The position numbers and the translations under genes are program-made. 64,000 nucleotides of DNA from Eutreptiella sp. 'Long Island Sound 2002' (taxonomy: Eukaryota > Euglenozoa > Euglenophyceae > Eutreptiales > Eutreptiaceae): positions 27,665,349 to 27,729,348 of the forward strand of contig OZ038399.1 of assembly GCA_964036045.1 (NCBI GenBank), given 5' to 3'. This document shows positions 1 through 64,000 of this stretch, piece by piece. The notes under the pieces are model-generated. The model was not told where the DNA came from. It saw only the letters and a list, made by a program, of their open reading frames with translations, and did not search any database. Position 1 is the first letter of the stretch. Each line of letters begins with the position of its first letter.

Positions 1-2180
1 GCTGACTCCCCTGTTGAGGACTTGGACAAACAAGTCCCGATCCTCGTGCTCATGAAACTTTATTTTCCACGTCTCTTCAGTGAATTTCACCTTGGAAAAC
101 GACGTGGGGGAGCACTTTTGAAGTGCCTCCCTGACGGAAAACTTGTTGGCAGAGGCATCGAAGCCTTCCACCTCCGCCCACCAGGTCTTGACCTTTTCTT
201 CGGACTGTTTGTTCCGAAGGGTGGTGGCAGTTTCTGAGGGGATCTTGTCAAAAATCAGACTTTTCAGCTCGGCACTAGAAAATGTTTCGCCTGAATGTTC
301 AGCTTCTTCCACTAAATTCCAGAAGCTCTGTTTTTTGTCTTGCACTTCGTGCAAGATTAATCGCGAGAATGAAGGAAAATTCTTCAACATTTGGTGGTAG
401 TGGTCCTCTGGCAGCCGGGATCCACGTACCTCCAACTGTTCCCACACCTCATCAAAGGTAAGGGGGGAACTTGTATCCTCACGATCACTCCAAGTCCTGA
501 GCCAAGTGTTGGCCGGCGCTCCCTCAAGGCAATCCAAGAGGGCCATCAGGAACTGATCATCTTGGAGTTTTTGAGTCTTAACCCACAGTTTAAATTCCCG
601 TTGGAACTGAGGCCAACGTCGGGGGTTCCCATTATACTTCGGTTGCTTGGCAACCTGACGAAGTCGCAAGGAAGTAGGATTAAGAAGCGAATCCAGCCCA
701 ACACCGGCCGTAATGGCAGACACCTTGGCGGCATCATTCGCCACACCAGCTCCGGCGAGGGTCTCGGCGAGCAACAGCTGGGCTAAGGTATTGGAATCAG
801 CAGCAGGAGGGGCAGTACGGGAGGCAGTTCGCTTGGCATTCTGAGCCTCAGTCCTAGCCTTCGCCGTCCTACTCTCAGAACGAGAGATTTTAACCCTTTC
901 CTTTAGCTTGGTCCTGCTGATCCTTGCATCGGTGGTCCTGGAGTCCACCGAAGGAGCAATTGAAAAAATTTCTGTCGCCTCCTCCGATGGCTCTGTTGCT
1001 TGTTCCACCGATGAGGCGCCCTCAGACCGCATGTGCGTCTTAAAAGATCTTTTATTCCCAGCGTTTGAATGATGAGGTGCATTTGATCTTTGAGCGTTTG
1101 GAGCTCAGCATCTCGCTGGAATCTGCAGGAGCAGTCGGCAGGACAGTACATGCCGTGTCCTGAAGGGCCTGAGCAGGCTGTCGGACCGCTGATCTCGGTG
1201 GTCCGCAGCCAGGAGTCCACTTGGGGAGCTCCTTCAGCCCTGATTTCCAGGCTTGCCTGCCTGGCCGCCTCTAAAATTCCCTCCTCAACCGCGGCGGCTA
1301 GATCGTCGCGGATGGAAACAGGGGGATGAGGGGCGGAGGGCCCGGGAACAGGTGCCTGGCCCTTCTCCTTCGGGAAGGGGCTTGCCTCCCAGATCTGCAA
1401 AAAAATGGCAAAAGAGTCATCTTCTTGAGAACGCCACCACATCCTGGTATTAATTTCGTTCTGAAGGAGGAAAAAATATTCCGTTAAAAAATCAGAGGCG
1501 ATTCTTTCTTGTTCGATCAGCTTAGACGTGGCTAAGAGACAAAGGGCCTCAAGGGCCTCAAGTTTACGGGTCACTTCTGGGGACAAATGGTCGCCCCAGT
1601 GTGCCCAAGAGGCTGGTCGATTATAGCTAGGTACCTCACCTGGACCGCCCATCTCAATGTCGTTCAGATCGGCGTCAATGGTCTCAAATGTTGGACATGT
1701 GTAAGGAATGTTGGTACCTGTCAGCTCCGTAAGCTCCACCGGAGCGTTGCCATCGTCGTAGACCGGCGGATTCCAGCTGCTCGATGGCCAGTTTCGACTG
1801 GGATTATGGTAATCTGGGTACCCACGGCTGCTGATGTGCGCCCTTCTTGGGCAGTTTGGACTTGCGCAAGGCATTCCTCTCAAGGCCTCGTTCGCACAGC
1901 ACCAAGGCAGTGTAATCGTTACTTCTCCAGAAGCGGCGGGGTCTACGGGGCCGTACTGGGGAGCGGGCTGTGGAAGGGATGGCACTGCAACAGTATTCAG
2001 GTAGCCTCTGCTACCATGAAAGTGCTGCCCTAGGTCGTGGATGGTGCCGGATGGCTCAGGGCCGGCAAGACCGGGGGGGCAGGCACGCGAGGAGTCGACC
2101 TGAACGCTGCTGTCGGGGGCAGAACCGGATACACGGACACCAACGGAGGCAAGAGCGGCGACAACGGAGGCAAGATCCAT
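1..2180 (-). pseudogene. Gag of element A' (frameshifted, incomplete)
   Basis: The reading frame opens with MDLASVVAALASVGV inside the LTR and runs 425 codons to 903. The same protein then continues in another frame to the window edge. Comparison with copy A shows a one-base loss near 1046-1052 (...LGIKDLLRRT here, ...LGIKNLFKTH in A), so this copy would make only a truncated Gag. Where A has lost one A in a run at 19098-19102, A' keeps six As at 1486-1491 and reads through. The N-terminal third is Pro/Ser-rich with a short Cys cluster (CPADCSC); the capsid-like core lies in the 1-900 part. No other function is indicated. The protein is identified by collinearity with the gag-pol of the complete copy. 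Confidence 0.85.
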
Positions 2181-2550
2181 GCTGATTGTTATCCGGCAAA
2201 AAATCCCAGTCTATGAAGAAAATTGATGCGGATAATCCTAAGTACATCTGAGTGTCCATATCTGTCTGAAAAGATTTATATAAATCCGATTGTGAAAAAA
2301 TATTTGGCCGATCTGGCTCGCGCACGCGCGTCAGCGGCAATTGGCGATTCCGGGCAAATGATCGGAACGCGGCGGATTTACGATGAATGGACCGCGGAAT
2401 CAGATCCGGCACATCAGAAATATATAGGTCTGATCCTGAGACTGAGCTGCGGGGCGGCGATTCCGCCGAAGCAGAGAAAATGGCCAAAATGTAGCACATC
2501 TGGGGCAGATCTGAGAAAATCTGAGCAGATGGGGGTTAGCCGCACTTACA
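2017..2550 (-). repeat. 5' LTR of element A' (534 bp)
   Basis: This segment is the same length as the two LTRs of the complete family A copy and aligns to them end to end. On the plus strand it starts TGAAAGTGCTG and ends CACTTACA, giving TG...CA termini. A PBS-like TGGTAGCAGAGGCTACC (minus strand) directly abuts it at 2000-2016. The Gag start codon (2178-2180) lies inside it. A TATA-like TTTATATAAAT lies roughly 100 bp upstream of that ATG. Confidence 0.92.
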
Positions 2551-2922
2551 CCCTTTTCCTGCAATTTTAGCGGGGTTGGTGGGCAATGGCAGTGGTTGGG
2601 CTAGATTTTGGCCATTGTAGCAAAAGGGCGTTTTACAGCCTTCATAGCTTTTGGCCACCCCTCCCTGTAGTAGGCAGATAGGTAGGGAAAACAATACCTG
2701 GATTGGTACGCTGGGTATTCCCCCAAGGTTTTGCGCCAGCACAGAAATTGGGCGCTTAGAGGAGGAGAGACCCGGGGCGTACCCCGTGGCACCGGTAAGA
2801 CATCCTCCAGGTTTAGCAAGCGCGCAGACTTGGGTATAATTAGGACACCATTTCTGCGGCTTGCTCTCAGGACCTTAGGGGTAGCACACTCACACATACA
2901 CTTAGGCAGGTAAGGGTAAGGT
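2551..2922. other. 3' flank of family B pol, no gene seen
   Basis: This stretch lies between the integrase stop of family B and the LTR end of A'. It would be the 3' untranslated region or 3' LTR of B. No second copy is present in the window for comparison and no terminal repeat is visible, so its nature is open. No coding sequence is supported. Confidence 0.4.
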
Positions 2923-4536
2923 TCAGTCCCTAGCTTTGGTCTTGGAGGCAAGCGTCTCAGCGAGCCTCAGCAACTCACCAAGGTTGTTCTGGGACAAAAG
3001 GTCTACCAGAACCGAGTTTAGGCGTCCCTCAGGTAGAACAAACGCAAGGAAGGGCTCCCAGGTGGCCTCTTCGACTCCAAACCCTTCCCAGAGGCAGAGG
3101 AAGCGCCAACCCTGGCGATAGCGGTGGCGTACGACAGACTTCATCAGGTAGAAGCCCTCCTTAGCCATCTCCTTGGCGTTCATGTCGGGGAGTTCCCCTT
3201 CAACTTCCATAGGGCTGGTAGCCCCTTGTAGGTCTAGGGCGGCGATTTCCTCGTCGTTCAGCTCCCACTCCTCCCCACAGAGGTCTTTAGGATCATAGTA
3301 TTGCTTCAGGTGTTGAGCAGCGCACACCAGGGTCCCCCCTAGACGCGGAGAACACCGCACGGTTATACGGTGTCCATCCACAGATAGAATCTTGTAGGGC
3401 TCGAAGTATGGGTCATCGCTGGTAGAGCGTGGCCAGGCGGGTAGTCGGCTGTGGTGCACCAGCACCCAGTCCCCTTCTTGGTAGGTGGCAGGTACTCGGT
3501 GCTTATTCTTCTTGTTCCACTGACGCTCCCTCACTCTCTGGAGCATAGCCTTGGCCTTGTCCACCTTCGCTTGTTGCTCTTGGACCCACTCACCCACGGA
3601 AGAATGGGTGTCTTCTGGATGGGGGGCATGTAGGAACCACGCCGGGCGCCCTAGGAATAGCTCATGGGGCGAGTAGCCAGTCGCCGAACTCCCTTGGGAG
3701 TTCATCATCAAGGATATGACGGGGAGTAGTCTCACCCAGTCTCTGGTGCGTTCAGTTTTGCACCATATCCTTACATTCTCCTTGAGGACACGAGTCTGTC
3801 GCTCACATAAGGGGTTGCTCGTGTGAGAGTAAGGGATCCCCGTAGACACCTGGACATTGAGGGACCTCAGGACCCTCTTGTACCAGCCGGTATCTGAGCG
3901 TACTTGTACGTCCTCATCGGAGTCGATCTCCTTGGGCGCCCCATAGACACAAAACCACTCCTCCAGGAGTATCTTGATAGTCTCCTCTCCGGTAATGTGC
4001 TTGGTACAGGGGTACACCCTGGTAAACCTGGTCAACCCACAGGTTACCACGAGGGCGAAGTCATAGCCCCCGAACTTCAGCATCTCCGTGTAGTCCACGT
4101 AGAGAACACTGTTAGCACAGTGAGGGATGGGCAGGGTCGAGTAGAGACCTCTGTCCCTGATATCCCCAGGTTTGCAGGACCTACACGGGCACTTGTCCAC
4201 GATAGGCTGGAGCGTCTTCCGCAGTTGGTCATCAGTCCACGTAGTGTGGAACCACTGCTTGCCAGGACATTGCCTAAGCCGCTTCTTTGGTTTGCCATGC
4301 AACGCGCGTTGCAATGCACGTTGGTACATTCCGCTGAGTGCGTGTGGTGTGTGTTGTGTGTGTGATATTTCGTCTGCCCATAACGAGACACATGACATGG
4401 GCAACCATCCAATTTGAAACCGGATGAAATTTCCCCCATACCTCGTTAGGTCACAAACATGATATGAGTGCGATGTGGGCAATGAAGCAATGGCAGCGCA
4501 AACACAAAGCCAGGCAATGTTCTCAAACTGCCTCAT
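2923..4536 (-). pseudogene. Family B integrase core and chromodomain
   Basis: This 537-codon frame holds the C-terminal half of a retroviral-type integrase, which joins element cDNA to target DNA. The second half of the zinc-binding domain is at about residues 116-121 (CPCRSC). The catalytic triad is D148 (LYVDYTE), D209 (IDSDEDVQ) and E245 (NPLCERQ), with the 35-residue spacing of DD35E enzymes. A GPY-like C-terminal region follows. At about 463-515 is a chromodomain (YLMKSVVRHRYRQGWRFLCL, then WEGF and TWEP), expected to direct integration through chromatin binding. The first 75 or so residues (MRQFENIAWLC...) look like part of the inserted segment rather than integrase. The HxxxH half of the zinc finger lies about 3 kb upstream at 7455-7560, so the domain is split. 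Confidence 0.85.
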
Positions 4537-4639
4537 CTACGTCAGCATAGGAGCCTTTGCTTAGCCCTGTGGGTTGTACCAAAGGGAGATCACATTTGGC
4601 TGCCATTCATGCTCGCAATTCACTATTTCCTCACTGTCT

Positions 4640-4970
4640 TTTGACCATTCGTTCACCCTTAGTTCACTGTCTTTTCACCCTTTGCTCACCCTACCTAGGA
4701 AGGCGTAATACACAGGACAAGCCTCCTCTTGGCACACAAAGCACGCAACAAGGGCATGAAGGGAGTGAGACAATCTTTGTATATTAGAATATGTGGTGTG
4801 GAGCAATGTCATGTTCGATCACCGCCTTTTCACCCTTCGCTCACCCTACCTCGGAAGGTGTAATACACAGGAAATACCTCCTCTTGGCACACAAAGCACG
4901 CAACAATGGCATGAAGGCAGTGAGACAATCTTTGTATATGATTATATGTGGTGTGGAACAACGTCAGGTA
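4640..4970. repeat. Two direct copies of an approximately 153 bp repeat
   Basis: The block containing CTCACCCTACCT, AATACACAGGA, CCTCCTCTTGGCACACAAAG and GTGAGACAATCTTTGTATAT occurs twice, starting near 4675 and 4830, with small differences. It lies at the integrase-proximal end of the segment that interrupts the family B integrase. Confidence 0.75.
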
Positions 4971-4971
4971 T

Positions 4972-6905
4972 GACAAGAAATTTGCAATATTTGTCCACCG
5001 TGGATACAGACCACAAAAGGTGCAAAAATGGGCCGAAAACACCTCAAATCTACATTGTTCAACCCACTCCTGTGCACATAGTATCATATTCCATTTATTA
5101 CCTAGCATTCAAATACTTATAATACCATCTTATGCCCCAAACATGTGTGTGGACGGTGATAGGTGATCAAAACCCTACCTATGAACCATATGGATATTGG
5201 ACCACAAATGGTGCAAAAACGGGCCAAAAACACCTCAAAACTATATTGTTCATCCCATGCTTGTGCCCGTAGTATCATATTTTATTTCTTACCCAGCATT
5301 CAAATGCTTACAATACCATCCTATGCCCCAAACATGTGTGTGGACGGTGATAGGTGATCAAAGCCCTGACTATGAACCATATGGATATGGAGCACAAATG
5401 GTGCAAAAACGGGCTGAAAACACCTCAAAACTACATTGTTCATCCCATGCTGGTGCCCGTAGTATCATACTTTATTTTTTACCCACCATTCAAATGCTTA
5501 CAATACCATCCTATGCCCCAAACATGTGTGTGGACGGTGATAGGTGATCAAAGCCCTGACTATGAACCATATGGATATGGTGCACAAATGGTGCAAAAAC
5601 GGGCCGAAAACACCTCAAAACTACATTGTTCATCCCATGCTGGTGCCCGTAGTATCATACTTTATTTTTTACCCACCATTCAAATGCTTACAATACCATC
5701 CTATGCCCCAAACATGTGTGTGGACGGTGATAGGTGATCAAAACCCTACCTATGAACCATATGGATATGGAGCGCAAAAGGTGCAGAAACGGGCCAAAAA
5801 CACTTCAAATCTACATCGTTCATCCCATTCTTATGCCCGTAGTATCATAGTTTATGTAGTTCTTATCATTCAAATGCATACAATACCAACCCAAGCCCCA
5901 AACATGTGTGTGGACGGTGATAGGTGATCAAAACCCTACCTATGACCATATGGATATTGGACCACAAACGGTGCAAAATAGGGCCAAAAACACCTCCAAT
6001 CTTCATCGTTCATCCCATTCTTATACACATGCTATCATATTATATGTAGCACCTATCATACGAATGCTTACAATAACAACCTAAGCCCCAAACATGTGTG
6101 CGTACGGTGATAGGCACGCAAAAGCCTACCTATGAACCATATGGAAATGGACCACAAACGGTGCAAAATAGGGCCAAAAACACCTCCAATCTTCATCGTT
6201 CATCCCATTCTTATGCACATACTATCATATTATATGTAGCACCTATCATACAAATGCTTACAATAACAACCTAAGCCCCAAACATGTGTGTGGACGGTGA
6301 TAGGCACGCAAAAACCCACCTATGAACAATATAGAAATGGACTACAAAACAGTGCAAAATGGGGCCAAAAACTCCTCAAATGTTCATCGTTCATCCCATT
6401 CTTATGCACATACTATCATATTTTATGTAGTTATTATCATTCAAATGCATACAATACCAACCCAAGCCTCAAACATGTGTGTGGACGGTGATAGGTGATC
6501 AAAACCCTACCTATGAACCATATGGATATTGGACCACAAACGGTGCAAAATAGGGCCAAAAACACCTCCAATGTTCATTGTTCATCCCATTCTTATACAC
6601 ATGCTATCATATTATATGTAGCACCTATCATACGAATGCTTACAATAACAACCTAAGCCCCAAACATGTGTGCGTACGGTGATAGGCACGCAAAAGCCTA
6701 CCTATGAACCATATGGAAATGGAGCACAAACGGTGCAAAATAGGGCCAAAAACACCTCAAATGTTTATTGTTCATCCCATTCTTATGCACATAGTATCAT
6801 ATTTTCTGTAGTTCTTATCATTCAAATGCATACAATACCAACCCAAGCCCCAAACATGTGTGTGGACGGTGATAGGTGATCAAAACCCTACCTATGAACC
6901 ATATG
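4972..6905. repeat. 190 bp satellite array, about 10 copies
   Basis: The anchor GTGTGGACGGTGATAGG recurs at about 5148, 5339, 5529, 5719, 5909, 6099, 6289, 6480, 6671 and 6861, a period of 190-191 bp. Later units alternate between two subtypes, one with GTGATCAAAACCCTACC and one with GCACGCAAAAGCCTACC after the anchor, so part of the array is a dimeric higher-order repeat. A run of about 3.5 related units lies at 27668-28320. Because 190 is not a multiple of three, the small open frames in it shift from unit to unit and are not genes. Confidence 0.95.
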
Positions 6906-7454
6906 GATCTTGGGCCCCATGGTGCATGAGAAAAGGATGAATAGCCTAGAATAAAGGCAAAACATCGCTTGTCATGTAGGCTCCTACCAATGGTGATGAC
7001 AATGTGTTCACATATCACCTCTATACCACCTCTTCCAGCCCTGTAAGGCCCTCTACATGGCCTCCATAGACCCTGAAACCATGAAAAAGCGTGGTTTTTG
7101 GCTAGAAAAGTGTGAATTTCTCAAAGTCTGTGCCTGCCAATCTGGATTTTTTTAGGTCAGCAGCAAGGTATTGATCCTGGGGACACGCTCATGCCTTTAC
7201 TTTGCTTCCAACTGAAAAAAAAAGTGGACTTTTTGGCGATTTTCCATTGCGCACGGCGGTCGGGAATCTGAAACTCGCGTACGCGGCAGTTGTTGACAGT
7301 TGATCTGCGGCTCCAGCTCCAGCGACAGCATAATTTTGTTAAAATTTTGAGAAAACACAAAAACAACAGTACTACTGTGTACAGTTTGATATCGCCATTC
7401 TGAAAATGCATGACTTTGAATTTTGGGAAAAAACAGCTGCTAAAATCATAGGTG
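6906..7454. other. Non-repetitive part of the segment interrupting B integrase
   Basis: This stretch connects the satellite to the point where integrase homology resumes (...TLRLFTYDF). It is AT-rich with a few short unrelated frames, and an almost identical stretch exists at 28321-28872 in the other B copy. No gene or terminal repeat was recognised. Confidence 0.5.
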
Positions 7455-8017
7455 AATAGCCTCAGGGTACGGTCAGCACCCACATGACCGCTGGACTCAT
7501 GGGTCCACTTCAGCAGCGCTGGGATCCTGTCACTGGGTACCACGATGCGGTCCTCGTGCCAGAGGTAGCTCTTGTCCCTCTTCCACTGTTCTTGGTTGAC
7601 CAGGAGGGGTTCAAGGCGTTTCTCCAGGCGCTTGTAGATATCCTCAAACTCCTTCAGGTACTCCGCTTGTTGGAGTCCATCTAGGGGGCGTATCATAGTC
7701 ATGTTGAGGTCCAAGTGCACGTCCATACGGCTGAACGCCTCCTTAGCCAGCGCTTCAGACCGGGCACCAATCAGGGCGTCGAAGTTGTTGCGGCTGATGT
7801 AGTCTGCACACTCGTTCTTCACTCCCTGGATATGGTGTACCGTCAGCCCTAGTTGGCTGAGGTGGGTCCACCAGCACCGTAGCTTGGCCTTCTCAGGTGG
7901 GGGACCCTTCTGGAAAGTGCGGACGGATCTGGTGGCACAGCCAGACCACAGGGTTACTCCCCAACAAACGTGCCTGAGAGGATAGCACCAGCATACCCGC
8001 GAGCAATTTCTGCTCAT
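7455..8017 (-). pseudogene. Family B RNase H end and integrase zinc-binding half, left copy
   Basis: The frame encodes the last part of RNase H (HHIQGVKNECADYISR, matching the H-x-x-G-x-x-N-x-x-AD-x-x-SR signature of gypsy RNase H). A basic linker follows, then the first half of the integrase zinc finger (HESSGH) and TLRLFTYDF, where homology stops. The reading frame is offset from the upstream RT frame, so at least two frameshifts or stops lie between 8046 and 7950. The same defects occur in the right copy and therefore predate the duplication. Confidence 0.75.
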
Positions 8018-8045
8018 AGGTGGAGTAGTTCCCCCTGGCCTGTTT

Positions 8046-9458
8046 TCATTTCCAGTTCCAGTGGCCCAGGGGTACTAGGACCCACTTGTCGTCAGGGTAG
8101 CTGTGCTTGAGAGTTCCATCTCGGTTGAGACCTTCAGTCCCCCATCGGGAAATAGCCGAGTCGAACTCCTCCTTCTCTACTGCTTGCCATTGGAACAACG
8201 TTCCACCACCGCCCACATTGCTGGCGTCAGTCACCAGGATAATCTCCCCTTGTGCTCTAGGCACGCCCAAGCACTTAGCGTTGGCCACCTTGTCTTTGAG
8301 CTCGTCAAACGCTTGTTGCTCTTGTGGGCCCCAGCGCCAGGTAGTACTCTTCTTGATCAGGTCCGTCAGAATGGCGCTGGTGTAGGTGAATTTTTTGATA
8401 TGGCAGCGGTAGAAGTTGCACGCCCCAATGAAACTGCGTACATCATGAAGTCTTTTGTTGGGGTCTTCGTGTCGTACCTTAGCGTCCATCAGGGGTTTGG
8501 CCTTAGAGGCCGCTGGGGTCCACCACCCATAGCCAACGTCAAACCCCAGGTACTGCATGGTCTCCTGCATGAACTCACACTTCTCCAGCTTGAGTCGTGT
8601 GTGGTTCTCTTGGCAGACCGCAAAGAACTCACCCCAGAGGATTAGGTGATCCTCCTGGGTATTGGTCCCGAAGCATACATCGTCGATGTGCGCCTCCATC
8701 TGGGCCCCACGGGACCTGAGTTCTTGCACCTTGGGTCTTCGTCGTAGGATGCACAAGATCTTGTTCATCGGCTCTTGGAATAGAGCGGGTGCGTTGGCCA
8801 CGCAAAAGGGCATGACCTTCCACTTGAACACCCTCCCTTGAGGGGTGATGAAGGCTAGTAGCTCCTGAGCGTTGGGCGTCAGGTCCACCTGCCAGAATCC
8901 GCTCCTCTTGTCCATCTTGGTCTTGTAGCGACAGGAGGCTATCTTCTCAAGGGTAGACTCCATATTAGGAATGGACCCTGAGTGGTTCAACATTTTCTTG
9001 TTCAGCTCTCCATAATCCACTACCAACCGTTTGGCTGTAGACCCAGGGTTAGCCACCAGGAAACAGGGGCTGCAGTGTTGGGGGTAGTCCCCGTCCTTGT
9101 ACTCCAGGACTAGGCCAGCGTCAATACATTCTTGTATCTGTCGCTCAATCTCGTCGGCCTGCTCTTTAGGAGCGGGATAGGGTCTCCTCCGGATCTTATG
9201 GCCCACGAACTCGGGTTTCAGCTTGAGGTCCATCTGTACCAGCTTGTCACATGAGGCTGGGGGTGGTAGTTCCCCGGAAACCTCCAGATAGGTCTGAAAG
9301 TGCTGCCCTAGGTCGTTGATGGTGCCGGAGGGCTCAGGGCCGGCAAGACCGGGGGGGCAGGCACGCGAGGAGTCGACCTGAACGCTGCTGTTGGGGGCAG
9401 AACCGGATACATGGACACCAACGGAGGCAAGAGCGGCGACAACGGAGGCAAGATCCAT
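8046..9458 (-). CDS. Chimeric ORF: LTR-encoded Gag leader fused in frame to family B reverse transcriptase-RNase H
   Basis: The 470-codon frame starts at the Gag ATG inside the 3' LTR of element A (MDLASVVAALASVGV...). It crosses the LTR end and the 5 bp target duplication, then continues without a break into family B RT (TYLEVSGELPPPASC...). RT motifs visible are KMDKRSGFWQVDL, VFKWKVMPFCVANAPALFQ and the catalytic AHIDDV, where the usual first residue of the YxDD box is His. The RNase H start is at LVTDASNVGGGG. It ends at a TGA after GHWNWK, a stop shared with the right B copy. The fusion is a product of the insertion site; the LTR also supplies a TATA-like box upstream. Whether it is expressed is unknown. 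One substitution sits at a conserved spot (PFC here, PFG in the right copy). Confidence 0.7.
   Translation of the reverse strand: MDLASVVAALASVGVHVSGSAPNSSVQVDSSRACPPGLAGPEPSGTINDLGQHFQTYLEVSGELPPPASCDKLVQMDLKLKPEFVGHKIRRRPYPAPKEQADEIERQIQECIDAGLVLEYKDGDYPQHCSPCFLVANPGSTAKRLVVDYGELNKKMLNHSGSIPNMESTLEKIASCRYKTKMDKRSGFWQVDLTPNAQELLAFITPQGRVFKWKVMPFCVANAPALFQEPMNKILCILRRRPKVQELRSRGAQMEAHIDDVCFGTNTQEDHLILWGEFFAVCQENHTRLKLEKCEFMQETMQYLGFDVGYGWWTPAASKAKPLMDAKVRHEDPNKRLHDVRSFIGACNFYRCHIKKFTYTSAILTDLIKKSTTWRWGPQEQQAFDELKDKVANAKCLGVPRAQGEIILVTDASNVGGGGTLFQWQAVEKEEFDSAISRWGTEGLNRDGTLKHSYPDDKWVLVPLGHWNWK
9290..9294. repeat. Target site duplication, left (AGGTC)
   Basis: AGGTC flanks element A here and at 20165-20169. 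In the uninterrupted right copy of B the same site reads CAGATAGGTCCTTATAAG with one AGGTC, which proves the insertion and the 5 bp duplication usual for LTR retrotransposons. Confidence 0.95.
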
Positions 9459-9828
9459 GTTGATTGTTATCCGGCAAAAAATCCCAGTCTATGAAGAAAA
9501 TTGATGCGGATTATCCTAAGTACATCTGAGTGTCCATATCTATCTGAAAAGATTTATATAAATCCGATTGTGAAAAAATATTTGGCCGATCTGGCTCGCG
9601 CACGCGCGTCAGCGGCAAATGGCGATTCCGGGTAAATGATCGGAACGCGGCGGATTTACGATGAATGGACCGCGGAATCAGATCCGGCACATCAGAAATA
9701 TATAGGTCTGATCCTGAGACTGAGCTGCGGGGCGGCGATTCCGCCGAAGCAGAGAAAATGACCAAAATGTAGTCAATCTGGGGCAGATCTGCTAAAATCT
9801 GAGCAGATGGGGGTTAGCCGCACTTACA
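9295..9828 (-). repeat. 3' LTR of element A
   Basis: Identical in length to the 5' LTR at 19631-20164, with substitutions seen at about four positions (for example CATGG against CACGG, GGCGACAAC against GGCGGCAAC, and GGTTAGCC against GGTTCGCC). It carries the Gag start codon at 9456-9458 and feeds the chimeric ORF. Confidence 0.97.
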
Positions 9829-9838
9829 CTCCCCCTCC
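9829..9838 (-). promoter_or_regulatory. Polypurine tract of element A
   Basis: On the minus strand GGAGGGGGAG immediately precedes the TG that opens the 3' LTR. This is the expected position and composition for the plus-strand DNA primer of an LTR retrotransposon. Confidence 0.9.
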
Positions 9839-11542
9839 AAAAACACACTGGGGTGTGTCGCTACGTCAACGAAGAACGTAGTGCGGGTAAGTCCCAGAAA
9901 AAAAATAGAAATGTAGCCTCGATGGGGCGAAATCTGCTTGATCTGACCTGATTTGGGCTGAATTGGCACTGAATCAGGATGGATGAACCTGAGATGAGAC
10001 AGAATGAGGAGTGACGAACAGTCCTCCGTGCAGTAAAACATTAGGTTAAGGGCTAAAAAGCATGTAAACGGATCGAGAATCGATACCAAACCATGCCCTG
10101 GTTAAGAATGAGGTAGATTATTGGTGGATTGAGTGGGGGAATCAAGAAATGGAGTGACATATCGGCGCTCTGGCACAGTTTAGCTGTCGCGGACACGCTA
10201 CGGTGTCCTCCACGTACTCTACATCGTGTTACTCCCGCTTTTCTCGTTCTGAAAAGTGCAGCATGTGCTTCAGATTTGGCGCATCTGGTGGATGATCACA
10301 AGATTCAGCAAGATTGAGAATCAATTTGAGCAGAGATGAAAGAGATTAAGGAATCACAGAGAGGGAAAACAAATACAAATGTAGTCTGTAGGCCCTAAGT
10401 GAACCATTGAAGGCAGGGCTGTTTTTCTGTTCACTCAGTTAGGCAAAGCCATAACAGATCTTCGAGGAATGAGAGGAGATGACAAGGAAATCAACCCAAA
10501 CTGTCCTAAAATCAGCAAATTCCCTAAGATGAAGGTGAAATGAAGCGGAATGTCTAGAACTGAAACTACTAACACCTTCGTTTAGACTAGAGTTAATATA
10601 TATTGTCGTTTATTCAGCTCAATTGTGCTTTCCGGCACGTTGGTTCGCGAGCATCCAACAGATTCCATGAAAATGTGGATCATGTGATGATGCATCATGA
10701 TGGGACATGATAGCCCTGGATCCTTGGCATGTAACGCGCCGAAGGTTCGCTGGAGGCGCTTTACTGACAGTATATAACTGAGAGACACCGAATAGTCCTT
10801 TATTTACAGTGGCGACGGTGTCAATCGACTTGGACAAGGCCCATCTTTCGATTGAGTCCCACAAGACACTTGGATTCACCATTTTCGACAGTTTCAGGTC
10901 GGATTGAGCTCACATTGGCGTGTGCCCAAAATACACTAAAGCTTACGGAAGCTCTGAGGTCCGAGAGGTTGCTGTTAGAAGTCCCTGGAGCTCCTATGTG
11001 AAGGTTGTCTGAACAATTGACGTCGGGGTTTTGCTGCAACAGTGCAAGAATGATGAACAAACCTGAGGAATTCAAGTTAAATTCAAGGAATCTGGATCTG
11101 AATCTGGACTTTGGCTTCAGCATCACGGCAAATGAAGGTAAGATCTGTGTTCCTGGCGTCGCATCTAGTGCAGCCAGTACTACAGGGGGTGCCTGTAGGG
11201 GTGAATGTCGCTGCGCAGCGTTTTCACTATGTACATTTGCTTCCATCTGCACGAGTAGCCAAATTCCAAAGATGCACAGACCAACAGAGACAAGATTACC
11301 CCGAATCTGCCTGAATTAAGCCTGAGTTTGGTTTTTTCTGGACACGGCAGCACACTCCGTGGCTTTCGGCAGCGTACCTACGCCTTGTCTGCCGAACGGA
11401 GACCAAAGAAAAGTTGATTGACGTCAAATTATCAAACATTCGCAGTTCTCCACATCATTTCGAAATCAGGAAGAATGAACAGTGGATTGAGCAGAATGTG
11501 GTTTATACGACATGATGTGGTTTTTTCAAGTCGTCAGAACAC
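9839..11542 (-). other. 3' region of element A between pol and PPT
   Basis: This is 1.7 kb of element sequence downstream of the integrase-chromodomain stop. It holds only short frames; the longest on the coding strand is 143 codons at 11252-10821, with no recognised motif, signal peptide or membrane segment. An envelope-like gene is therefore not supported. It may be an untranslated region or the remains of an accessory ORF. Confidence 0.6.
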
Positions 11543-13210
11543 TCACATTGGAATAAGTGGTCGACGGGGCGAGCCTGAAGTCGGCCAAGCACGAATACAT
11601 GTGACCACCAACCTGTCTGGTGGGGCCCTCGTACGTCTTGCGCGCTGTAAATCAGCGGCCGAACTCGAAGCTTGGTCTTCATTTGGCTCCTGGGCTGGCC
11701 TGACCGCAGGAGGGGGGATCGACGGATCAGCCCTGGAATGTGGCTGCTGAGGGCCGTAAAAGGCTGGATCTCGATTCACCACAGGTCTTTTTCCGTCGCT
11801 CTCCACCTGTCTGTCTGGTTTCGACAGACAGTCTGTCAGGAGTACGCCAATTTCGGGGTGCTTCTTGAGGAAGTCGATGAACCCCTTGGTGTACCCATGG
11901 ACAAAAGAATGGGCTGGTTCCCAGTTGTTGTGACTGGAATCAAAACCCCTCCACTCACACAGAAATTCCCATTCGCCCTTTTCGTCACGTCTTTCTTCTA
12001 AAATCCTCTTGAGTTCGTACTTCCCCCCTTCGATGACCCGATCGGACAAAAATTTCGAAGTCCAAAAAAGGGGTTTAACCCGATCCTTGGGGGAGGGGAT
12101 CTCTCTCTTGAGGCGATCGCCCGAAACTTCAATTTCCCTGCTGACATCCACACGAATCCTCCACCTGTTCTCACCTAGACGCGCTGTAACAGCGAATGGC
12201 CCCTCCCACAAGGGAAGAAGCTTATCATCTCCGTCCAGGGTGGTTTCGGATTTTCGAAGCCAAACTCGATCATCGACTTCAAAATTGTGGGGGTTTTTTC
12301 GGGCTTGATTCTGGACCCAAAGCCAGTCAGCTTGATGCTTATCGATTAATTTCGAGACAGTTTTTTCTGCTCGTTGGATTTCGTCCAAAAACAACGAAGC
12401 ATCTTTACAAGGGCGAGGATTATTCAACGGCATGTTCCACCAACACTTCTTTCGTCCAAAGACAATTTCATTTGGAGAAAGGCCATGGTACAAAGGCGTG
12501 TTGTGGTAACGGCGAAGCAATGCGAAGAGAACTTCAAGCAAATGGAAGTCTTTCTCACTGGCGAGCTCCTTACGAAGCATATTTCTAATTGAGCGGCCGG
12601 CTCTTTCGCCAGGCAGCGCTCGATGTGAGTGGATTTCACACCTGAGGTGGTGGATTCCAAGGCGAGCACATAATTCCTTCCACCATTCGGAGGTGTACTC
12701 TTTGCCTGAGTCCGTAACCACCTCGGATGGGACGTCCCAACCTCCCATCCAGGTCTGCGCGCACCATTTGGCGGCAGCCTTGCCAGTCATTGACTCGATG
12801 TTGCAAGGCAACACCTGAATGTAGCCAGAATGACGGCATTGTATAAGGAGCACCCCATTGACCTTTTTGTTGGTCCAATGGCACTCTTCGTCGTCGAGCT
12901 CACCAAGATAGAAAAAATCACTGGTGACTCTGTTAAAGAGGCGCTCCGGAATAGGATGTGGCCTCAGATGGCCGTGCTTCTTCGCGCTGGGTGGCGTCGC
13001 GACAGCACATTGGGCACATCCGGCGGCTACTTTCATACAATGAGTATATAGCCTTGAGCCGAAGAACCTATGTTTAATCATCGACCATAATCTACGGCCA
13101 TGTGCGTGGGGGGACTCCCATTTGTGCCACCAGTTTAACACTCGGGGGGCCAGGGCGTCTGGTACGCACAATTTACCCTCCATCCACAGCTTCCCCCCAT
13201 CCAACGAATA
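11543..13210 (-). CDS. Element A integrase with chromodomain
   Basis: This is the C-terminal part of Pol, in the same frame as the upstream RT-RNase H but separated by one TAA (13211-13213). Residues are counted from the TTG at 13204. The zinc-binding domain has His at 27 and 33-35 and Cys at 63 and 66 (CAQC). The DDE core is D96 (VTSDFFY), D165 (VVTDSGKEY) and E200 (LPGERAG), with 34 residues between the last two. A GPF-type module follows (LPLWEGPFAV, 330-339). A chromodomain lies at about 396-447 (YELKRILEE, EFLCEWRGF, NNWEP). The last 100 residues are a Pro/Arg-rich tail. Integrase inserts cDNA; the chromodomain is expected to steer it to marked chromatin. Start choice is nominal, since the domain would come from a polyprotein. 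Confidence 0.9.
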   Translation of the reverse strand, partial: YSLDGGKLWMEGKLCVPDALAPRVLNWWHKWESPHAHGRRLWSMIKHRFFGSRLYTHCMKVAAGCAQCAVATPPSAKKHGHLRPHPIPERLFNRVTSDFFYLGELDDEECHWTNKKVNGVLLIQCRHSGYIQVLPCNIESMTGKAAAKWCAQTWMGGWDVPSEVVTDSGKEYTSEWWKELCARLGIHHLRCEIHSHRALPGERAGRSIRNMLRKELASEKDFHLLEVLFALLRRYHNTPLYHGLSPNEIVFGRKKCWWNMPLNNPRPCKDASLFLDEIQRAEKTVSKLIDKHQADWLWVQNQARKNPHNFEVDDRVWLRKSETTLDGDDKLLPLWEGPFAVTARLGENRWRIRVDVSREIEVSGDRLKREIPSPKDRVKPLFWTSKFLSDRVIEGGKYELKRILEERRDEKGEWEFLCEWRGFDSSHNNWEPAHSFVHGYTKGFIDFLKKHPEIGVLLTDCLSKPDRQVESDGKRPVVNRDPAFYGPQQPHSRADPSIPPPAVRPAQEPNEDQASSSAADLQRARRTRAPPDRLVVTCIRAWPTSGSPRRPLIPM

Positions 13211-16200
13211 TTAAGAAAAAATTCCATCCTTGTGAGCATCTTTGGATTTGAGATTTCCAAAGACCTCTTTAAACATGGAATCATGCAGATAATCATTCGT
13301 CCAGTCACGGATGATAAGGGAATCTTTCGGCAGGGGTGGAGTTTTGTCCGGATCTCGACGCTTAATGCCCTGAATCAACCGAAATCCACTTACAGGTCGC
13401 GTATAGTCGAACCGTTTCACACTCCCTGAGGAGGGATCGGTGACTTTCTCCACGACTTTCAGTGATTTGGTTATAATTTCATGAGCATGCGCCGGATCTG
13501 AGAAGGCCGTGATGTCATTACAGGGTAATGCATGCTGTTTAACAGCGCATTGCATGCATTCACGTCGGATGAGCTTTTTTTCTTCTTGATCCCACTCGAT
13601 CACGACGTGGCGGTCCTGCTCCGTAGCATGGATGTTGGTACTTTGCAGCCCCTCTGAAGCGGGGTAAGCCCATCGGCTCAGAGCATCCGCTACCGTGTTG
13701 TGTTTTCCAGGCAAATACGACACATGGAGGTCAAACAAACTGAGAAATTCGTGCCATCTGGCCCGTCGACCAGCTGGGCTCGCGACAGTATCAATGTGTT
13801 CGGTGGCCCAATACTCCAGAGATCGATGATCCGTTAGGACCTCGACTCGATTGGTGCCAACCCACGATTGGTACTTCTTCAGAGCGCAGATTATGGCATA
13901 AGTTTCTTGCTCACGCGGTGACCATTGCATCTGGCGTGGAGCTAGCTTCCGCGACCAAAATGCAAGAGGGTAATGATCACCTGTGGCTTCATCAACCTGT
14001 TCAAGGACAGCTCCGACCGCGTACCTAGAAGCGTCGGTTCTTATGTAGAAGGGTCGGTCGAATTTCGGCACATGCAACGTGGCGACTTCGCAGAGGGCCG
14101 CCTTCAAGTGATGGAAGGCCTCCTCGCACTCGTCAGTCCACTTGACACGAACCTTTGAACCTGCCTTGCCTGCATCTCTCCCTACCTTCAATAATTCAGT
14201 GAGGGGGGCAGCAAATTTGGCATAATTCGGCACAAAAGTGTGGTGAAAATTGCAACAACCCAGGAATCCTCTCAATTCCGTGATCGTCTCAGGGCGCTTC
14301 CACTTCTGAATAGCGACGAGCTTCCCTGGACTGGGTCGTCGGGTGCCATTCTCAAGGAGAGAACCACAAAATTCGACTGATTTTAAAAATAGTTTTCCCT
14401 TCTTTGGCCCACAAATCAGCTGATTGGCATCAAGAATGTCCAAAACTTGGTTCAGCTGCTTTTCATGTAGGGCCACCAGCTCGGCTTCGGTCAGTCCCTC
14501 CCCCTCTGTCGCGATGATTATGTCATCTATGTACACACTCAAGAAGGCACGAAGCTCAGGATGAGCTGTAAAAAGCACATCCTCCATCATTCTTTGAAAA
14601 AACGAAGGGGCGTTCTTCAGGCCCATGGGCATGACCGTCCACTGGACTGGGCCACATGGCGTGCACATACAGGTGAGGGGTCGGCTGTCCTTCCTCAACG
14701 GCATTTGGTGAAAGCCGTGACGGAGATCCATCACAGAAAACAAACGACCTCTTGCCCTCTTGGCGATTTCCTCCTCAATGAGGGGCAGGGGGTGTGAATC
14801 CGCCTTGGTTTCGGCGTTGAGGTTGCGAAAATCAACAACCATTCGCCAACCATCAATAGTGTTCTGGTCTGCAGGCGGCGGCTTCGGGACTGTGAAGGGT
14901 GCACAGCACCACTCGCTGGTCATACAACCCTCAAGCCAACCAAATTCCCTGAGATTTCTCTCGATTATTTTTCTGAGTATCTCATGTTTCTGTCCATGGT
15001 TCTCATAAGGACGCTGTTTCTTCGCCTTGTACCCTTCACGAAGCTCGATGAAGGCTTCACCGAGCTGCCCACGGACAGGGGGGTCTTTGATCAACTTCCC
15101 CGAAAGGGTTGTGTCCTTCCGTTCCTCAAAAATCTTGTCTCTTTTCTTGGAACACAACTCAGTGTCCACCTGATCGCCAGGAATTACTGTCGAAAAAACT
15201 TTGGCGATTTCTTCGGCCTTGGCAGGAAGAATCTTCTTACGGATGTCCCTAAAAAGGTCCGTATCAACTGCCTCTTGAAGATAGGTGGGTCGAGTGTCGA
15301 CATTCCAGAGATTCTCTTCGTGATCCAGCTCCTCGAAAGGATCTATGAAAGCTTCCACACGGGGTTTTTCATAAAAAACTCTGAATTTGCGGCGCGAAGA
15401 AAATTTTTTTGTCGTCCGTGCGCCGTAGATTCTTTTGGATGTAGATCGTATTGGGGAAGAGGGAGACGAGGCGAATCCATTTGACGTTGGATCACCTTGG
15501 GCATCTGACGGACAAAAATCAGAAAAAATAGATTCATCATCAGTACCACGCTCAACCTCAGATTCAGACCCAACACAGGAATCAGTACTAGAATCAGCAG
15601 AATCAGAGTCAGAAAGCTTTCCATCCACCAGGAATGCAAGCGAACTCCAGGGCCGCTGTGGCAGGGGACCTGTGTCGTCCCTGGCATACAGCTTAATCTT
15701 CCTGGGAAGTTCGATGTAATCTACACAAATGTCTTGCAATTCCTGAAACCAAGGCTTGTCGTCCCACAAGGGCACAACTAAAATCGCCTGGGTTTTATCT
15801 TGCTTGATTTTGTGGATGACCTGCTGGATTAAGTGAAACGGAGGATTAATCCATAACTTCTTGTCCCATTTATGGGTCCAAGCGTCGCGAAAGTGCTTGT
15901 CAAAGCGCTTGTTCTCGCGGTTAGCAAAGGCATCATACTGTGGCCAAAAGGAATGGTGTTCATAAAAATATTCACAAATTGTATCGCGCCATTTGTCGAC
16001 AACTCTGTAGGATGAAGAGTGCCAGCGCGAAGGGCGTCGTGGCTGGGAGTCCCTACGAAGACATTCTAACTCTCGGGAGTAATCGGCACTCCCATTCACC
16101 TCTGCAATGGTGACATCTTCGCCAAACTTTGGTGTAACCTTTTGCTTCAAAAATTCTTCTGCACTTTTAAACCCTGCGTGCAAAAAACGAAATTCAGGAC

Positions 16201-16759
16201 GCTCCAAGGGACCTGACACCAGCAAAAAACAACGCCGATGACCTACGGGCGCCACCCTGTTCTTGCGAAGCCAAGGATGGCCCAAGTAAAGGTCATACTT
16301 TATGTCGGCACGATAGAAGTAGTCATCCTTAAGGATAACTTCCTCCACATTGCCATCTTCCCAAAGGTCTTGAGCGACCAAATGAGTTGATATATAACAA
16401 CCGCGTTGCCCACCTGCGAGAGAATGTCCAGAAACTCCCTCGAGGGTAACAGGATGAGGCGAATCAAACACGCAGTCGTCAGGCAAAAAAGAATAGGATT
16501 GGAGATTTACCTCCGATCCATTGTCACACAAACAAGTGGCGAGGTGGAAATTGCCCTTGCAATCAGAGACCCACAGCTTTGTGACAAACTGACGGGCCCT
16601 GTGCTTGGACTGTACACCAACCTCGTCCACTACAACAGAAGGATCCGCTGCCGGATCCAGGGGAGAGGAGACAAGCGACCCTACATCAAGTAGTGGTCGA
16701 GAAGGAATCTGGGGATCATGCCTGAAATCGCCTGGGGAGGGGCGATTTTCGTGGCTCCC
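13211..16759 (-). CDS. Element A Pol: protease, Dam-like methyltransferase, reverse transcriptase, RNase H
   Basis: Numbering is from the GTG at 16630; the frame is open further upstream to the gag stop. An aspartic protease-like domain comes first (residues 20-130) with DNGS at 36-39 in place of DTG/DSG, and LGHPWL at 116-121. Residues 220-335 form a domain like phage DNA N6-adenine methyltransferases: YDAFANREN, then LWINPPFHLI with the NPPF catalytic-type motif at 262-265 (15836-15847), ILVVPLW and ELPRKIKLY. An acidic Ser-rich linker follows (338-395). RT (about 520-800) has WRMVVDFRNLN, FSVMDLRHGFHQ, MPMGLKNAPSFFQR and SVYIDD at 698-703. RNase H follows (RTDASRYAVGAVL, LTDHRSLEYW, YLPGKHNTVADALSR). 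The product would be a polyprotein that copies element RNA into DNA. The DNG active site is unusual and the MTase domain is not part of standard gypsy Pol. Confidence 0.9.
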   Translation of the reverse strand, partial: GSHENRPSPGDFRHDPQIPSRPLLDVGSLVSSPLDPAADPSVVVDEVGVQSKHRARQFVTKLWVSDCKGNFHLATCLCDNGSEVNLQSYSFLPDDCVFDSPHPVTLEGVSGHSLAGGQRGCYISTHLVAQDLWEDGNVEEVILKDDYFYRADIKYDLYLGHPWLRKNRVAPVGHRRCFLLVSGPLERPEFRFLHAGFKSAEEFLKQKVTPKFGEDVTIAEVNGSADYSRELECLRRDSQPRRPSRWHSSSYRVVDKWRDTICEYFYEHHSFWPQYDAFANRENKRFDKHFRDAWTHKWDKKLWINPPFHLIQQVIHKIKQDKTQAILVVPLWDDKPWFQELQDICVDYIELPRKIKLYARDDTGPLPQRPWSSLAFLVDGKLSDSDSADSSTDSCVGSESEVERGTDDESIFSDFCPSDAQGDPTSNGFASSPSSPIRSTSKRIYGARTTKKFSSRRKFRVFYEKPRVEAFIDPFEELDHEENLWNVDTRPTYLQEAVDTDLFRDIRKKILPAKAEEIAKVFSTVIPGDQVDTELCSKKRDKIFEERKDTTLSGKLIKDPPVRGQLGEAFIELREGYKAKKQRPYENHGQKHEILRKIIERNLREFGWLEGCMTSEWCCAPFTVPKPPPADQNTIDGWRMVVDFRNLNAETKADSHPLPLIEEEIAKRARGRLFSVMDLRHGFHQMPLRKDSRPLTCMCTPCGPVQWTVMPMGLKNAPSFFQRMMEDVLFTAHPELRAFLSVYIDDIIIATEGEGLTEAELVALHEKQLNQVLDILDANQLICGPKKGKLFLKSVEFCGSLLENGTRRPSPGKLVAIQKWKRPETITELRGFLGCCNFHHTFVPNYAKFAAPLTELLKVGRDAGKAGSKVRVKWTDECEEAFHHLKAALCEVATLHVPKFDRPFYIRTDASRYAVGAVLEQVDEATGDHYPLAFWSRKLAPRQMQWSPREQETYAIICALKKYQSWVGTNRVEVLTDHRSLEYWATEHIDTVASPAGRRARWHEFLSLFDLHVSYLPGKHNTVADALSRWAYPASEGLQSTNIHATEQDRHVVIEWDQEEKKLIRRECMQCAVKQHALPCNDITAFSDPAHAHEIITKSLKVVEKVTDPSSGSVKRFDYTRPVSGFRLIQGIKRRDPDKTPPLPKDSLIIRDWTNDYLHDSMFKEVFGNLKSKDAHKDGIFS

Positions 16760-16762
16760 CTA
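16760..16762 (-). promoter_or_regulatory. In-frame UAG between gag and pol (possible readthrough site)
   Basis: The context is AAC GCC TAG GGG AGC. Gag and Pol share one frame (19054 to 16630 is exactly 808 codons), and no other stop lies between them. This is the arrangement of elements that make Gag-Pol by stop-codon suppression, such as gammaretroviruses, rather than by frameshifting. I did not identify a downstream pseudoknot. Confidence 0.5.
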
Positions 16763-19700
16763 GGCGTTCTGACCTCCAGTAGCTGCGTTAACATTATGGA
16801 CACACCCTGATTCGTCGACCCACTCATCTTGGAGCGGATCATCTGCTGGATTCAAGGCATTTTCAACGTAATCTCGGTCCGCATCGGACACCTGATCTGC
16901 ACCTGAGACCTGATCCACACGATGGTTGCCCTTTCCACGTCCACGGCCACGGCCGCCGGATGATGGACCTCCACCGTCGCCACGCCCTCTGCCCTTACCA
17001 GAGAAAGGGGTTCCCGAAGGATTTCCCTTACCTTTACCCTGGAATCCTGGAGCATTTCCCTTGTTTGCACCGGATTGAGGGGTTTGGCCTGGATTTCGAT
17101 TTCCGCCTCCGGCGTTGCTATTGGGATTTTTCTGGCCGTTCGGCTGCCCACCGGAGCCGGATGGAGTCCGATTTCCTGTGCCTTGGGACCCGCCAGGGCC
17201 TCCAGGATTTTTGTTTCCACCGGAGGGGGTCGGATTCCCTTTTCCAGCCTTCCCACCATGCACCTGTCTGTCATTCCTGTCTGAATTCTGCGAATTACTG
17301 ATATTTTCACCAATCACCTTGTGATCGTAAGGAGACCATCGGTGATTATCAGTAGAATGCGTCTTAGCTAGGTTCGTAGAACCTAAAAGAAGGCAGATGC
17401 TACAGTGCTGCTGAACATTCCGGGTGTCATTCACCTTTTTGTTGCCCTTTTGGGCCCCATTTCGGGTGTTTTGCTGGGTATTCTTGTTTCCCCCAAGACC
17501 CTCATGGAAATTCTGATTGGCGGCGTCGGCGAGCCGCTCAACCTCCTCCCAGAGTTCCTTCGGGGTGAACGAAAACACCCAGTTCTTGGCCTTCAGGCGA
17601 TGGCCATGGAAGCTTACTCCCCTGTTGAGGACTTGGACAAACAAGTCCCGATCCTCATGTTCATGAAACTTGATTTTCCACGTGTTTTCAGTGAATTTCA
17701 CCTTGGAAAACGACGTGGGGGAACACTTTTGAAGTGCTTCCCGAACTGAAAATTTATTGGCGGAGGCATCGAAGCCTTCCACCTCCGCCCACCAGGTCTT
17801 GACCTTTTCTTCGGACTGTTTGTTCCGAAGGGTGGCGGCAGTTTCTGAGGGGATCTTGTCAAAAATCAGACTTTTCAGCTCGGCACTAGAAAATGTTTCG
17901 CCTGAATGTTCAGCTTCTTCCACTAAATTCCAGAAGCGCTGTTTTTTGTCTTGCACTTCGTGCAAGATTAATCGCGAGAATGAAGGAAAATTCTTCAACA
18001 TTTGGTGGTAATGGTCCTCTGGCAGCCGGGATCCACGTACCTCCAACTGTTCCCACACCTCATCAAAGGTAAGGGGGGAACTTGTATCCTCGCGATCACT
18101 CCAAGTCCTGAGCCAAGTGTTGGCCGGCGCTCCCTCAAGGCAATCCAAGAGGGCCATCAGGAACTGATCATCTTGGAGTTTTTGAGTCTTAACCCACAGT
18201 TTAAATTCCCGTTGGAACTGAGGCCAACGTCGGGGGTTCCCATTATACTTCGGTTGCTTGGCAACCTGACGAAGTCGCAAGGAAGTAGGATTAAGAAGCG
18301 AATCCAGCCCAACACCGGCCGTAATGGCAGACACCTTGGCGGCATCATTCGCCACACCAGCTCCGGCGAGGGTCTGGGCGAGCAACAGCTGGGCTAAGGT
18401 ATTGGAATCAGCAGCAGGAGGGGCAGTACGGGAGGCAGTTCGCTTGGCATTCTGAGCCTCAGTCCTAGCCTCCGCCGTCCTACTCTCAGAACGAGAGATT
18501 TTAACCCTTTCCTTTAGCTTGGTCCTGCTGATCCTTGCATCGGTGGTCCTGGAGTCCACCGAAGGAGCAATTGAAAAAATTTCTGTCGCCTCCTCCGATG
18601 GCTCTGTTGCTTGTTCCACCGATGAGGCGCCCTCAGACCGCATGTGCGTCTTGAAAAGATTTTTTATTCCCAGCGTTTCAATGATGAGGTGCATTTGATC
18701 TTTGAGCGTTTGGAGCTCAGCATCTCGCTGGAATCTGCAGGAGCAGTCGGCAGGACAGTACATACCGTGTCCTGAAGGGCCTGAGCAGGCTGTCCGACCG
18801 CTGATCTCGGTGGTCCGCAGCCAGGAGTCCACTTGGGGAGCTCCTTCAGCCCTGATTTCCAGGCTTGCCTGCCTGGCCGCCTCTAAAATTCCTTCCTCAA
18901 CCGCGGCGGCTAGATCGTCGCGGATGGAAACAGGGGGACGAGGGGCGGAGGGCCCGGGAACAGGTGCGCAGCCCTTCTCCTTCGGGAAGGGGCTTGCCTC
19001 CCAGATCTGCAAAAAAATGGCAAAAGAGTCATCTTCTTGAGAACGCCACCACATCCTGGTATTAATTTCGTCCTGAAGGAGGAAAAAATATTCCGTTAAA
19101 AATCAGAGGCGATTCTTTCTTGTTCGATCAGCTTAGACGTGGCTAAGAGACAAAGGGCCTCAAGGGCCTCAAGGTTACGGGTCACTTCTGGGGACAAATG
19201 GTCGCCCCAGTGTGCCCAAGAGGCTGGTCGATTATAGCTAGGTACCTCACCTGGACCACCCATCTCAATGTCGTTCAGATCGGCGTCCAGGGTCTCAAAT
19301 GTTGGACACCCGTAAGGAATGTTGGTACCTGCCAGCTCCGCAAGCTCTACCGGAGCATTGCCATCGTCGTAGGCCGGCGGATTCCAGCTGCTCGATGGCC
19401 AATTTCGACTGGGATCATAATGGTAATCTGGGTCTCCATAGCTGCTGATGTGCGCCCTTCTTGGGCAGCTTGGGCTTGCGCAAGGCATTCCTCTCAAGGC
19501 CTCGTTCGCGCAGCACCATGGCAGCGTAATCGTTAGTTCTCCAGAAGCGGCGGAGTCTACGGGGCCGTACTGGGGAGCGGGCTGTGGACTGAAGGGCTGT
19601 GAAGCAACATTCAGGTAGCCTCTGCTACCATGAAAGTGCTGCCCTAGGTCGTTGATGGTGCCGGAGGGCTCAGGGCCGGCAAGACCGGGGGGGCAGGCAC

Positions 19701-19794
19701 GCGAGGAGTCGACCTGAACGCTGCTGTTGGGGGCAGAACCGGATACACGGACACCAACGGAGGCAAGAGCGGCGGCAACGGAGGCAAGATCCAT
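16760..19794 (-). CDS. Element A Gag (one frameshift)
   Basis: The frame starts at ATG 19792-19794 inside the 5' LTR and crosses the LTR end and PBS as ...GQHF-HGSRG-YLN.... It breaks at a run of five As (19098-19102; six in A'), then continues as a 764-codon frame from 19054. Near residue 271 of the second part begins a Ty3-type capsid core (YNGNPRRWPQFQREFKLWV, later NTWLRTW). At about 550-571 is a Cys2-His2-like zinc motif (C-x2-C-x11-H-x4-H). The tail is Gly/Asn/Arg-rich with RGRG boxes, expected to bind RNA. It ends at TAG 16760-16762, and pol continues in the same frame with no gap. The one-base loss makes this copy defective unless corrected by frameshifting. Confidence 0.88.
19614..19630 (-). 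promoter_or_regulatory. Primer binding site of element A
   Basis: TGGTAGCAGAGGCTACC starts at the first base after the 5' LTR. Its first bases pair with a tRNA 3' end reading ...CTCTGCTACCA, close to initiator-Met tRNA, the common primer of such elements. The site is also translated, as codons for H-G-S-R-G-Y of Gag. It contains a short inverted repeat (GGTAG/CTACC). Confidence 0.85.
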
Positions 19795-20164
19795 GCTGAT
19801 TGTTATCCGGCAAAAAATCCCAGTCTATGAAGAAAATTGATGCGGATTATCCTAAGTACATCTGAGTGTCCATATCTATCTGAAAAGATTTATATAAATC
19901 CGATTGTGAAAAAATATTTGGCCGATCTGGCTCGCGCACGCGCGTCAGCGGCAAATGGCGATTCCGGGTAAATGATCGGAACGCGGCGGATTTACGATGA
20001 ATGGACCGCGGAATCAGATCCGGCACATCAGAAATATATAGGTCTGATCCTGAGACTGAGCTGCGGGGCGGCGATTCCGCCGAAGCAGAGAAAATGACCA
20101 AAATGTAGTCAATCTGGGGCAGATCTGCTAAAATCTGAGCAGATGGGGGTTCGCCGCACTTACA
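19631..20164 (-). repeat. 5' LTR of element A
   Basis: 534 bp with TG...CA ends, abutting the PBS on one side and the AGGTC duplication on the other. The last 164 nt (19794-19631) are coding, giving the first 54 codons of Gag. Confidence 0.97.
19889..19900 (-). promoter_or_regulatory. TATA-like box in element A LTR
   Basis: TTTATATAAAT lies about 96-105 bp upstream of the Gag ATG. It is the best TATA match in the LTR and occurs in all three LTR copies. It would place transcript start a short distance upstream of the ATG. Confidence 0.5.
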
Positions 20165-20169
20165 AGGTC
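20165..20169. repeat. Target site duplication, right (AGGTC)
   Basis: Right member of the AGGTC pair made by insertion of element A; family B sequence resumes as CTTATAAGCTTC. Confidence 0.95.
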
Positions 20170-20820
20170 CTTATAAGCTTCTGCACCCGAGGGTCCAATA
20201 GCTTGATCTTGTCCTCCATGTCCTCGTCAGAGTGTAAGTTGCTTGCCCCCTGAGTAATAGACGTCCGGAGGTGATCCTCCACCGACTCTTCGCCCTTGGT
20301 AGTATCCTTCAACCCTTGGTAGGCATAAAGTAGGTCTCGTTCAACCATCTCCGGTGGACGATGGCAACATAGACACGCTCGAGGGGGTTCACATACACAT
20401 TCCTCCGAGAGGTCGTCCTCCTCTGGGGTCCTCACATGGGCACCCCACACGCTCTTCATGAGCTTAAGATCTACCTCCCTTTGCCAGGTGGTGATCTTCT
20501 GTTCGAGGTCCTCCTTCAATTGGGATAGATATCCCATACGTCCTTGCTTCAGTGGCCATGAGCTGCGGGTAGGCTTAGCGTAGCATAGCTTTTTCGCCAC
20601 CAACCTCCTCTTGGAGTCCACCTACTCCCTTAGCCTGGATCGGGGATCCAGCTCTTCGTCCATGGGGTCTTCCACCCTCATGGAGAGTAGGGGTTTCAGT
20701 GGGGCGATGTACTCGGCGTTCTCCACTTCCTCCACGCATGTCTGCACGAAGAAGGCGTCGTGCTCAGTTTTGTCATCTGAGTGGATAGAGCTGGGGAGCT
20801 CGGATAGTCCACACTAAGAG
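20170..20820 (-). pseudogene. Family B pol fragment upstream of RT, left copy (cut by element A)
   Basis: This matches the first 200 or so codons of the right-copy RT ORF (31294-30720), including the Cys-rich stretch CVCEPPRACLCCHRPPE. It stops at QKLIRT where element A entered. A TAG at about 20622 (REYVDS in the right copy) breaks the frame. The region looks like a Pol linker between protease and RT; no catalytic domain is visible in it. Confidence 0.8.
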
Positions 20821-21131
20821 ACTCCATCGGGAACAGGAACAGTTGGGGGCGTTGGTGTTAGTCACGACGTGTTCATCTCCTCCGGGTATAGTCTCAATAT
20901 CATCTTGAGGTCGTAGTCCATCCTTCAAGTCACCCAAGGTGAGTCCATCGCTTTCTGGTTGTATAGCCTGGACCAGAGTGGAGTCTAGGTCCTCCCAGGG
21001 GATGGAGGTAAGACCTCTGTCCACCACGCTGAGCATACTCCCCCATCCGGGTTTCCCGATAGGCGTCTTACGCCCCAGAGGCACGTAGATGGCCTCATCA
21101 GGTAACCGAACAGAGCTGATAGTCAGCCTGT
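20821..21131 (-). pseudogene. Family B Pol linker between protease and RT, left copy
   Basis: The coding signal continues in a shifted frame (21195-20773, e.g. MLSVVDRGLTSIPWEDLDST) that matches 31583-31320 in the right copy. No motif is recognised. Frame changes on both sides show decay in both copies. Confidence 0.55.
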
Positions 21132-21900
21132 CTAGGAGGGTTCGCCAGTACTTGTTGCCCCCATGGGCTCCCCAATCGGGGGAACACAGGACCATACGGG
21201 AACGTTCCGAGCCACCTTGGTCAAGACCTTCCCCAGTTCACTGAACCGGGGGTTCCCGTAGGCCATCCCGAAAGAGGGCCAGTAAAATTTGTAGCTGCAG
21301 TTTTTCCCCTTGCTGCAGTAAAGGTCCAAGACATGTTGCTTGTCGCTGGCGAACAGCTCCACAGTTAGGTCTTCTCTGGAGTAACCCAACTCCTTCAGAC
21401 CTTGGTCTAGGACTTCCCCCAATAGTTGATAGTCCTCAGTTTTGGAGGCCGCCATCATGTTCGAGGGCTCCTTCTTCGATACCCTCAGGTAGCTCGAGGT
21501 ATACTCCGACTGCTCCAGTGGCACGGAATCTTTTCCATTGCCGTGGTCCACGTAGAGGAGGTAGGGCGCTTGTAGCGTCAGGGATTGTATCTGGGAGTGC
21601 TGCACAAAGAAGTCAGTCCCCAAGACAAAGTCGAAGGCCTCAGTGTCCATGACATAGAACCGATGGGCGATAGTTCGGGAGGCCATTGGTATCTCCACTT
21701 CACAGTCCCCGCACCTGTGCACCACATGTCCATCCCCCATTCGTATAGCCGCGGTGGTCATGGTGTTCTTCAGGCTCCCACAAGGTAAAATTTTCTTGGC
21801 CACTATAGATATGGTGGCTCCAGTATCGCATACCCCCAGGTATTCACATCACCCTAGTCGGATACGTACCCAGAACACCAGGTCCAGGGCCCCACCAGAG
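21132..21900 (-). pseudogene. Family B retropepsin-like protease, left copy
   Basis: The aspartic protease signature CDTGATISIV is followed by FDFVLGTDFFVQHS, the second conserved block of retropepsins. It is nearly identical to the right copy (32425-31646). A TGA at 21849-21851, where the right copy has GGA, cuts the frame just before the active site, and the residue before DTGA is Cys instead of Trp. The protease would have matured the Gag-Pol polyprotein. Confidence 0.8.
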
Positions 21901-22184
21901 CGTCCCCGTCAGAACTCCGCGGGACAGGTCACCTCGAACCCCTTGTTCCGCAATTTGCGGGCCATCCTCATGAAACGGCTTCTCTTCTTGGAGTTGCCGT
22001 CATCACCACCTTCATGCTCACGCCTGGCCCCTTGCTCTCGCTGCGCCTGAGTCTGAGAGCGTGTGGTAGGACCAGACTGCCCTCCAGAGGGCTCGGATTT
22101 CCGCCCTGGATTAGGGTTGGGGTTGCCTCTGTTCTTGTCCGGGTTCTTGTTGTCCTTGTCTGGCTGGCGGTTAGTGCCTCCTCC

Positions 22185-24396
22185 TCATCCACCTTGACTC
22201 TTGTCTTGCCCTTTTCCACGTCCTTTCGACTTGCCCTTGCCGGAGTCGTTGTTGTTGCCCTTGCCACCGCCCTTGCCTGAGCCTTTGCCTGGATCTTCAC
22301 CCTTAAGCTTCGCCGACAGGCGCTGCTTGTGGTAGCACTCATCCTCGTACTGCTTCCTCTTCCCACAGAAGGCACAGGTGATAGTACACCTGTAGTGATC
22401 CGGCATCTTAGCCTTGGCGCCGGTGTTGGTCTCCTGCTTCTTCCCCTGGACTACGAAGCAGTCTGGCTGCTCGCAGTCAGAGGCGTGCTGCAGGTGGCCA
22501 TGCTCATCTCTGGCATCACACCAGAAGAGCTCCTTGACATTGTCCATGATACGGGCGTGCTTGGGGGTAGTCCCCTGTCCAGGTCTGGGTCCTTGGTACC
22601 CTTTGCCATGGCTTCCAGAGCCTCCCCCTCCAGGACGGTAGGCATTCAGGTGCTGGTCGCTTACTTTCTCCAGCGCCAGCTCCAAGAGTAGCACACACAA
22701 ATCCTCGTAGTTGAGGGCTCTAGCCTTGCGTTCTGCCGTTGACCGGCACTCGTCCCACAGCTCCCGAGGGAGCTTAGCCACCAACCAGAAAAGCAGGTTG
22801 TCGCTGCTGTAGGAACCGGGAGTCAATCGTACAGCCCAGTGATCCAGGTCAGCCAGTAGCTCAGAGACCCTGCCAGGTTTGGGGTTGTTGGGCAGCACGG
22901 CCAGGTTCTGGATCTCGGCCCTGATGGAGAGGTCGGTTTCATAGGTTGGGTACTGCCTCTCCAAGGCAACCAACACGTCGGCAAAGGTGGCGGACTTAGT
23001 CACAATCTGCTTGACCTGCTTCTCCAGGTACTTGGTCTTGCAGCACTGCAGGAGCAGATCACTTGACTCGCCCACTAGCATGGGTTTGGCCGGTCATTCG
23101 GAGGAACCGCCCTAAATTCTCAGCGAACTCGCTGAGATCCTTGCCTGTGAAGTCAGGCAAGTTCACCACGATCTTGGAGGTGGCAATAGCCTTAGCCTCC
23201 TGAGACATGCGTCCCTCAGGGCGCCTGGTCTTCCTCTTCTTCTTCTTCTTCCGCCCACTCGGGTTCTCGGGGTCCTCCGGGTCATCGTCCTCCGAGGGCG
23301 AAGCAGAAGTCATGGACGGCGGCTCATCATCAGAGGGGTCTCCGCCTAGGTTACTAGAGCCATAGGGCTCCACGTCAACCATTGCCCTCAGGGCTGTCAG
23401 CCCCAGCCGGTCCAGCTCGACTCTCGTGGAATTCCCCACGTGGCTGTAGGGAGGCTGGGCCGTTCTTGGTATGAAAGGGCTTCTCGGTATCACTGCAGGG
23501 GTCGGCATCGGTCGGCTCCTCAGGCTCTTCAGGGTGTTTGTCAGCCCTGCCACCAGATGGTTGGCTTGTACTCGGTGGGGTGAGACTCCCAGGTCGGTAG
23601 GTGACACTTGGGGAGGAATCAGGGGCTCCAGTTTAGCCCGAATCTCTTGAGTGAGATCCCCAACAATTTTCGAAGTGCCTCCTCGGAGTGCCTCATTGAT
23701 CTCCGACCGCGTCAGGGACCTGTTGGAGGATCTCCCCGATCCTCTACTCCTGCTCCCGCATGACTCAGGGCCTCTCCTCAGCCCACTCAGGGTTGCATAC
23801 CCAGGAACATCCACATAGGCTCCCGTAGCGGGTAGAGGATGGTGATAGTCAGCCGCATACCATCGCGGCGCAGAACTGGAGCCCACTGGCTCACTGGCAG
23901 TAGTTGCCTCTGGAAACACAGTGGTAGATGGGTCCACACCATAGGCAGGGTAGGTAGGCATACCAGTAAAGCCTGTGCCCCCAGCCATAGGCGGGGTGGT
24001 TATGGGTGTGGATGTTGCAGCGGCTGGGTCTGGAGTTGGGAGTGTGGTGGTTGTAGGAGAGGGTGATGCGTGGAGGCCAGAGGCGCTTGGTGCGCCCTCG
24101 AAGGTCGACTCACTCGTCGGGTCGTGCTCATGGTCTACTCCTTCGTCTGCCATGCTTTCTCCTGCATCCTTCTCTCTCTCCCTCTTTCCCTTCACAGCGT
24201 TGGTGTCCAACTCCTCGACTGAGAGGGCCCGGAAGGCCGACTGAAGTTCCTCCAGCGAGTCATCGACCACGTCCACTGGCCCATGTAAGGGCACAGAAGG
24301 TACAGCGCTACGTCCAGGTCCAGGTTCACCAGGTGCTAGCATTGCTGGTGCCTCAGGCGCTGTCCTCACGTCGATGTCCTCCTTCTTTGTGTCCAT
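22185..24396 (-). pseudogene. Family B Gag, left copy (2 bp deletion)
   Basis: It begins MDTKKEDIDVRTAPEAPAML and has a long Pro/Ser/Thr-rich N-terminal region. A basic run (GRKKKKKRKTRRP) resembles a nuclear localisation signal. A capsid-like region starts at LPDFTGKDLSEFAENLGRFL, then a Cys/His cluster (CTITCAFCGKRK...CYHK) and a Gly/Lys-rich tail. Loss of AC near 23060 shifts the frame after ...QTHASGRVK, giving two overlapping frames (24396-23059 and 23081-22185). Upstream, a PBS-like TGGTAGCAAGAGGC lies at 24477-24490 and a TATAAAA at 24496-24502. Their spacing does not fit a normal LTR-PBS junction, so neither is called as functional. Confidence 0.82.
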
Positions 24397-24927
24397 ATTC
24401 GCCCTTGTTGCTTATGACAGTTCTCGGCGCACTGGATGTACGGCACGGGGTTGCTGCTGGTACGCAGAGACTGTCTGCCTCTTGCTACCAGAAGGTTTTA
24501 TAGTGTTTTCAGCACTGTGTTTTTGTTGTGCCTCTCCTGCTGCTTGCTGCTGGTGTAGGGTTCTTGCTACTTGTTTTTGATGAGGAAAATGTTTTATTGT
24601 TGAAATACAACCAATCCAGGATAACCCAAGCCAGAGATAAGCAAGTAGAAGATAAACAGGATCAAAGCATGAAGGGCTGCAGTCACAAAGAGTTAGATAA
24701 AGACAACTATCAACAATAGACCACAGCAATTAACATACATTGCTACTCGGGATGAAATATTTTACATGTTTGCGAAAGACTGATAGAAAAACTGCCCCAA
24801 GGGCTCACTCTCTTCCATAGTGCCCTCTTGAGATGTGCACTCTTTGTTTTTGGGTCCCATAGGTGCTGAGGTGGCATGGCTTGTGGCGCTGAGGTCACTG
24901 CCATGTCACATGGGATATTACTACTTA

Positions 24928-25008
24928 GCTAGGCTGACTGGGTATTGAACCCAGGACCTCTCAAAAAGAGGTGCCCCAGCCCGCTAGGGTGCATACCACT
25001 AGGATAGC
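24928..25008 (-). other. tRNA-like sequence (81 nt), left copy
   Basis: On the minus strand it starts GCTATCC and ends GCCTAGC, pairing at five of seven acceptor positions. It has an A-box-like TAGTGGTATGC, an arm ACCTCT/AGAGGT with a short loop, and a perfect T arm CTGGGTTCAATACCCAG with B box GGTTCAATACC. The anticodon loop is too short for a normal tRNA, so this is a degenerate tRNA or the head of a tRNA-derived SINE. Confidence 0.45.
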
Positions 25009-25212
25009 TAAGAATTCATGAGAAAACATAGATAAATTCATAGGCTCTGCCTTCAGTATATCAGTGTCTCAGTCACCCAGGAAAAGATGTTTTAGTGCAT
25101 ATAGCTTGGGGATTAAGGGGTCCACACAACATCCTGATGTAGTGTTTGGTTCCATAGGTCAAAATGTGTTATCACCCATTTTGGTTAGGCCAATACTAAG
25201 ATAAAAATGCAT

Positions 25213-25825
25213 GAGTGCTTAGAGCACCTCTAATACAACTAAAGTATACCCCAAAGCATTGGAAAAGCACTTTTTCTTACTCGTCATATACCCCATTTTT
25301 TGGGGGTCATTCGTGTAGCATACCCCAAGGCATGATATTTGATGTCCAACCTTTTGTAAAATCATTATTTTGCCCAAAAAGACAAACCCGCAATGGATTA
25401 TTTGATTCTGAGGCCTCTATTTTGCAAATCTGGATATCATTTCTTTGAGCGGGGGGGGCCGGGGTGGGGGGGGGTCAAAAGCTTTTGATCACAAGGCTTA
25501 AAGGAGTGGGGAGGCATAATGTGATCAGAACGAACCCCGGTCAAGTGGTAATGCAGCTAACTGCAGAGTTTTCGGTCGGCGGTTCGAAACCGACCATCGC
25601 CGGCTGCGCCGGTGCCGTATTTGCACGAGTGGGACTCAAACCGTCGACCTAAAAGTCGGCGTCCGGCTGCATTATCTTTCGGCCACTGCTTACCCTGGTC
25701 GTAGTGTTTCTCCCTACTGCTTGTACCCGAGTCAGCCACTGCCAAAAAACCTAACGTGTGTGTTTCTGTCTGCCTGCCTGCTTGCCCGGATGACTGTCTC
25801 AGGGATGCCGCTGAAGTTTTAAATC
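25213..25825 (-). mobile_element. tRNA-pair inverted-repeat element (family C), copy 1
   Basis: Homologous, in reverse orientation, to 39565-40190 and 49376-49983. It includes the conserved tail (CATACCCCAAGGCATGATAT, GATGTCCAACCTTTTGTAAA) and two convergent tRNA-like modules at about 25545-25695. The left end has GCACCTCTAATACAAC; the other end reads CAGCGGCATCCCTGAGACAG on the minus strand. The terminal repeats are more decayed than in the other copies. Confidence 0.75.
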
Positions 25826-26929
25826 AATAGCCGCGCTGGTTGTGAGGCGGGGCATACGCATTTGCATTTGTCCCTTGCTATGAATGTGGAAGGCCAACTG
25901 CTTGGGTTTACTTGGTGATCGTGGTTAGTCATGACAACCATCATGAAGTAGGTCCCACACGACATCCATGGCACCAGACATGCGGTGCACAACAAGGCAA
26001 GCAACCAGCCTTTATGGAACAATGATGTGCCTCCAATGTTCCAATGATTGCACGTGCATCCACACCTAGCATGTGGCGCCAAATGCAGAACTGTAAAATC
26101 TCCAGGTGCGGTCCCGTGGAAAAAGGCAAAACAGTGTAGTAGCGAATCACTTTGACAACTTTGCTAGCCTGCACTAGCGTGCACTGCCAAAGGCAATAGA
26201 ATTTGTATCATCAAAATGAAAGATACACTATCTTTTACCAAAGCATTCTTTCAACGCAGCTTAGTTGTACAGATGTATACCATGTTGATAGAGGAGGGCT
26301 TAATTTGTCCGGGGAGAATTTCATTGCCGATAATTTCGCCCAGCGAAAAATCTCGCGGCTCTAGAGATCACCAAACCTCCAAGTGCCATATGCCAAAATG
26401 GCTATAATAATACCTCAAGACTTGCCCCAAATAGAGACCCCAAAATTGCAACAGATTGCCCCACTAAGGAGGGCCAGTACCTCTACCATCAACATCTAAT
26501 TTCATACATGTCTGCAAGAAACGGTTGGCCGAGAGGCGTTCATAACCGCTAGGTTCTTCTTAGAAACAATCTTTCTCCAACGGTAGCAAAGGATGGAAAT
26601 ATTGCACCAAAATTTCGCGAAGAGAAAATTTTGCAACTCTTCTTCTTTTGCCACTCTTCATTTTTCTCCGCGAAATTCTTCTTTGGCAAGCAAACCTTCC
26701 CCCCGCCGTATCCATCTTTTTTATGACAACAGGATGTGTTGAACTATGGCAGTGGCACTCTTTTAGGATCTCATTATTTTTCGATTCTTTTTGTAGAATT
26801 GTACTACAGAACATTGGTAAATGGCGGAGACTCACAAACATGTAGCTTCAAAATGATTTTTTTGTTGTTGCCAATACCTGGTGGCTATTTCGCATTGCTC
26901 TTCGAAACCAACAACCGACTTCATTTTCT

Positions 26930-27070
26930 TAGCGATATAGATTCGCAGTGAATTCAATTGGAATTTGCCGAATTTGCCAGAAATTTGTTCGGAGCGCGAA
27001 TTCACTGTGAATTGGGGGCAAAATTACTTGAGCCGCAAATTCGTGGCAAATTCGGCCTGCGAATTCGCAG
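26930..27070. repeat. GAATTC/AAATTCG-rich cluster
   Basis: A short stretch with many GAATTC, AATTCG and AATTTGCC words in both orientations. It is duplicated at 37479-37619 and echoed by a denser cluster at 38500-38630. Looks like a degenerate short tandem or foldback repeat. Confidence 0.6.
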
Positions 27071-27667
27071 GCGACACAAAAATGATCATGCGTGCGCCGT
27101 CTTTTCCAAAGCGGAAACACCAGCTAGAGATTCTGCGGCCGAACAATTTTTTTTGAGATGATGCCATGAAAGGTATAATGATTCCGCTTTGATTCAATTA
27201 TTCAGCTTCTTGTGCGGTGCCCGGTTGTCTGTTTTCCAAAAGATTTTCTATGCAGACTCTGAGCACATTTCTACATGCTTCTTGCCACATTGATCACAAT
27301 AGTACCGCCGGTTTCGTTCAAAACTCCACCAGCACCGACAAAACGAGTCGCAACCTTTTAATTTTCTACTCTTTTCTTCGAATTTTGTAAGCTAAAATGG
27401 GCTCTCTTGGGCCGAAGTTGAGTCTGGTACCCTTCCGTCCCTTTCTGCAACTGTTGAGTGAAAGACATTCGTGCCACGGACTCTCAAAAAATTCAGATTT
27501 GACACAGAAATGGTGATAATTATTGACAATCATGACAATAGTAATGTTAATGGATTGCCCAATCTTGTATTTGTTATTTTCTCTCTTAGATGAATTCAAG
27601 TCCAATGTTTCAATTCAAGCATGCAATGAATGACGGCCCAATAAGGGCAACAAGTGATTCACAAGTT

Positions 27668-28320
27668 GCACAAAATGCTTGCAATAACAACCTAAGCCCC
27701 AAACATGTGTGTGGACGGTGATAGGCACGCAAAAACCCACCTATGAACCATATGGAAATGGACTACAAAACGGTGCAAAATAGGGCCAAAAACACCTCAA
27801 ATGTTCATCGTTCATCCCATTCTTATGCACATACTATCATATTTTATGTAGTTATTATCATTCAAATGCATACAATACCAACCCAAGCCTCAAACATGTG
27901 TGTGGACGGTGATAGGTGATCAAAACCCTACCTATGAACCATATGGATATTGGACCACAAACGGTGCAAAATGGGGCCAGAAACACCTCCAATGTTCATT
28001 GTTCATCCCATTCTTGTACACATGCTATCATATTATATGTAGCACCTATCATACGAATGCTTACAATAACAACCTAAGCCCCAAACATGTGTGTGTACGG
28101 TGATAGGCACGCAAAAGCCTACCTATGAACCATATGGAAATGGAGCACAAACGGTGCAAAATAGGGCCAAAAACACCTCAAATGTTCATTGTTCATCCCA
28201 TTCTTATGCACATAGTATCATATTTTATGTAGTTCTTATCATTCAAATGCATACAATACCAACCCAAGCCCCAAACATGTGTGTGGACGGTGATAGGTGA
28301 TCAAAACCCTACCTATGAAC
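27668..28320. repeat. 190 bp satellite, about 3.5 copies
   Basis: The GTGTGGACGGTGATAGG anchor recurs at about 27711, 27902, 28093 and 28283. These are the same units as the right part of the 4972-6905 array, carried along by the tandem duplication. Confidence 0.93.
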
Positions 28321-28871
28321 CATATGGATATTGGACCCCATGGTGCATGAGAAAGGGATGAATAGCCTAGAATAAAGGCAAAACATCGCTTGTCATGTAG
28401 GCTTCTACCAATGGTGATGACAATTTGTTCACATATCACCTCTATACCACCTCTTCCAGCCCTGTAAGGCCCTTTACATGGCCTCCATAGACCCTGAAAC
28501 CATGAAAAAGCGTGGTTTTTGGCTAGAAAAGTGTGAATTTCTGAAAATCTGTGCCTGCCAATCTGGATTTTTTTAGGTCAGCAGCAAGGTATTGATCTCG
28601 GGGACACGCTCATGCCTTTACTTTGCTTCCAACTGCAAAAAAAAGTGGACTTTTTGGCGATTTTCCATTGCGCACGGCGGTCAGGAATCTGAAACTCGCG
28701 TACGCGGCAGTTGTTGACAGTTGATCTGCGGCTCCAGCTCCAGCGACAGCATAATTTTGTTAAAATTTTGAGAAAACACAAAAACAACAGTACTACTGTG
28801 TACAGTTTGATATCGCCGTTCTGAAAATGCCTGACTTTGAATTTTGGGAAAAAACAGCTGCTAAAATCATA

Positions 28872-29360
28872 GGTGAATAGCCTCAGGGTACGGTCAGCAC
28901 CCACATGACCGCTGGACTCATGGGTCCACTTCAGCAGCGCTGGGACCCTGTCACTGGGTACCACGATGCGGTCCTCGTGCCAGAGGTAGCTCTTGTCCCT
29001 CTTCCACTGTTCTTGGTTGACCAGGAGGGGTTCAAGGCGTTTCTCCAGGCGCTTGTAGATATCCTCAAACTGCTTCAGGTACTCCGCTTGTTGGAGTCCA
29101 TCTAGGGGGCGTATCATAGTCATGTTGAGGTCCAAGTGCACGTCCATACGGCTGAACGCCTCCTTAGCCAGCGCTTCAGACCGGGCACCAATCAGGGCGT
29201 CGAAGTTGTTGCGGCTGATGTAGTCTGCACACTCGTTCTTCACTCCCTGGATATGGTGTACCGTCAGCCCTAGTTGGCTGAGGTGGGTCCACCAGCACCG
29301 TAGCTTGGCCTTCTCAGGTGGGGGACCCTTCTGGAAAGTGTGGACCGGCTCTGGTCGCAC
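28872..29360 (-). pseudogene. Family B RNase H end and integrase zinc-binding half, right copy
   Basis: Equivalent to 7455-8017, with HHIQGVKNECADYISR and HESSGH visible, ending at TLRLFTYDF where the satellite-bearing insertion starts. The integrase core is absent from this unit because the duplication breakpoint lies in the satellite. A stop after GHWNWK and a frame change near 29350 separate it from RT. Between them the RNase H middle (NYSTYEQKLLAGMLVLSS) can still be read. Confidence 0.75.
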
Positions 29361-29467
29361 AGCCAGACCACAGGGTTACTCCCCAACAGTCGTGCCTGAG
29401 AGGATAGCACCAGCATACCCGCGAGCAATTTCTGCTCATAGGTGGAGTAGTTCCCCCTGGCCTGGTT

Positions 29468-31294
29468 TCATTTCCAGTTCCAGTGGCCCAGGGGTACTAG
29501 GACCCACTTGTTGTCAGGGTAGCTGTGCTTGAGAGTTCCATCTCGGTTGAGACCTTCAGTCCCCCATCGGGAAATAGCCGAGTCGAACTCCTCCTTCTCT
29601 ACTGCTTGCCATTGGAACAACGTTCCACCACCGCCCACATTGCTGGCGTCAGTCACCAGGATAATCTCCCCTTGTGCTCTAGGCACGCCCAAGCACTTAG
29701 CGTTGGCCACCTTGTCTTTGAGCTCGTCAAACGCTTGTTGCTCTTGTGGGCCCCAGCGCCAGGTAGTACTCTTCTTGATCAGGTCCGTCAGAATGGCGCT
29801 GGTGTAGGTGAAGTTTTTGATATGGCAGCGGTAGAAGTTGCACGCCCCAATGAAACTGCGTACATCATGAAGTCTTTTCTTGGGGTCTTCGTGTCGTACC
29901 TTAGCGTCCATCAGGGGTTTGGCCTTAGAGGCCGCTGGGGTCCACCACCCATAGCCAACGTCAAACCCCAGGTACTGCATGGTCTCCTGCATGAACTCAC
30001 ACTTCTCCAGCTTGAGTCGTGTGTGGTTCTCTTGGCAGACCGCAAAGAACTCACCCCAGAGGATTAGGTGATCCTCCTGGGTATTGGTCCCGAAGCATAC
30101 ATCGTCGATGTGCGCCTCCATCTGGGCCCCACGGGACATGAGTTCTTGCACCTTGGGTCTTCGTCGTAGGATGCACAAGATCTTGTTCATCGGCTCTTGG
30201 AATAGAGCGGGTGCGTTGGCCACGCCAAAGGGCATGACCTTCCACTTGAACACCCTCCCTTGAGGGGGGATGAAGGCTAGTAGCTCCTGAGCGTTGGGCG
30301 TCAGGTCCACCTGCCAGAATCCGCTCCTCTTGTCCATCTTGGTCTTGTAGCGACAGGAGGCTATCTTCTCAAGGGTAGACTCCATATTAGGAATGGACCC
30401 TGAGTGGTTCAACATTTTCTTGTTCAGCTCTCCATAGTCCACTACCAACCGTTTGGCTGTAGACCCAGGGTTAGCCACCAGGAAACAGGGGCTGCAGTGT
30501 TGGGGGTAGTCCCCGTCCTTGTACTCCAGGACTAGGCCAGCGTCAATACATTCTTGTATCTGTCGCTCAATCTCGTCGGCCTGCTCTTTAGGAGCGGGAT
30601 AGGGTCTCCTCCGGATCTTATGGCCCACGAACTCGGGTTTCAGCTTGAGGTCCATCTGTACCAGCTTGTCACATGAGGCTGGGGGTGGTAGTTCCCCGAA
30701 CACCTCCAGATAGGTCCTTATAAGCTTCTGCACCGGAGGGTCCAATAGCTTGATCTTGTCCTCCCTGTCCTCGTCAGAGTGTAAGTTGCTTGCCCCCTGA
30801 GTAATAGACGTCCGGAGGTGATCCTCCACCGACTCTTCGCCCTTGGTAGTATCCTTCAACCCTTGGTAGGCATAAAGTAGGTCTCGTTCAACCATCTCCG
30901 GTGGACGATGGCAACATAGACACGCTCGAGGGGGTTCACATACACATTCCTCCGAGAGGTCGTCCTCCTCTGGGGTCCTCACATGGGCACCCCACACGCT
31001 CTTCATGAGCTTAAGATCTACCTCCCTTTGCCAGGTGGTGATCTTCTGTTCGAGGTCCTCCTTCAATTGGGATAGATCTCCCATACGTCCTTGCTTCAGT
31101 GGCCATGAGCTGCGGGTAGGCTTAGCGTAGCATAGCTTTTTCGCCACCAAACTCCTCTTGGAGTCCACGTACTCCCTTATCCTTGATTGGGGATCCAGCT
31201 CTTCGTCCGTGGGGTCTTCCAACCTCATGGAGAGTAGGGGTTTCAGTGGGGCGATGTACTCGGCGTTCTCCACTTCCTCCACGCATGTCTGCAC
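29468..31294 (-). pseudogene. Family B reverse transcriptase-RNase H, right copy
   Basis: A 608-codon open frame, the best-preserved B enzyme in the window. The first 180 or so residues are a linker with a Cys-rich patch (CVCEPPRACLCC). RT follows from about TYLEVFGELPPPASC, with KRLVVDYGELNKK, KMDKRSGFWQVDL, KWKVMPFGVANAPALFQ and the active-site box AHIDDV. RNase H starts at LVTDASNVGGGG and the frame stops after GHWNWK. RT would make cDNA from element RNA. His in place of Tyr or Phe before the catalytic DD pair is unusual. The frame ends before RNase H is complete, so the copy is defective. Confidence 0.85.
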
Positions 31295-31319
31295 GAAGAA
31301 GGCGTCTTGCTCAGTTTTG

Positions 31320-31583
31320 TCATCTGAGTGGATAGAGCTGGGGAGCTCGGATAGTCCACACTAAGAGACTCCATCGGTAACAGGAACAGTTGGGGGCGTT
31401 GGTGTTAGTCACGACGTGTTCATCTCCTCCGGGTATAGTCTCAATAGCATCTTGAGGTCGTAGTCCATCCTTCAAGTCACCCAAGGTGAGTCCATCGCTT
31501 TCTCGTTGTATAGCCTGGACCAGAGTGGAGTCTGGGTCCTCCCAGGGGATGGAGGTAAGACCTCTGTCCACCACGCTGAGCAT
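31320..31583 (-). pseudogene. Family B Pol linker, right copy
   Basis: An 87-codon frame (MLSVVDRGLTSIPWEDPDST...) matching the left copy between protease and RT. No domain recognised. It is out of frame with both neighbours. Confidence 0.5.
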
Positions 31584-31645
31584 ACTCCCCCATCAGGGTT
31601 TTCCCGATAGGCGTCTTACGCCCCAGAGGCACGTAGATGGCCTCA

Positions 31646-32425
31646 TCAGGTAACCGAACAGAGCTGATAGTCAGCCTGTCCAGGAGGGTTCGCCAGTACT
31701 TGTTGCCCCCATGGGCTCCCCAATCGGGGGAAACAGGACCATACGGGAACGTTCCGAGCCACCTTGGTCAAGACCTTCCCCAGTTCACTGAACCGGGGGT
31801 TCCCGTAGGCCATCCCGAAAGAGGGCCAGTAAAATTTGTTGCTGCAGTTTTTCCCCTTGCTGCAGTAAAGGTCCAAGACATGTTGCTTGTCGCTGGCGAA
31901 CAGCTCCACAGTTAGGTCTTCTCTGGAGTAACCCAACTCCTTCAGACCTTGGTCTAGGACTTCCCCCAATAGTTGATAGTCCTCAGTCTTGGAGGCCGCC
32001 ATCATGTTCGAGGGCTCCTCCTTCGATACCCTCAGGTAGCTCGAGGTATACTCCGACTGCTCCAGTGGCACGGAATCTTTGCCATTGCCGTGGTCCACGT
32101 AGAGGAGGTAGGGCGCTTGTAGCGTCAGGGATTGTATCTGGGAGTGCTGCACAAAGAAGTCAGTCCCCAAGACAAAGTCGAAGGCCTCAGTGTCCATGAC
32201 ATAGAACCGATGGGCGATAGTTCGGGAGGCCATTGGTATCTCCACTTCACAGTCCCCGCACCTGTGCACCACATGTCCATCCCCCATTCGTATAGCCGCG
32301 GTGGTCATGGTGTTCTTCAGGCTCCCACAAGGTAAAATTTTCTTGGCAACTATAGATATGGTGGCTCCAGTATCCCATACCCCCAGGGATTCACATCCCC
32401 CTAGTCGGATACGTACCCAGAACAC
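31646..32425 (-). pseudogene. Family B retropepsin-like protease, right copy
   Basis: A 259-codon frame with the active-site motif VWDTGATISIV, a flap-region candidate near RMGDGHVVHRCG, and FDFVLGTDFFVQHS. The TGA present in the left copy is GGA here, so the active site is in an open frame. It lies between gag and RT as in Ty3/gypsy Pol. The frame is separate from both gag and RT, so the polyprotein is broken. Confidence 0.82.
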
Positions 32426-32731
32426 CAGGTCCAGGGCCCCACCGGAGCGTCCCCGTCAGAACTCCGCGGGACAGGTCACCTGGAACCCCTTGTTCCGCAA
32501 TTTGCGGGCCATCCTCATGAAACGGCTTCTCTTCTTGGAGTTGCCGTCATCACCACCTTCATGCTCACGCTTGGCCCCTTGCTCTCGCTGCGCCTGAGTC
32601 TGAGAGCGTGTGGTAGGACCAGACTGCCCTCCAGAGGGCTCGGATTTCCGCCCTGGATTAGGGTTGGGGTTGTCTCTGTTCTTGTCCGGGTTCTTGTTGT
32701 CCTTGTCTGGCTGGCGGTTAGTGCCTCCTCC

Positions 32732-34945
32732 TCATCCACCTTGACTCTTGTCTTGCCCTTTTCCCCGTCCTTTCGACTTGCCCTTGCCGGAGTCGTTGTT
32801 GTTGCCCTTGCCACCGCCCTTGCCAGAGCCTTTGCAAGGATCCTCGCCCTTCAGCTTCGCCGACAGGCGCTGCTTGTGGTAGCACTCATCCTCGTACTGC
32901 TTCCTCTTCCCACAGAAGGCACAGGTGATAGTACACCTGTAGTGATCCGGCATCTTAGCCTTGGCGCCGGTGTTGGTCTATTGCTTCTTCCCTTGGACTA
33001 CGAAGCAGTCTGGCTGCTCGCAGTCAGGGGCGTGCTGCAGGTGGCCATGCTCATCTCTGGCATCACACCAGAAGAGCTCCTTGACATTGTCCATGATACG
33101 GGCGTGCTTGGGGGTAGTCCCCTGTCCAGGTCTGGGTCCTTGGTACCCTTTGCCATGGCTTCCAGAGCCTCCCCCTCCAGGACGGTAGGCATTCAGGTGC
33201 TGGTCGCTTTCTTTCTCCAGCCCCAGCTCCAAGAGTAGCACACACAAATCCTCGTAGTTGAGGGCTCTAGCCTTGCGTTCTGCCGTTGACCGGCACTCGT
33301 CCCACAGCTCCCGAGGGAGCTTAGCCACCAACCAGAAAAGCAGGTCGTCGCTGCTGTAGGAACCGGGAGTCAATCGTCCAGCCCAGTGATCCAGGTCAGC
33401 CAGTAGCTCAGAGACCCTGCCAGGTTTGGGGTTGTTGGGCAGCACGGCCAGGTTCTGGATCTCGGCCCTGATGGAGAGGTCGGTTTCATAGGTTGGGTAC
33501 TGCCTCTCCAAGGCAACCAACACGTCGGCAAAGGTGGCGGACTTAGTCACAATCTGCTTGACCTGCTTCTCCAGGTACTTGGTCTTGCAGGACTGCAGGA
33601 GCAGATCACACTTGACTCGCCCACTAGCATGGGTTTGGCCGGTCATTCGGAGGAACCGCCCTAAATTCTCAGCGAACTCGCTGAGATCCTTGCCTGTGAA
33701 GTCAGGCAAGTTCACCACGATCTTGGAGGTGGCAATAGCCTTAGCCTCCTGAGACCTGCGTTCCTCAGGGCGCCTGGTCTTCCTCTTCTTCTTCTTCTTC
33801 CGCCCACTCGGGTTCTCGGGGTCCTCCGGGTCATCGTCCTCCGAGGGCGAAGCAGAAGTCATGGACGGCGGCTGATCATCAGAGGGGTCTCCGCCTAGAT
33901 CACTAGAGCCATAGGGCTCCACGTCAACCATTGCCCTCAGGGCTGTCAGCCCTAGCCGGTCCAGCTCGACTCTCGTGGAATTCCCCACGTGGCTGTAGGG
34001 AGGCTGGGCCGTTCTTGGTATGAAAGGGCTTCTCGGTATCACTGCAGGGGTCGGCATCGGTCGGCTCCTCAGGCTCTTCAGGGTGTTTGTCAGCCCTGCC
34101 ACCAGATGGTTGGCTTGTACTCGGTGGGGTGAAACTCCCAGGTCGGTAGGTGACACTTGGGGAGGAATCAGGGGCTCCAGTTTAGCCCGAATCTCTTGAG
34201 TGAGATCCCCAACAATTTTCGAAGTGCCTCCTCGGAGTGCCTCATTGATCTCCGACCGCGTCAGGGACCTGTTGAAGGATCTCCCCGATCCTCTACTCCT
34301 GCTTCCGCATGACTCAGGGCCTCTCCTCAGCCCACTCAGGGTTGCATACCCAGGAACATCCACATAGGCTCCCGTAGCGGGTAGAGGACGGTGATAGTCA
34401 GCCGCATACCATCGCGGCGCAGAACTGGAGCCCACTGGCTCACTGGCAGTAGTTGCCTCTGGAAACGCAGTGGTAGATGGGTCCACACCATAGGCAGGGT
34501 AGGTAGGCATACCAGTAAAGCCTGTGCCCCCAGCCATAGGCGGGGTGGTTATGGGTGTGGATGTTGCAGCGGCTGGGTCTGGAGTTGGGAGTGTGGTGGT
34601 TGTAGGAGAGGGTGATGCGTGGAGGCCAGAGGCGCTTGGTGCGCCCTCGAAGGTCGACTCACTCGTCGGGTCGTGCTCATGGTCTACTCCTTCGTCTGCC
34701 ATGCTTTCTCCTGCATCCTTCTCTCTCTCCCTCTTTCTCTTCACAGGGTTGGTGTCCACCTCCTCGACTGAGAGGGCCCGGAAGGCCGACTGAAGTCCCT
34801 CCAGCGAGTCATCGACCACGTCCACTGGCCCATGTAAGGGCACAGAAGGTACAGCGCTAGGTCCAGGTCCAGATTCACCAGGTGCTAGCATAGCTGGTGC
34901 CTCAGGCGCTGTCCTCACGTCGATGTCCTCCTTCTTTGTGTCCAT
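32732..34945 (-). pseudogene. Family B Gag, right copy (nonsense near C-terminus)
   Basis: This copy is open for 655 codons from MDTKKEDIDVRTAPEAPAML, through the basic run KKKKKRKTRRP and the capsid-like region, without the 2 bp deletion of the left copy. It then stops at a TAG (32978-32980) where the left copy has CAGGAG. The Cys/His zinc-like cluster and Gly/Lys-rich tail (32953-32732) lie beyond the stop. Together the two copies show each was damaged independently after duplication. Confidence 0.85.
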
Positions 34946-35476
34946 ATTCGCCCTTCTTGCTTATGACAGTTCTCGGCGCACTGGATGTACGGCACGGGGT
35001 TGCTGCCGGTACGCAGAGACAGTCTGCCTCTTGCTACCAGAAAGTTTTATAGTGTTTTCAGCACTGTGTTTTTGTTGTGCCTCTCCTGCTGCTTGCTGCT
35101 GGTGTAGGGTTCTTGCTACTTGTTTTTGATGAGGAAAATGTTTTATTGTTGAAATACAACCAATCCAGGATAACCCAAGCCAGAGATAAGCAAGTAGAAG
35201 ATAAACAGGATCAAAGCATGAAGGGCTGCAGTCACAAAGAGTTAGATAAAGACAACTATCAACAATAGACCACAGCAATTAGCATACATTGCTACTCGGG
35301 ATGAAATATTTTACATGTTTGCGAAAAACTGATAGAAAAACTGCCCCAAGGGCTCACTCTCTTCCATAGTGCCCTCTTGAGATGTGCACTCTCTGTTTTT
35401 GGGTCCCATAGGTGCTGAGGTGGCATGGCTTGTGGCGCTGAGGTCACTGCCATGTCACATGGGATATTACTACTTA

Positions 35477-35557
35477 GCTAGGCTGACTGGGTATTGAACC
35501 CAGGACCTCTCAAAAAGAGGTGCCCCAGCCCGCTAGGGTGCATACCACTAGGATAGC
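35477..35557 (-). other. tRNA-like sequence (81 nt), right copy
   Basis: Same sequence as 24928-25008, carried by the tandem duplication, with the T arm and B box intact. Confidence 0.45.
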
Positions 35558-35761
35558 TAAGAATTCATGAGAAAACATAGATAAATTCATAGGCTCTGCC
35601 TTCAGTATATCAGTGTCTCAGTCACCCAGGAAAAGATGTTTTAGTGCATATAGCTTGGGGATTAAGGGGTCCACACAACATCCTGATGTAGTGTTTGGTT
35701 CCATACGTCAAAATGTGTTATCACCCATTTTGGTTAGGCCAATACTAAGATAAAAATGCAT

Positions 35762-36374
35762 GAGTGCTTAGAGCACCTCTAATACAACTAAAGTATACCC
35801 TAAAGCATTGGAAAAGCACTTTTTCTTACTCGTCATATACCCCATTTTTTGGGGGTCATTCGTGTAGCATACCCCAAAGCATGATATTTGATGTCCAACC
35901 TTTTGTAAAATCATTATTTTGCCCAATAAGACAAACCCGCAATGGATTATTTGATTCTGAGGCCTCTATTTTCTAAATCTGGATATCATTTTTTTGAGCG
36001 TGGGGGGGTGGGGCGGGGGGGGGTCAAAAGTTTTTGATCACAAGGCTTAAAGGAGTGGGGAGGCATAATGTGATCAGAACGAACCCCGGTCAAATGGTAA
36101 TGCAGCTAACTGCAGAGTTTTCGGTCGGCGGTTCGAAACCGACCATCGCCGGCTGCGCCGGTGCCGTATTTGCACGAGCGGGATTCAAACCGTTGACCTA
36201 AAAGTCGGTGTCCGGCTGCATTACCGTTCGGCCACTGCTTACCCTGGTCGTAGTGTTTCTCCCCACTGCTTGTACCCGAGTCAGCCACTGCCAAAAAACG
36301 TAACGTGTGTGTTTCTGTCTGCCTGCCTGCTTGCCCGGATGACTGTCTCAGCGATGCCGCTGAAGTTTTAAATC
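35762..36374 (-). mobile_element. tRNA-pair inverted-repeat element (family C), copy 2
   Basis: Duplicate of the copy at 25213-25825. The two tRNA-like modules are at about 36094-36244; B boxes GGTTCGAAACC (plus) and GGTTTGAATCC (minus) are visible. Confidence 0.75.
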
Positions 36375-38216
36375 AATAGCCGCGGTGGTTGTGAGGCGGG
36401 GCATGCGCATTTGCATTTGTCCCTTGCTATGAATATGGAGGGCCAACTGCTTGGGTTTACTTGGTGATCGTGGTTAGTCATGACAACCATCATGAAGTAG
36501 GTCCCACACGACATCCATGGCACCAGACATGCGGTGCACAACAAGGCAAGCAACCAGCCTTTATGGAACAATGATGTGCCTCCAATGTTCCAATGATTGC
36601 ACGTGCATCCACACCTAGCATGTGGCGCCAAATGCAGAACTGTAAAATCTCCAGGTGCGGTCCCGTGGAAAAAGGCAAAACAGTGTAGTAGCGAATCACT
36701 TTGACAACTTTGCTAGCCTGCACTAGCGTGCACTGCCAAAGGCAATAGAATTTGTATCATCAAAATGAAAGATACACTATCTTTTACCAAAGCATTCTTT
36801 CAACGCAGCTTAGTTGTACAGATGTATACCATGTTGATAGAGGAGGGCTTAATTTGTCCGGGGAGAATTTCATTGCCGATAATTTCGCCCAGCGAAAAAT
36901 CTCGCGGCTCTAGAGATCACCAAACCTCCAAGTGCCATATGCCAAAATGGCTATAATAATACCTCAAGACTTGCCCCAAATAGAGACCCCAAAATTGCAA
37001 CAGATTGCCCCACTAAGGAGGGCCAGTACCTCTACCATCAACATCTAATTTCATACATCTCCGCAAGAAACGGTTGGCCGAGAGGTGTTCATAACCGCTA
37101 GGTTCTTCTTAGAAACAATCTTTCTCCAACGGTAGCAAAAGATGGAAATATTGCACCAAAATTTCGCGAAGAGAAAATTTTGCCACTCTTCTTCTTTTGC
37201 CACTCTTCATTTTTCTCCGCGAAATTCTTCTTTGGCAAGCAAACCTTCCCCCCGCCGTATCCATCTTTTTTATGACAACAGGATGTGTTGAACTATGGCA
37301 GTGGCACTCTTTTAGGATCTCATTATTTTTTGATTCTTTTTGTAGAATTGTACTACAGAACATTGGTAAATGGCGGAGACTCACAAACATGTAGCTTCAA
37401 AATGATGTTTTTGTTGTTGCCAATACCTGGTGGCTATTTCGCATAGCTCTTCGAAACCAACAACCGACTTCATTTTCTTAGCGATATAGATTCGCAGTGA
37501 ATTCAATTGGAATTTGCCGAATTTGCCAGAAATTCGTTCGGAGCGCGAATTCGCTGTGAATTGGGGGCAAAATTACTTGAGCCGCAAATTCGTGGCGAAT
37601 TCGGCCTGCGAATTCGCAGGCGACACAAAAATGATCATGCGTGCGCCGTCTTTTCCACAGCGGAAACACCAGCTAGAGATTCTGCGGCCGAACAATTTTT
37701 TTTGAGATGATGCCATGAAAGGTATAATGATTCCGCTTTGATTCAATTATTCAGCTTCTTGTGCGGTGCCCGGTTGTCTGTTTTCGAAATGATTTTCTAT
37801 GCACATTCTGAGCACATTTCTACATGCTTCTTGCCACATTGATCACAATAGTACCGCCGGTTTCGTTCAAAACTCCACCAGCACCGACAAAACGAGTCAC
37901 AACCTTTTAATTTTCTACTCTTTTCTTCGAATTTTGTAAGCTAAAATGGGCTCTCTTGGGCCGAAGTTGAGTCTGGTACCCTTCCGTCCCTTTCTGCAAC
38001 TGTTGAGTGGAAGACATTCGTGCCACGGACTCTCAAAAAATTCAGATTTGACACAGAAATGGTGATAATTATTGACAATCATGACAATAGTAATGTTAAT
38101 GGATTGCCCAATCTTGTATTTGTTATTTTCTCTCTTAGATGAATTCAAGTCCAATGTTTCAATTCAAGCATGCAATGAATGACGGCCCAATAAGGGCAAC
38201 AAGTGATTCACAAGTT

Positions 38217-39564
38217 ATTGTTCGTGTGTGGCTTGGTGATTTTGCATGCTTCGTTGCTTCTTTTCCAAAAGGCATTTCAAAGATGCAAGGAAGGGTCTGT
38301 AGGTGTTTATTTCGTATTCTTCATTTTGATTTGTCTTCATTTTTATCAAAACTTCTAAGCATGGTGAATGAAATCAAAAATGCTATCTTTAATGCCATAC
38401 GGCAATAGGTACAACCACCACTTCCCCATGGAATACCTTTATGGAAAGAGATAAATTTAAACATGGTAGGTAAACTTTAGGTCTCCTTATGGATTTTAAA
38501 GGGTGGGTGAATTCAAGCGAATTCGGGGGGAATTCGAATGTAAAGTTGCGAATTCGAATTCGGAGAGGTCCACGAATTCGAGCGAACTCGGGGCGAGTTC
38601 GAATTGGAGCGAATTTGTGCAAATTCGAACCCCGATCACTACATTTTCTACTTCATGTTAAGAAATAAGAAAAAGTAGCAGTTTTGTTTTTTGGCTGAGC
38701 ATGAGAAATTGGCAATCAATTTAAAAACGGTTAGATGGTTCTTTTTTGTCCAAACCAATCGTAAAAAAAGCATAAGACTCCAAAATTATCAGTAACCCGT
38801 ACCTGCTTAGATACACAAGTCCAAACCCATGAGTGTTTTTTTGATATGATGAAAAAACCGCTGACTAGTTTTGATATTTGAAGCAGGTGACAATACCGAG
38901 ATTTGAGTGTTAAATACCTTTCCAAACATTAATTCAAGCTAAAATTCAATGCGCCATGGGGATGGGTGTCCATCCATCGACAAAATGCATTCAAAAACAA
39001 ACCCTACAATGCGGTAACAAAAGCAGATAAAAAAGTGTTTGTGTATGTGCGTGGATGACTGTGTATTTGTTGGGGGGAGGGGGTGCACACCAATGTTCTA
39101 TGGTGGCCATTCTACCCAATGGCCCGCCATCTTTCTCCACAAAAAATATGCGTAGCACACCCGAAGGGCGCTGATGACTTTCACATTGATGTGCCATTCA
39201 CAATCGCATGATTCACCGTGGTACTACTATACACTAGAACACGTGGAGAAAACCTAAATATGATGAGTGCAGGTCTTCTTTCCCATTTCTTCCTTTTTCC
39301 TTTGTTTTTTCCAAATAGCTCCGCAATCCAAAACCCCTCACTATGGGTGTGGAAACCAAAAACTTAACAAACTTCATTTTGTCCGGGCAGTTCATAACAA
39401 TAGCATGAAACTTTCCCCTTCTACTTTCTATCCCCTTTTTTTCTTGTACCATTTGCAACACAGCCAAAAATTGGAACCTTTGTGAAACACATAGCACAAC
39501 CTATCAAAAGGGTTGGCTTTGACAAAAAGAAATATTTTTTTTTGTGAATGCCATGATTGTCTTA
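38217..39564. other. Intergenic, no gene seen; AATTCG cluster at 38500-38630
   Basis: Sequence to the right of the tandem duplication. A dense run of GAATTCG words lies at 38500-38630. The remaining frames are short and lack coding character. Confidence 0.55.
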
Positions 39565-40190
39565 AATTCTATTGCCTTCGGCGGTGCACCTCGAACCTCG
39601 AAGAGAGGCTGACAGTCAACCAACCAGTCAGTTAGTCAGACAAGTAGTTAGTGAGACAATCCGTCGGGCAATTAGGCAGGCAGACAGAAACACCAAGCTC
39701 CGGTTTTTTTTTAGTGGCAAGCTTAGCTTCATGCAGTGGGGAAATGGGGAGAAGATATTTTGTCAGAGTAAGCCACAGGCGAATGGTAATGCAGCCTACC
39801 GCAGGCTGGTACATCGGCAGTTCGAATTCCAACTGGCGTTAGGAAAATTGCCCACCGGGAATTGAACCACCGACCTGTCCATCAGCGGTTGGCTGCATTA
39901 CCATTCAACCTGTGCTTGTTCTGGCGAACATTATTCTTCCCACTGCTTGAAGCCTTCTGATCAAAAACTTCTGCCCCCCCCCCAAAAAAATTATCTGGTT
40001 TTAGGGGATAGAGGCCCCAGAATAAAAAAATCCATTTCAAGATAGTCTCGTTGGGCGGAATAATGATTTTACAAAAGGTTGGACATCAAATATCATGCGT
40101 TGGGGTATGCTACGCAAATGACTCCCCAAAAGGGGGGGCATATGACGCCCGCGCCTGCGCTTGATCTAACAACATCTCTTCGAAGTGATT
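39565..40190 (+). mobile_element. tRNA-pair inverted-repeat element (family C), copy 3
   Basis: Starts ATTCTATTGCCTTCGG like the copy at 49376, has CACCTCGAA...GAGAGGCTGAC near the left end, and its inverse AACATCTCTTCGAAGTGATT at the right end. A plus-strand tRNA-like module (GAATGGTAATGCAGCC ... GTTCGAATTCC) faces a minus-strand one (GAATGGTAATGCAGCC ... GGTTCAATTCC) across about 20 bp at 39778-39912. The 3' part shares CATCAAATATCATGCGTTGG with the other copies. Confidence 0.8.
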
Positions 40191-42305
40191 TTCGATTGGG
40201 TGACTATGGGTGATCAGTATCAACGAAAACACTATCTCATGTTGTTATGACCTACAAATCCCATTCATGCATGCAAATGCCAATCTCCCTATGCACTGTC
40301 TCTGTACCAAATGCTGATGATAACCTTGAACTCTAATCATAACCATCAACTCTAGTGGAGTTGCTGCTTGTTGGTCTATAGGCAGAATCAAACATACACA
40401 TGGGGCTTGCTGCAAAACATATCTGAGCTGGGTGTAGCCCACCTCAGCCAAAAAAAAATTGGGGGTAATTTGGGGGGGGGGGGGATAGGGGGACACTTTG
40501 CCCGGCGCGCTAATATTCCCTCCTTGAGAGGAAAACATCGGGAAATGTGCAAAGAATGTGCAAAAAAAGGGAGGGGTAGAGGTGAAAACGATGAAAACCA
40601 AAAAAATGCCATATCCCCAATGTGGAAGAAGCATCAAAAATCTGGTGTCAACAATGATGTCCATAGTATCATAAAGTATGGGTTTCTAATACGGCCACAT
40701 GCCCCAAAAGAGCCTACTTTTCGCACAGCGCATGCACAGCACACGCAACGCCCCCCTTCACTGAGCTGCAGCTGCACCTCAAACTGGCCGTTTTCTTTTA
40801 CTGTGCATCCAAACCACCTCATTGCATGGAGTAGAAACTGACCATTCATTTCTCCCCAACATCAAAAAGCAAACTGCAAACAACAGCACCCACAAGAATT
40901 AGCAAGGAAAATGTTGTTGTGTCCTCACAACGACACACATACCCGGTAAAACGATGTTGCTGGCATTGCTGCCTGGAATATTATCCACAACCATGACATG
41001 AACTGTTCTTCCTGCAGACATGTCAACACAAAATGCAAAAGACTGATCTCCCCGATTATTCAGATTATAACAGACTGTACTCAACACCTATTGCTGTTTG
41101 TTGATTAGGGTTAGGGATGTGTCCAACAGCGACACAATTACCCCATGCAGTGAGCTTCATGGAATCCACAAAACAAAGACTATACACAAAGCTTCACTCT
41201 TCCAAGACTCCCAAGCCCTCTGCAGATGCATGATACTAACAACAGCAATGATGCCCGACCCAACTCAGGTGCCAGTGTACTACACTAACCAGTGACCAAC
41301 CACCCTGTCCTCTGACTGCACAGAACAAAACCTGTGGGCAAACCCAGGAAGGGGTGGAGGGGTAAACCTTGCTGCATAGGGCCATGAACATGTACTGTAC
41401 TTACTGCCTGAGGATGGTGTGGGCGTCATTTCATGGACCAGACGATCAATGAAATTGATGGGTTACAACAGTTTGGATGATTCCTTGCTCTCTGCAAGAC
41501 ACTGAGGGTTCACTGAGGGGTTGGGTTGGTGATCGAAGAGTGACAATGTTTCAGTGGTAGTAAATGATTCCGCAGAGACATTTGTTGTGGAAATCACACT
41601 TCAAGTGCAGATCTAGGTTCAGGCCAGATGCCAGTGGGGAAGCCCAGAACCCATCCTGAGCAGCGAAACATCCTGGTACCCAGGCGATACATGAGCTCCA
41701 TTAAATTTGTCTGCGTGATTCCGATGCATTTCATTGCAAACAGAACGACAGCGCTGAGGTGGTGCTGGTATAATCAAGAATGCTCGTGTTCATCGCAACC
41801 TGCTGTTGTGGGTGGTGGTGTGTTGCAGCCTGCTGCCAGGAGATAGGATGGCCCTGGCGCATGGGGGAAAAGACAGGACGGGATGTAGGGATACACCCTG
41901 GTGCTGAGGGCAAGAACTGGAGGGTACCAGGGTGTGGGCCTCGGGCAATCCTTGCAGGGAACTGGGAATCACACTACCTGACACATCCTTCACAACGCAA
42001 CATAACCACAACTGTAAGAACCGATCCAACTGGCATACCAACCCAAGGATCAGGCAACTCCTTGTTGTCAGCAACTAGTACTGGGCATGTAGAGTTGCCT
42101 GACGCCCCCTGACCTGGTGTGGGCTGATCAGACAAAGTGAGAGTGGGCTCACCACCAGAGACAACCCCGGGTACTAACTGGGTTCCCCGGCCCATCCCAG
42201 ACACATTGCCACTTACCTAAAGCCAGGTAAAGCAGCCTTGCTACATCACATCACCACTTAAATAATACATTGTGGTTGTGGACACAGTGTGCATAGCTGT
42301 TTGCT
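40191..42305. other. Intergenic between family C element and ccsA stop
   Basis: No complete gene is recognised. One exon-like stretch is listed separately. On the minus strand, a consensus splice donor AG|GTAAGT lies at about 42210-42217, just past the ccsA stop, and could mark an intron in its 3' untranslated region. Confidence 0.4.
40943..41074 (-). CDS. Possible exon of an unrecognised gene
   Basis: On the minus strand, acceptor ...GTACAG precedes 132 nt that read CYNLNNRGDQSFAFCVDMS and on to SNASNIVLP, followed by donor CCGG|GTATGTG. The composition is that of ordinary protein, unlike surrounding frames, and the splice signals are in phase (phase 1 at both ends). I do not recognise the product. 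It lies 1.2 kb downstream of the ccsA stop on the same strand, so it could be a neighbouring gene. No partner exons are firmly identified. Confidence 0.3.
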
Positions 42306-42421
42306 TTAACTCTGGGAAAAAAATCCGTAGCTGTGCAGCCCAACCCCAAACAGGTTGACACCAATGTAACAAATCCATACCACAACGAAGCCAGAGGCGC
42401 CCACCAAAGCAGATGTCTTAC
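42306..42421 (-). CDS. ccsA: ccsA last exon
   Basis: Acceptor ...TGCTCAG, then 116 nt: two bases complete a Gly codon and 37 codons follow ([18 protein letters not shown] and on to [11 protein letters not shown]), ending at TAA 42306-42308. It holds the last membrane segment and the conserved C-terminal His. Confidence 0.92.
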
Positions 42422-44210
42422 CTGAGCAGGAAAAACAGACGAAAATTGGGAATACGCCTAAGAGAATTAAGAGAATTAAGCCCCCCCACCATTTATGCCC
42501 TTTTCGCACGCCTTCCTACCTGGGGGAGGGGGTGGGGTCACTGGGAGGTGTGTGTGCACCGGGAGGGGGGGGGGGATTTTTCAGCAAACCCATACCTGGG
42601 CATGGGACCTGGGACCCCCACTGTTTGGGGGGCTGCTACAGAAGAAAACACTTGAATCATACATGTTGGGTGTTGATCGACACACAGTGGCCACAACAGG
42701 CCAACCGAGCATTGTCTACCATGGTGTGAAACAGCCCATGAGGGCCTGTTTGCGGGCTCATGGGCACCACCAGGGTCCAAACTGGTGCTCTTTGACCCCC
42801 AATGGGTCGATATGTGCTCCACTTGTCACCCGGAACAAGGATCCAAGCTTGGTCCAAGTCTAACAGCTTCCACGGGCTTCTTGGGTGTATAGGCAGCAGT
42901 TGCATCCGCAGCAGCAGCCATATTTGTAGGTGTGTGCTTAGGGGCATTCTAGCACAATCACAAGCAGACATGGAACAGCTTGAACAAACAATGAACCAGA
43001 AAAAAGATATTGTGATTATTTTTGATTATTCGTGACTTTGAAAATGGCCCAAATTCATGCGAATTCGTGATTAGTCATGATTATTCGTGCCACAAACCCA
43101 CGAAAATGTTGGTTATGGGTTTCACATAGAAGAAAACAGTTGAATAATACCTGGGTCTTGATCAACGCAGAGTGGCTGCAATAGGTGAACCAAACTGTGT
43201 TTGCCCCCAACCCCCATAAAAAAATTGTTTTCAGTTCCTTGAGGATTCCTCGCCGAAACCCCATTGTGTGATACTACTGTGCGACAAAATGAGGCTTTTT
43301 TTTACAAGCGGGGGTTGAAACCCAAATTTAACCTCCTGGGCCATGATATGTGACTACGCCCAAAAGGTGGGGGGGGGGGGGGATGTTGTATCCTTTCCAA
43401 TGTATGCAGGCCTGCTTGGTTTTGATCCAAGATGATTGGATTTTCACAGCGTGAGGCTGAAACAGAGGTCCTAGAAACAGACCCCAGCGTCATTTTTAAC
43501 ACTCGCAACCCCCCACCCTGGGGACACAAAAGGAGTGCAGGGGCTTTCTCAAACAGTAGCAATTTTGGGAGGTCCCAACGCTTTAGCCCTTGGTGCAGAA
43601 ACTGCCATACTTTCTATTGATCCAAGAGATGATTTAGGTGCTCTCACACAATTCAGCGCCAGCCCCATGTGGGCCCAACATGAGTGGATTGTGGCGGCAT
43701 AAATCCTATTGCCTGGGGGACATGTCCAGAGTGAAGGTTGATGGTGACATCTGACTGAAAAAACTCCTCTGCAAGGGTGCAGGTTTGGGGATCTGGAGAG
43801 GGTGGGGAGTCAACATTCCAGCCCCACATGGAAACCCCCCCCCCCCCCGTGGACACTGGGCTGCGTAGAGTCACGCTGCCTTTGCAAGCTCCAACTTGTA
43901 GTGCACCTTTGTCTTTGCACCGCAGGCTTGTTCGAGAGGTGTGCACTCACTAGCACACACACGCGCGCGCGCACACACACACGTGGTTATTGCATGTGTT
44001 TTTATTGCAGCCTGCGTAGGAGAGTACGAGTTGAATGTTGCAGTTCGTGCATGCTTGGAACCCTCGCAGGTATGCACGCACACCCACACACCCACACATG
44101 CACGCGCACCCACACCCATTTACTCACCCACCCCCACACGCGCACACACCCACACCCATGCATCAGCCCACCCACCCTTCAACCCATCCACCCACGCCCA
44201 CCCACCCACC

Positions 44211-44271
<61 letters not shown>

Positions 44272-46649
44272 GAGCAGGAGCAGGTGCGGTCCCCCGGTAG
44301 GGCGCACCTGCTCGCCAACCCCATGGTGCCTGCCGGCCCCCACCAACTAGGAGAAGCGGTCGTCGGTGGGGTGACCCTCACTGCGGGCCTACCCGGGCTC
44401 AGCATCATGGCTGTGGCTCTCCGATTTGTCTCCTCCCCATGGCCTCCTGACCCACGCAACACCCTGACCATGCTGCAGGTACCGCTCAGGCAGCCGAGGG
44501 GGGGGGGGGGGGAAGCAGGGAATCCGGCTCCACTTCCGGTCCGGCTGCCGACCCCCCCCAGGGAGTGGGTACACAGTCACACGGGTGCGAGCCCTTAGTG
44601 CCAGGTACTAGCAAAGGGAGGCGTTTGGCCGGCAGGTCACAGGCACCTGGCCCGTCGCCTGCTACCCCCCCCCCCCTTTACAGCCTCCATGTCCGCCGAC
44701 ATAGTGCCTGTACGCGGAACACAGGCACCCACACTCGGCGACGCCTACACGTGGTCCTATCCACCGGACGGCCACTCCTCTTGGGGATGATTCCTTGCGC
44801 TCCGGCTGGGGGAGCCTGGTCCCCTCTCCCTCGCCACCCCTGGTGGAGTGGCCCCTGGCCCTGGGCATAGGACCCCTGGCTATCGGGGTGCTCCCCAGGT
44901 TGCTACCCAAACCCGGGTTGCTATACCACCAAGCGGCTATCGGGGCGCCATCCCCCAGGTCAGAGGAGGGGCAGCCTCAGTCTGCAGCCCCCGCCCTGGG
45001 TGTGGGGCTGAATCTCAACGGCACCAGGCAGCACTGCCGCACTATCTCCAGGCATCAACCTGGCCTGCAGGTTGGGGCAGCACCGCTTGCAGTCGGTGGC
45101 GGCACTGCCTGCGCGCCCACCCTGCAACCGGCCATGTGGCTGCACGGTGCACAGAAAGGCAGCGGCCTCCTCCCATGCATGCAGAGGGGGCCGCCCCACC
45201 ATGAACCCGGGCCGGCCATCTTCCCAGCAGGTGGCTATCAGGGAGCCCCCCCAGCTCCACCCCGGAGACCGTCGCAACAGGCGGCCGGGGTCCCCACAAG
45301 TTGTGGAGGGGGCAAAAAACCAGCATCAAACCCCCGGACCCTGACCCCCCGGGGCATCCCTGTCCCCTCACGGCTTGCCCAAGACCTGTAACCTGCCGCT
45401 GTGGGGGAGGCCCCTGCACCTGGGCACCATGCCCACGGGGCCAGGCATGGCGCCACGTAAAGTCGCTGCAGCACTGCCTCTGCCCCCCCCCCCCCCCCCC
45501 GGCTCCGGGAGAGGGCCGCCCCACCACTCACCTACGCCAGCCACCATACCATCAGGTGGCTGTCGGGATGCCCCCCAGGTTGGGGAGGGGGCTGCCCCGC
45601 GTCTCCCGTGTCATCAACCAGCTGCCATACCGGTAGGCGGCCATCGGGTTCACAACCTCAACCCTGGGCACAGGGCCCCTGGACCCAGGCACCGCGCCCA
45701 AATCCGCCTCATCTGTGAACCCCCAGCTGCCATACCAACAGACGGCTATCAGGGTGCCCCCCAGGCTAAGGGGGCGGGAGGGGCGGGGGGGGGCACCGCC
45801 ACTGGCTGACCCTATCCCAGTATCCCCCACCATGAGGACTCAGGCCTCCTTCGGCGTTGGGCTGGAGCCGGGTGGAGGCTCCGGGATGCACCTGACCCTT
45901 GATGGGCCCCACGGTGGCCCCATGCCCCGTGTCGTTGGACCTAGGAAGGTCAGGGACACGGACACAAAGCACAAGATCGTGGAGAGAACAGGGCTGCAGA
46001 TAGCCCGGCACCCACTCACAAACCGCAACCCCCGTTGGAACCGTCCTGCCCCATCGTGGCTCCCCCATGGTGGGCGGCGGGGTGTGGGGCACGCGACGTC
46101 GCCCCCCCCCACCCCACATTTTGTGTTAGCCCAAGCCCCCCCCCCCCCCCCCCCCCCCCCCTCCCCGNNNNNNNNNNNNNNNNNNNNNNNNNNNNNNNNN
46201 NNNNNNNNNNNNNNNNNNNNNNNNNNNNNNNNNNNNNNNNNNNNNNNNNNNNNNNNNNNNNNNNNNNNNNNNNNNNNNNNNNNNNNNNNNNNNNNNNNNN
46301 NNNNNNNNNNNNNNNNNNNNNNNNNNNNNNNNNNNNNNNNNNNNNNNNNNNNNNNNNNNNNNNNNNNACACACACACACACGAACACACACACACACGCA
46401 CAGACACACACGAACACACACACACGAACACACACACACACGCACGCACGCACGCACACACACACACACACGAACACACACACACACACACACACACACG
46501 AACACACACACACACACACACACACGAACACACACACACACACACACACGAACACACACACACACACACACACACGAACACACACACACACACGCACGCA
46601 CGCACGCACACACGGACGCACACACGCACGCACGCACGCACGCATGCGG

Positions 46650-46686
<37 letters not shown>

Positions 46687-49600
46687 CATGCATGTAGGCA
46701 TGCACGCACGCCCGCCCGCCCGCACACAACGCCAGCCAAACCCGCCAAGCCAGACACGCCAAACACACTGAAGGACTACCAAAAGGCCGCAAAGCCAGAA
46801 CAGGGCAGGGGTTGATGAAATGGATATTTGGTAAGACTTGGTACTAGACGAGGTAAAACCTAGTAAAATGTGGCAAAACTTAGTAGAAGTGAGGTAAAAC
46901 GTAGTAAACAAATTTTGTGTTGAAAAACTTTTGAGTGAATTTTTTTTATTTTTACTGAGTAAAAATCGAAAAATTTTACTAAGTTTTACCATACCCCCCC
47001 CCCCCATTTTTACTCAAGAACTTGACACTTTGATGGTAGGTGGTACTTTTGTTTAAGGGCACAAAGCCACGGGTCGATCCCTGGCCACTTGTGGCGCCCC
47101 AGCAGGGCCAAATCATCACGCACACAACTAGTTGGCACTTGGCGAATATAACATAATATAATTGGGATTGGGCACCAGAAACAAAATTAGGCTCAAGAAA
47201 CAACATCAAAGCAGCGGCACTGGGAACAAAACTGGGTGTTATAAAAAAAGAGAACCCGGCAGGGCCACAACCAACATTAGTGCCAACTACTTACAAGTAG
47301 TTACAAAAGACACGAAGATCAATTGGGCCTTAGTATCCGTATCTTTTTCTATTAAATAAATTACTTGGTAAAAATCCACCTGCAGAGGAAAAACTTAATA
47401 ACAAAATGTTTTTTTCACTAAATTTTGAAACTTAAGACAAAATTTTTTTCTAAAATTTTTTTCACAGAGTTTTATCACACACCCTAATGAAATAGTTGGC
47501 ATGCAAGGACACTGCCACAATGCCCACCAGGCTTCGTTTATAAGAGGGGGGGGGGGTATTTTGGACAAGACCCACCCACCCAACTTTGGACCCACCCACC
47601 CAACTTTTGACCCACCCAGACCCCCCCCCCTCTTATAATTCTGTGGGGAGCATTTTTTGTGAACCAAATTGAAGCCAAGGCGCTCCCGGGTTAGGCATCC
47701 CCAAAGGGTGACACACCAAAAACTTCACAACACCAGGGTTTGAACTAGGGATCTTTGGAATTGCAGTTACGTTCCTTGACAACTGGGCTACCAACCAGCT
47801 CTGACAGCATTGTGCAACAAAGGGTCCACAGGTTTAACATGTTATCAAAAAAAAGTCCGCCATGTGAAAAATTGCCACCTGCACACCTGCCACCTGCACA
47901 ACGACACAACAGAAAGGGGCACCAGCAAACAGCCAGACAAGGCTCCTGTGACCAAAGAAAGAAGGTGTGGCAGGAGCCCAACCCAGAAAACCCTCAGAAT
48001 TATAAGAGGGGGGGGGGTCCAGAGCTTTAGACCCACCCACCCGGCTGAAGACCCACCCACCCAGACCCCCCCCCCCATTGCAAAATAGCTCTTATAAACG
48101 AAGCCTGATGCCCACCCGGACGCCTCGTGGCTGCGTTCGCAGTTGCTATCTTTTGTGTCCGCGCTGTTTTCGCCTGTTGGTGCCCCCATACCTGCCGCCA
48201 CAACCCAGTCCCGTCCACAATAAATTGTGCAGGAAGCGTCTATGGCTCTGGTCTGTACCACGATTGGAGTGTGTGAATGGGAAGGCAGAGCAGCCATGCA
48301 TCACCAAACCCTTTCAGGGCAAAGGACCAAGCTCATTCAAAGGTCGTCATGCCATGGCTCCATCTCCAGTTCCACAAGCTGCAAAAATGGGGCAGCAACT
48401 TGTCCCCAGGGATTTGGAGCCGAGGGCTCTTTGGGAGGCTGACACCCCGACCCTGCGCCTGAACAGGGGGCTGCACACCTCTCCAGCCCTTGTTCAGGCG
48501 TGTGTGCAGATAGAAGGAGTAGACCAACCACGTGATCAGTGCCCACGTTTCTTTAGGGTCCCAGCTCCAGTAAGAACCCCATGCCTCATTGGCCCATACA
48601 GCCCCTAAATACAACAGGGACCATGACAACCATTGGCAGTTGGGGTCCGGGAGGAACAAGCAACCCCCAATACCCCCCCTGAAGCTAGCCCCTGGTCCGC
48701 CGCCCCCCTCAGAGTTTTCCTTAAGAGGGGGGGTCCAAGGGGGGTGGGTGCGACCCCCCGCAGGAGACCCTGAGTTGTTAGAGGCGCCGAAGGTGCTGAA
48801 GAAATTTTTTGGCCTAAACTGACTTGCGCCGAAGGCGCCAGAGAAAATTTTTCATTGGCTGAAGACCCGGAGAAAATTTTGCCTAATCACCCCCCCCCCC
48901 CCCCGGGGGGTGATTAGGACCCTCAGGGTCCAAGAGGGGTGGGTGGGTGGTGTCACCCCCTCCCCCCCTCCAAGGAGATGCTGAGTTGTTGAGCAAAACT
49001 CTGCGCCCCCCTCCACAGCTCATCGCAAAGCATTGCCTTGGCCCACTGCCGGGCCTTGGTAGGACAGGCACCCACCACACAGTACTGCCTAGGCCCCACA
49101 GCAGGCCTTGATGGGAGAAACACCCACTATGCACTCTCTATCCTGAGCCGTACACGCTCTTTGGGGTGTTGCTTGGGGGGGGGGGGTTGCCGGGGGGCAT
49201 GCCAGCCACTACTACCACAAGCATACCTCAGGGCTATGTGGGGTTATGGGGGTATGTATGCAATAGTAGTGCTGAGAAGAACGTCTTAAGGGTGGCCGTA
49301 CCCCCCCCCGCACCCGATAAATTGTAAAAGAAAAATTCCTAAAGGGTAAGGGTTCAGATGCAGAAAATGGATGAAAAAATTCTATTGCCTTCGGGAGTGC
49401 ACCTCGAAGAGATGCTGACAGTCAGCCAATCAGTCAGTTAGCCAGGCCAGCAGTCAGTCAGACAGAAACACACAGTTTGTGTTTTTTGTCAGTGGCAGGC
49501 TCCAAGCAGTAGGGAGGACCGGTGTGCTCACGGCAAGCAGTGGCCGAATGGTAATGCAGCCGACCGCAGACTTTTTGGTCGGTGGTTTGAATCCCGGTCG

Positions 49601-52600
49601 GGCGAACATGGCGGGGCGTTGCCGCCGACGACAGTCGACCAACCAGGATTCGAACCGCCGACCGAAAACTCTGCAGTCAGCTGCGTTACCATTTGAGCGT
49701 GGTTTGATGTGACAGCGATGTGCCTTTCCACTGCTTGGAGCCTTCTGAGCGAAAACTTTTGACCCCCCCCCCCTCAAAAAAATGATATCCAGTTTTAAGG
49801 GATAGAGGCCTCAGAATCAAAAAATCCATTGGGGGGTTGTCTTATTGGGCAAAATAATGATTTTACAAGGGGTTGGACATCAAATATAATGCCTTGGGGT
49901 ATGTTACGCGAATGACCCCCCAAAAGGGGGGTATACGACGCCCACACCTGCGCTTGATCTAACAACCTCTCTTCGAGGTGATTCCTGAAGAATGAAAAAC
50001 TGCTGCAGAATTAGATTCAGCTGTCCAAAGGAAATTCCTGAAGGTTGGATTTGGATGTTGAAAATGGTGAGATGTTGAATGTAAAAATTCTGAGGTTAAC
50101 ATGTACTTTGGTGATGGACCTCTGCTTTGAGGTCCTTGAAATGTTCGCCTGGGTTTTGAAAGATAGCAGTCCCAGGGCTGGCGTTCCATTGCAACTCTGG
50201 GGGGCGGGGCCCTCCAAGCCTGACGGGGGGAGGGGGGGGGGGGTCGCATACAAGGACTGGGCCCGGCCAGCCCCCCCCCCCGGGGGGGGGGGGGTTAGTA
50301 GACAAGCTGTGGGCATAGCCAATGAGTTATTGTGTCCATGCCACCACACAATGTCCGTTTGGCTTTGTGGGGATAGATAACAGGCTATCCTCTGTCCCGT
50401 CGAGCCACCAAATGATCACCTGTAGAATGGCACACCAAACTCACAAAGATATGCTCTTGGCGGCATGCATAGTATAAGGCAATGTGCAAGCAGGCATCCC
50501 GGTGGGCGTTTACATGATACGGGCACGTCAAACAGGATACAGAGTGTCTACTCGGCAGCGGTTTGTTGCATGTCTGCTTGTGTGGACAGGAGAGATGGTG
50601 CCCCCGTATGCAGCAGCGCATGCGTGCCTGCATGCATGCGGGGGAAGGGGGGGGGGGGCGCAGAGCGTCGCACAGGGTGTTGCACTTGCTGCGGTATTGT
50701 GCCACCCTGGCCCAGCCGGGACCGCGGGCAACTGCCTCCTGCGGGAGGTGGGACCTGGCATTGACACCATGACACCATGACACCTTGTGGCCTGGTGATC
50801 AATAGCACCAGCTCCGAGCCATTCCACACCCCACAGTAACCCACCAAGAAACATAACAGCACACACAGCACCCCACTTGCCCGGCCGAGGGTCTTGACTA
50901 CAGCGCGAGCCCGTCCACACAAGGAGGGGTGTGCCCCGCCGGCTCTCCACATAGCCAACAGGGCGCACGAGGTAAAATACCAACAGGGTTGAGAAGGGAA
51001 GCACAAGAAAAATAACACACCCACAGAATTTACCCTGTGAATCACGCATTGTCGCCCACATCAAAGAGGAGTGCAAATAGCACAAATGAAGGTCCAACAA
51101 AGGACATGTGGCGGTGTGTCTGCCACATGCCTGCGGTATGCGCTTTGCCCATGGTGCAACCAGGCCTGATTAGGGTTAGAGCCTAATTACTGGCACGAAC
51201 CCTGGCTCCTGCAACTGTTTGCAGCTGGGAAGAGGATCCGGATGGGGATGGGGTGATGAATGGGATGCGGATGTTGTTTGGGAAGGCAACTATCTCAACC
51301 CCCCCCCCCCTTTTCTGCATCTGGGCCCAGCCCGGCACCCAAAGTGCGACGCAGCCCACGCCAAACTACTGGACCTGTAACCTCCTGCGGGAGCGGCTCG
51401 GCGCAGCATTGCATGTGGCCAGTGGTGGGAACGGCATTGCACTGCATGCACTGTTGATACAATCCACCCGGGATGCACCATTTCTTGGGCATTTCTTGGG
51501 CTTCCCAACCACCCAATCACCCCTTGAAAAAGAGGAGTGGGGAAGCGGGGGCCGGTGGGGGAAAGAGGGAAAGGGGTCTGGGGGCCCCCTGTCCCTCTGC
51601 TTCACAGCCGTGTTGAAGAAGTACTGCCCCCGGCTACGTTCCCCGTACACCAGCACTTCCAGACCTGAAATGATGCCAATCGTCAGCAGCGGAAAGCCAA
51701 GTACGAGGGTGCGGTAGCTCAGGTCATCCAACGTGTCGGCCAACGAGCGCTTTGTGGGATTGGGACCTTGGATCGCAGTTCCATCCAGGTTGAGGACCGC
51801 CGCCTGCCCCACCGCCTCCTCAATGTCATTGTCCAGGTTAACGCTCAGCACCATGCCATCACTGGGGGCGCTCGGGCTGGACTCGGTGGGAAGGGCAGAT
51901 GGGGCATCCTCGTCTTGATTGCGCGAAACAAACAAGTACGCTGCAGCAAGTGACAAAGGGTCGGATAAGGCGCAGCGTGGGGTTAAGGGTGGGATGGAAC
52001 ATCAGAGGCTAGCTGCTGGCGGCTGGAGTGGCTGACGGAGTGGAAGCCCACTGATAGGCAAATACCGTGCCTTGCAAAATGTCTGTCCTACCTGACACTC
52101 TCACAATGCAAAATGTCTGGCTGCCCCGCTCATGCACCCCGTCTCCCCACACACCCCATCCTACTTCACATACCTGGTCCCCCTCTACGAACCCCGTCTC
52201 CCACCCTGCCCCCCTCCACACAACGTCTGCCTCCACACACCCTGTCTCCCTCCGTACATCCAGCCAAGAGGGTATAGAATCGGGACATGATGTATGAACA
52301 GTAGGAGGCAAAATGTGGGAGAACAGTCCCCATGTGATACTCATTTCGTTTCTGGTCCGCGTTGCGTTTTGTTTTGGCCGTGGGTTTCACAAGCCTGTTT
52401 GACGATCCATGTTTCTCACCCCGTCTCGTGGAGTGCTGTGACTTCTTCCATGCGTTTTCCTGTGGGCTCAACCGTCGTTCTAGGATCATCCTCCCCTGCT
52501 GTGTTTTTTTTTTATCTGGCACACCCGTTGTCCAAGTATGCTCTCCAGACAGTCCCAGATCAGATGCGAAGGGGGACAGTGGATGAGGATCGCCCTGCGG

Positions 52601-55600
52601 GATAAACCTGGATCCCACTGACTACAGTGTCCAACAACTGCATATGCAATCATCACAGTGCCACATTTAACAACCACATGGATTGTCCCATAAATCATTG
52701 AGACTCTAAACTGTCTGTTCGCAGGTCTTCAGTGGCGACAGATCTGTTGGGAGAAAATCTGTGGGTCCCACTTGAAACGAGCTGTCTGAGGGGTGCAGCA
52801 GGGCCATGTGGGGGCACACACCCATGGACATCACGGATCCGGCCAACAGGATGGAGTAGCTCAGCATCATCACAGAGACGTGCATCATCAGCCAGTTCGA
52901 CTTTAGGGCAGGAACAAGCGCAGACGCCCTTTGAAGCTCCGGGGGCAGGATAAGCGTAGCAAAGGCGTTGATGAAGAGCACCTGGACGGACGGGAGATGG
53001 GGTGCGGTGATTCGCATACAGTCATCAACACGAGGAAGGAGGCCACGTGAAATAATGTGTATGATGTAGAGGGAGAGAGAGGGTTTGTGCAGGGGGACAG
53101 GGTGAGCTCACCGGAATAAACCGTACCTGGGGTTCGGCGTACCTATCGGCTCGGCGTACTTATCGGCTCGGCGTACTTTCGGCCGGCCGATCGGCCGGCC
53201 GAAAGTACGCCTGTGGCTGTGCCTGTGGCCCCTTTAATAACATGACTCCTGCGGTGGCCACAGACCGCCTTTTGTGTGTTCCGCCTTGTGTGTGCACCGC
53301 TTTGCCTGTGGCCCCTTTAATAACATGACTCCTGCGGTGGCCACAGACCGCCTTTTGTGTGTTCCGCCTTGTGTGTGCACCGCCTTCTGTGTGTACCGCC
53401 TTGCCAGTGGCCCCTTTAATAACATGACTCCTGCGGTGGCCCGCCTTTTGTGTGTTCCGCCTTGTGTGCGCACCGCCTTTTGTGTGTACCGCCTTGCCTG
53501 TGGCCCCTTTAATAACATGACTCCTGCGGTGGCCCGCCTTTTGTGTGTTCCGCCTTGTGTGTGCACCGCTTTGCCTGTGGCCCCTTTAATAACATGACTC
53601 CTGCGGTGGCCACAGACCGCCTTTTGTGTGTTCCGCCTTGTGTATGCACCGCCTTCTGTGTGTACCGCCTTGCCAGTGGCCCCTTTAATAACATGACTCC
53701 TGCGGTGGCCCGCCTTTTGTGTGTTCCGCCTTGTGTGCGCACCGCCTTTTGTGTGTACCGCCTTGCCTGTGGCCCCTTTAATAACATGACTCCTGCGATG
53801 GCCACAGACCGCCTTTTGTGTGTTCCGCCTTGTGTGTGCACCGCTTTGCCTGTGGCCCCTTTAATAACATGACTCCTGCGGTGGCCACAGACCGCCTTTT
53901 GTGTGTTCCGCCTTGTGTGTGCACCGCCTTCTGTGTGTACCGCCTTGCCAGTGGCCCCTTTAATAACATGACTCCTGCGGTGGCCCACCTTTTGTGTGTT
54001 CCGCCTTGTGTGCGCACCGCCTTTTGTGTGTACCGCCTTGCCTGTGGCCCCTTTAATAACATGACTCCTGCGGTGGCCACAGACCGCCTTTTGTGTGTTC
54101 CGCCTTGTGTGTGCACCGCTTTGCCTGTGGCCCCTTTAATAACATGACTCCTGCGGTGGCCACAGACCGCCTTTTGTGTGTTCCGCCTTGTGTATGCACC
54201 GCCTTCTGTGTGTACCGCCTTGCCAGTGGCCCCTTTAATAACATGACTCCTGCGGTGGCCCACCTTTTGTGTGTTCCGCCTTGTGTGCGCACCGCCTTTT
54301 GTGTGTACCGCCTTGCCTGTGGCCCCTTTAATAACATGACTCCTGCGGTGGCCACAGACCGCCTTTTGTGTGTTCCGCCTTGTGTGTGCACCGCCTTCTG
54401 TGTGTACCGCCTTGCCTGTGGCCCCTTTAATAACATGACTCCTGCGGTGGCCACAAACCGCCTTTTGTGTGTTCCGCCTTGTGTGTGCACCGCCTTCTGT
54501 GTGTACCACCTTGCTTGTGGCCCCTTTAATAACATGACTCCTGCGGTGGCCACGGACCGCCTTTTGTGTGTACCGCCTTGTCTCTGCACCGCCTTCTGTG
54601 TGTACCGCCTTGCCTGTGGCCCCTTTAATAACATGACTCCTGCGGTGGCCACAAACCGCCTTTTGTGTGTTCCGCCTTGTGTGTGCACCGCCTTCTGTGT
54701 GTACCGCCTTGCCTGTGGCCCTAGTACAAGGGGGGGTGACGGATTAAACCGTACCTTCGGCCGGCCGATCGGCGGGCCGAAGGTACGGCCGGACTTTCGG
54801 CCGGCCGATCGAAAGTACGCCGAGCCGATAAGTACGCCGAGCCGATAGGTACGCCGAACCCAGGTACGGTTAAATCTGGCGGGCCGACAGGGTGTGTGCA
54901 GGGGGACAGGGTGTATGGAGGGGGACAGGGTGTGTGCAGGGGGACAGGGTGTATGGAGGGGGACAGGGTGTGTGCAGGGGGACAGGGTGTGTGCAGGGGG
55001 ACAGGGTGTGTGGAGGGGGACAGGGTGTATGGAGGGGGACAGGGTGTGTGGAGGGGGACAGGGTGTGTGCAGGGGGACAGGGTATGTGGAGGGGGACATG
55101 GTGTATGGAGGGGGACAGGGTGTGTGCAGGGGGACAGGGTGTGTGCAGGGGGACAGGGTGTGTGCAGGGGGACAGGGTGTGTGGAGGGGGACAGGGTGTG
55201 TGCAGGGGGACAGGGTGTGTGCAGGGGGACAGGGTGTGTGCAGGGGGACAGGGTGTGTGCAGGGGGACAGGGTGTGTGCAGGGGGACAGGGTGTGTGGAG
55301 GGGGACAGGGTGTGTGCAGGGGGACAGGGTGTGTGCAGGGGGACAGGGTGTGTGCAGGGGGACAGGGTGTGTGCAGGGGGACAGGGTGTGTGCAGGGGGA
55401 CAGGGTGTGTGGAGGGGGACAGGGTGTGTGCAGGGGGACAGGGTGTGTGCAGGGGGACAGGGTGTGTGGAGGGGGACAGGGTGTATGGAGGGGGACAGGG
55501 TGTGTGCAGGAGGACAGGGTGTATGGAGGGGGACAGGGTGTGTGCAGGGGGGACAGGGTGTGTGCAGGGGGACAGGGTGTATGGAGGGGGACAGGGTGTG

Positions 55601-58600
55601 TGCAGGGGGACAGGGTGTGTGGAGGGGGACAGGGTGTGTGGAGGGGGACAGGCTGTATGGAGGGGGACAGGGTGTATGGAGGGGGACAGGGTGTGTGGAG
55701 GGGGACAGGGTGTATGGAGGGGGACAGGGTGTGTGGAGGGGGACAGGGTGTGTGGAGGGGGACAGGGTGTGTGGAGGGGGACAGGGTGTGTGCAGGAGGA
55801 CAGGGTGTATGGAGGGGGACAGGGTGTGTGCAGGGGGGACAGGGTGTGTGCAGGGGGACAGGGTGTATGGAGGGGGACAGGGTGTGTGCAGGGGGACAGG
55901 GTGTGTGGAGGGGGACAGGGTGTGTGGAGGGGGACAGGCTGTATGGAGGGGGACAGGGTGTATGGAGGGGGACAGGGTGTGTGGAGGGGGACAGGGTGTG
56001 TGGAGGAGGACAGGGTGTGTGCAGGGGGACAGGGTGTGTGCAGGGGGACAGGGTGTGTGCAGGGGGACAGGGTGTGTGCAGGGGGACAGGGTGTGTGCAG
56101 GGGGACAGGGTGTGTGCAGGGGGACAGGGTGTGTGGAGGGGGAGAGGGTGTGTGCAGGGGGACAGGGTGTGTGCAGGGGGACAGGGTGTGTGCAGGGGGA
56201 CAGGGTATGTGGAGGGGGACAGGGTGTATGCAGGGGGACAGGGTGTGTGCAGGGGGACAGGGTGTGTGCAGGGGGACAGGGTGTGTGCAGGGGGACAGGG
56301 TGTGTGCAGGGGGACAGGGTGTGTGCAGGCGGACAGGGTGTGTGCAGGGGGACAGGGTGTGTGGAGGGGACAGGGTGTGTGGAGGGGGAGAGGGTGTGTG
56401 CAGGGGGACAGGGTGTGTGCAGGGGGACAGGGTGTGTGCAGCGGGACAGGGTATGTGGAGGGGGACAGGGTGTATGCAGGGGGACAGGGTGTGTGCAGGG
56501 GGACAGGGTGTGTGGAGGGGGACAGGGTGTGTGGAGGGGGACAGGGTGTGTGGAGGGGGACAGGGTGTGTGGAGGGGGACAGGGTGTGTGCAGGAGGACA
56601 GGGTGTATGGAGGGGGACAGGGTGTGTGCAGGGGGGACAGGGTGTGTGCAGGGGGACAGGGTGTATGGAGGGGGACAGGGTGTGTGCAGCAGGACAGGGT
56701 GTGTGGAGGGGGACAGGGTGTGTGGAGGGGGACAGGCTGTATGGAAGGGGACAGGGTGTATGGAGGGGGACAGGGTGTGTGGAGGGGGACAGGGTGTGTG
56801 GAGGGGGACAGGGTGTGTGCAGGGGGACAGGGTGTGTGCAGGGGGACAGGGTGTGTGGAGGGGGACAGGGTGTGTGGAGGGGGACAGGGTGTGTGCAGGG
56901 GGACAGGGTGTGTGCAGGGGGACAGGGTGTGTGGAGGGGGACAGGGTGTGTGCAGGGGGACAGGGTGTGTGCAGGGGGACAGGGTGTGTGCAGGGGGACA
57001 GGGTGTGTGCAGGGGGACAGGGTGTGTGCAGGGGGACAGGGTATGTGGAGGGGGACAGGGTGTATGGAGGGGGACAGGGTGTGTGCAGGGGGGACAGGGT
57101 GTGTGCAGGGGGACAGGGTGTATGGAGGGGGACAGGGTGTGTGCAGGGGGACAGGGTGTGTGGAGGGGGACAGGGTGTGTGGAGGGGGACAGGCTGTATG
57201 GAGGGGGACAGGGTTTATGGAGGGGGACAGGGTGTGTGGAGGGGGACAGGGTGTGTGGAGGGGGACAGGGTGTGTGCAGGGGGACAGGGTGTGTGTAGGG
57301 GGACAGGGTGTGTGGAGGGGGACAGGGTGTGTGCAGGGGGACAGGGTGTGTGCAGGGGGACAGGGTGTGTGCAGGGGGACAGGGTGTGTGGAGGGGGAGA
57401 GGGTGTGTGCAGGGGGACAGGGTGTGTGCAGGGGGACAGGGTGTGTGCAGGGGGACAGGGTATGTGGAGGGGGACAGGGTGTATGCAGGGGGACAGGGTG
57501 TGTGCAGGGGGACAGGGTGTGTGCAGGGGGACAGGGTGTATGGAGGGGGACAGGGTGTGTGCAGGGGGACAGGGTGTGTGCAGGGGGACAGGGTGTATGG
57601 AGGGGGACAGGGTGTGTGCAGGGGGACAGGGTGTGTGCAGGGGGACAGGGTGTGTGCAGGGGGACAGGGTGTGTGCAGGGGGACAGGGTGTGTGCAGGGG
57701 GACAGGGTGTGTGCAGGGGGACAGGGTGTGTGGAGGGGGACAGGGTGTGTGGAGGGGGACAGGGTGTATGGAGGGGGACAGGGTGTATGGAGGGGGACAG
57801 GGTGTGTGGAGGGGGACAGGGTGTGTGCAGGGGGACAGGGTGTGTGCAGGGGGACAGGGTGTGTGCAGGGGGACAGGGTGTGTGGAGGGGGACAGGGTGT
57901 ATGGAGGGGGACAGGGTGTGTGCAGGGGGACAGGGTGTGTGCAGGGGGACAGGGTGTATGGAGGGGGACAGGGTGTGTGCAGGGGGACAGGGTGTGTGCA
58001 GGGGGACAGGGTGTATGGAGGGGGACAGGGTGTGTGGAGGGGGACAGGGTGTGTGCAGGGGGACAGGGTGTGTGCAGGGGGACAGGGTATGTGGAGGGGG
58101 ACAGGGTGTATGCAGGGGGACAGGGTGTGTGCAGGGGGACAGGGTGTGTGCAGGGGGACAGGGTGTATGGAGGGGGACAGGGTGTGTGCAGGGGGACAGG
58201 GTGTGTGCAGGGGGACAGGGTGTATGGAGGGGGACAGGGTGTGTGCAGGGGGACAGGGTGTGTGCAGGGGGACAGGGTGTGTGCAGGGGGACAGGGTGTG
58301 TGCAGGGGGACAGGGTGTGTGCAGGGGGACAGGGTGTGTGCAGGGGGACAGGGTGTGTGGAGGGGGACAGGGTGTATGGAGGGGGACAGGGTGTGTGCAG
58401 GGGGACAGGGTGTGTGGAGGGGGACAGGGTGTATGGAGGGGGACAGGGTGTATGGAGGGGGACAGGGTGTGTGGAGGGGGACAGGGTGTATGGAGGGGGA
58501 CAGGGTGTGTGCAGGGGGACAGGGTATGTGGAGGGGGACAGGGTGTATGGAGGGGGACAGGGTGTGTGCAGGGGGACAGGGTGTGTGCAGGGGGACAGGG

Positions 58601-61600
58601 TGTGTGCAGGGGGACAGGGTGTGTGGAGGGGGACAGGGTGTGTGCAGGGGGACAGGGTGTGTGCAGGGGGACAGGGTATGTGGAGGGGGACAGGGTGTAT
58701 GCAGGGGGACAGGGTGTGTGCAGGGGGACAGGGTGTGTGGAGGGGGACAGGGTGTATGGAGGGGGACAGGGTGTGTGCAGGGGGACAGGGTGTGTGCAGG
58801 GGGACAGGGTGTATGGAGGGGGACAGGGTGTGTGCAGGGGGACAGGGTGTGTGCAGGGGGACAGGGTGTGTGCAGGGGGACAGGGTGTGTGCAGGGGGAC
58901 AGGGTGTGTGGAGGGGGACAGGGTGTGTGCAGGGGGACAGGGTGTATGGAGGGGGACAGGGTGTATGGAGGGGGACAGGGTGTGTGGAGGGGGACAGGGT
59001 GTGTGCAGGGGGACAGGGTGTGTGGAGGGGGACAGGGTGTGTGCAGGGGGACAGGGTGTGTGGAGGGGGACAGGGTGTATGGAGGGGGACAGGGTGTATG
59101 GAGGGGGACAGGGTGTGTGGAGGGGGACAGGGTGTATGGAGGGGGACAGGGTGTGTGGAGGGGGAGAGGGTGTGTGCAGGGGGACAGGGTGTGTGCAGGG
59201 GGACAGGGTATGTGGAGGGGGACAGGGTGTATGGAGGGGGACAGGGTGTGTGCAGGGGGACAGGGTGTGTGCAGGGGGACAGGGTGTATGGAGGGGGACA
59301 GGGTGTGTGCAGGGGGACAGGGTGTGTGCAGGGGGACAGGGTGTATGGAGGGGGACAGGGTGTGTGCAGGGGGACAGGGTGTGTGCAGGGGGACAGGGTG
59401 TGTGCAGGGGGACAGGGTGTGTGCAGGGGGACAGGGTGTGTGGAGGGGGACAGGGTGTATGGAGGGGGACAGGGTGTATGGAGGGGGACAGGGTGTGTGG
59501 AGGGGGACAGGGTGTATGGAGGGGGACAGGGTGTGTGGAGGGGGACAGGGTGTGTGCAGGGGGACAGGGTGTGTGCAGGGGGACAGGGTATGTGGAGGGG
59601 GACAGGGTGTATGGAGGGGGACAGGGTGTGTGCAGGGGGACAGGGTGTGTGCAGGGGGACAGGGTGTATGGAGGGGGACAGGGTGTGTGCAGGGGGACAG
59701 GGTGTGTGCAGGGGGACAGGGTGTATGGAGGGGGACAGGGTGTGTGGAGGGGGACAGGGTGTGTGCAGGGGGACAGGGTGTGTGGAGGGGGACAGGGTGT
59801 GTGCAGGGGGACAGGGTGTATGGAGGGGGACAGGGTGTGTGCAGGGGGACAGGGTGTATGGAGGGGGACAGGGTGTATGGAGGGGGACAGGGTGTGTGCA
59901 GGGGGACAGGGTGTGTGCAGGGGGACAGGGTGTATGGAGGGGGACAGGGTGTGTGCAGGGGGACAGGGTGTGTGCAGGGGGACAGGGTGTGTGCAGGGGG
60001 ACAGGGTGTGTGGAGGGGGACAGGGTGTGTGGAGGGGGACAGGGTGTGTGCAGGGGGACAGGGTGTGTGGAGGGGGACAGGGTGTGTGGAGGGGGACAGG
60101 GTGTATGGAGGGGGACAGGGTGTATGGAGGGGGACAGGGTGTTTGGAGGGGGACAGGGTGTATGGAGGGGGACAGGGTGTGTGCAGGGGGACAGGGTGTG
60201 TGCAGGGGGACAGGTTGTGTGCAGGGGGACAGGGTATGTGGAGGGGGACAGGGTGTATGGAGGGGGACAGGGTGTGTGCAGGGGGACAGGGTGTGTGCAG
60301 GGGGACAGGGTGTATGGAGGGGGACAGGGTGTGTGCAGGGGGACAGGGTGTGTGCAGGGGGACAGGGTGTATGGAGGGGGACAGGGTGTGTGCAGGGGGA
60401 CAGGGTGTGTGCAGGGGGACAGGGTGTGTGCAGGGGGACAGGGTGTGTGCAGGGGGACAGGGTGTGTGGAGGGGGACAGGGTGTGTGGAGGGGGACAGGG
60501 TGTGTGGAGGGGGACAGGGTGTATGGAGGGGGACAGGGTGTATGGAGGGGGACAGGGTATGTGGAGGGGGACAGGCCGTGTGGAGGGGGACGTGGCGTGT
60601 AAAGTGGTGAGAGCAGAGCAATGCATTGTGCAGACCACTTGGCAGGGGCAGCGGGGCACACCAGCGGTGCAAAGATCGCTCCCGTGCTGATGCCGTATGC
60701 AACTTGGCGCTCAAGAACCAAAGGGACAGTGCTGACCCCCCACGACAAGAACATCAGCGACTCGTACAAATTGCTCAGTGGAAAATGGCCTGAGGCAGCA
60801 GCAGTGCACAGAAACGTGGCTGCTGCAAGCAGCAGTACGGGGACAGAGTGGCCTGAGGCCGCGTGGCACAGGGCGCTATCTGAATGTGCGGATGCGATGC
60901 GCTCTGTTTGCAATAATTCACAGGCGGACCAACTCCGGGGGGGAGGGCACTCCAGGCCTGTTTCCAAACAATCCCCCCGCCTTCGTAGGCTCTCTGGGCT
61001 GGGCCCACCAAAATGACCCCACACACCCCCAATCCACATTCCACACATTTGACAGATCATACCTCAAATGGGTACCTTCCCCCCCCCCCCCTTGCAATCC
61101 CCCCCCCAAATGTCGGGCCGGTTCCCCCCCATGGGAGGGGGGACGGTCACCAAATGACGGTCCCCCCCCTGGATTGGGGGGGGGGGGGGATTGCACCACA
61201 AAACTGTACCCTAGTATCACAGTGTAAATCAGCTTTGGCGCCTTGTAAAATTTGTCTTTGGCACCTAGTATTTCCTATGCTTTTTGGGCCAAGTGACTGT
61301 TCCCCCCCAGGGGGGGGGGGGATTACAAGGGGGTAAGGTAGTGCCCCTCGTTGGGGACAGGCACTACACCCACTGGTTCGAACCACCTACCCTACTTGGG
61401 GGAGGGCACTGCCTGTTTCCGATGCACTCCAACAAAAAATTTTCTGTGAGCCCCATGCAGTTGCCCTCATCCAAACCTTGCGGGAAGACATCATTATGGG
61501 AAACTTGAAAGCTTGGCCCTTCGAGCCTAGTTGCTACACCCCCCACCCCTTTATTTGGACAGGCTTGGAGGGCCCCCTCCCCCAGGGTTGCAATGGACCA

Positions 61601-63782
61601 GGGGCACAGAGGGGGGCGACTCGGGGATGGTGGGTCCAAACAGATGGACCGCAAAATGATCGCCACATCGCACTGGTGGCTATATGAAGCCTGCGAGAAA
61701 TTGGCTTCAACGCTGGCAAACACATAAGGGTATCTGGTGCCTTCGGCGCGCACGGTCATGTTAGGCCCAAGCCCCCCCTTCATTCAACCTGCATGCCCCC
61801 CCCCCCCCCAGTCGCACACCGTGATCTGCAGCTGATGGCAATGGAGGACCCAACCGGCTATGCACCAGCCGCTTGGAGAAATCCCAGCAAGCAGAGAGCG
61901 ACCCCCCACCCCTGAATGTTGTATGTGATTGACCTTAACCGCACCTGAACCCACTTTTTTCAACGTAAGGCCCCAGCAAAGCCCGCGGCTGCCCTTGGCC
62001 TCCACATGTGGCCGAAGGCCAGAGAGGGACGTGCGGGGGATTCGTGGACCAACACTGAGGAGCCCCCGTGCAGTGTTTGCTCTCCGTGAATGTGGTAGGA
62101 GAGGGACAGCTCCCTTGCCTCTGGGCCGGGAATGACCTGGAGTCTAGCTGTCCGATGCGCCTGGCGGCCAGGAGGGGGTCAGGGCCCCCCCTCTCCCCCT
62201 TGTGGTTGGTCTAAGACCTCCAACGCAGCTACAGAACCTGCTGTCGAACAAGGGATTGGGGATGGTCAGGGCTAATGTCCCGGCCTCAGACCCGTGTGCC
62301 CCCACCCCTCGATCCGGCCCTCCCTCCTCGCTCCCAAACCCTTCGTCTGCCCTCTCAAACCCCCTCCCAAGTGCAGACTGTCCCACGCCCAAAGAGGAGT
62401 GGTCCCTGGTTGAGGGAGTAGGGGCTGAGGAGGGAGGACAGGGCTTTTGGGGAGCCCAGGGAGGGGGGAGGGCAGGGATGAAGGGGCTTCGAAAAACGCC
62501 ACCAAATCGTAACCGGTGGTTGGGACAGCGGTTGGGAGACAAGGCTGAGGAAAGCGCAGCTCGATTGTGGAAATCAGCGTAACTCGCTTTTTTATTTTTG
62601 TTTTTGGCGTAAGCCGCGCAACTTTTTTTTTGGGGCGTAAATCGCATTTTTTTTTGATGGAAATTTATTTCTTTTTTGGGGCAAGTCGCATATGGAAAAA
62701 AACACCGTTTTTTTCTTGACACGACAAGGCCCACCAGTCACGACATGGGCGTTGAGGGCGGGATGGTTGGGGCGGAACAAACCGTCACCCCGGAGGGAGA
62801 GGTACCCCTCCGCACCTTCAAGCGCATGCCTGTGAGGGGAGTCTGGGCGCAGGCCTCCACTGTTGCCCCTGGTGCCTCTGAAGCTCTGTCCTCATTCCCC
62901 ACCAGCTTCTCCTCACCAGCCCCGGGCCTCTCCACTCGTCTCCCGAGCCGCCCATGCCTCTCAAGACTCTTCTTCCCCTCTCGGTTGGCGCAGGGTCCCC
63001 TTGCCAAATCACCGACTGGTCCGGGACATGGGAGTGGGGAGGGGGGGAGGTTCAGTACAGCTCTCAACGCCCACACCTGCCGTGTGATGCGGCAGGGTCC
63101 AGAGTGGGGGGCAGGGAAAATGGGGGGGGAGTTGGCACAAGGCCTCAGTATCTGATTGTTTGCCTTTGGCAGCGCCTATTGGCCTCTCGCCACTGCTCAC
63201 CCCGACCCTCTGTGGGCCCAAACGTGTTTTGGTTGTGTCAACGCAGCCCCCGGATGTCTTGTCCTGTTTGACTACTCCGGGGGTCGGCCGTCCCAGAGAC
63301 GGGCCGTTGCCCGTGCCGTTGCCCGTGGCGGGCGGGGGCGGAGGCAAAATGTTTTCCGCTTTTTTTTTGGCAAAGTCGAATTCCCCGTTCAATTCCGAGC
63401 ATTTTTTGACTGCACATAAGTGGGGCTAAAAATTGTTGACGCCTCCCCACAACTGAAAAAAAAAAAACAACAGAAAAATCCCAGCAGACACAACTATATA
63501 CTCCAAAGCACCTGACGAGCTGTCAGGCCATTGTCAGCCCCGCTCTGTACGCAGAAGAATTGCTGCTGCCAAGTGGTGTAGGTTTGGGGGGGCTGGGGGG
63601 GGGGGGGGGCAAATTAAGGGCCGGTCCCCACGTCAACGCCCCCGCGTGGTGCGGACTCAGCCCCAACCCAGACCTCACCCATTGTGGCCGTGTGCGATGT
63701 GGATGGCACAGACCGATGTATGCCCAGCGGAATGAAAGCAATGCGGCCATCAGCAGATTGGACGACACCATCCCGGCGTAGC
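42306..63782 (-). CDS. ccsA: CcsA, cytochrome c-type biogenesis (heme handling) protein, nuclear split gene, 5' end outside window
   Basis: Six exons join 63782-63714, 60789-60662, 52981-52822, 51940-51665, 48604-48479 and 42421-42306. All five introns are GT-AG and every junction restores the reading frame and the CcsA alignment. About 290 residues are covered. Conserved blocks in order are [32 protein letters not shown], a membrane segment to [42 protein letters not shown], the tryptophan-rich [18 protein letters not shown], then [18 protein letters not shown]. In System II cytochrome c maturation CcsA works with Ccs1 in the thylakoid membrane to move and attach heme; the WWD motif and the His in MMHVS and GLHSYG are the heme-handling signatures. 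The first membrane segment and any transit peptide must lie to the right of the window. CcsA is normally plastid-encoded, so this copy implies gene transfer to the nucleus. Confidence 0.93.
43952..44276. repeat. Compound microsatellite (CA, CCCA and GA runs)
   Basis: Alternating (CA)n and CG, then CCCA/CCCACA-type repeats, then about 15 CA units followed by about 15 GA units ending near 44271. The Thr/His/Pro-rich frames here are repeat translations. Confidence 0.95.
44277..46167. other. GC-rich intronic block with degenerate repeats
   Basis: Long GC-rich stretch with open frames on both strands but no conserved domain. A motif close to CATACCANCAGGCGGCTATC followed by GGGTGCCCCCCAGG recurs imperfectly near 44880, 44925, 45225, 45545, 45620 and 45725. 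Several poly-C tracts, the longest just before the N gap. Confidence 0.55.
46168..46367. other. Assembly gap (200 N)
   Basis: Exactly 200 Ns between a poly-C tract and a CA repeat. The round number suggests a placeholder, so the true length is unknown. Confidence 0.99.
46368..46697. repeat. (CA)n microsatellite with interspersed GA and CG variants
   Basis: About 330 bp of CA dinucleotides interrupted by ACGAACAC and GCACGCACG variants, starting directly after the gap. Cys/Val- or Thr/His-rich frames over it are not genes. Confidence 0.97.
47520..47528. repeat. 9 bp target site duplication, left (ATGCCCACC)
   Basis: ATGCCCACC precedes the MITE here and follows it at 48107-48115. Confidence 0.85.
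47529..48106. mobile_element. MITE with 18 bp terminal inverted repeats, Mutator-like
   Basis: Terminal inverted repeats AGGCTTCGTTTATAAGAG at 47529-47546 and its complement at 48088-48105. The 578 bp element is flanked by the 9 bp direct duplication ATGCCCACC, the length typical of Mutator-like elements. Each end holds a block with GACCCACCCACCC words between poly-G and poly-C runs (47541-47642 and 47996-48087), so the ends form an extended imperfect inverted repeat. The core has a minus-strand tRNA-like sequence at about 47730-47805 (GGTTGGTAGCCCAGT..., B box AGTTCAAACCC). No transposase frame. Confidence 0.88.
48107..48115. repeat. 9 bp target site duplication, right (ATGCCCACC)
   Basis: Right copy of the duplication flanking the MITE; one G at 48106 separates it from the inverted repeat. 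Confidence 0.85.
48479..48604 (-). CDS. ccsA: ccsA exon with the WWD motif
   Basis: Acceptor TATTTAG, 126 nt, donor AGAG|GTGTGC. Reads (G)[20 protein letters not shown], then a membrane segment to [12 protein letters not shown]. This tryptophan-rich block is the signature of heme handling proteins and is the most conserved part of CcsA. Confidence 0.96.
48605..51664 (-). other. ccsA intron 4 (3.06 kb, phase 1)
   Basis: Donor TCAG|GTCTGG, acceptor TTTAG. It contains one family C element, several poly-C/poly-G palindromes (48890-48912, 50270-50292) and no recognised gene. Confidence 0.85.
49376..49983 (+). mobile_element. tRNA-pair inverted-repeat element (family C), copy 4
   Basis: Best-preserved copy. 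Inverted CACCTCGAAGAGATG (49400-49414) and CACCTCGAAGAGAGG (complement at 49966-49980) bound it, with shared outer sequence ATTCTATTGCCTTCGG on the left. Inside, a plus-strand tRNA-like module at about 49534-49606 (A box TGGCCGAATGG, B box GGTTTGAATCC) faces a minus-strand module at about 49629-49700 (AAATGGTAACGCAGC, B box GGTTCGAATCC). The two modules are about 80% alike, so they form a foldback with tRNA-like arms. No target duplication was clear. Confidence 0.82.
51665..51940 (-). CDS. ccsA: ccsA exon with variable loop and membrane segment
   Basis: Acceptor GCTGCAG, 276 nt, donor TCAG|GTCTGG. After YLFVSRNQ comes a long acidic, Ser/Pro-rich loop (about 50 residues, no membrane character), then [20 protein letters not shown] and LLTIGIIS. 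The loop position matches the poorly conserved stroma- or lumen-side loop of CcsA; the LSYRT block is conserved. Confidence 0.93.
51941..52821 (-). other. ccsA intron 3 (0.88 kb, phase 1)
   Basis: Donor ATGG|GTGTGTG, acceptor GCTGCAG. No features recognised in it. Confidence 0.85.
52822..52981 (-). CDS. ccsA: ccsA exon with conserved histidine
   Basis: Acceptor CCGTCCAG, 160 nt, donor ATGG|GTGTG. Reads [20 protein letters not shown], then [20 protein letters not shown] and [13 protein letters not shown]. The MHVS histidine and the SNW-LM-MHV block are invariant features of CcsA. Phase 0 at its start, phase 1 at its end. Confidence 0.95.
53105..54885. mobile_element. Terminal-inverted-repeat element carrying a minisatellite (1,781 bp)
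   Basis: About 80 bp inverted repeats, including TTCGGCGTACCTATCGGCTC and TCGGCGTACTTATCGGCTCG, lie at 53105-53195 and in inverse at 54795-54885. They enclose the 275 bp higher-order array. The element interrupts the 19 bp minisatellite. GACAGGGTG stands on both sides (53096-53104 and 54886-54894), and removing the element with one copy restores an uninterrupted repeat unit. A 9 bp duplication fits Mutator-like transposition. No transposase. Confidence 0.8.
53206..54722. repeat. Minisatellite with 275 bp higher-order unit
   Basis: Basic units of 82-100 bp contain CCCTTTAATAACATGACTCC and GACCGCCTTTTGTGTGTTCC. Groups of three form a higher-order repeat whose start recurs at about 53274, 53543, 53818 and 54093 (269-275 bp). 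The last units are more divergent. The array fills the inverted-repeat element. Confidence 0.94.
54886..60600. repeat. 19 bp minisatellite, about 300 copies (5.7 kb)
   Basis: The unit is GGTGTGTGCAGGGGGACAG with two main variable sites (GTGTG or GTATG; GCAGG or GGAGG), giving three common variants in irregular order. Rare variants mark local duplications, for example a unit with an extra G (GCAGGGGGGACAG at about 55545, 55830, 56630 and 57085) and GGCTGTATGG. One more unit at 53079-53104 lies left of the inserted element. Since 19 leaves remainder one on division by three, all three frames of a strand translate to the same peptide, and long stop-free frames of up to about 2,000 codons arise on both strands without coding meaning. 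Confidence 0.98.
60662..60789 (-). CDS. ccsA: ccsA exon with [11 protein letters not shown]
   Basis: Acceptor CTGCCTCAG, 128 nt, donor CTG|GTGTGC. Reads (G)[16 protein letters not shown], then [20 protein letters not shown] and AIFAPL. The [11 protein letters not shown] block is nearly invariant in CcsA. An alternative acceptor lies at about 60831 (CTTGCAG), but using 60790 joins to the upstream exon at exactly the family spacing (RWAYI-G-HFPL). Confidence 0.95.
60790..63713 (-). other. ccsA intron 1 (2.92 kb, phase 1)
   Basis: Donor ATCG|GTCTGTG, acceptor CCTCAG. It contains poly-C/poly-G inverted tracts at 61080-61325, a T-rich stretch at 62580-62715, and no gene I can support. Confidence 0.75.
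63714..63782 (-). CDS. ccsA: ccsA exon, most upstream seen
   Basis: Acceptor TTGCACAG, 69 nt, donor ATCG|GTCTG. Reads [20 protein letters not shown] then YI, matching the second membrane segment of CcsA that leads directly into the [12 protein letters not shown] block. It starts with two bases of a split codon, so at least one more exon lies upstream. Confidence 0.85.
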
Positions 63783-64000
63783 CTGTGCAACAGAAGGCAG
63801 GGGACCAGGGGAGAAGAAGAGAACAATGCCTGCGTCTCCGTTGGCGGTCAGAATATCAAGACATCTTTGACTGGGTGGATGTGGGGACCGCGAGGAGGTC
63901 AGGGCGCTTCCTAATTCAGGAAAAAAAACGGAACGCGGGCGACCGACCCCACACTCCGCCGAATCCAGGTGGTCCGTCAGCCGTCCAGCGGACCGGTGGA
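63783..64000. other. Right edge, no exon recognised
   Basis: The N-terminal CcsA exons (first membrane segment, transit peptide) should lie on this side, but nothing in these 218 bases matches them. It is read as the 3' part of the next ccsA intron. Confidence 0.4.

Follow-up and report, generated by a model that had tools for sequence, protein, structure and literature searches.

In a photosynthetic euglenophyte other than Euglena gracilis, we describe what is very probably (about 95%) a functional ccsA gene located in the nucleus, with the targeting, heme role and history of transfer set out below. ccsA is a chloroplast gene needed for the attachment of heme to photosynthetic cytochromes. 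The nuclear gene comprises at least 13 exons on the minus strand and occupies 33,490 bases, of which 1,461 are coding and 32,029 belong to introns. Six exons lie inside the window, by which we mean the whole stretch of 64,000 nucleotides that was analysed, and seven lie just beyond it (42306-75795 in window numbering, past the window end). In the pathway that we infer for targeting, heme function, and the time and route of transfer, the ordinary spliceosome would remove the GT-AG introns and join at least 13 exons into one mRNA, and an N-terminal extension of ~155 residues with two hydrophobic stretches would carry CcsA through the ER and Golgi to a three-membrane plastid. There, CcsA and a nuclear-encoded Ccs1/ResB would pass heme across the thylakoid membrane, and the heme would be joined to apocytochromes f and c6 (System II). 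Its relocation to the nucleus would date from the time when the euglenophyte plastid arose, or from earlier.

Gene structure and splicing

The preliminary description of the window had read six separated minus-strand stretches as CcsA exons joined at five in-phase GT-AG junctions, and both points were confirmed. Joined, the six in-window exons encode 290 amino acids of CcsA without its N-terminus. The original estimate of at least six exons over 21.5 kb with ~870 coding bases stands as a minimum, but its extent was too small. The rightward extension proposed for finding the first exons yielded seven more; the exon with the initiator methionine was not found in 28 kb upstream, where the best score against residues 1-36 of the closest labelled relative (P0002, see below) was 36, compared with 37 on the opposite strand. 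When ORFs were scanned singly against PF01578, five of the six in-window exons matched, and the Pfam cut-off was passed only by those with E-values of 3.4e-19 and 3.2e-13. The features are listed below in window numbering. For exons 9 to 13, the PF01578 E-value is that of the exon alone, and each is further supported by its junctions and by identity to the protein P0001.

42306..42421, minus strand: exon 13, C-terminus with His478 and stop TAA (42306-42308); E 0.0017
42422..48478, minus strand: intron 12, 6,057 bases, GT-AG; contains an N run near 46.2-46.4 kb
48479..48604, minus strand: exon 12, WWD signature and His440; E 3.4e-19
48605..51664, minus strand: intron 11, 3,060 bases, GT-AG
51665..51940, minus strand: exon 11, begins with a variable acidic loop; E 0.00036
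51941..52821, minus strand: intron 10, 881 bases, GT-AG
52822..52981, minus strand: exon 10, conserved His295; E 3.2e-13
52982..60661, minus strand: intron 9, 7,680 bases, GT-AG; 94% tandem repeat, mostly the 19-bp unit below
53220..54691, no strand: second tandem array within intron 9, 275-bp unit, 5.3 copies
54886..60591, no strand: 19-bp minisatellite within intron 9, ~300 copies
60662..60789, minus strand: exon 9; E 0.045
60790..63713, minus strand: intron 8, 2,924 bases, GT-AG
63714..63782, minus strand: exon 8 of the 13 known, GT-AG borders, identical to P0001; no Pfam match alone
63783..64000, minus strand: 3' end of intron 7, which runs past the window to 65720
65721-65871, minus strand: exon 7 (exons 7 to 1 lie at loci L020 and L021, with window numbering continued)
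67545-67602, minus strand: exon 6
67850-67972, minus strand: exon 5
70069-70112, minus strand: exon 4
72674-72740, minus strand: exon 3
74521-74587, minus strand: exon 2
75720-75795, minus strand: exon 1, the first known exon

The 13 joined exons encode 486 residues with no frameshift or stop in the coding sequence, and all 12 introns have GT-AG borders. The product is identical to P0001 at 486 of 486 residues. P0001 is read without introns from one 2,974-base JGI contig, while the gene described here spans 33.5 kb; from its size relative to that span, the contig is best explained as cDNA. Judging by this identity and the presumed cDNA source, ccsA is apparently transcribed and spliced. The exon set is not a product of chance, because the in-window exons and the seven beyond them together equal P0001 over its 486 residues. 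The ORF at 50528-51169 was considered as a ccsA exon and rejected, as it has no family match.

The introns had been described as made mainly of repeats, which is true of intron 9 with its tandem arrays; when the other eleven were compared with 147 kb of DNA from elsewhere, a very small part of the genome, matches accounted for 0-20% of their length. Intermediate or nonconventional introns were rejected: in euglenids, nonconventional introns pair positions +4..+6 with -8..-6 (PMC4770533), and by this one simple pairing rule 0 of the 12 ccsA introns do so. The statement that the gene is surrounded by retrotransposons was examined on the left side, where four of eight scanned ORFs have a reverse transcriptase, integrase or chromodomain above cut-off.

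Family identity, putative heme partner and presequence

The protein scores 334.2 bits against the TIGR03144 equivalog profile (cut-off 187.6), matching positions 2-252 of 252. Across the 48 aligned rows, His295, His440 and His478 never vary, and neither does the WWD block apart from Ser417, which is nearly invariant. A tryptophan-rich WWD motif and conserved histidines are traits of CcsA (PMC5526843). Seven separate hydrophobic stretches were found between residues 163 and 477 by hydropathy only, as befits a polytopic membrane protein. The same core, WWD motif and invariant histidines occur in CcsA encoded by plastids, for instance Chlorokybus P0069, and in CcsB of cyanobacteria; the plastid and cyanobacterial rows compared are without an N-terminal extension, whereas the euglenophyte gene is nuclear and spliced. 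The predicted heme partner is nuclear as well, with three ResB matches marking Ccs1/ResB exons, all within C2:106087097-106092786.

At the N-terminus, simple hydropathy places hydrophobic stretches at residues 4-22 and 90-108, with 67 residues between them, in a sequence from which the methionine and first residues are missing. Class I bipartite presequences are described in PMC6242988 as having two transmembrane domains 60 +/- 8 residues apart. The stretch at 90-108 has a high alanine content and may act as a lumen signal; in P0002 the second hydrophobic stretch is weak (1.25). We read these features as a putative Euglena-like, double-hydrophobic presequence that would direct the protein to the plastid.

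Nuclear location and the plastid contig in the assembly

Four lines of evidence support the preliminary reading of the locus as a plastid-type ccsA that is nuclear and has spliceosomal introns: the exon model, the identical intron-free protein, the putative presequence, and exons of paraflagellar-rod proteins elsewhere on the contig. This contig is 38.9 Mb long and carries 5 of 39 matches to Flagellar_rod (PF05149), the paraflagellar rod family, which we take to be a marker of Euglenozoa. No match was found in 14 controls, although these alone cannot exclude other eukaryotes because the named controls are bacteria and archaea.

PF01578 has five matches in the assembly: two at the ccsA locus, one on contig C815 and two on contig C394, which is 105,135 bases long, has 30% GC and, from among the ORFs listed for it, carries an intact ccsA. 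It had been proposed that the plastid genome of the same organism should lack ccsA. An intact plastid ccsA is present in the assembly, but on a contig that is chrysophyte-like and, on the evidence that follows, not the host's. The C394 CcsA is 99% identical to a metagenome protein, and among the matches listed two organism names appear, Synura uvella at 77% and a truncated 'Oc...' at 80%. In a tree of 20 hand-picked rows, the single nuclear-contig psaB copy that was placed (L023) groups with euglenophytes, and a sister relationship to the C394 psaB is rejected (AU p 0.001). C394 was rejected as the host plastid because its CcsA relatives include Synura uvella and because the nuclear-contig psaB is rejected as sister to that of C394. 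No contig of the host's own plastid was found in the assembly.

Two other readings can be weighed against these data. The intact ORF on C394 could mean that the host plastid still encodes ccsA, which would make the nuclear gene a redundant copy or a relic. This is very improbable given the relatives of the C394 CcsA, the position of the nuclear-contig psaB, and a nuclear gene with 13 of 13 exons open, GT-AG borders and an exact match to P0001. That the locus is a pseudogene in decay, or that its ORFs fall together by chance, might be suspected from the very large introns, one of them almost wholly tandem repeats, and from the retroelement ORFs to the left; set against the uninterrupted 1,461 coding bases, 12 of 12 GT-AG introns and complete identity to an intron-free protein, its probability is negligible. 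A functional nuclear gene is the reading that we retain.

Relatives, origin and significance

The closest labelled relative is EG_transcript_10248 (P0002), in which EG presumably stands for Euglena gracilis, which is identical at 75% of positions across the 290-aa query and at 280/411 (68%) in a longer alignment; the first protein search admitted lengths up to 1.75 x 290 aa (~507 aa), so that a longer euglenid CcsA could be hidden. Cladophorales, green algae with hairpin plastids, had been considered as the host group because of a green-type motif and a large genome, and were dropped in view of this relative. Both proteins belong to the same family and have a long N-terminal extension, but P0002 comes from another species and is known as a transcript-derived protein, whereas here the exon-intron structure is seen on a chromosome-scale contig. 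E. gracilis was rejected as the host because P0002 is only 75% identical over the query and E. gracilis psaB is 83% identical to the nuclear-contig copy, an inserted copy that may have diverged since. In the psaB tree that copy is sister to Eutreptia (support 91/91), and the AU test does not reject a grouping with Euglena and Phacus (p 0.114); the host may be near Eutreptia.

In the CcsA tree, the two euglenophyte proteins split off together with P0003 and P0117 (support 97/94), which are CcsA proteins 413 and 430 aa long that bear N-terminal extensions and have 51% and 50% identity to P0001. This grouping raises the possibility that euglenophytes acquired ccsA by nucleus-to-nucleus transfer from a prasinophyte-like alga in which the gene was nuclear by then, and that it did not come out of a plastid genome within the euglenid host. 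We consider such an origin unlikely, though worth keeping in mind, since the tree has 21 hand-picked rows without a Pyramimonas plastid CcsA, is midpoint-rooted, and has internal branches near 3.9 with Chlorokybus and P0104 flagged as long rows, and since P0003 and P0117 are known as protein sequences alone, not as nuclear or prasinophyte genes. If it were true, a gene usually counted as a plastid transfer would have another history. Nuclear accD of Platycodon (PMC5553655) is a comparable case, in which a gene of the plastid has come to reside in the nucleus; the gene described here differs in encoding a polytopic heme-handling protein and in involving a secondary plastid.

The literature consulted disagrees on a nuclear ccsA in Euglena. 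Hrdá et al. 2012 (PMC3308993) reported ccsA as absent from Euglena and Eutreptiella plastids with a transcript in Euglena, and the data set of PMC6207741 comprises 57 plastid genes, ccsA among them. A 2021 paper (PMC8763093) regards ccsA as having been lost in each of the three secondary green endosymbioses. It states that genes beyond those it names were undetected in the E. gracilis nucleus; ccsA is not one of those named, so that by implication it too went undetected. A nuclear ccsA in Euglena was thus already in print in 2012, and the present gene confirms and extends that report without adding a new principle. A resolved nuclear ccsA with putative presequence exons, accompanied by a nuclear Ccs1, decides the question in the case of one euglenophyte. 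Should the host be near Eutreptia, ccsA would not have been lost throughout Eutreptiales, a loss that has been proposed from Eutreptiella. The gene is in addition a clear example of splicing over very long introns, one of which is filled by a minisatellite. Its predicted function indicates that cytosolic synthesis is compatible with the work of a polytopic, heme-handling membrane protein in a complex plastid.

Exon-intron structure of the nuclear ccsA gene

The preliminary description had placed six minus-strand CcsA exons, joined by five in-phase GT-AG junctions, over about 21.5 kb. These exons are upheld by a splice model rebuilt from the sequence and are the last six of at least 13.

Exons of ccsA in the window (rebuilt splice model)
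63714-63782, minus strand, exon 8
60662-60789, minus strand, exon 9
52822-52981, minus strand, exon 10
51665-51940, minus strand, exon 11
48479-48604, minus strand, exon 12
42306-42421, minus strand, exon 13

From right to left, the introns between them measure 2,924, 7,680, 881, 3,060 and 6,057 bases, all GT-AG and in phase, and the joined exons encode 290 CcsA residues. Scanned as single-exon ORFs, they matched PF01578 at E values of 3.4e-19, 3.2e-13, 0.00036, 0.0017 and 0.045 (two above the cut-off), with no match for the ORF of the exon at 63.7 kb. A search with the 290 residues retrieved P0001, a 486-residue CcsA that is identical to the query over its full length (100% identity, 100% coverage). 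P0001 derives from a single JGI contig of 2,974 bases; being under 3 kb, this contig is too short for ccsA with introns and was therefore taken for cDNA. The N-terminal part of P0001 mapped seven more exons beyond the right edge of the window, within 20 kb; no initiator exon turned up in the 28 kb upstream. The 13 exons, with exact borders, reproduce P0001 at 486 of 486 positions, with GT-AG in 12 of 12 introns. The gene is thus larger than the minimum of six exons first described, spanning 42306-75795 (window numbering continued), or 33,490 bases (1,461 coding and 32,029 intron). The nuclear ccsA is a real gene, correctly read at the outset.

The intron donors (42422 to 75719) read GTNTG in 11 of 12 cases (T at +4, G at +5) and GTGTG in seven; GTNTG instead of GTRAGT suggests that the 5' splice-site consensus of this genome may be unusual. 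End-pairing typical of nonconventional euglenid introns was found in 0 of 12. Intron 9 is 94% tandem repeat, with about 300 copies of the 19-bp unit GACAGGGTGTGTGCAGGGG at 54886-60591 in an array starting 70 bases from the donor, across which splicing still appears to take place. Compared with 147 kb of other DNA, the remaining eleven introns showed matches over 0-20% of their length, and the description of the introns as mainly repeats therefore holds, as shown, for intron 9 only. The retrotransposon surroundings also described were borne out on the left side, where four of eight ORFs scanned had reverse transcriptase, integrase or chromodomain matches above cut-off and were read as Ty3/Gypsy-like.

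Retroelement ORFs left of ccsA
2926-4536, minus strand
11546-13210, minus strand
13214-16759, minus strand
29471-31360, minus strand

Protein identity and predicted targeting

The protein scores 334.2 bits against TIGR03144 (cut-off 187.6). His295, His440 and His478 do not vary across the 48 aligned rows, nor does an 11-residue block except for one nearly invariant serine. Of three matching solved-structure sequences, CcsBA 7s9y and 25vk ranked highest, covering the C-terminal part. The partner Ccs1/ResB is nuclear too, with three matches, all inside C2:106087097-106092786, where Ccs1-like frames are readable.

Hydrophobic stretches occupy residues 4-22 and 90-108 of the N-terminal extension, the very N-terminus of which is missing. 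Their 67-residue spacing in this incomplete extension falls inside the class I presequence rule of 60 +/- 8, as stated in the available part of PMC6242988. The second stretch, weaker in EG_transcript_10248 (1.25), could be a lumen signal.

Host lineage, plastid copies and origin

EG_transcript_10248 (EukProt), whose label we take to denote Euglena gracilis, is the closest labelled relative among the matches listed (75% over the 290-residue query); the remaining proteins are at 53-58% identity (best 120 of 8,000 scored). Flagellar_rod PF05149, a family typical of Euglenozoa, has 39 matches in the assembly (2.28 Gb, 2,205 contigs), five of them on C22, the contig of ccsA, and none in 14 control genomes, those named being bacteria and archaea. 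Four full-length PF05149 matches on contigs C3 (three of them) and C5 score almost alike (360-363 bits) and lie within open frames 435-586 aa long.

Of the 54 PsaA/PsaB matches, 52 are outside the plastid-type contig C394; 31 of the 52 contain stops, as expected for plastid DNA inserted in the nucleus. Nuclear contig C7 carries a block of about 30% GC (19401245-19408442) with long psaA and psaB frames, and many older plastid-like fragments occur elsewhere; block and fragments are plastid DNA inserted in the nucleus. The one psaB copy placed, from this block, groups with Eutreptia, Euglena and Phacus in one clade (100/99), nearest to Eutreptia (91/91). Placement with Euglena and Phacus was not rejected (p 0.114); placement with C394 was (p 0.001). 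E. gracilis itself was ruled out as host at 83% psaB identity and by size, its longest published chromosome being 121.4 Mb (PMC11252322) and coordinates on contig C1 here running past 198 Mb.

PF01578 matched five times in the whole assembly: twice at the nuclear locus, twice on C394 and once on C815. C394 (105,135 bases, 30% GC, 13.6-kb inverted repeat) bears an intact ccsA and, from the part of its ORF list read, a red-lineage gene set; ResB has no match there despite the ccsA. Its CcsA is 99% identical to an unnamed metagenome protein, and organism names among its best 120 listed matches are Synura uvella (77%) and 'Oc...' (80%). We read C394 as a chrysophyte contaminant or food organism. 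C815 (29.8 kb, 65% GC), where PF01578 matches a frame of 906 aa (E 9.7e-25), is likely a bacterial contaminant. The preliminary description had proposed checking that the host plastid lacks ccsA; the intact copy lies on C394, and no contig from the plastid of the host itself came up in the assembly, so this absence rests on literature.

In the available part of Hrdá et al. 2012 (PMC3308993), ccsA is listed among genes missing from Euglena and Eutreptiella plastids, its transcript is found in Euglena only, and transfer before the last common ancestor with later loss in Eutreptiella is proposed. To the contrary, the accessible portion of a 2018 paper counts ccsA among the 57 plastid genes of a data set, the supplying taxa not being evident there (PMC6207741), and the accessible portion of a 2021 paper (PMC8763093) treats ccsA as lost in all three secondary green endosymbioses and reports genes beyond those named, ccsA not among them, as undetected in the E. 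gracilis nucleus.

A midpoint-rooted CcsA tree of 21 rows, with long branches, sets the euglenophyte pair together with P0003 and P0117 (unnamed CcsA, both with N-terminal extensions) apart from Chlorokybus, chrysophytes and cyanobacteria (97/94). Because it was built without Pyramimonas plastid CcsA, it does not separate plastid transfer from passage from an algal nucleus. Nuclear ccsA belongs to a type of event already known, in a lineage likewise known, and the locus helps settle some of the disagreement in print on euglenophyte ccsA.
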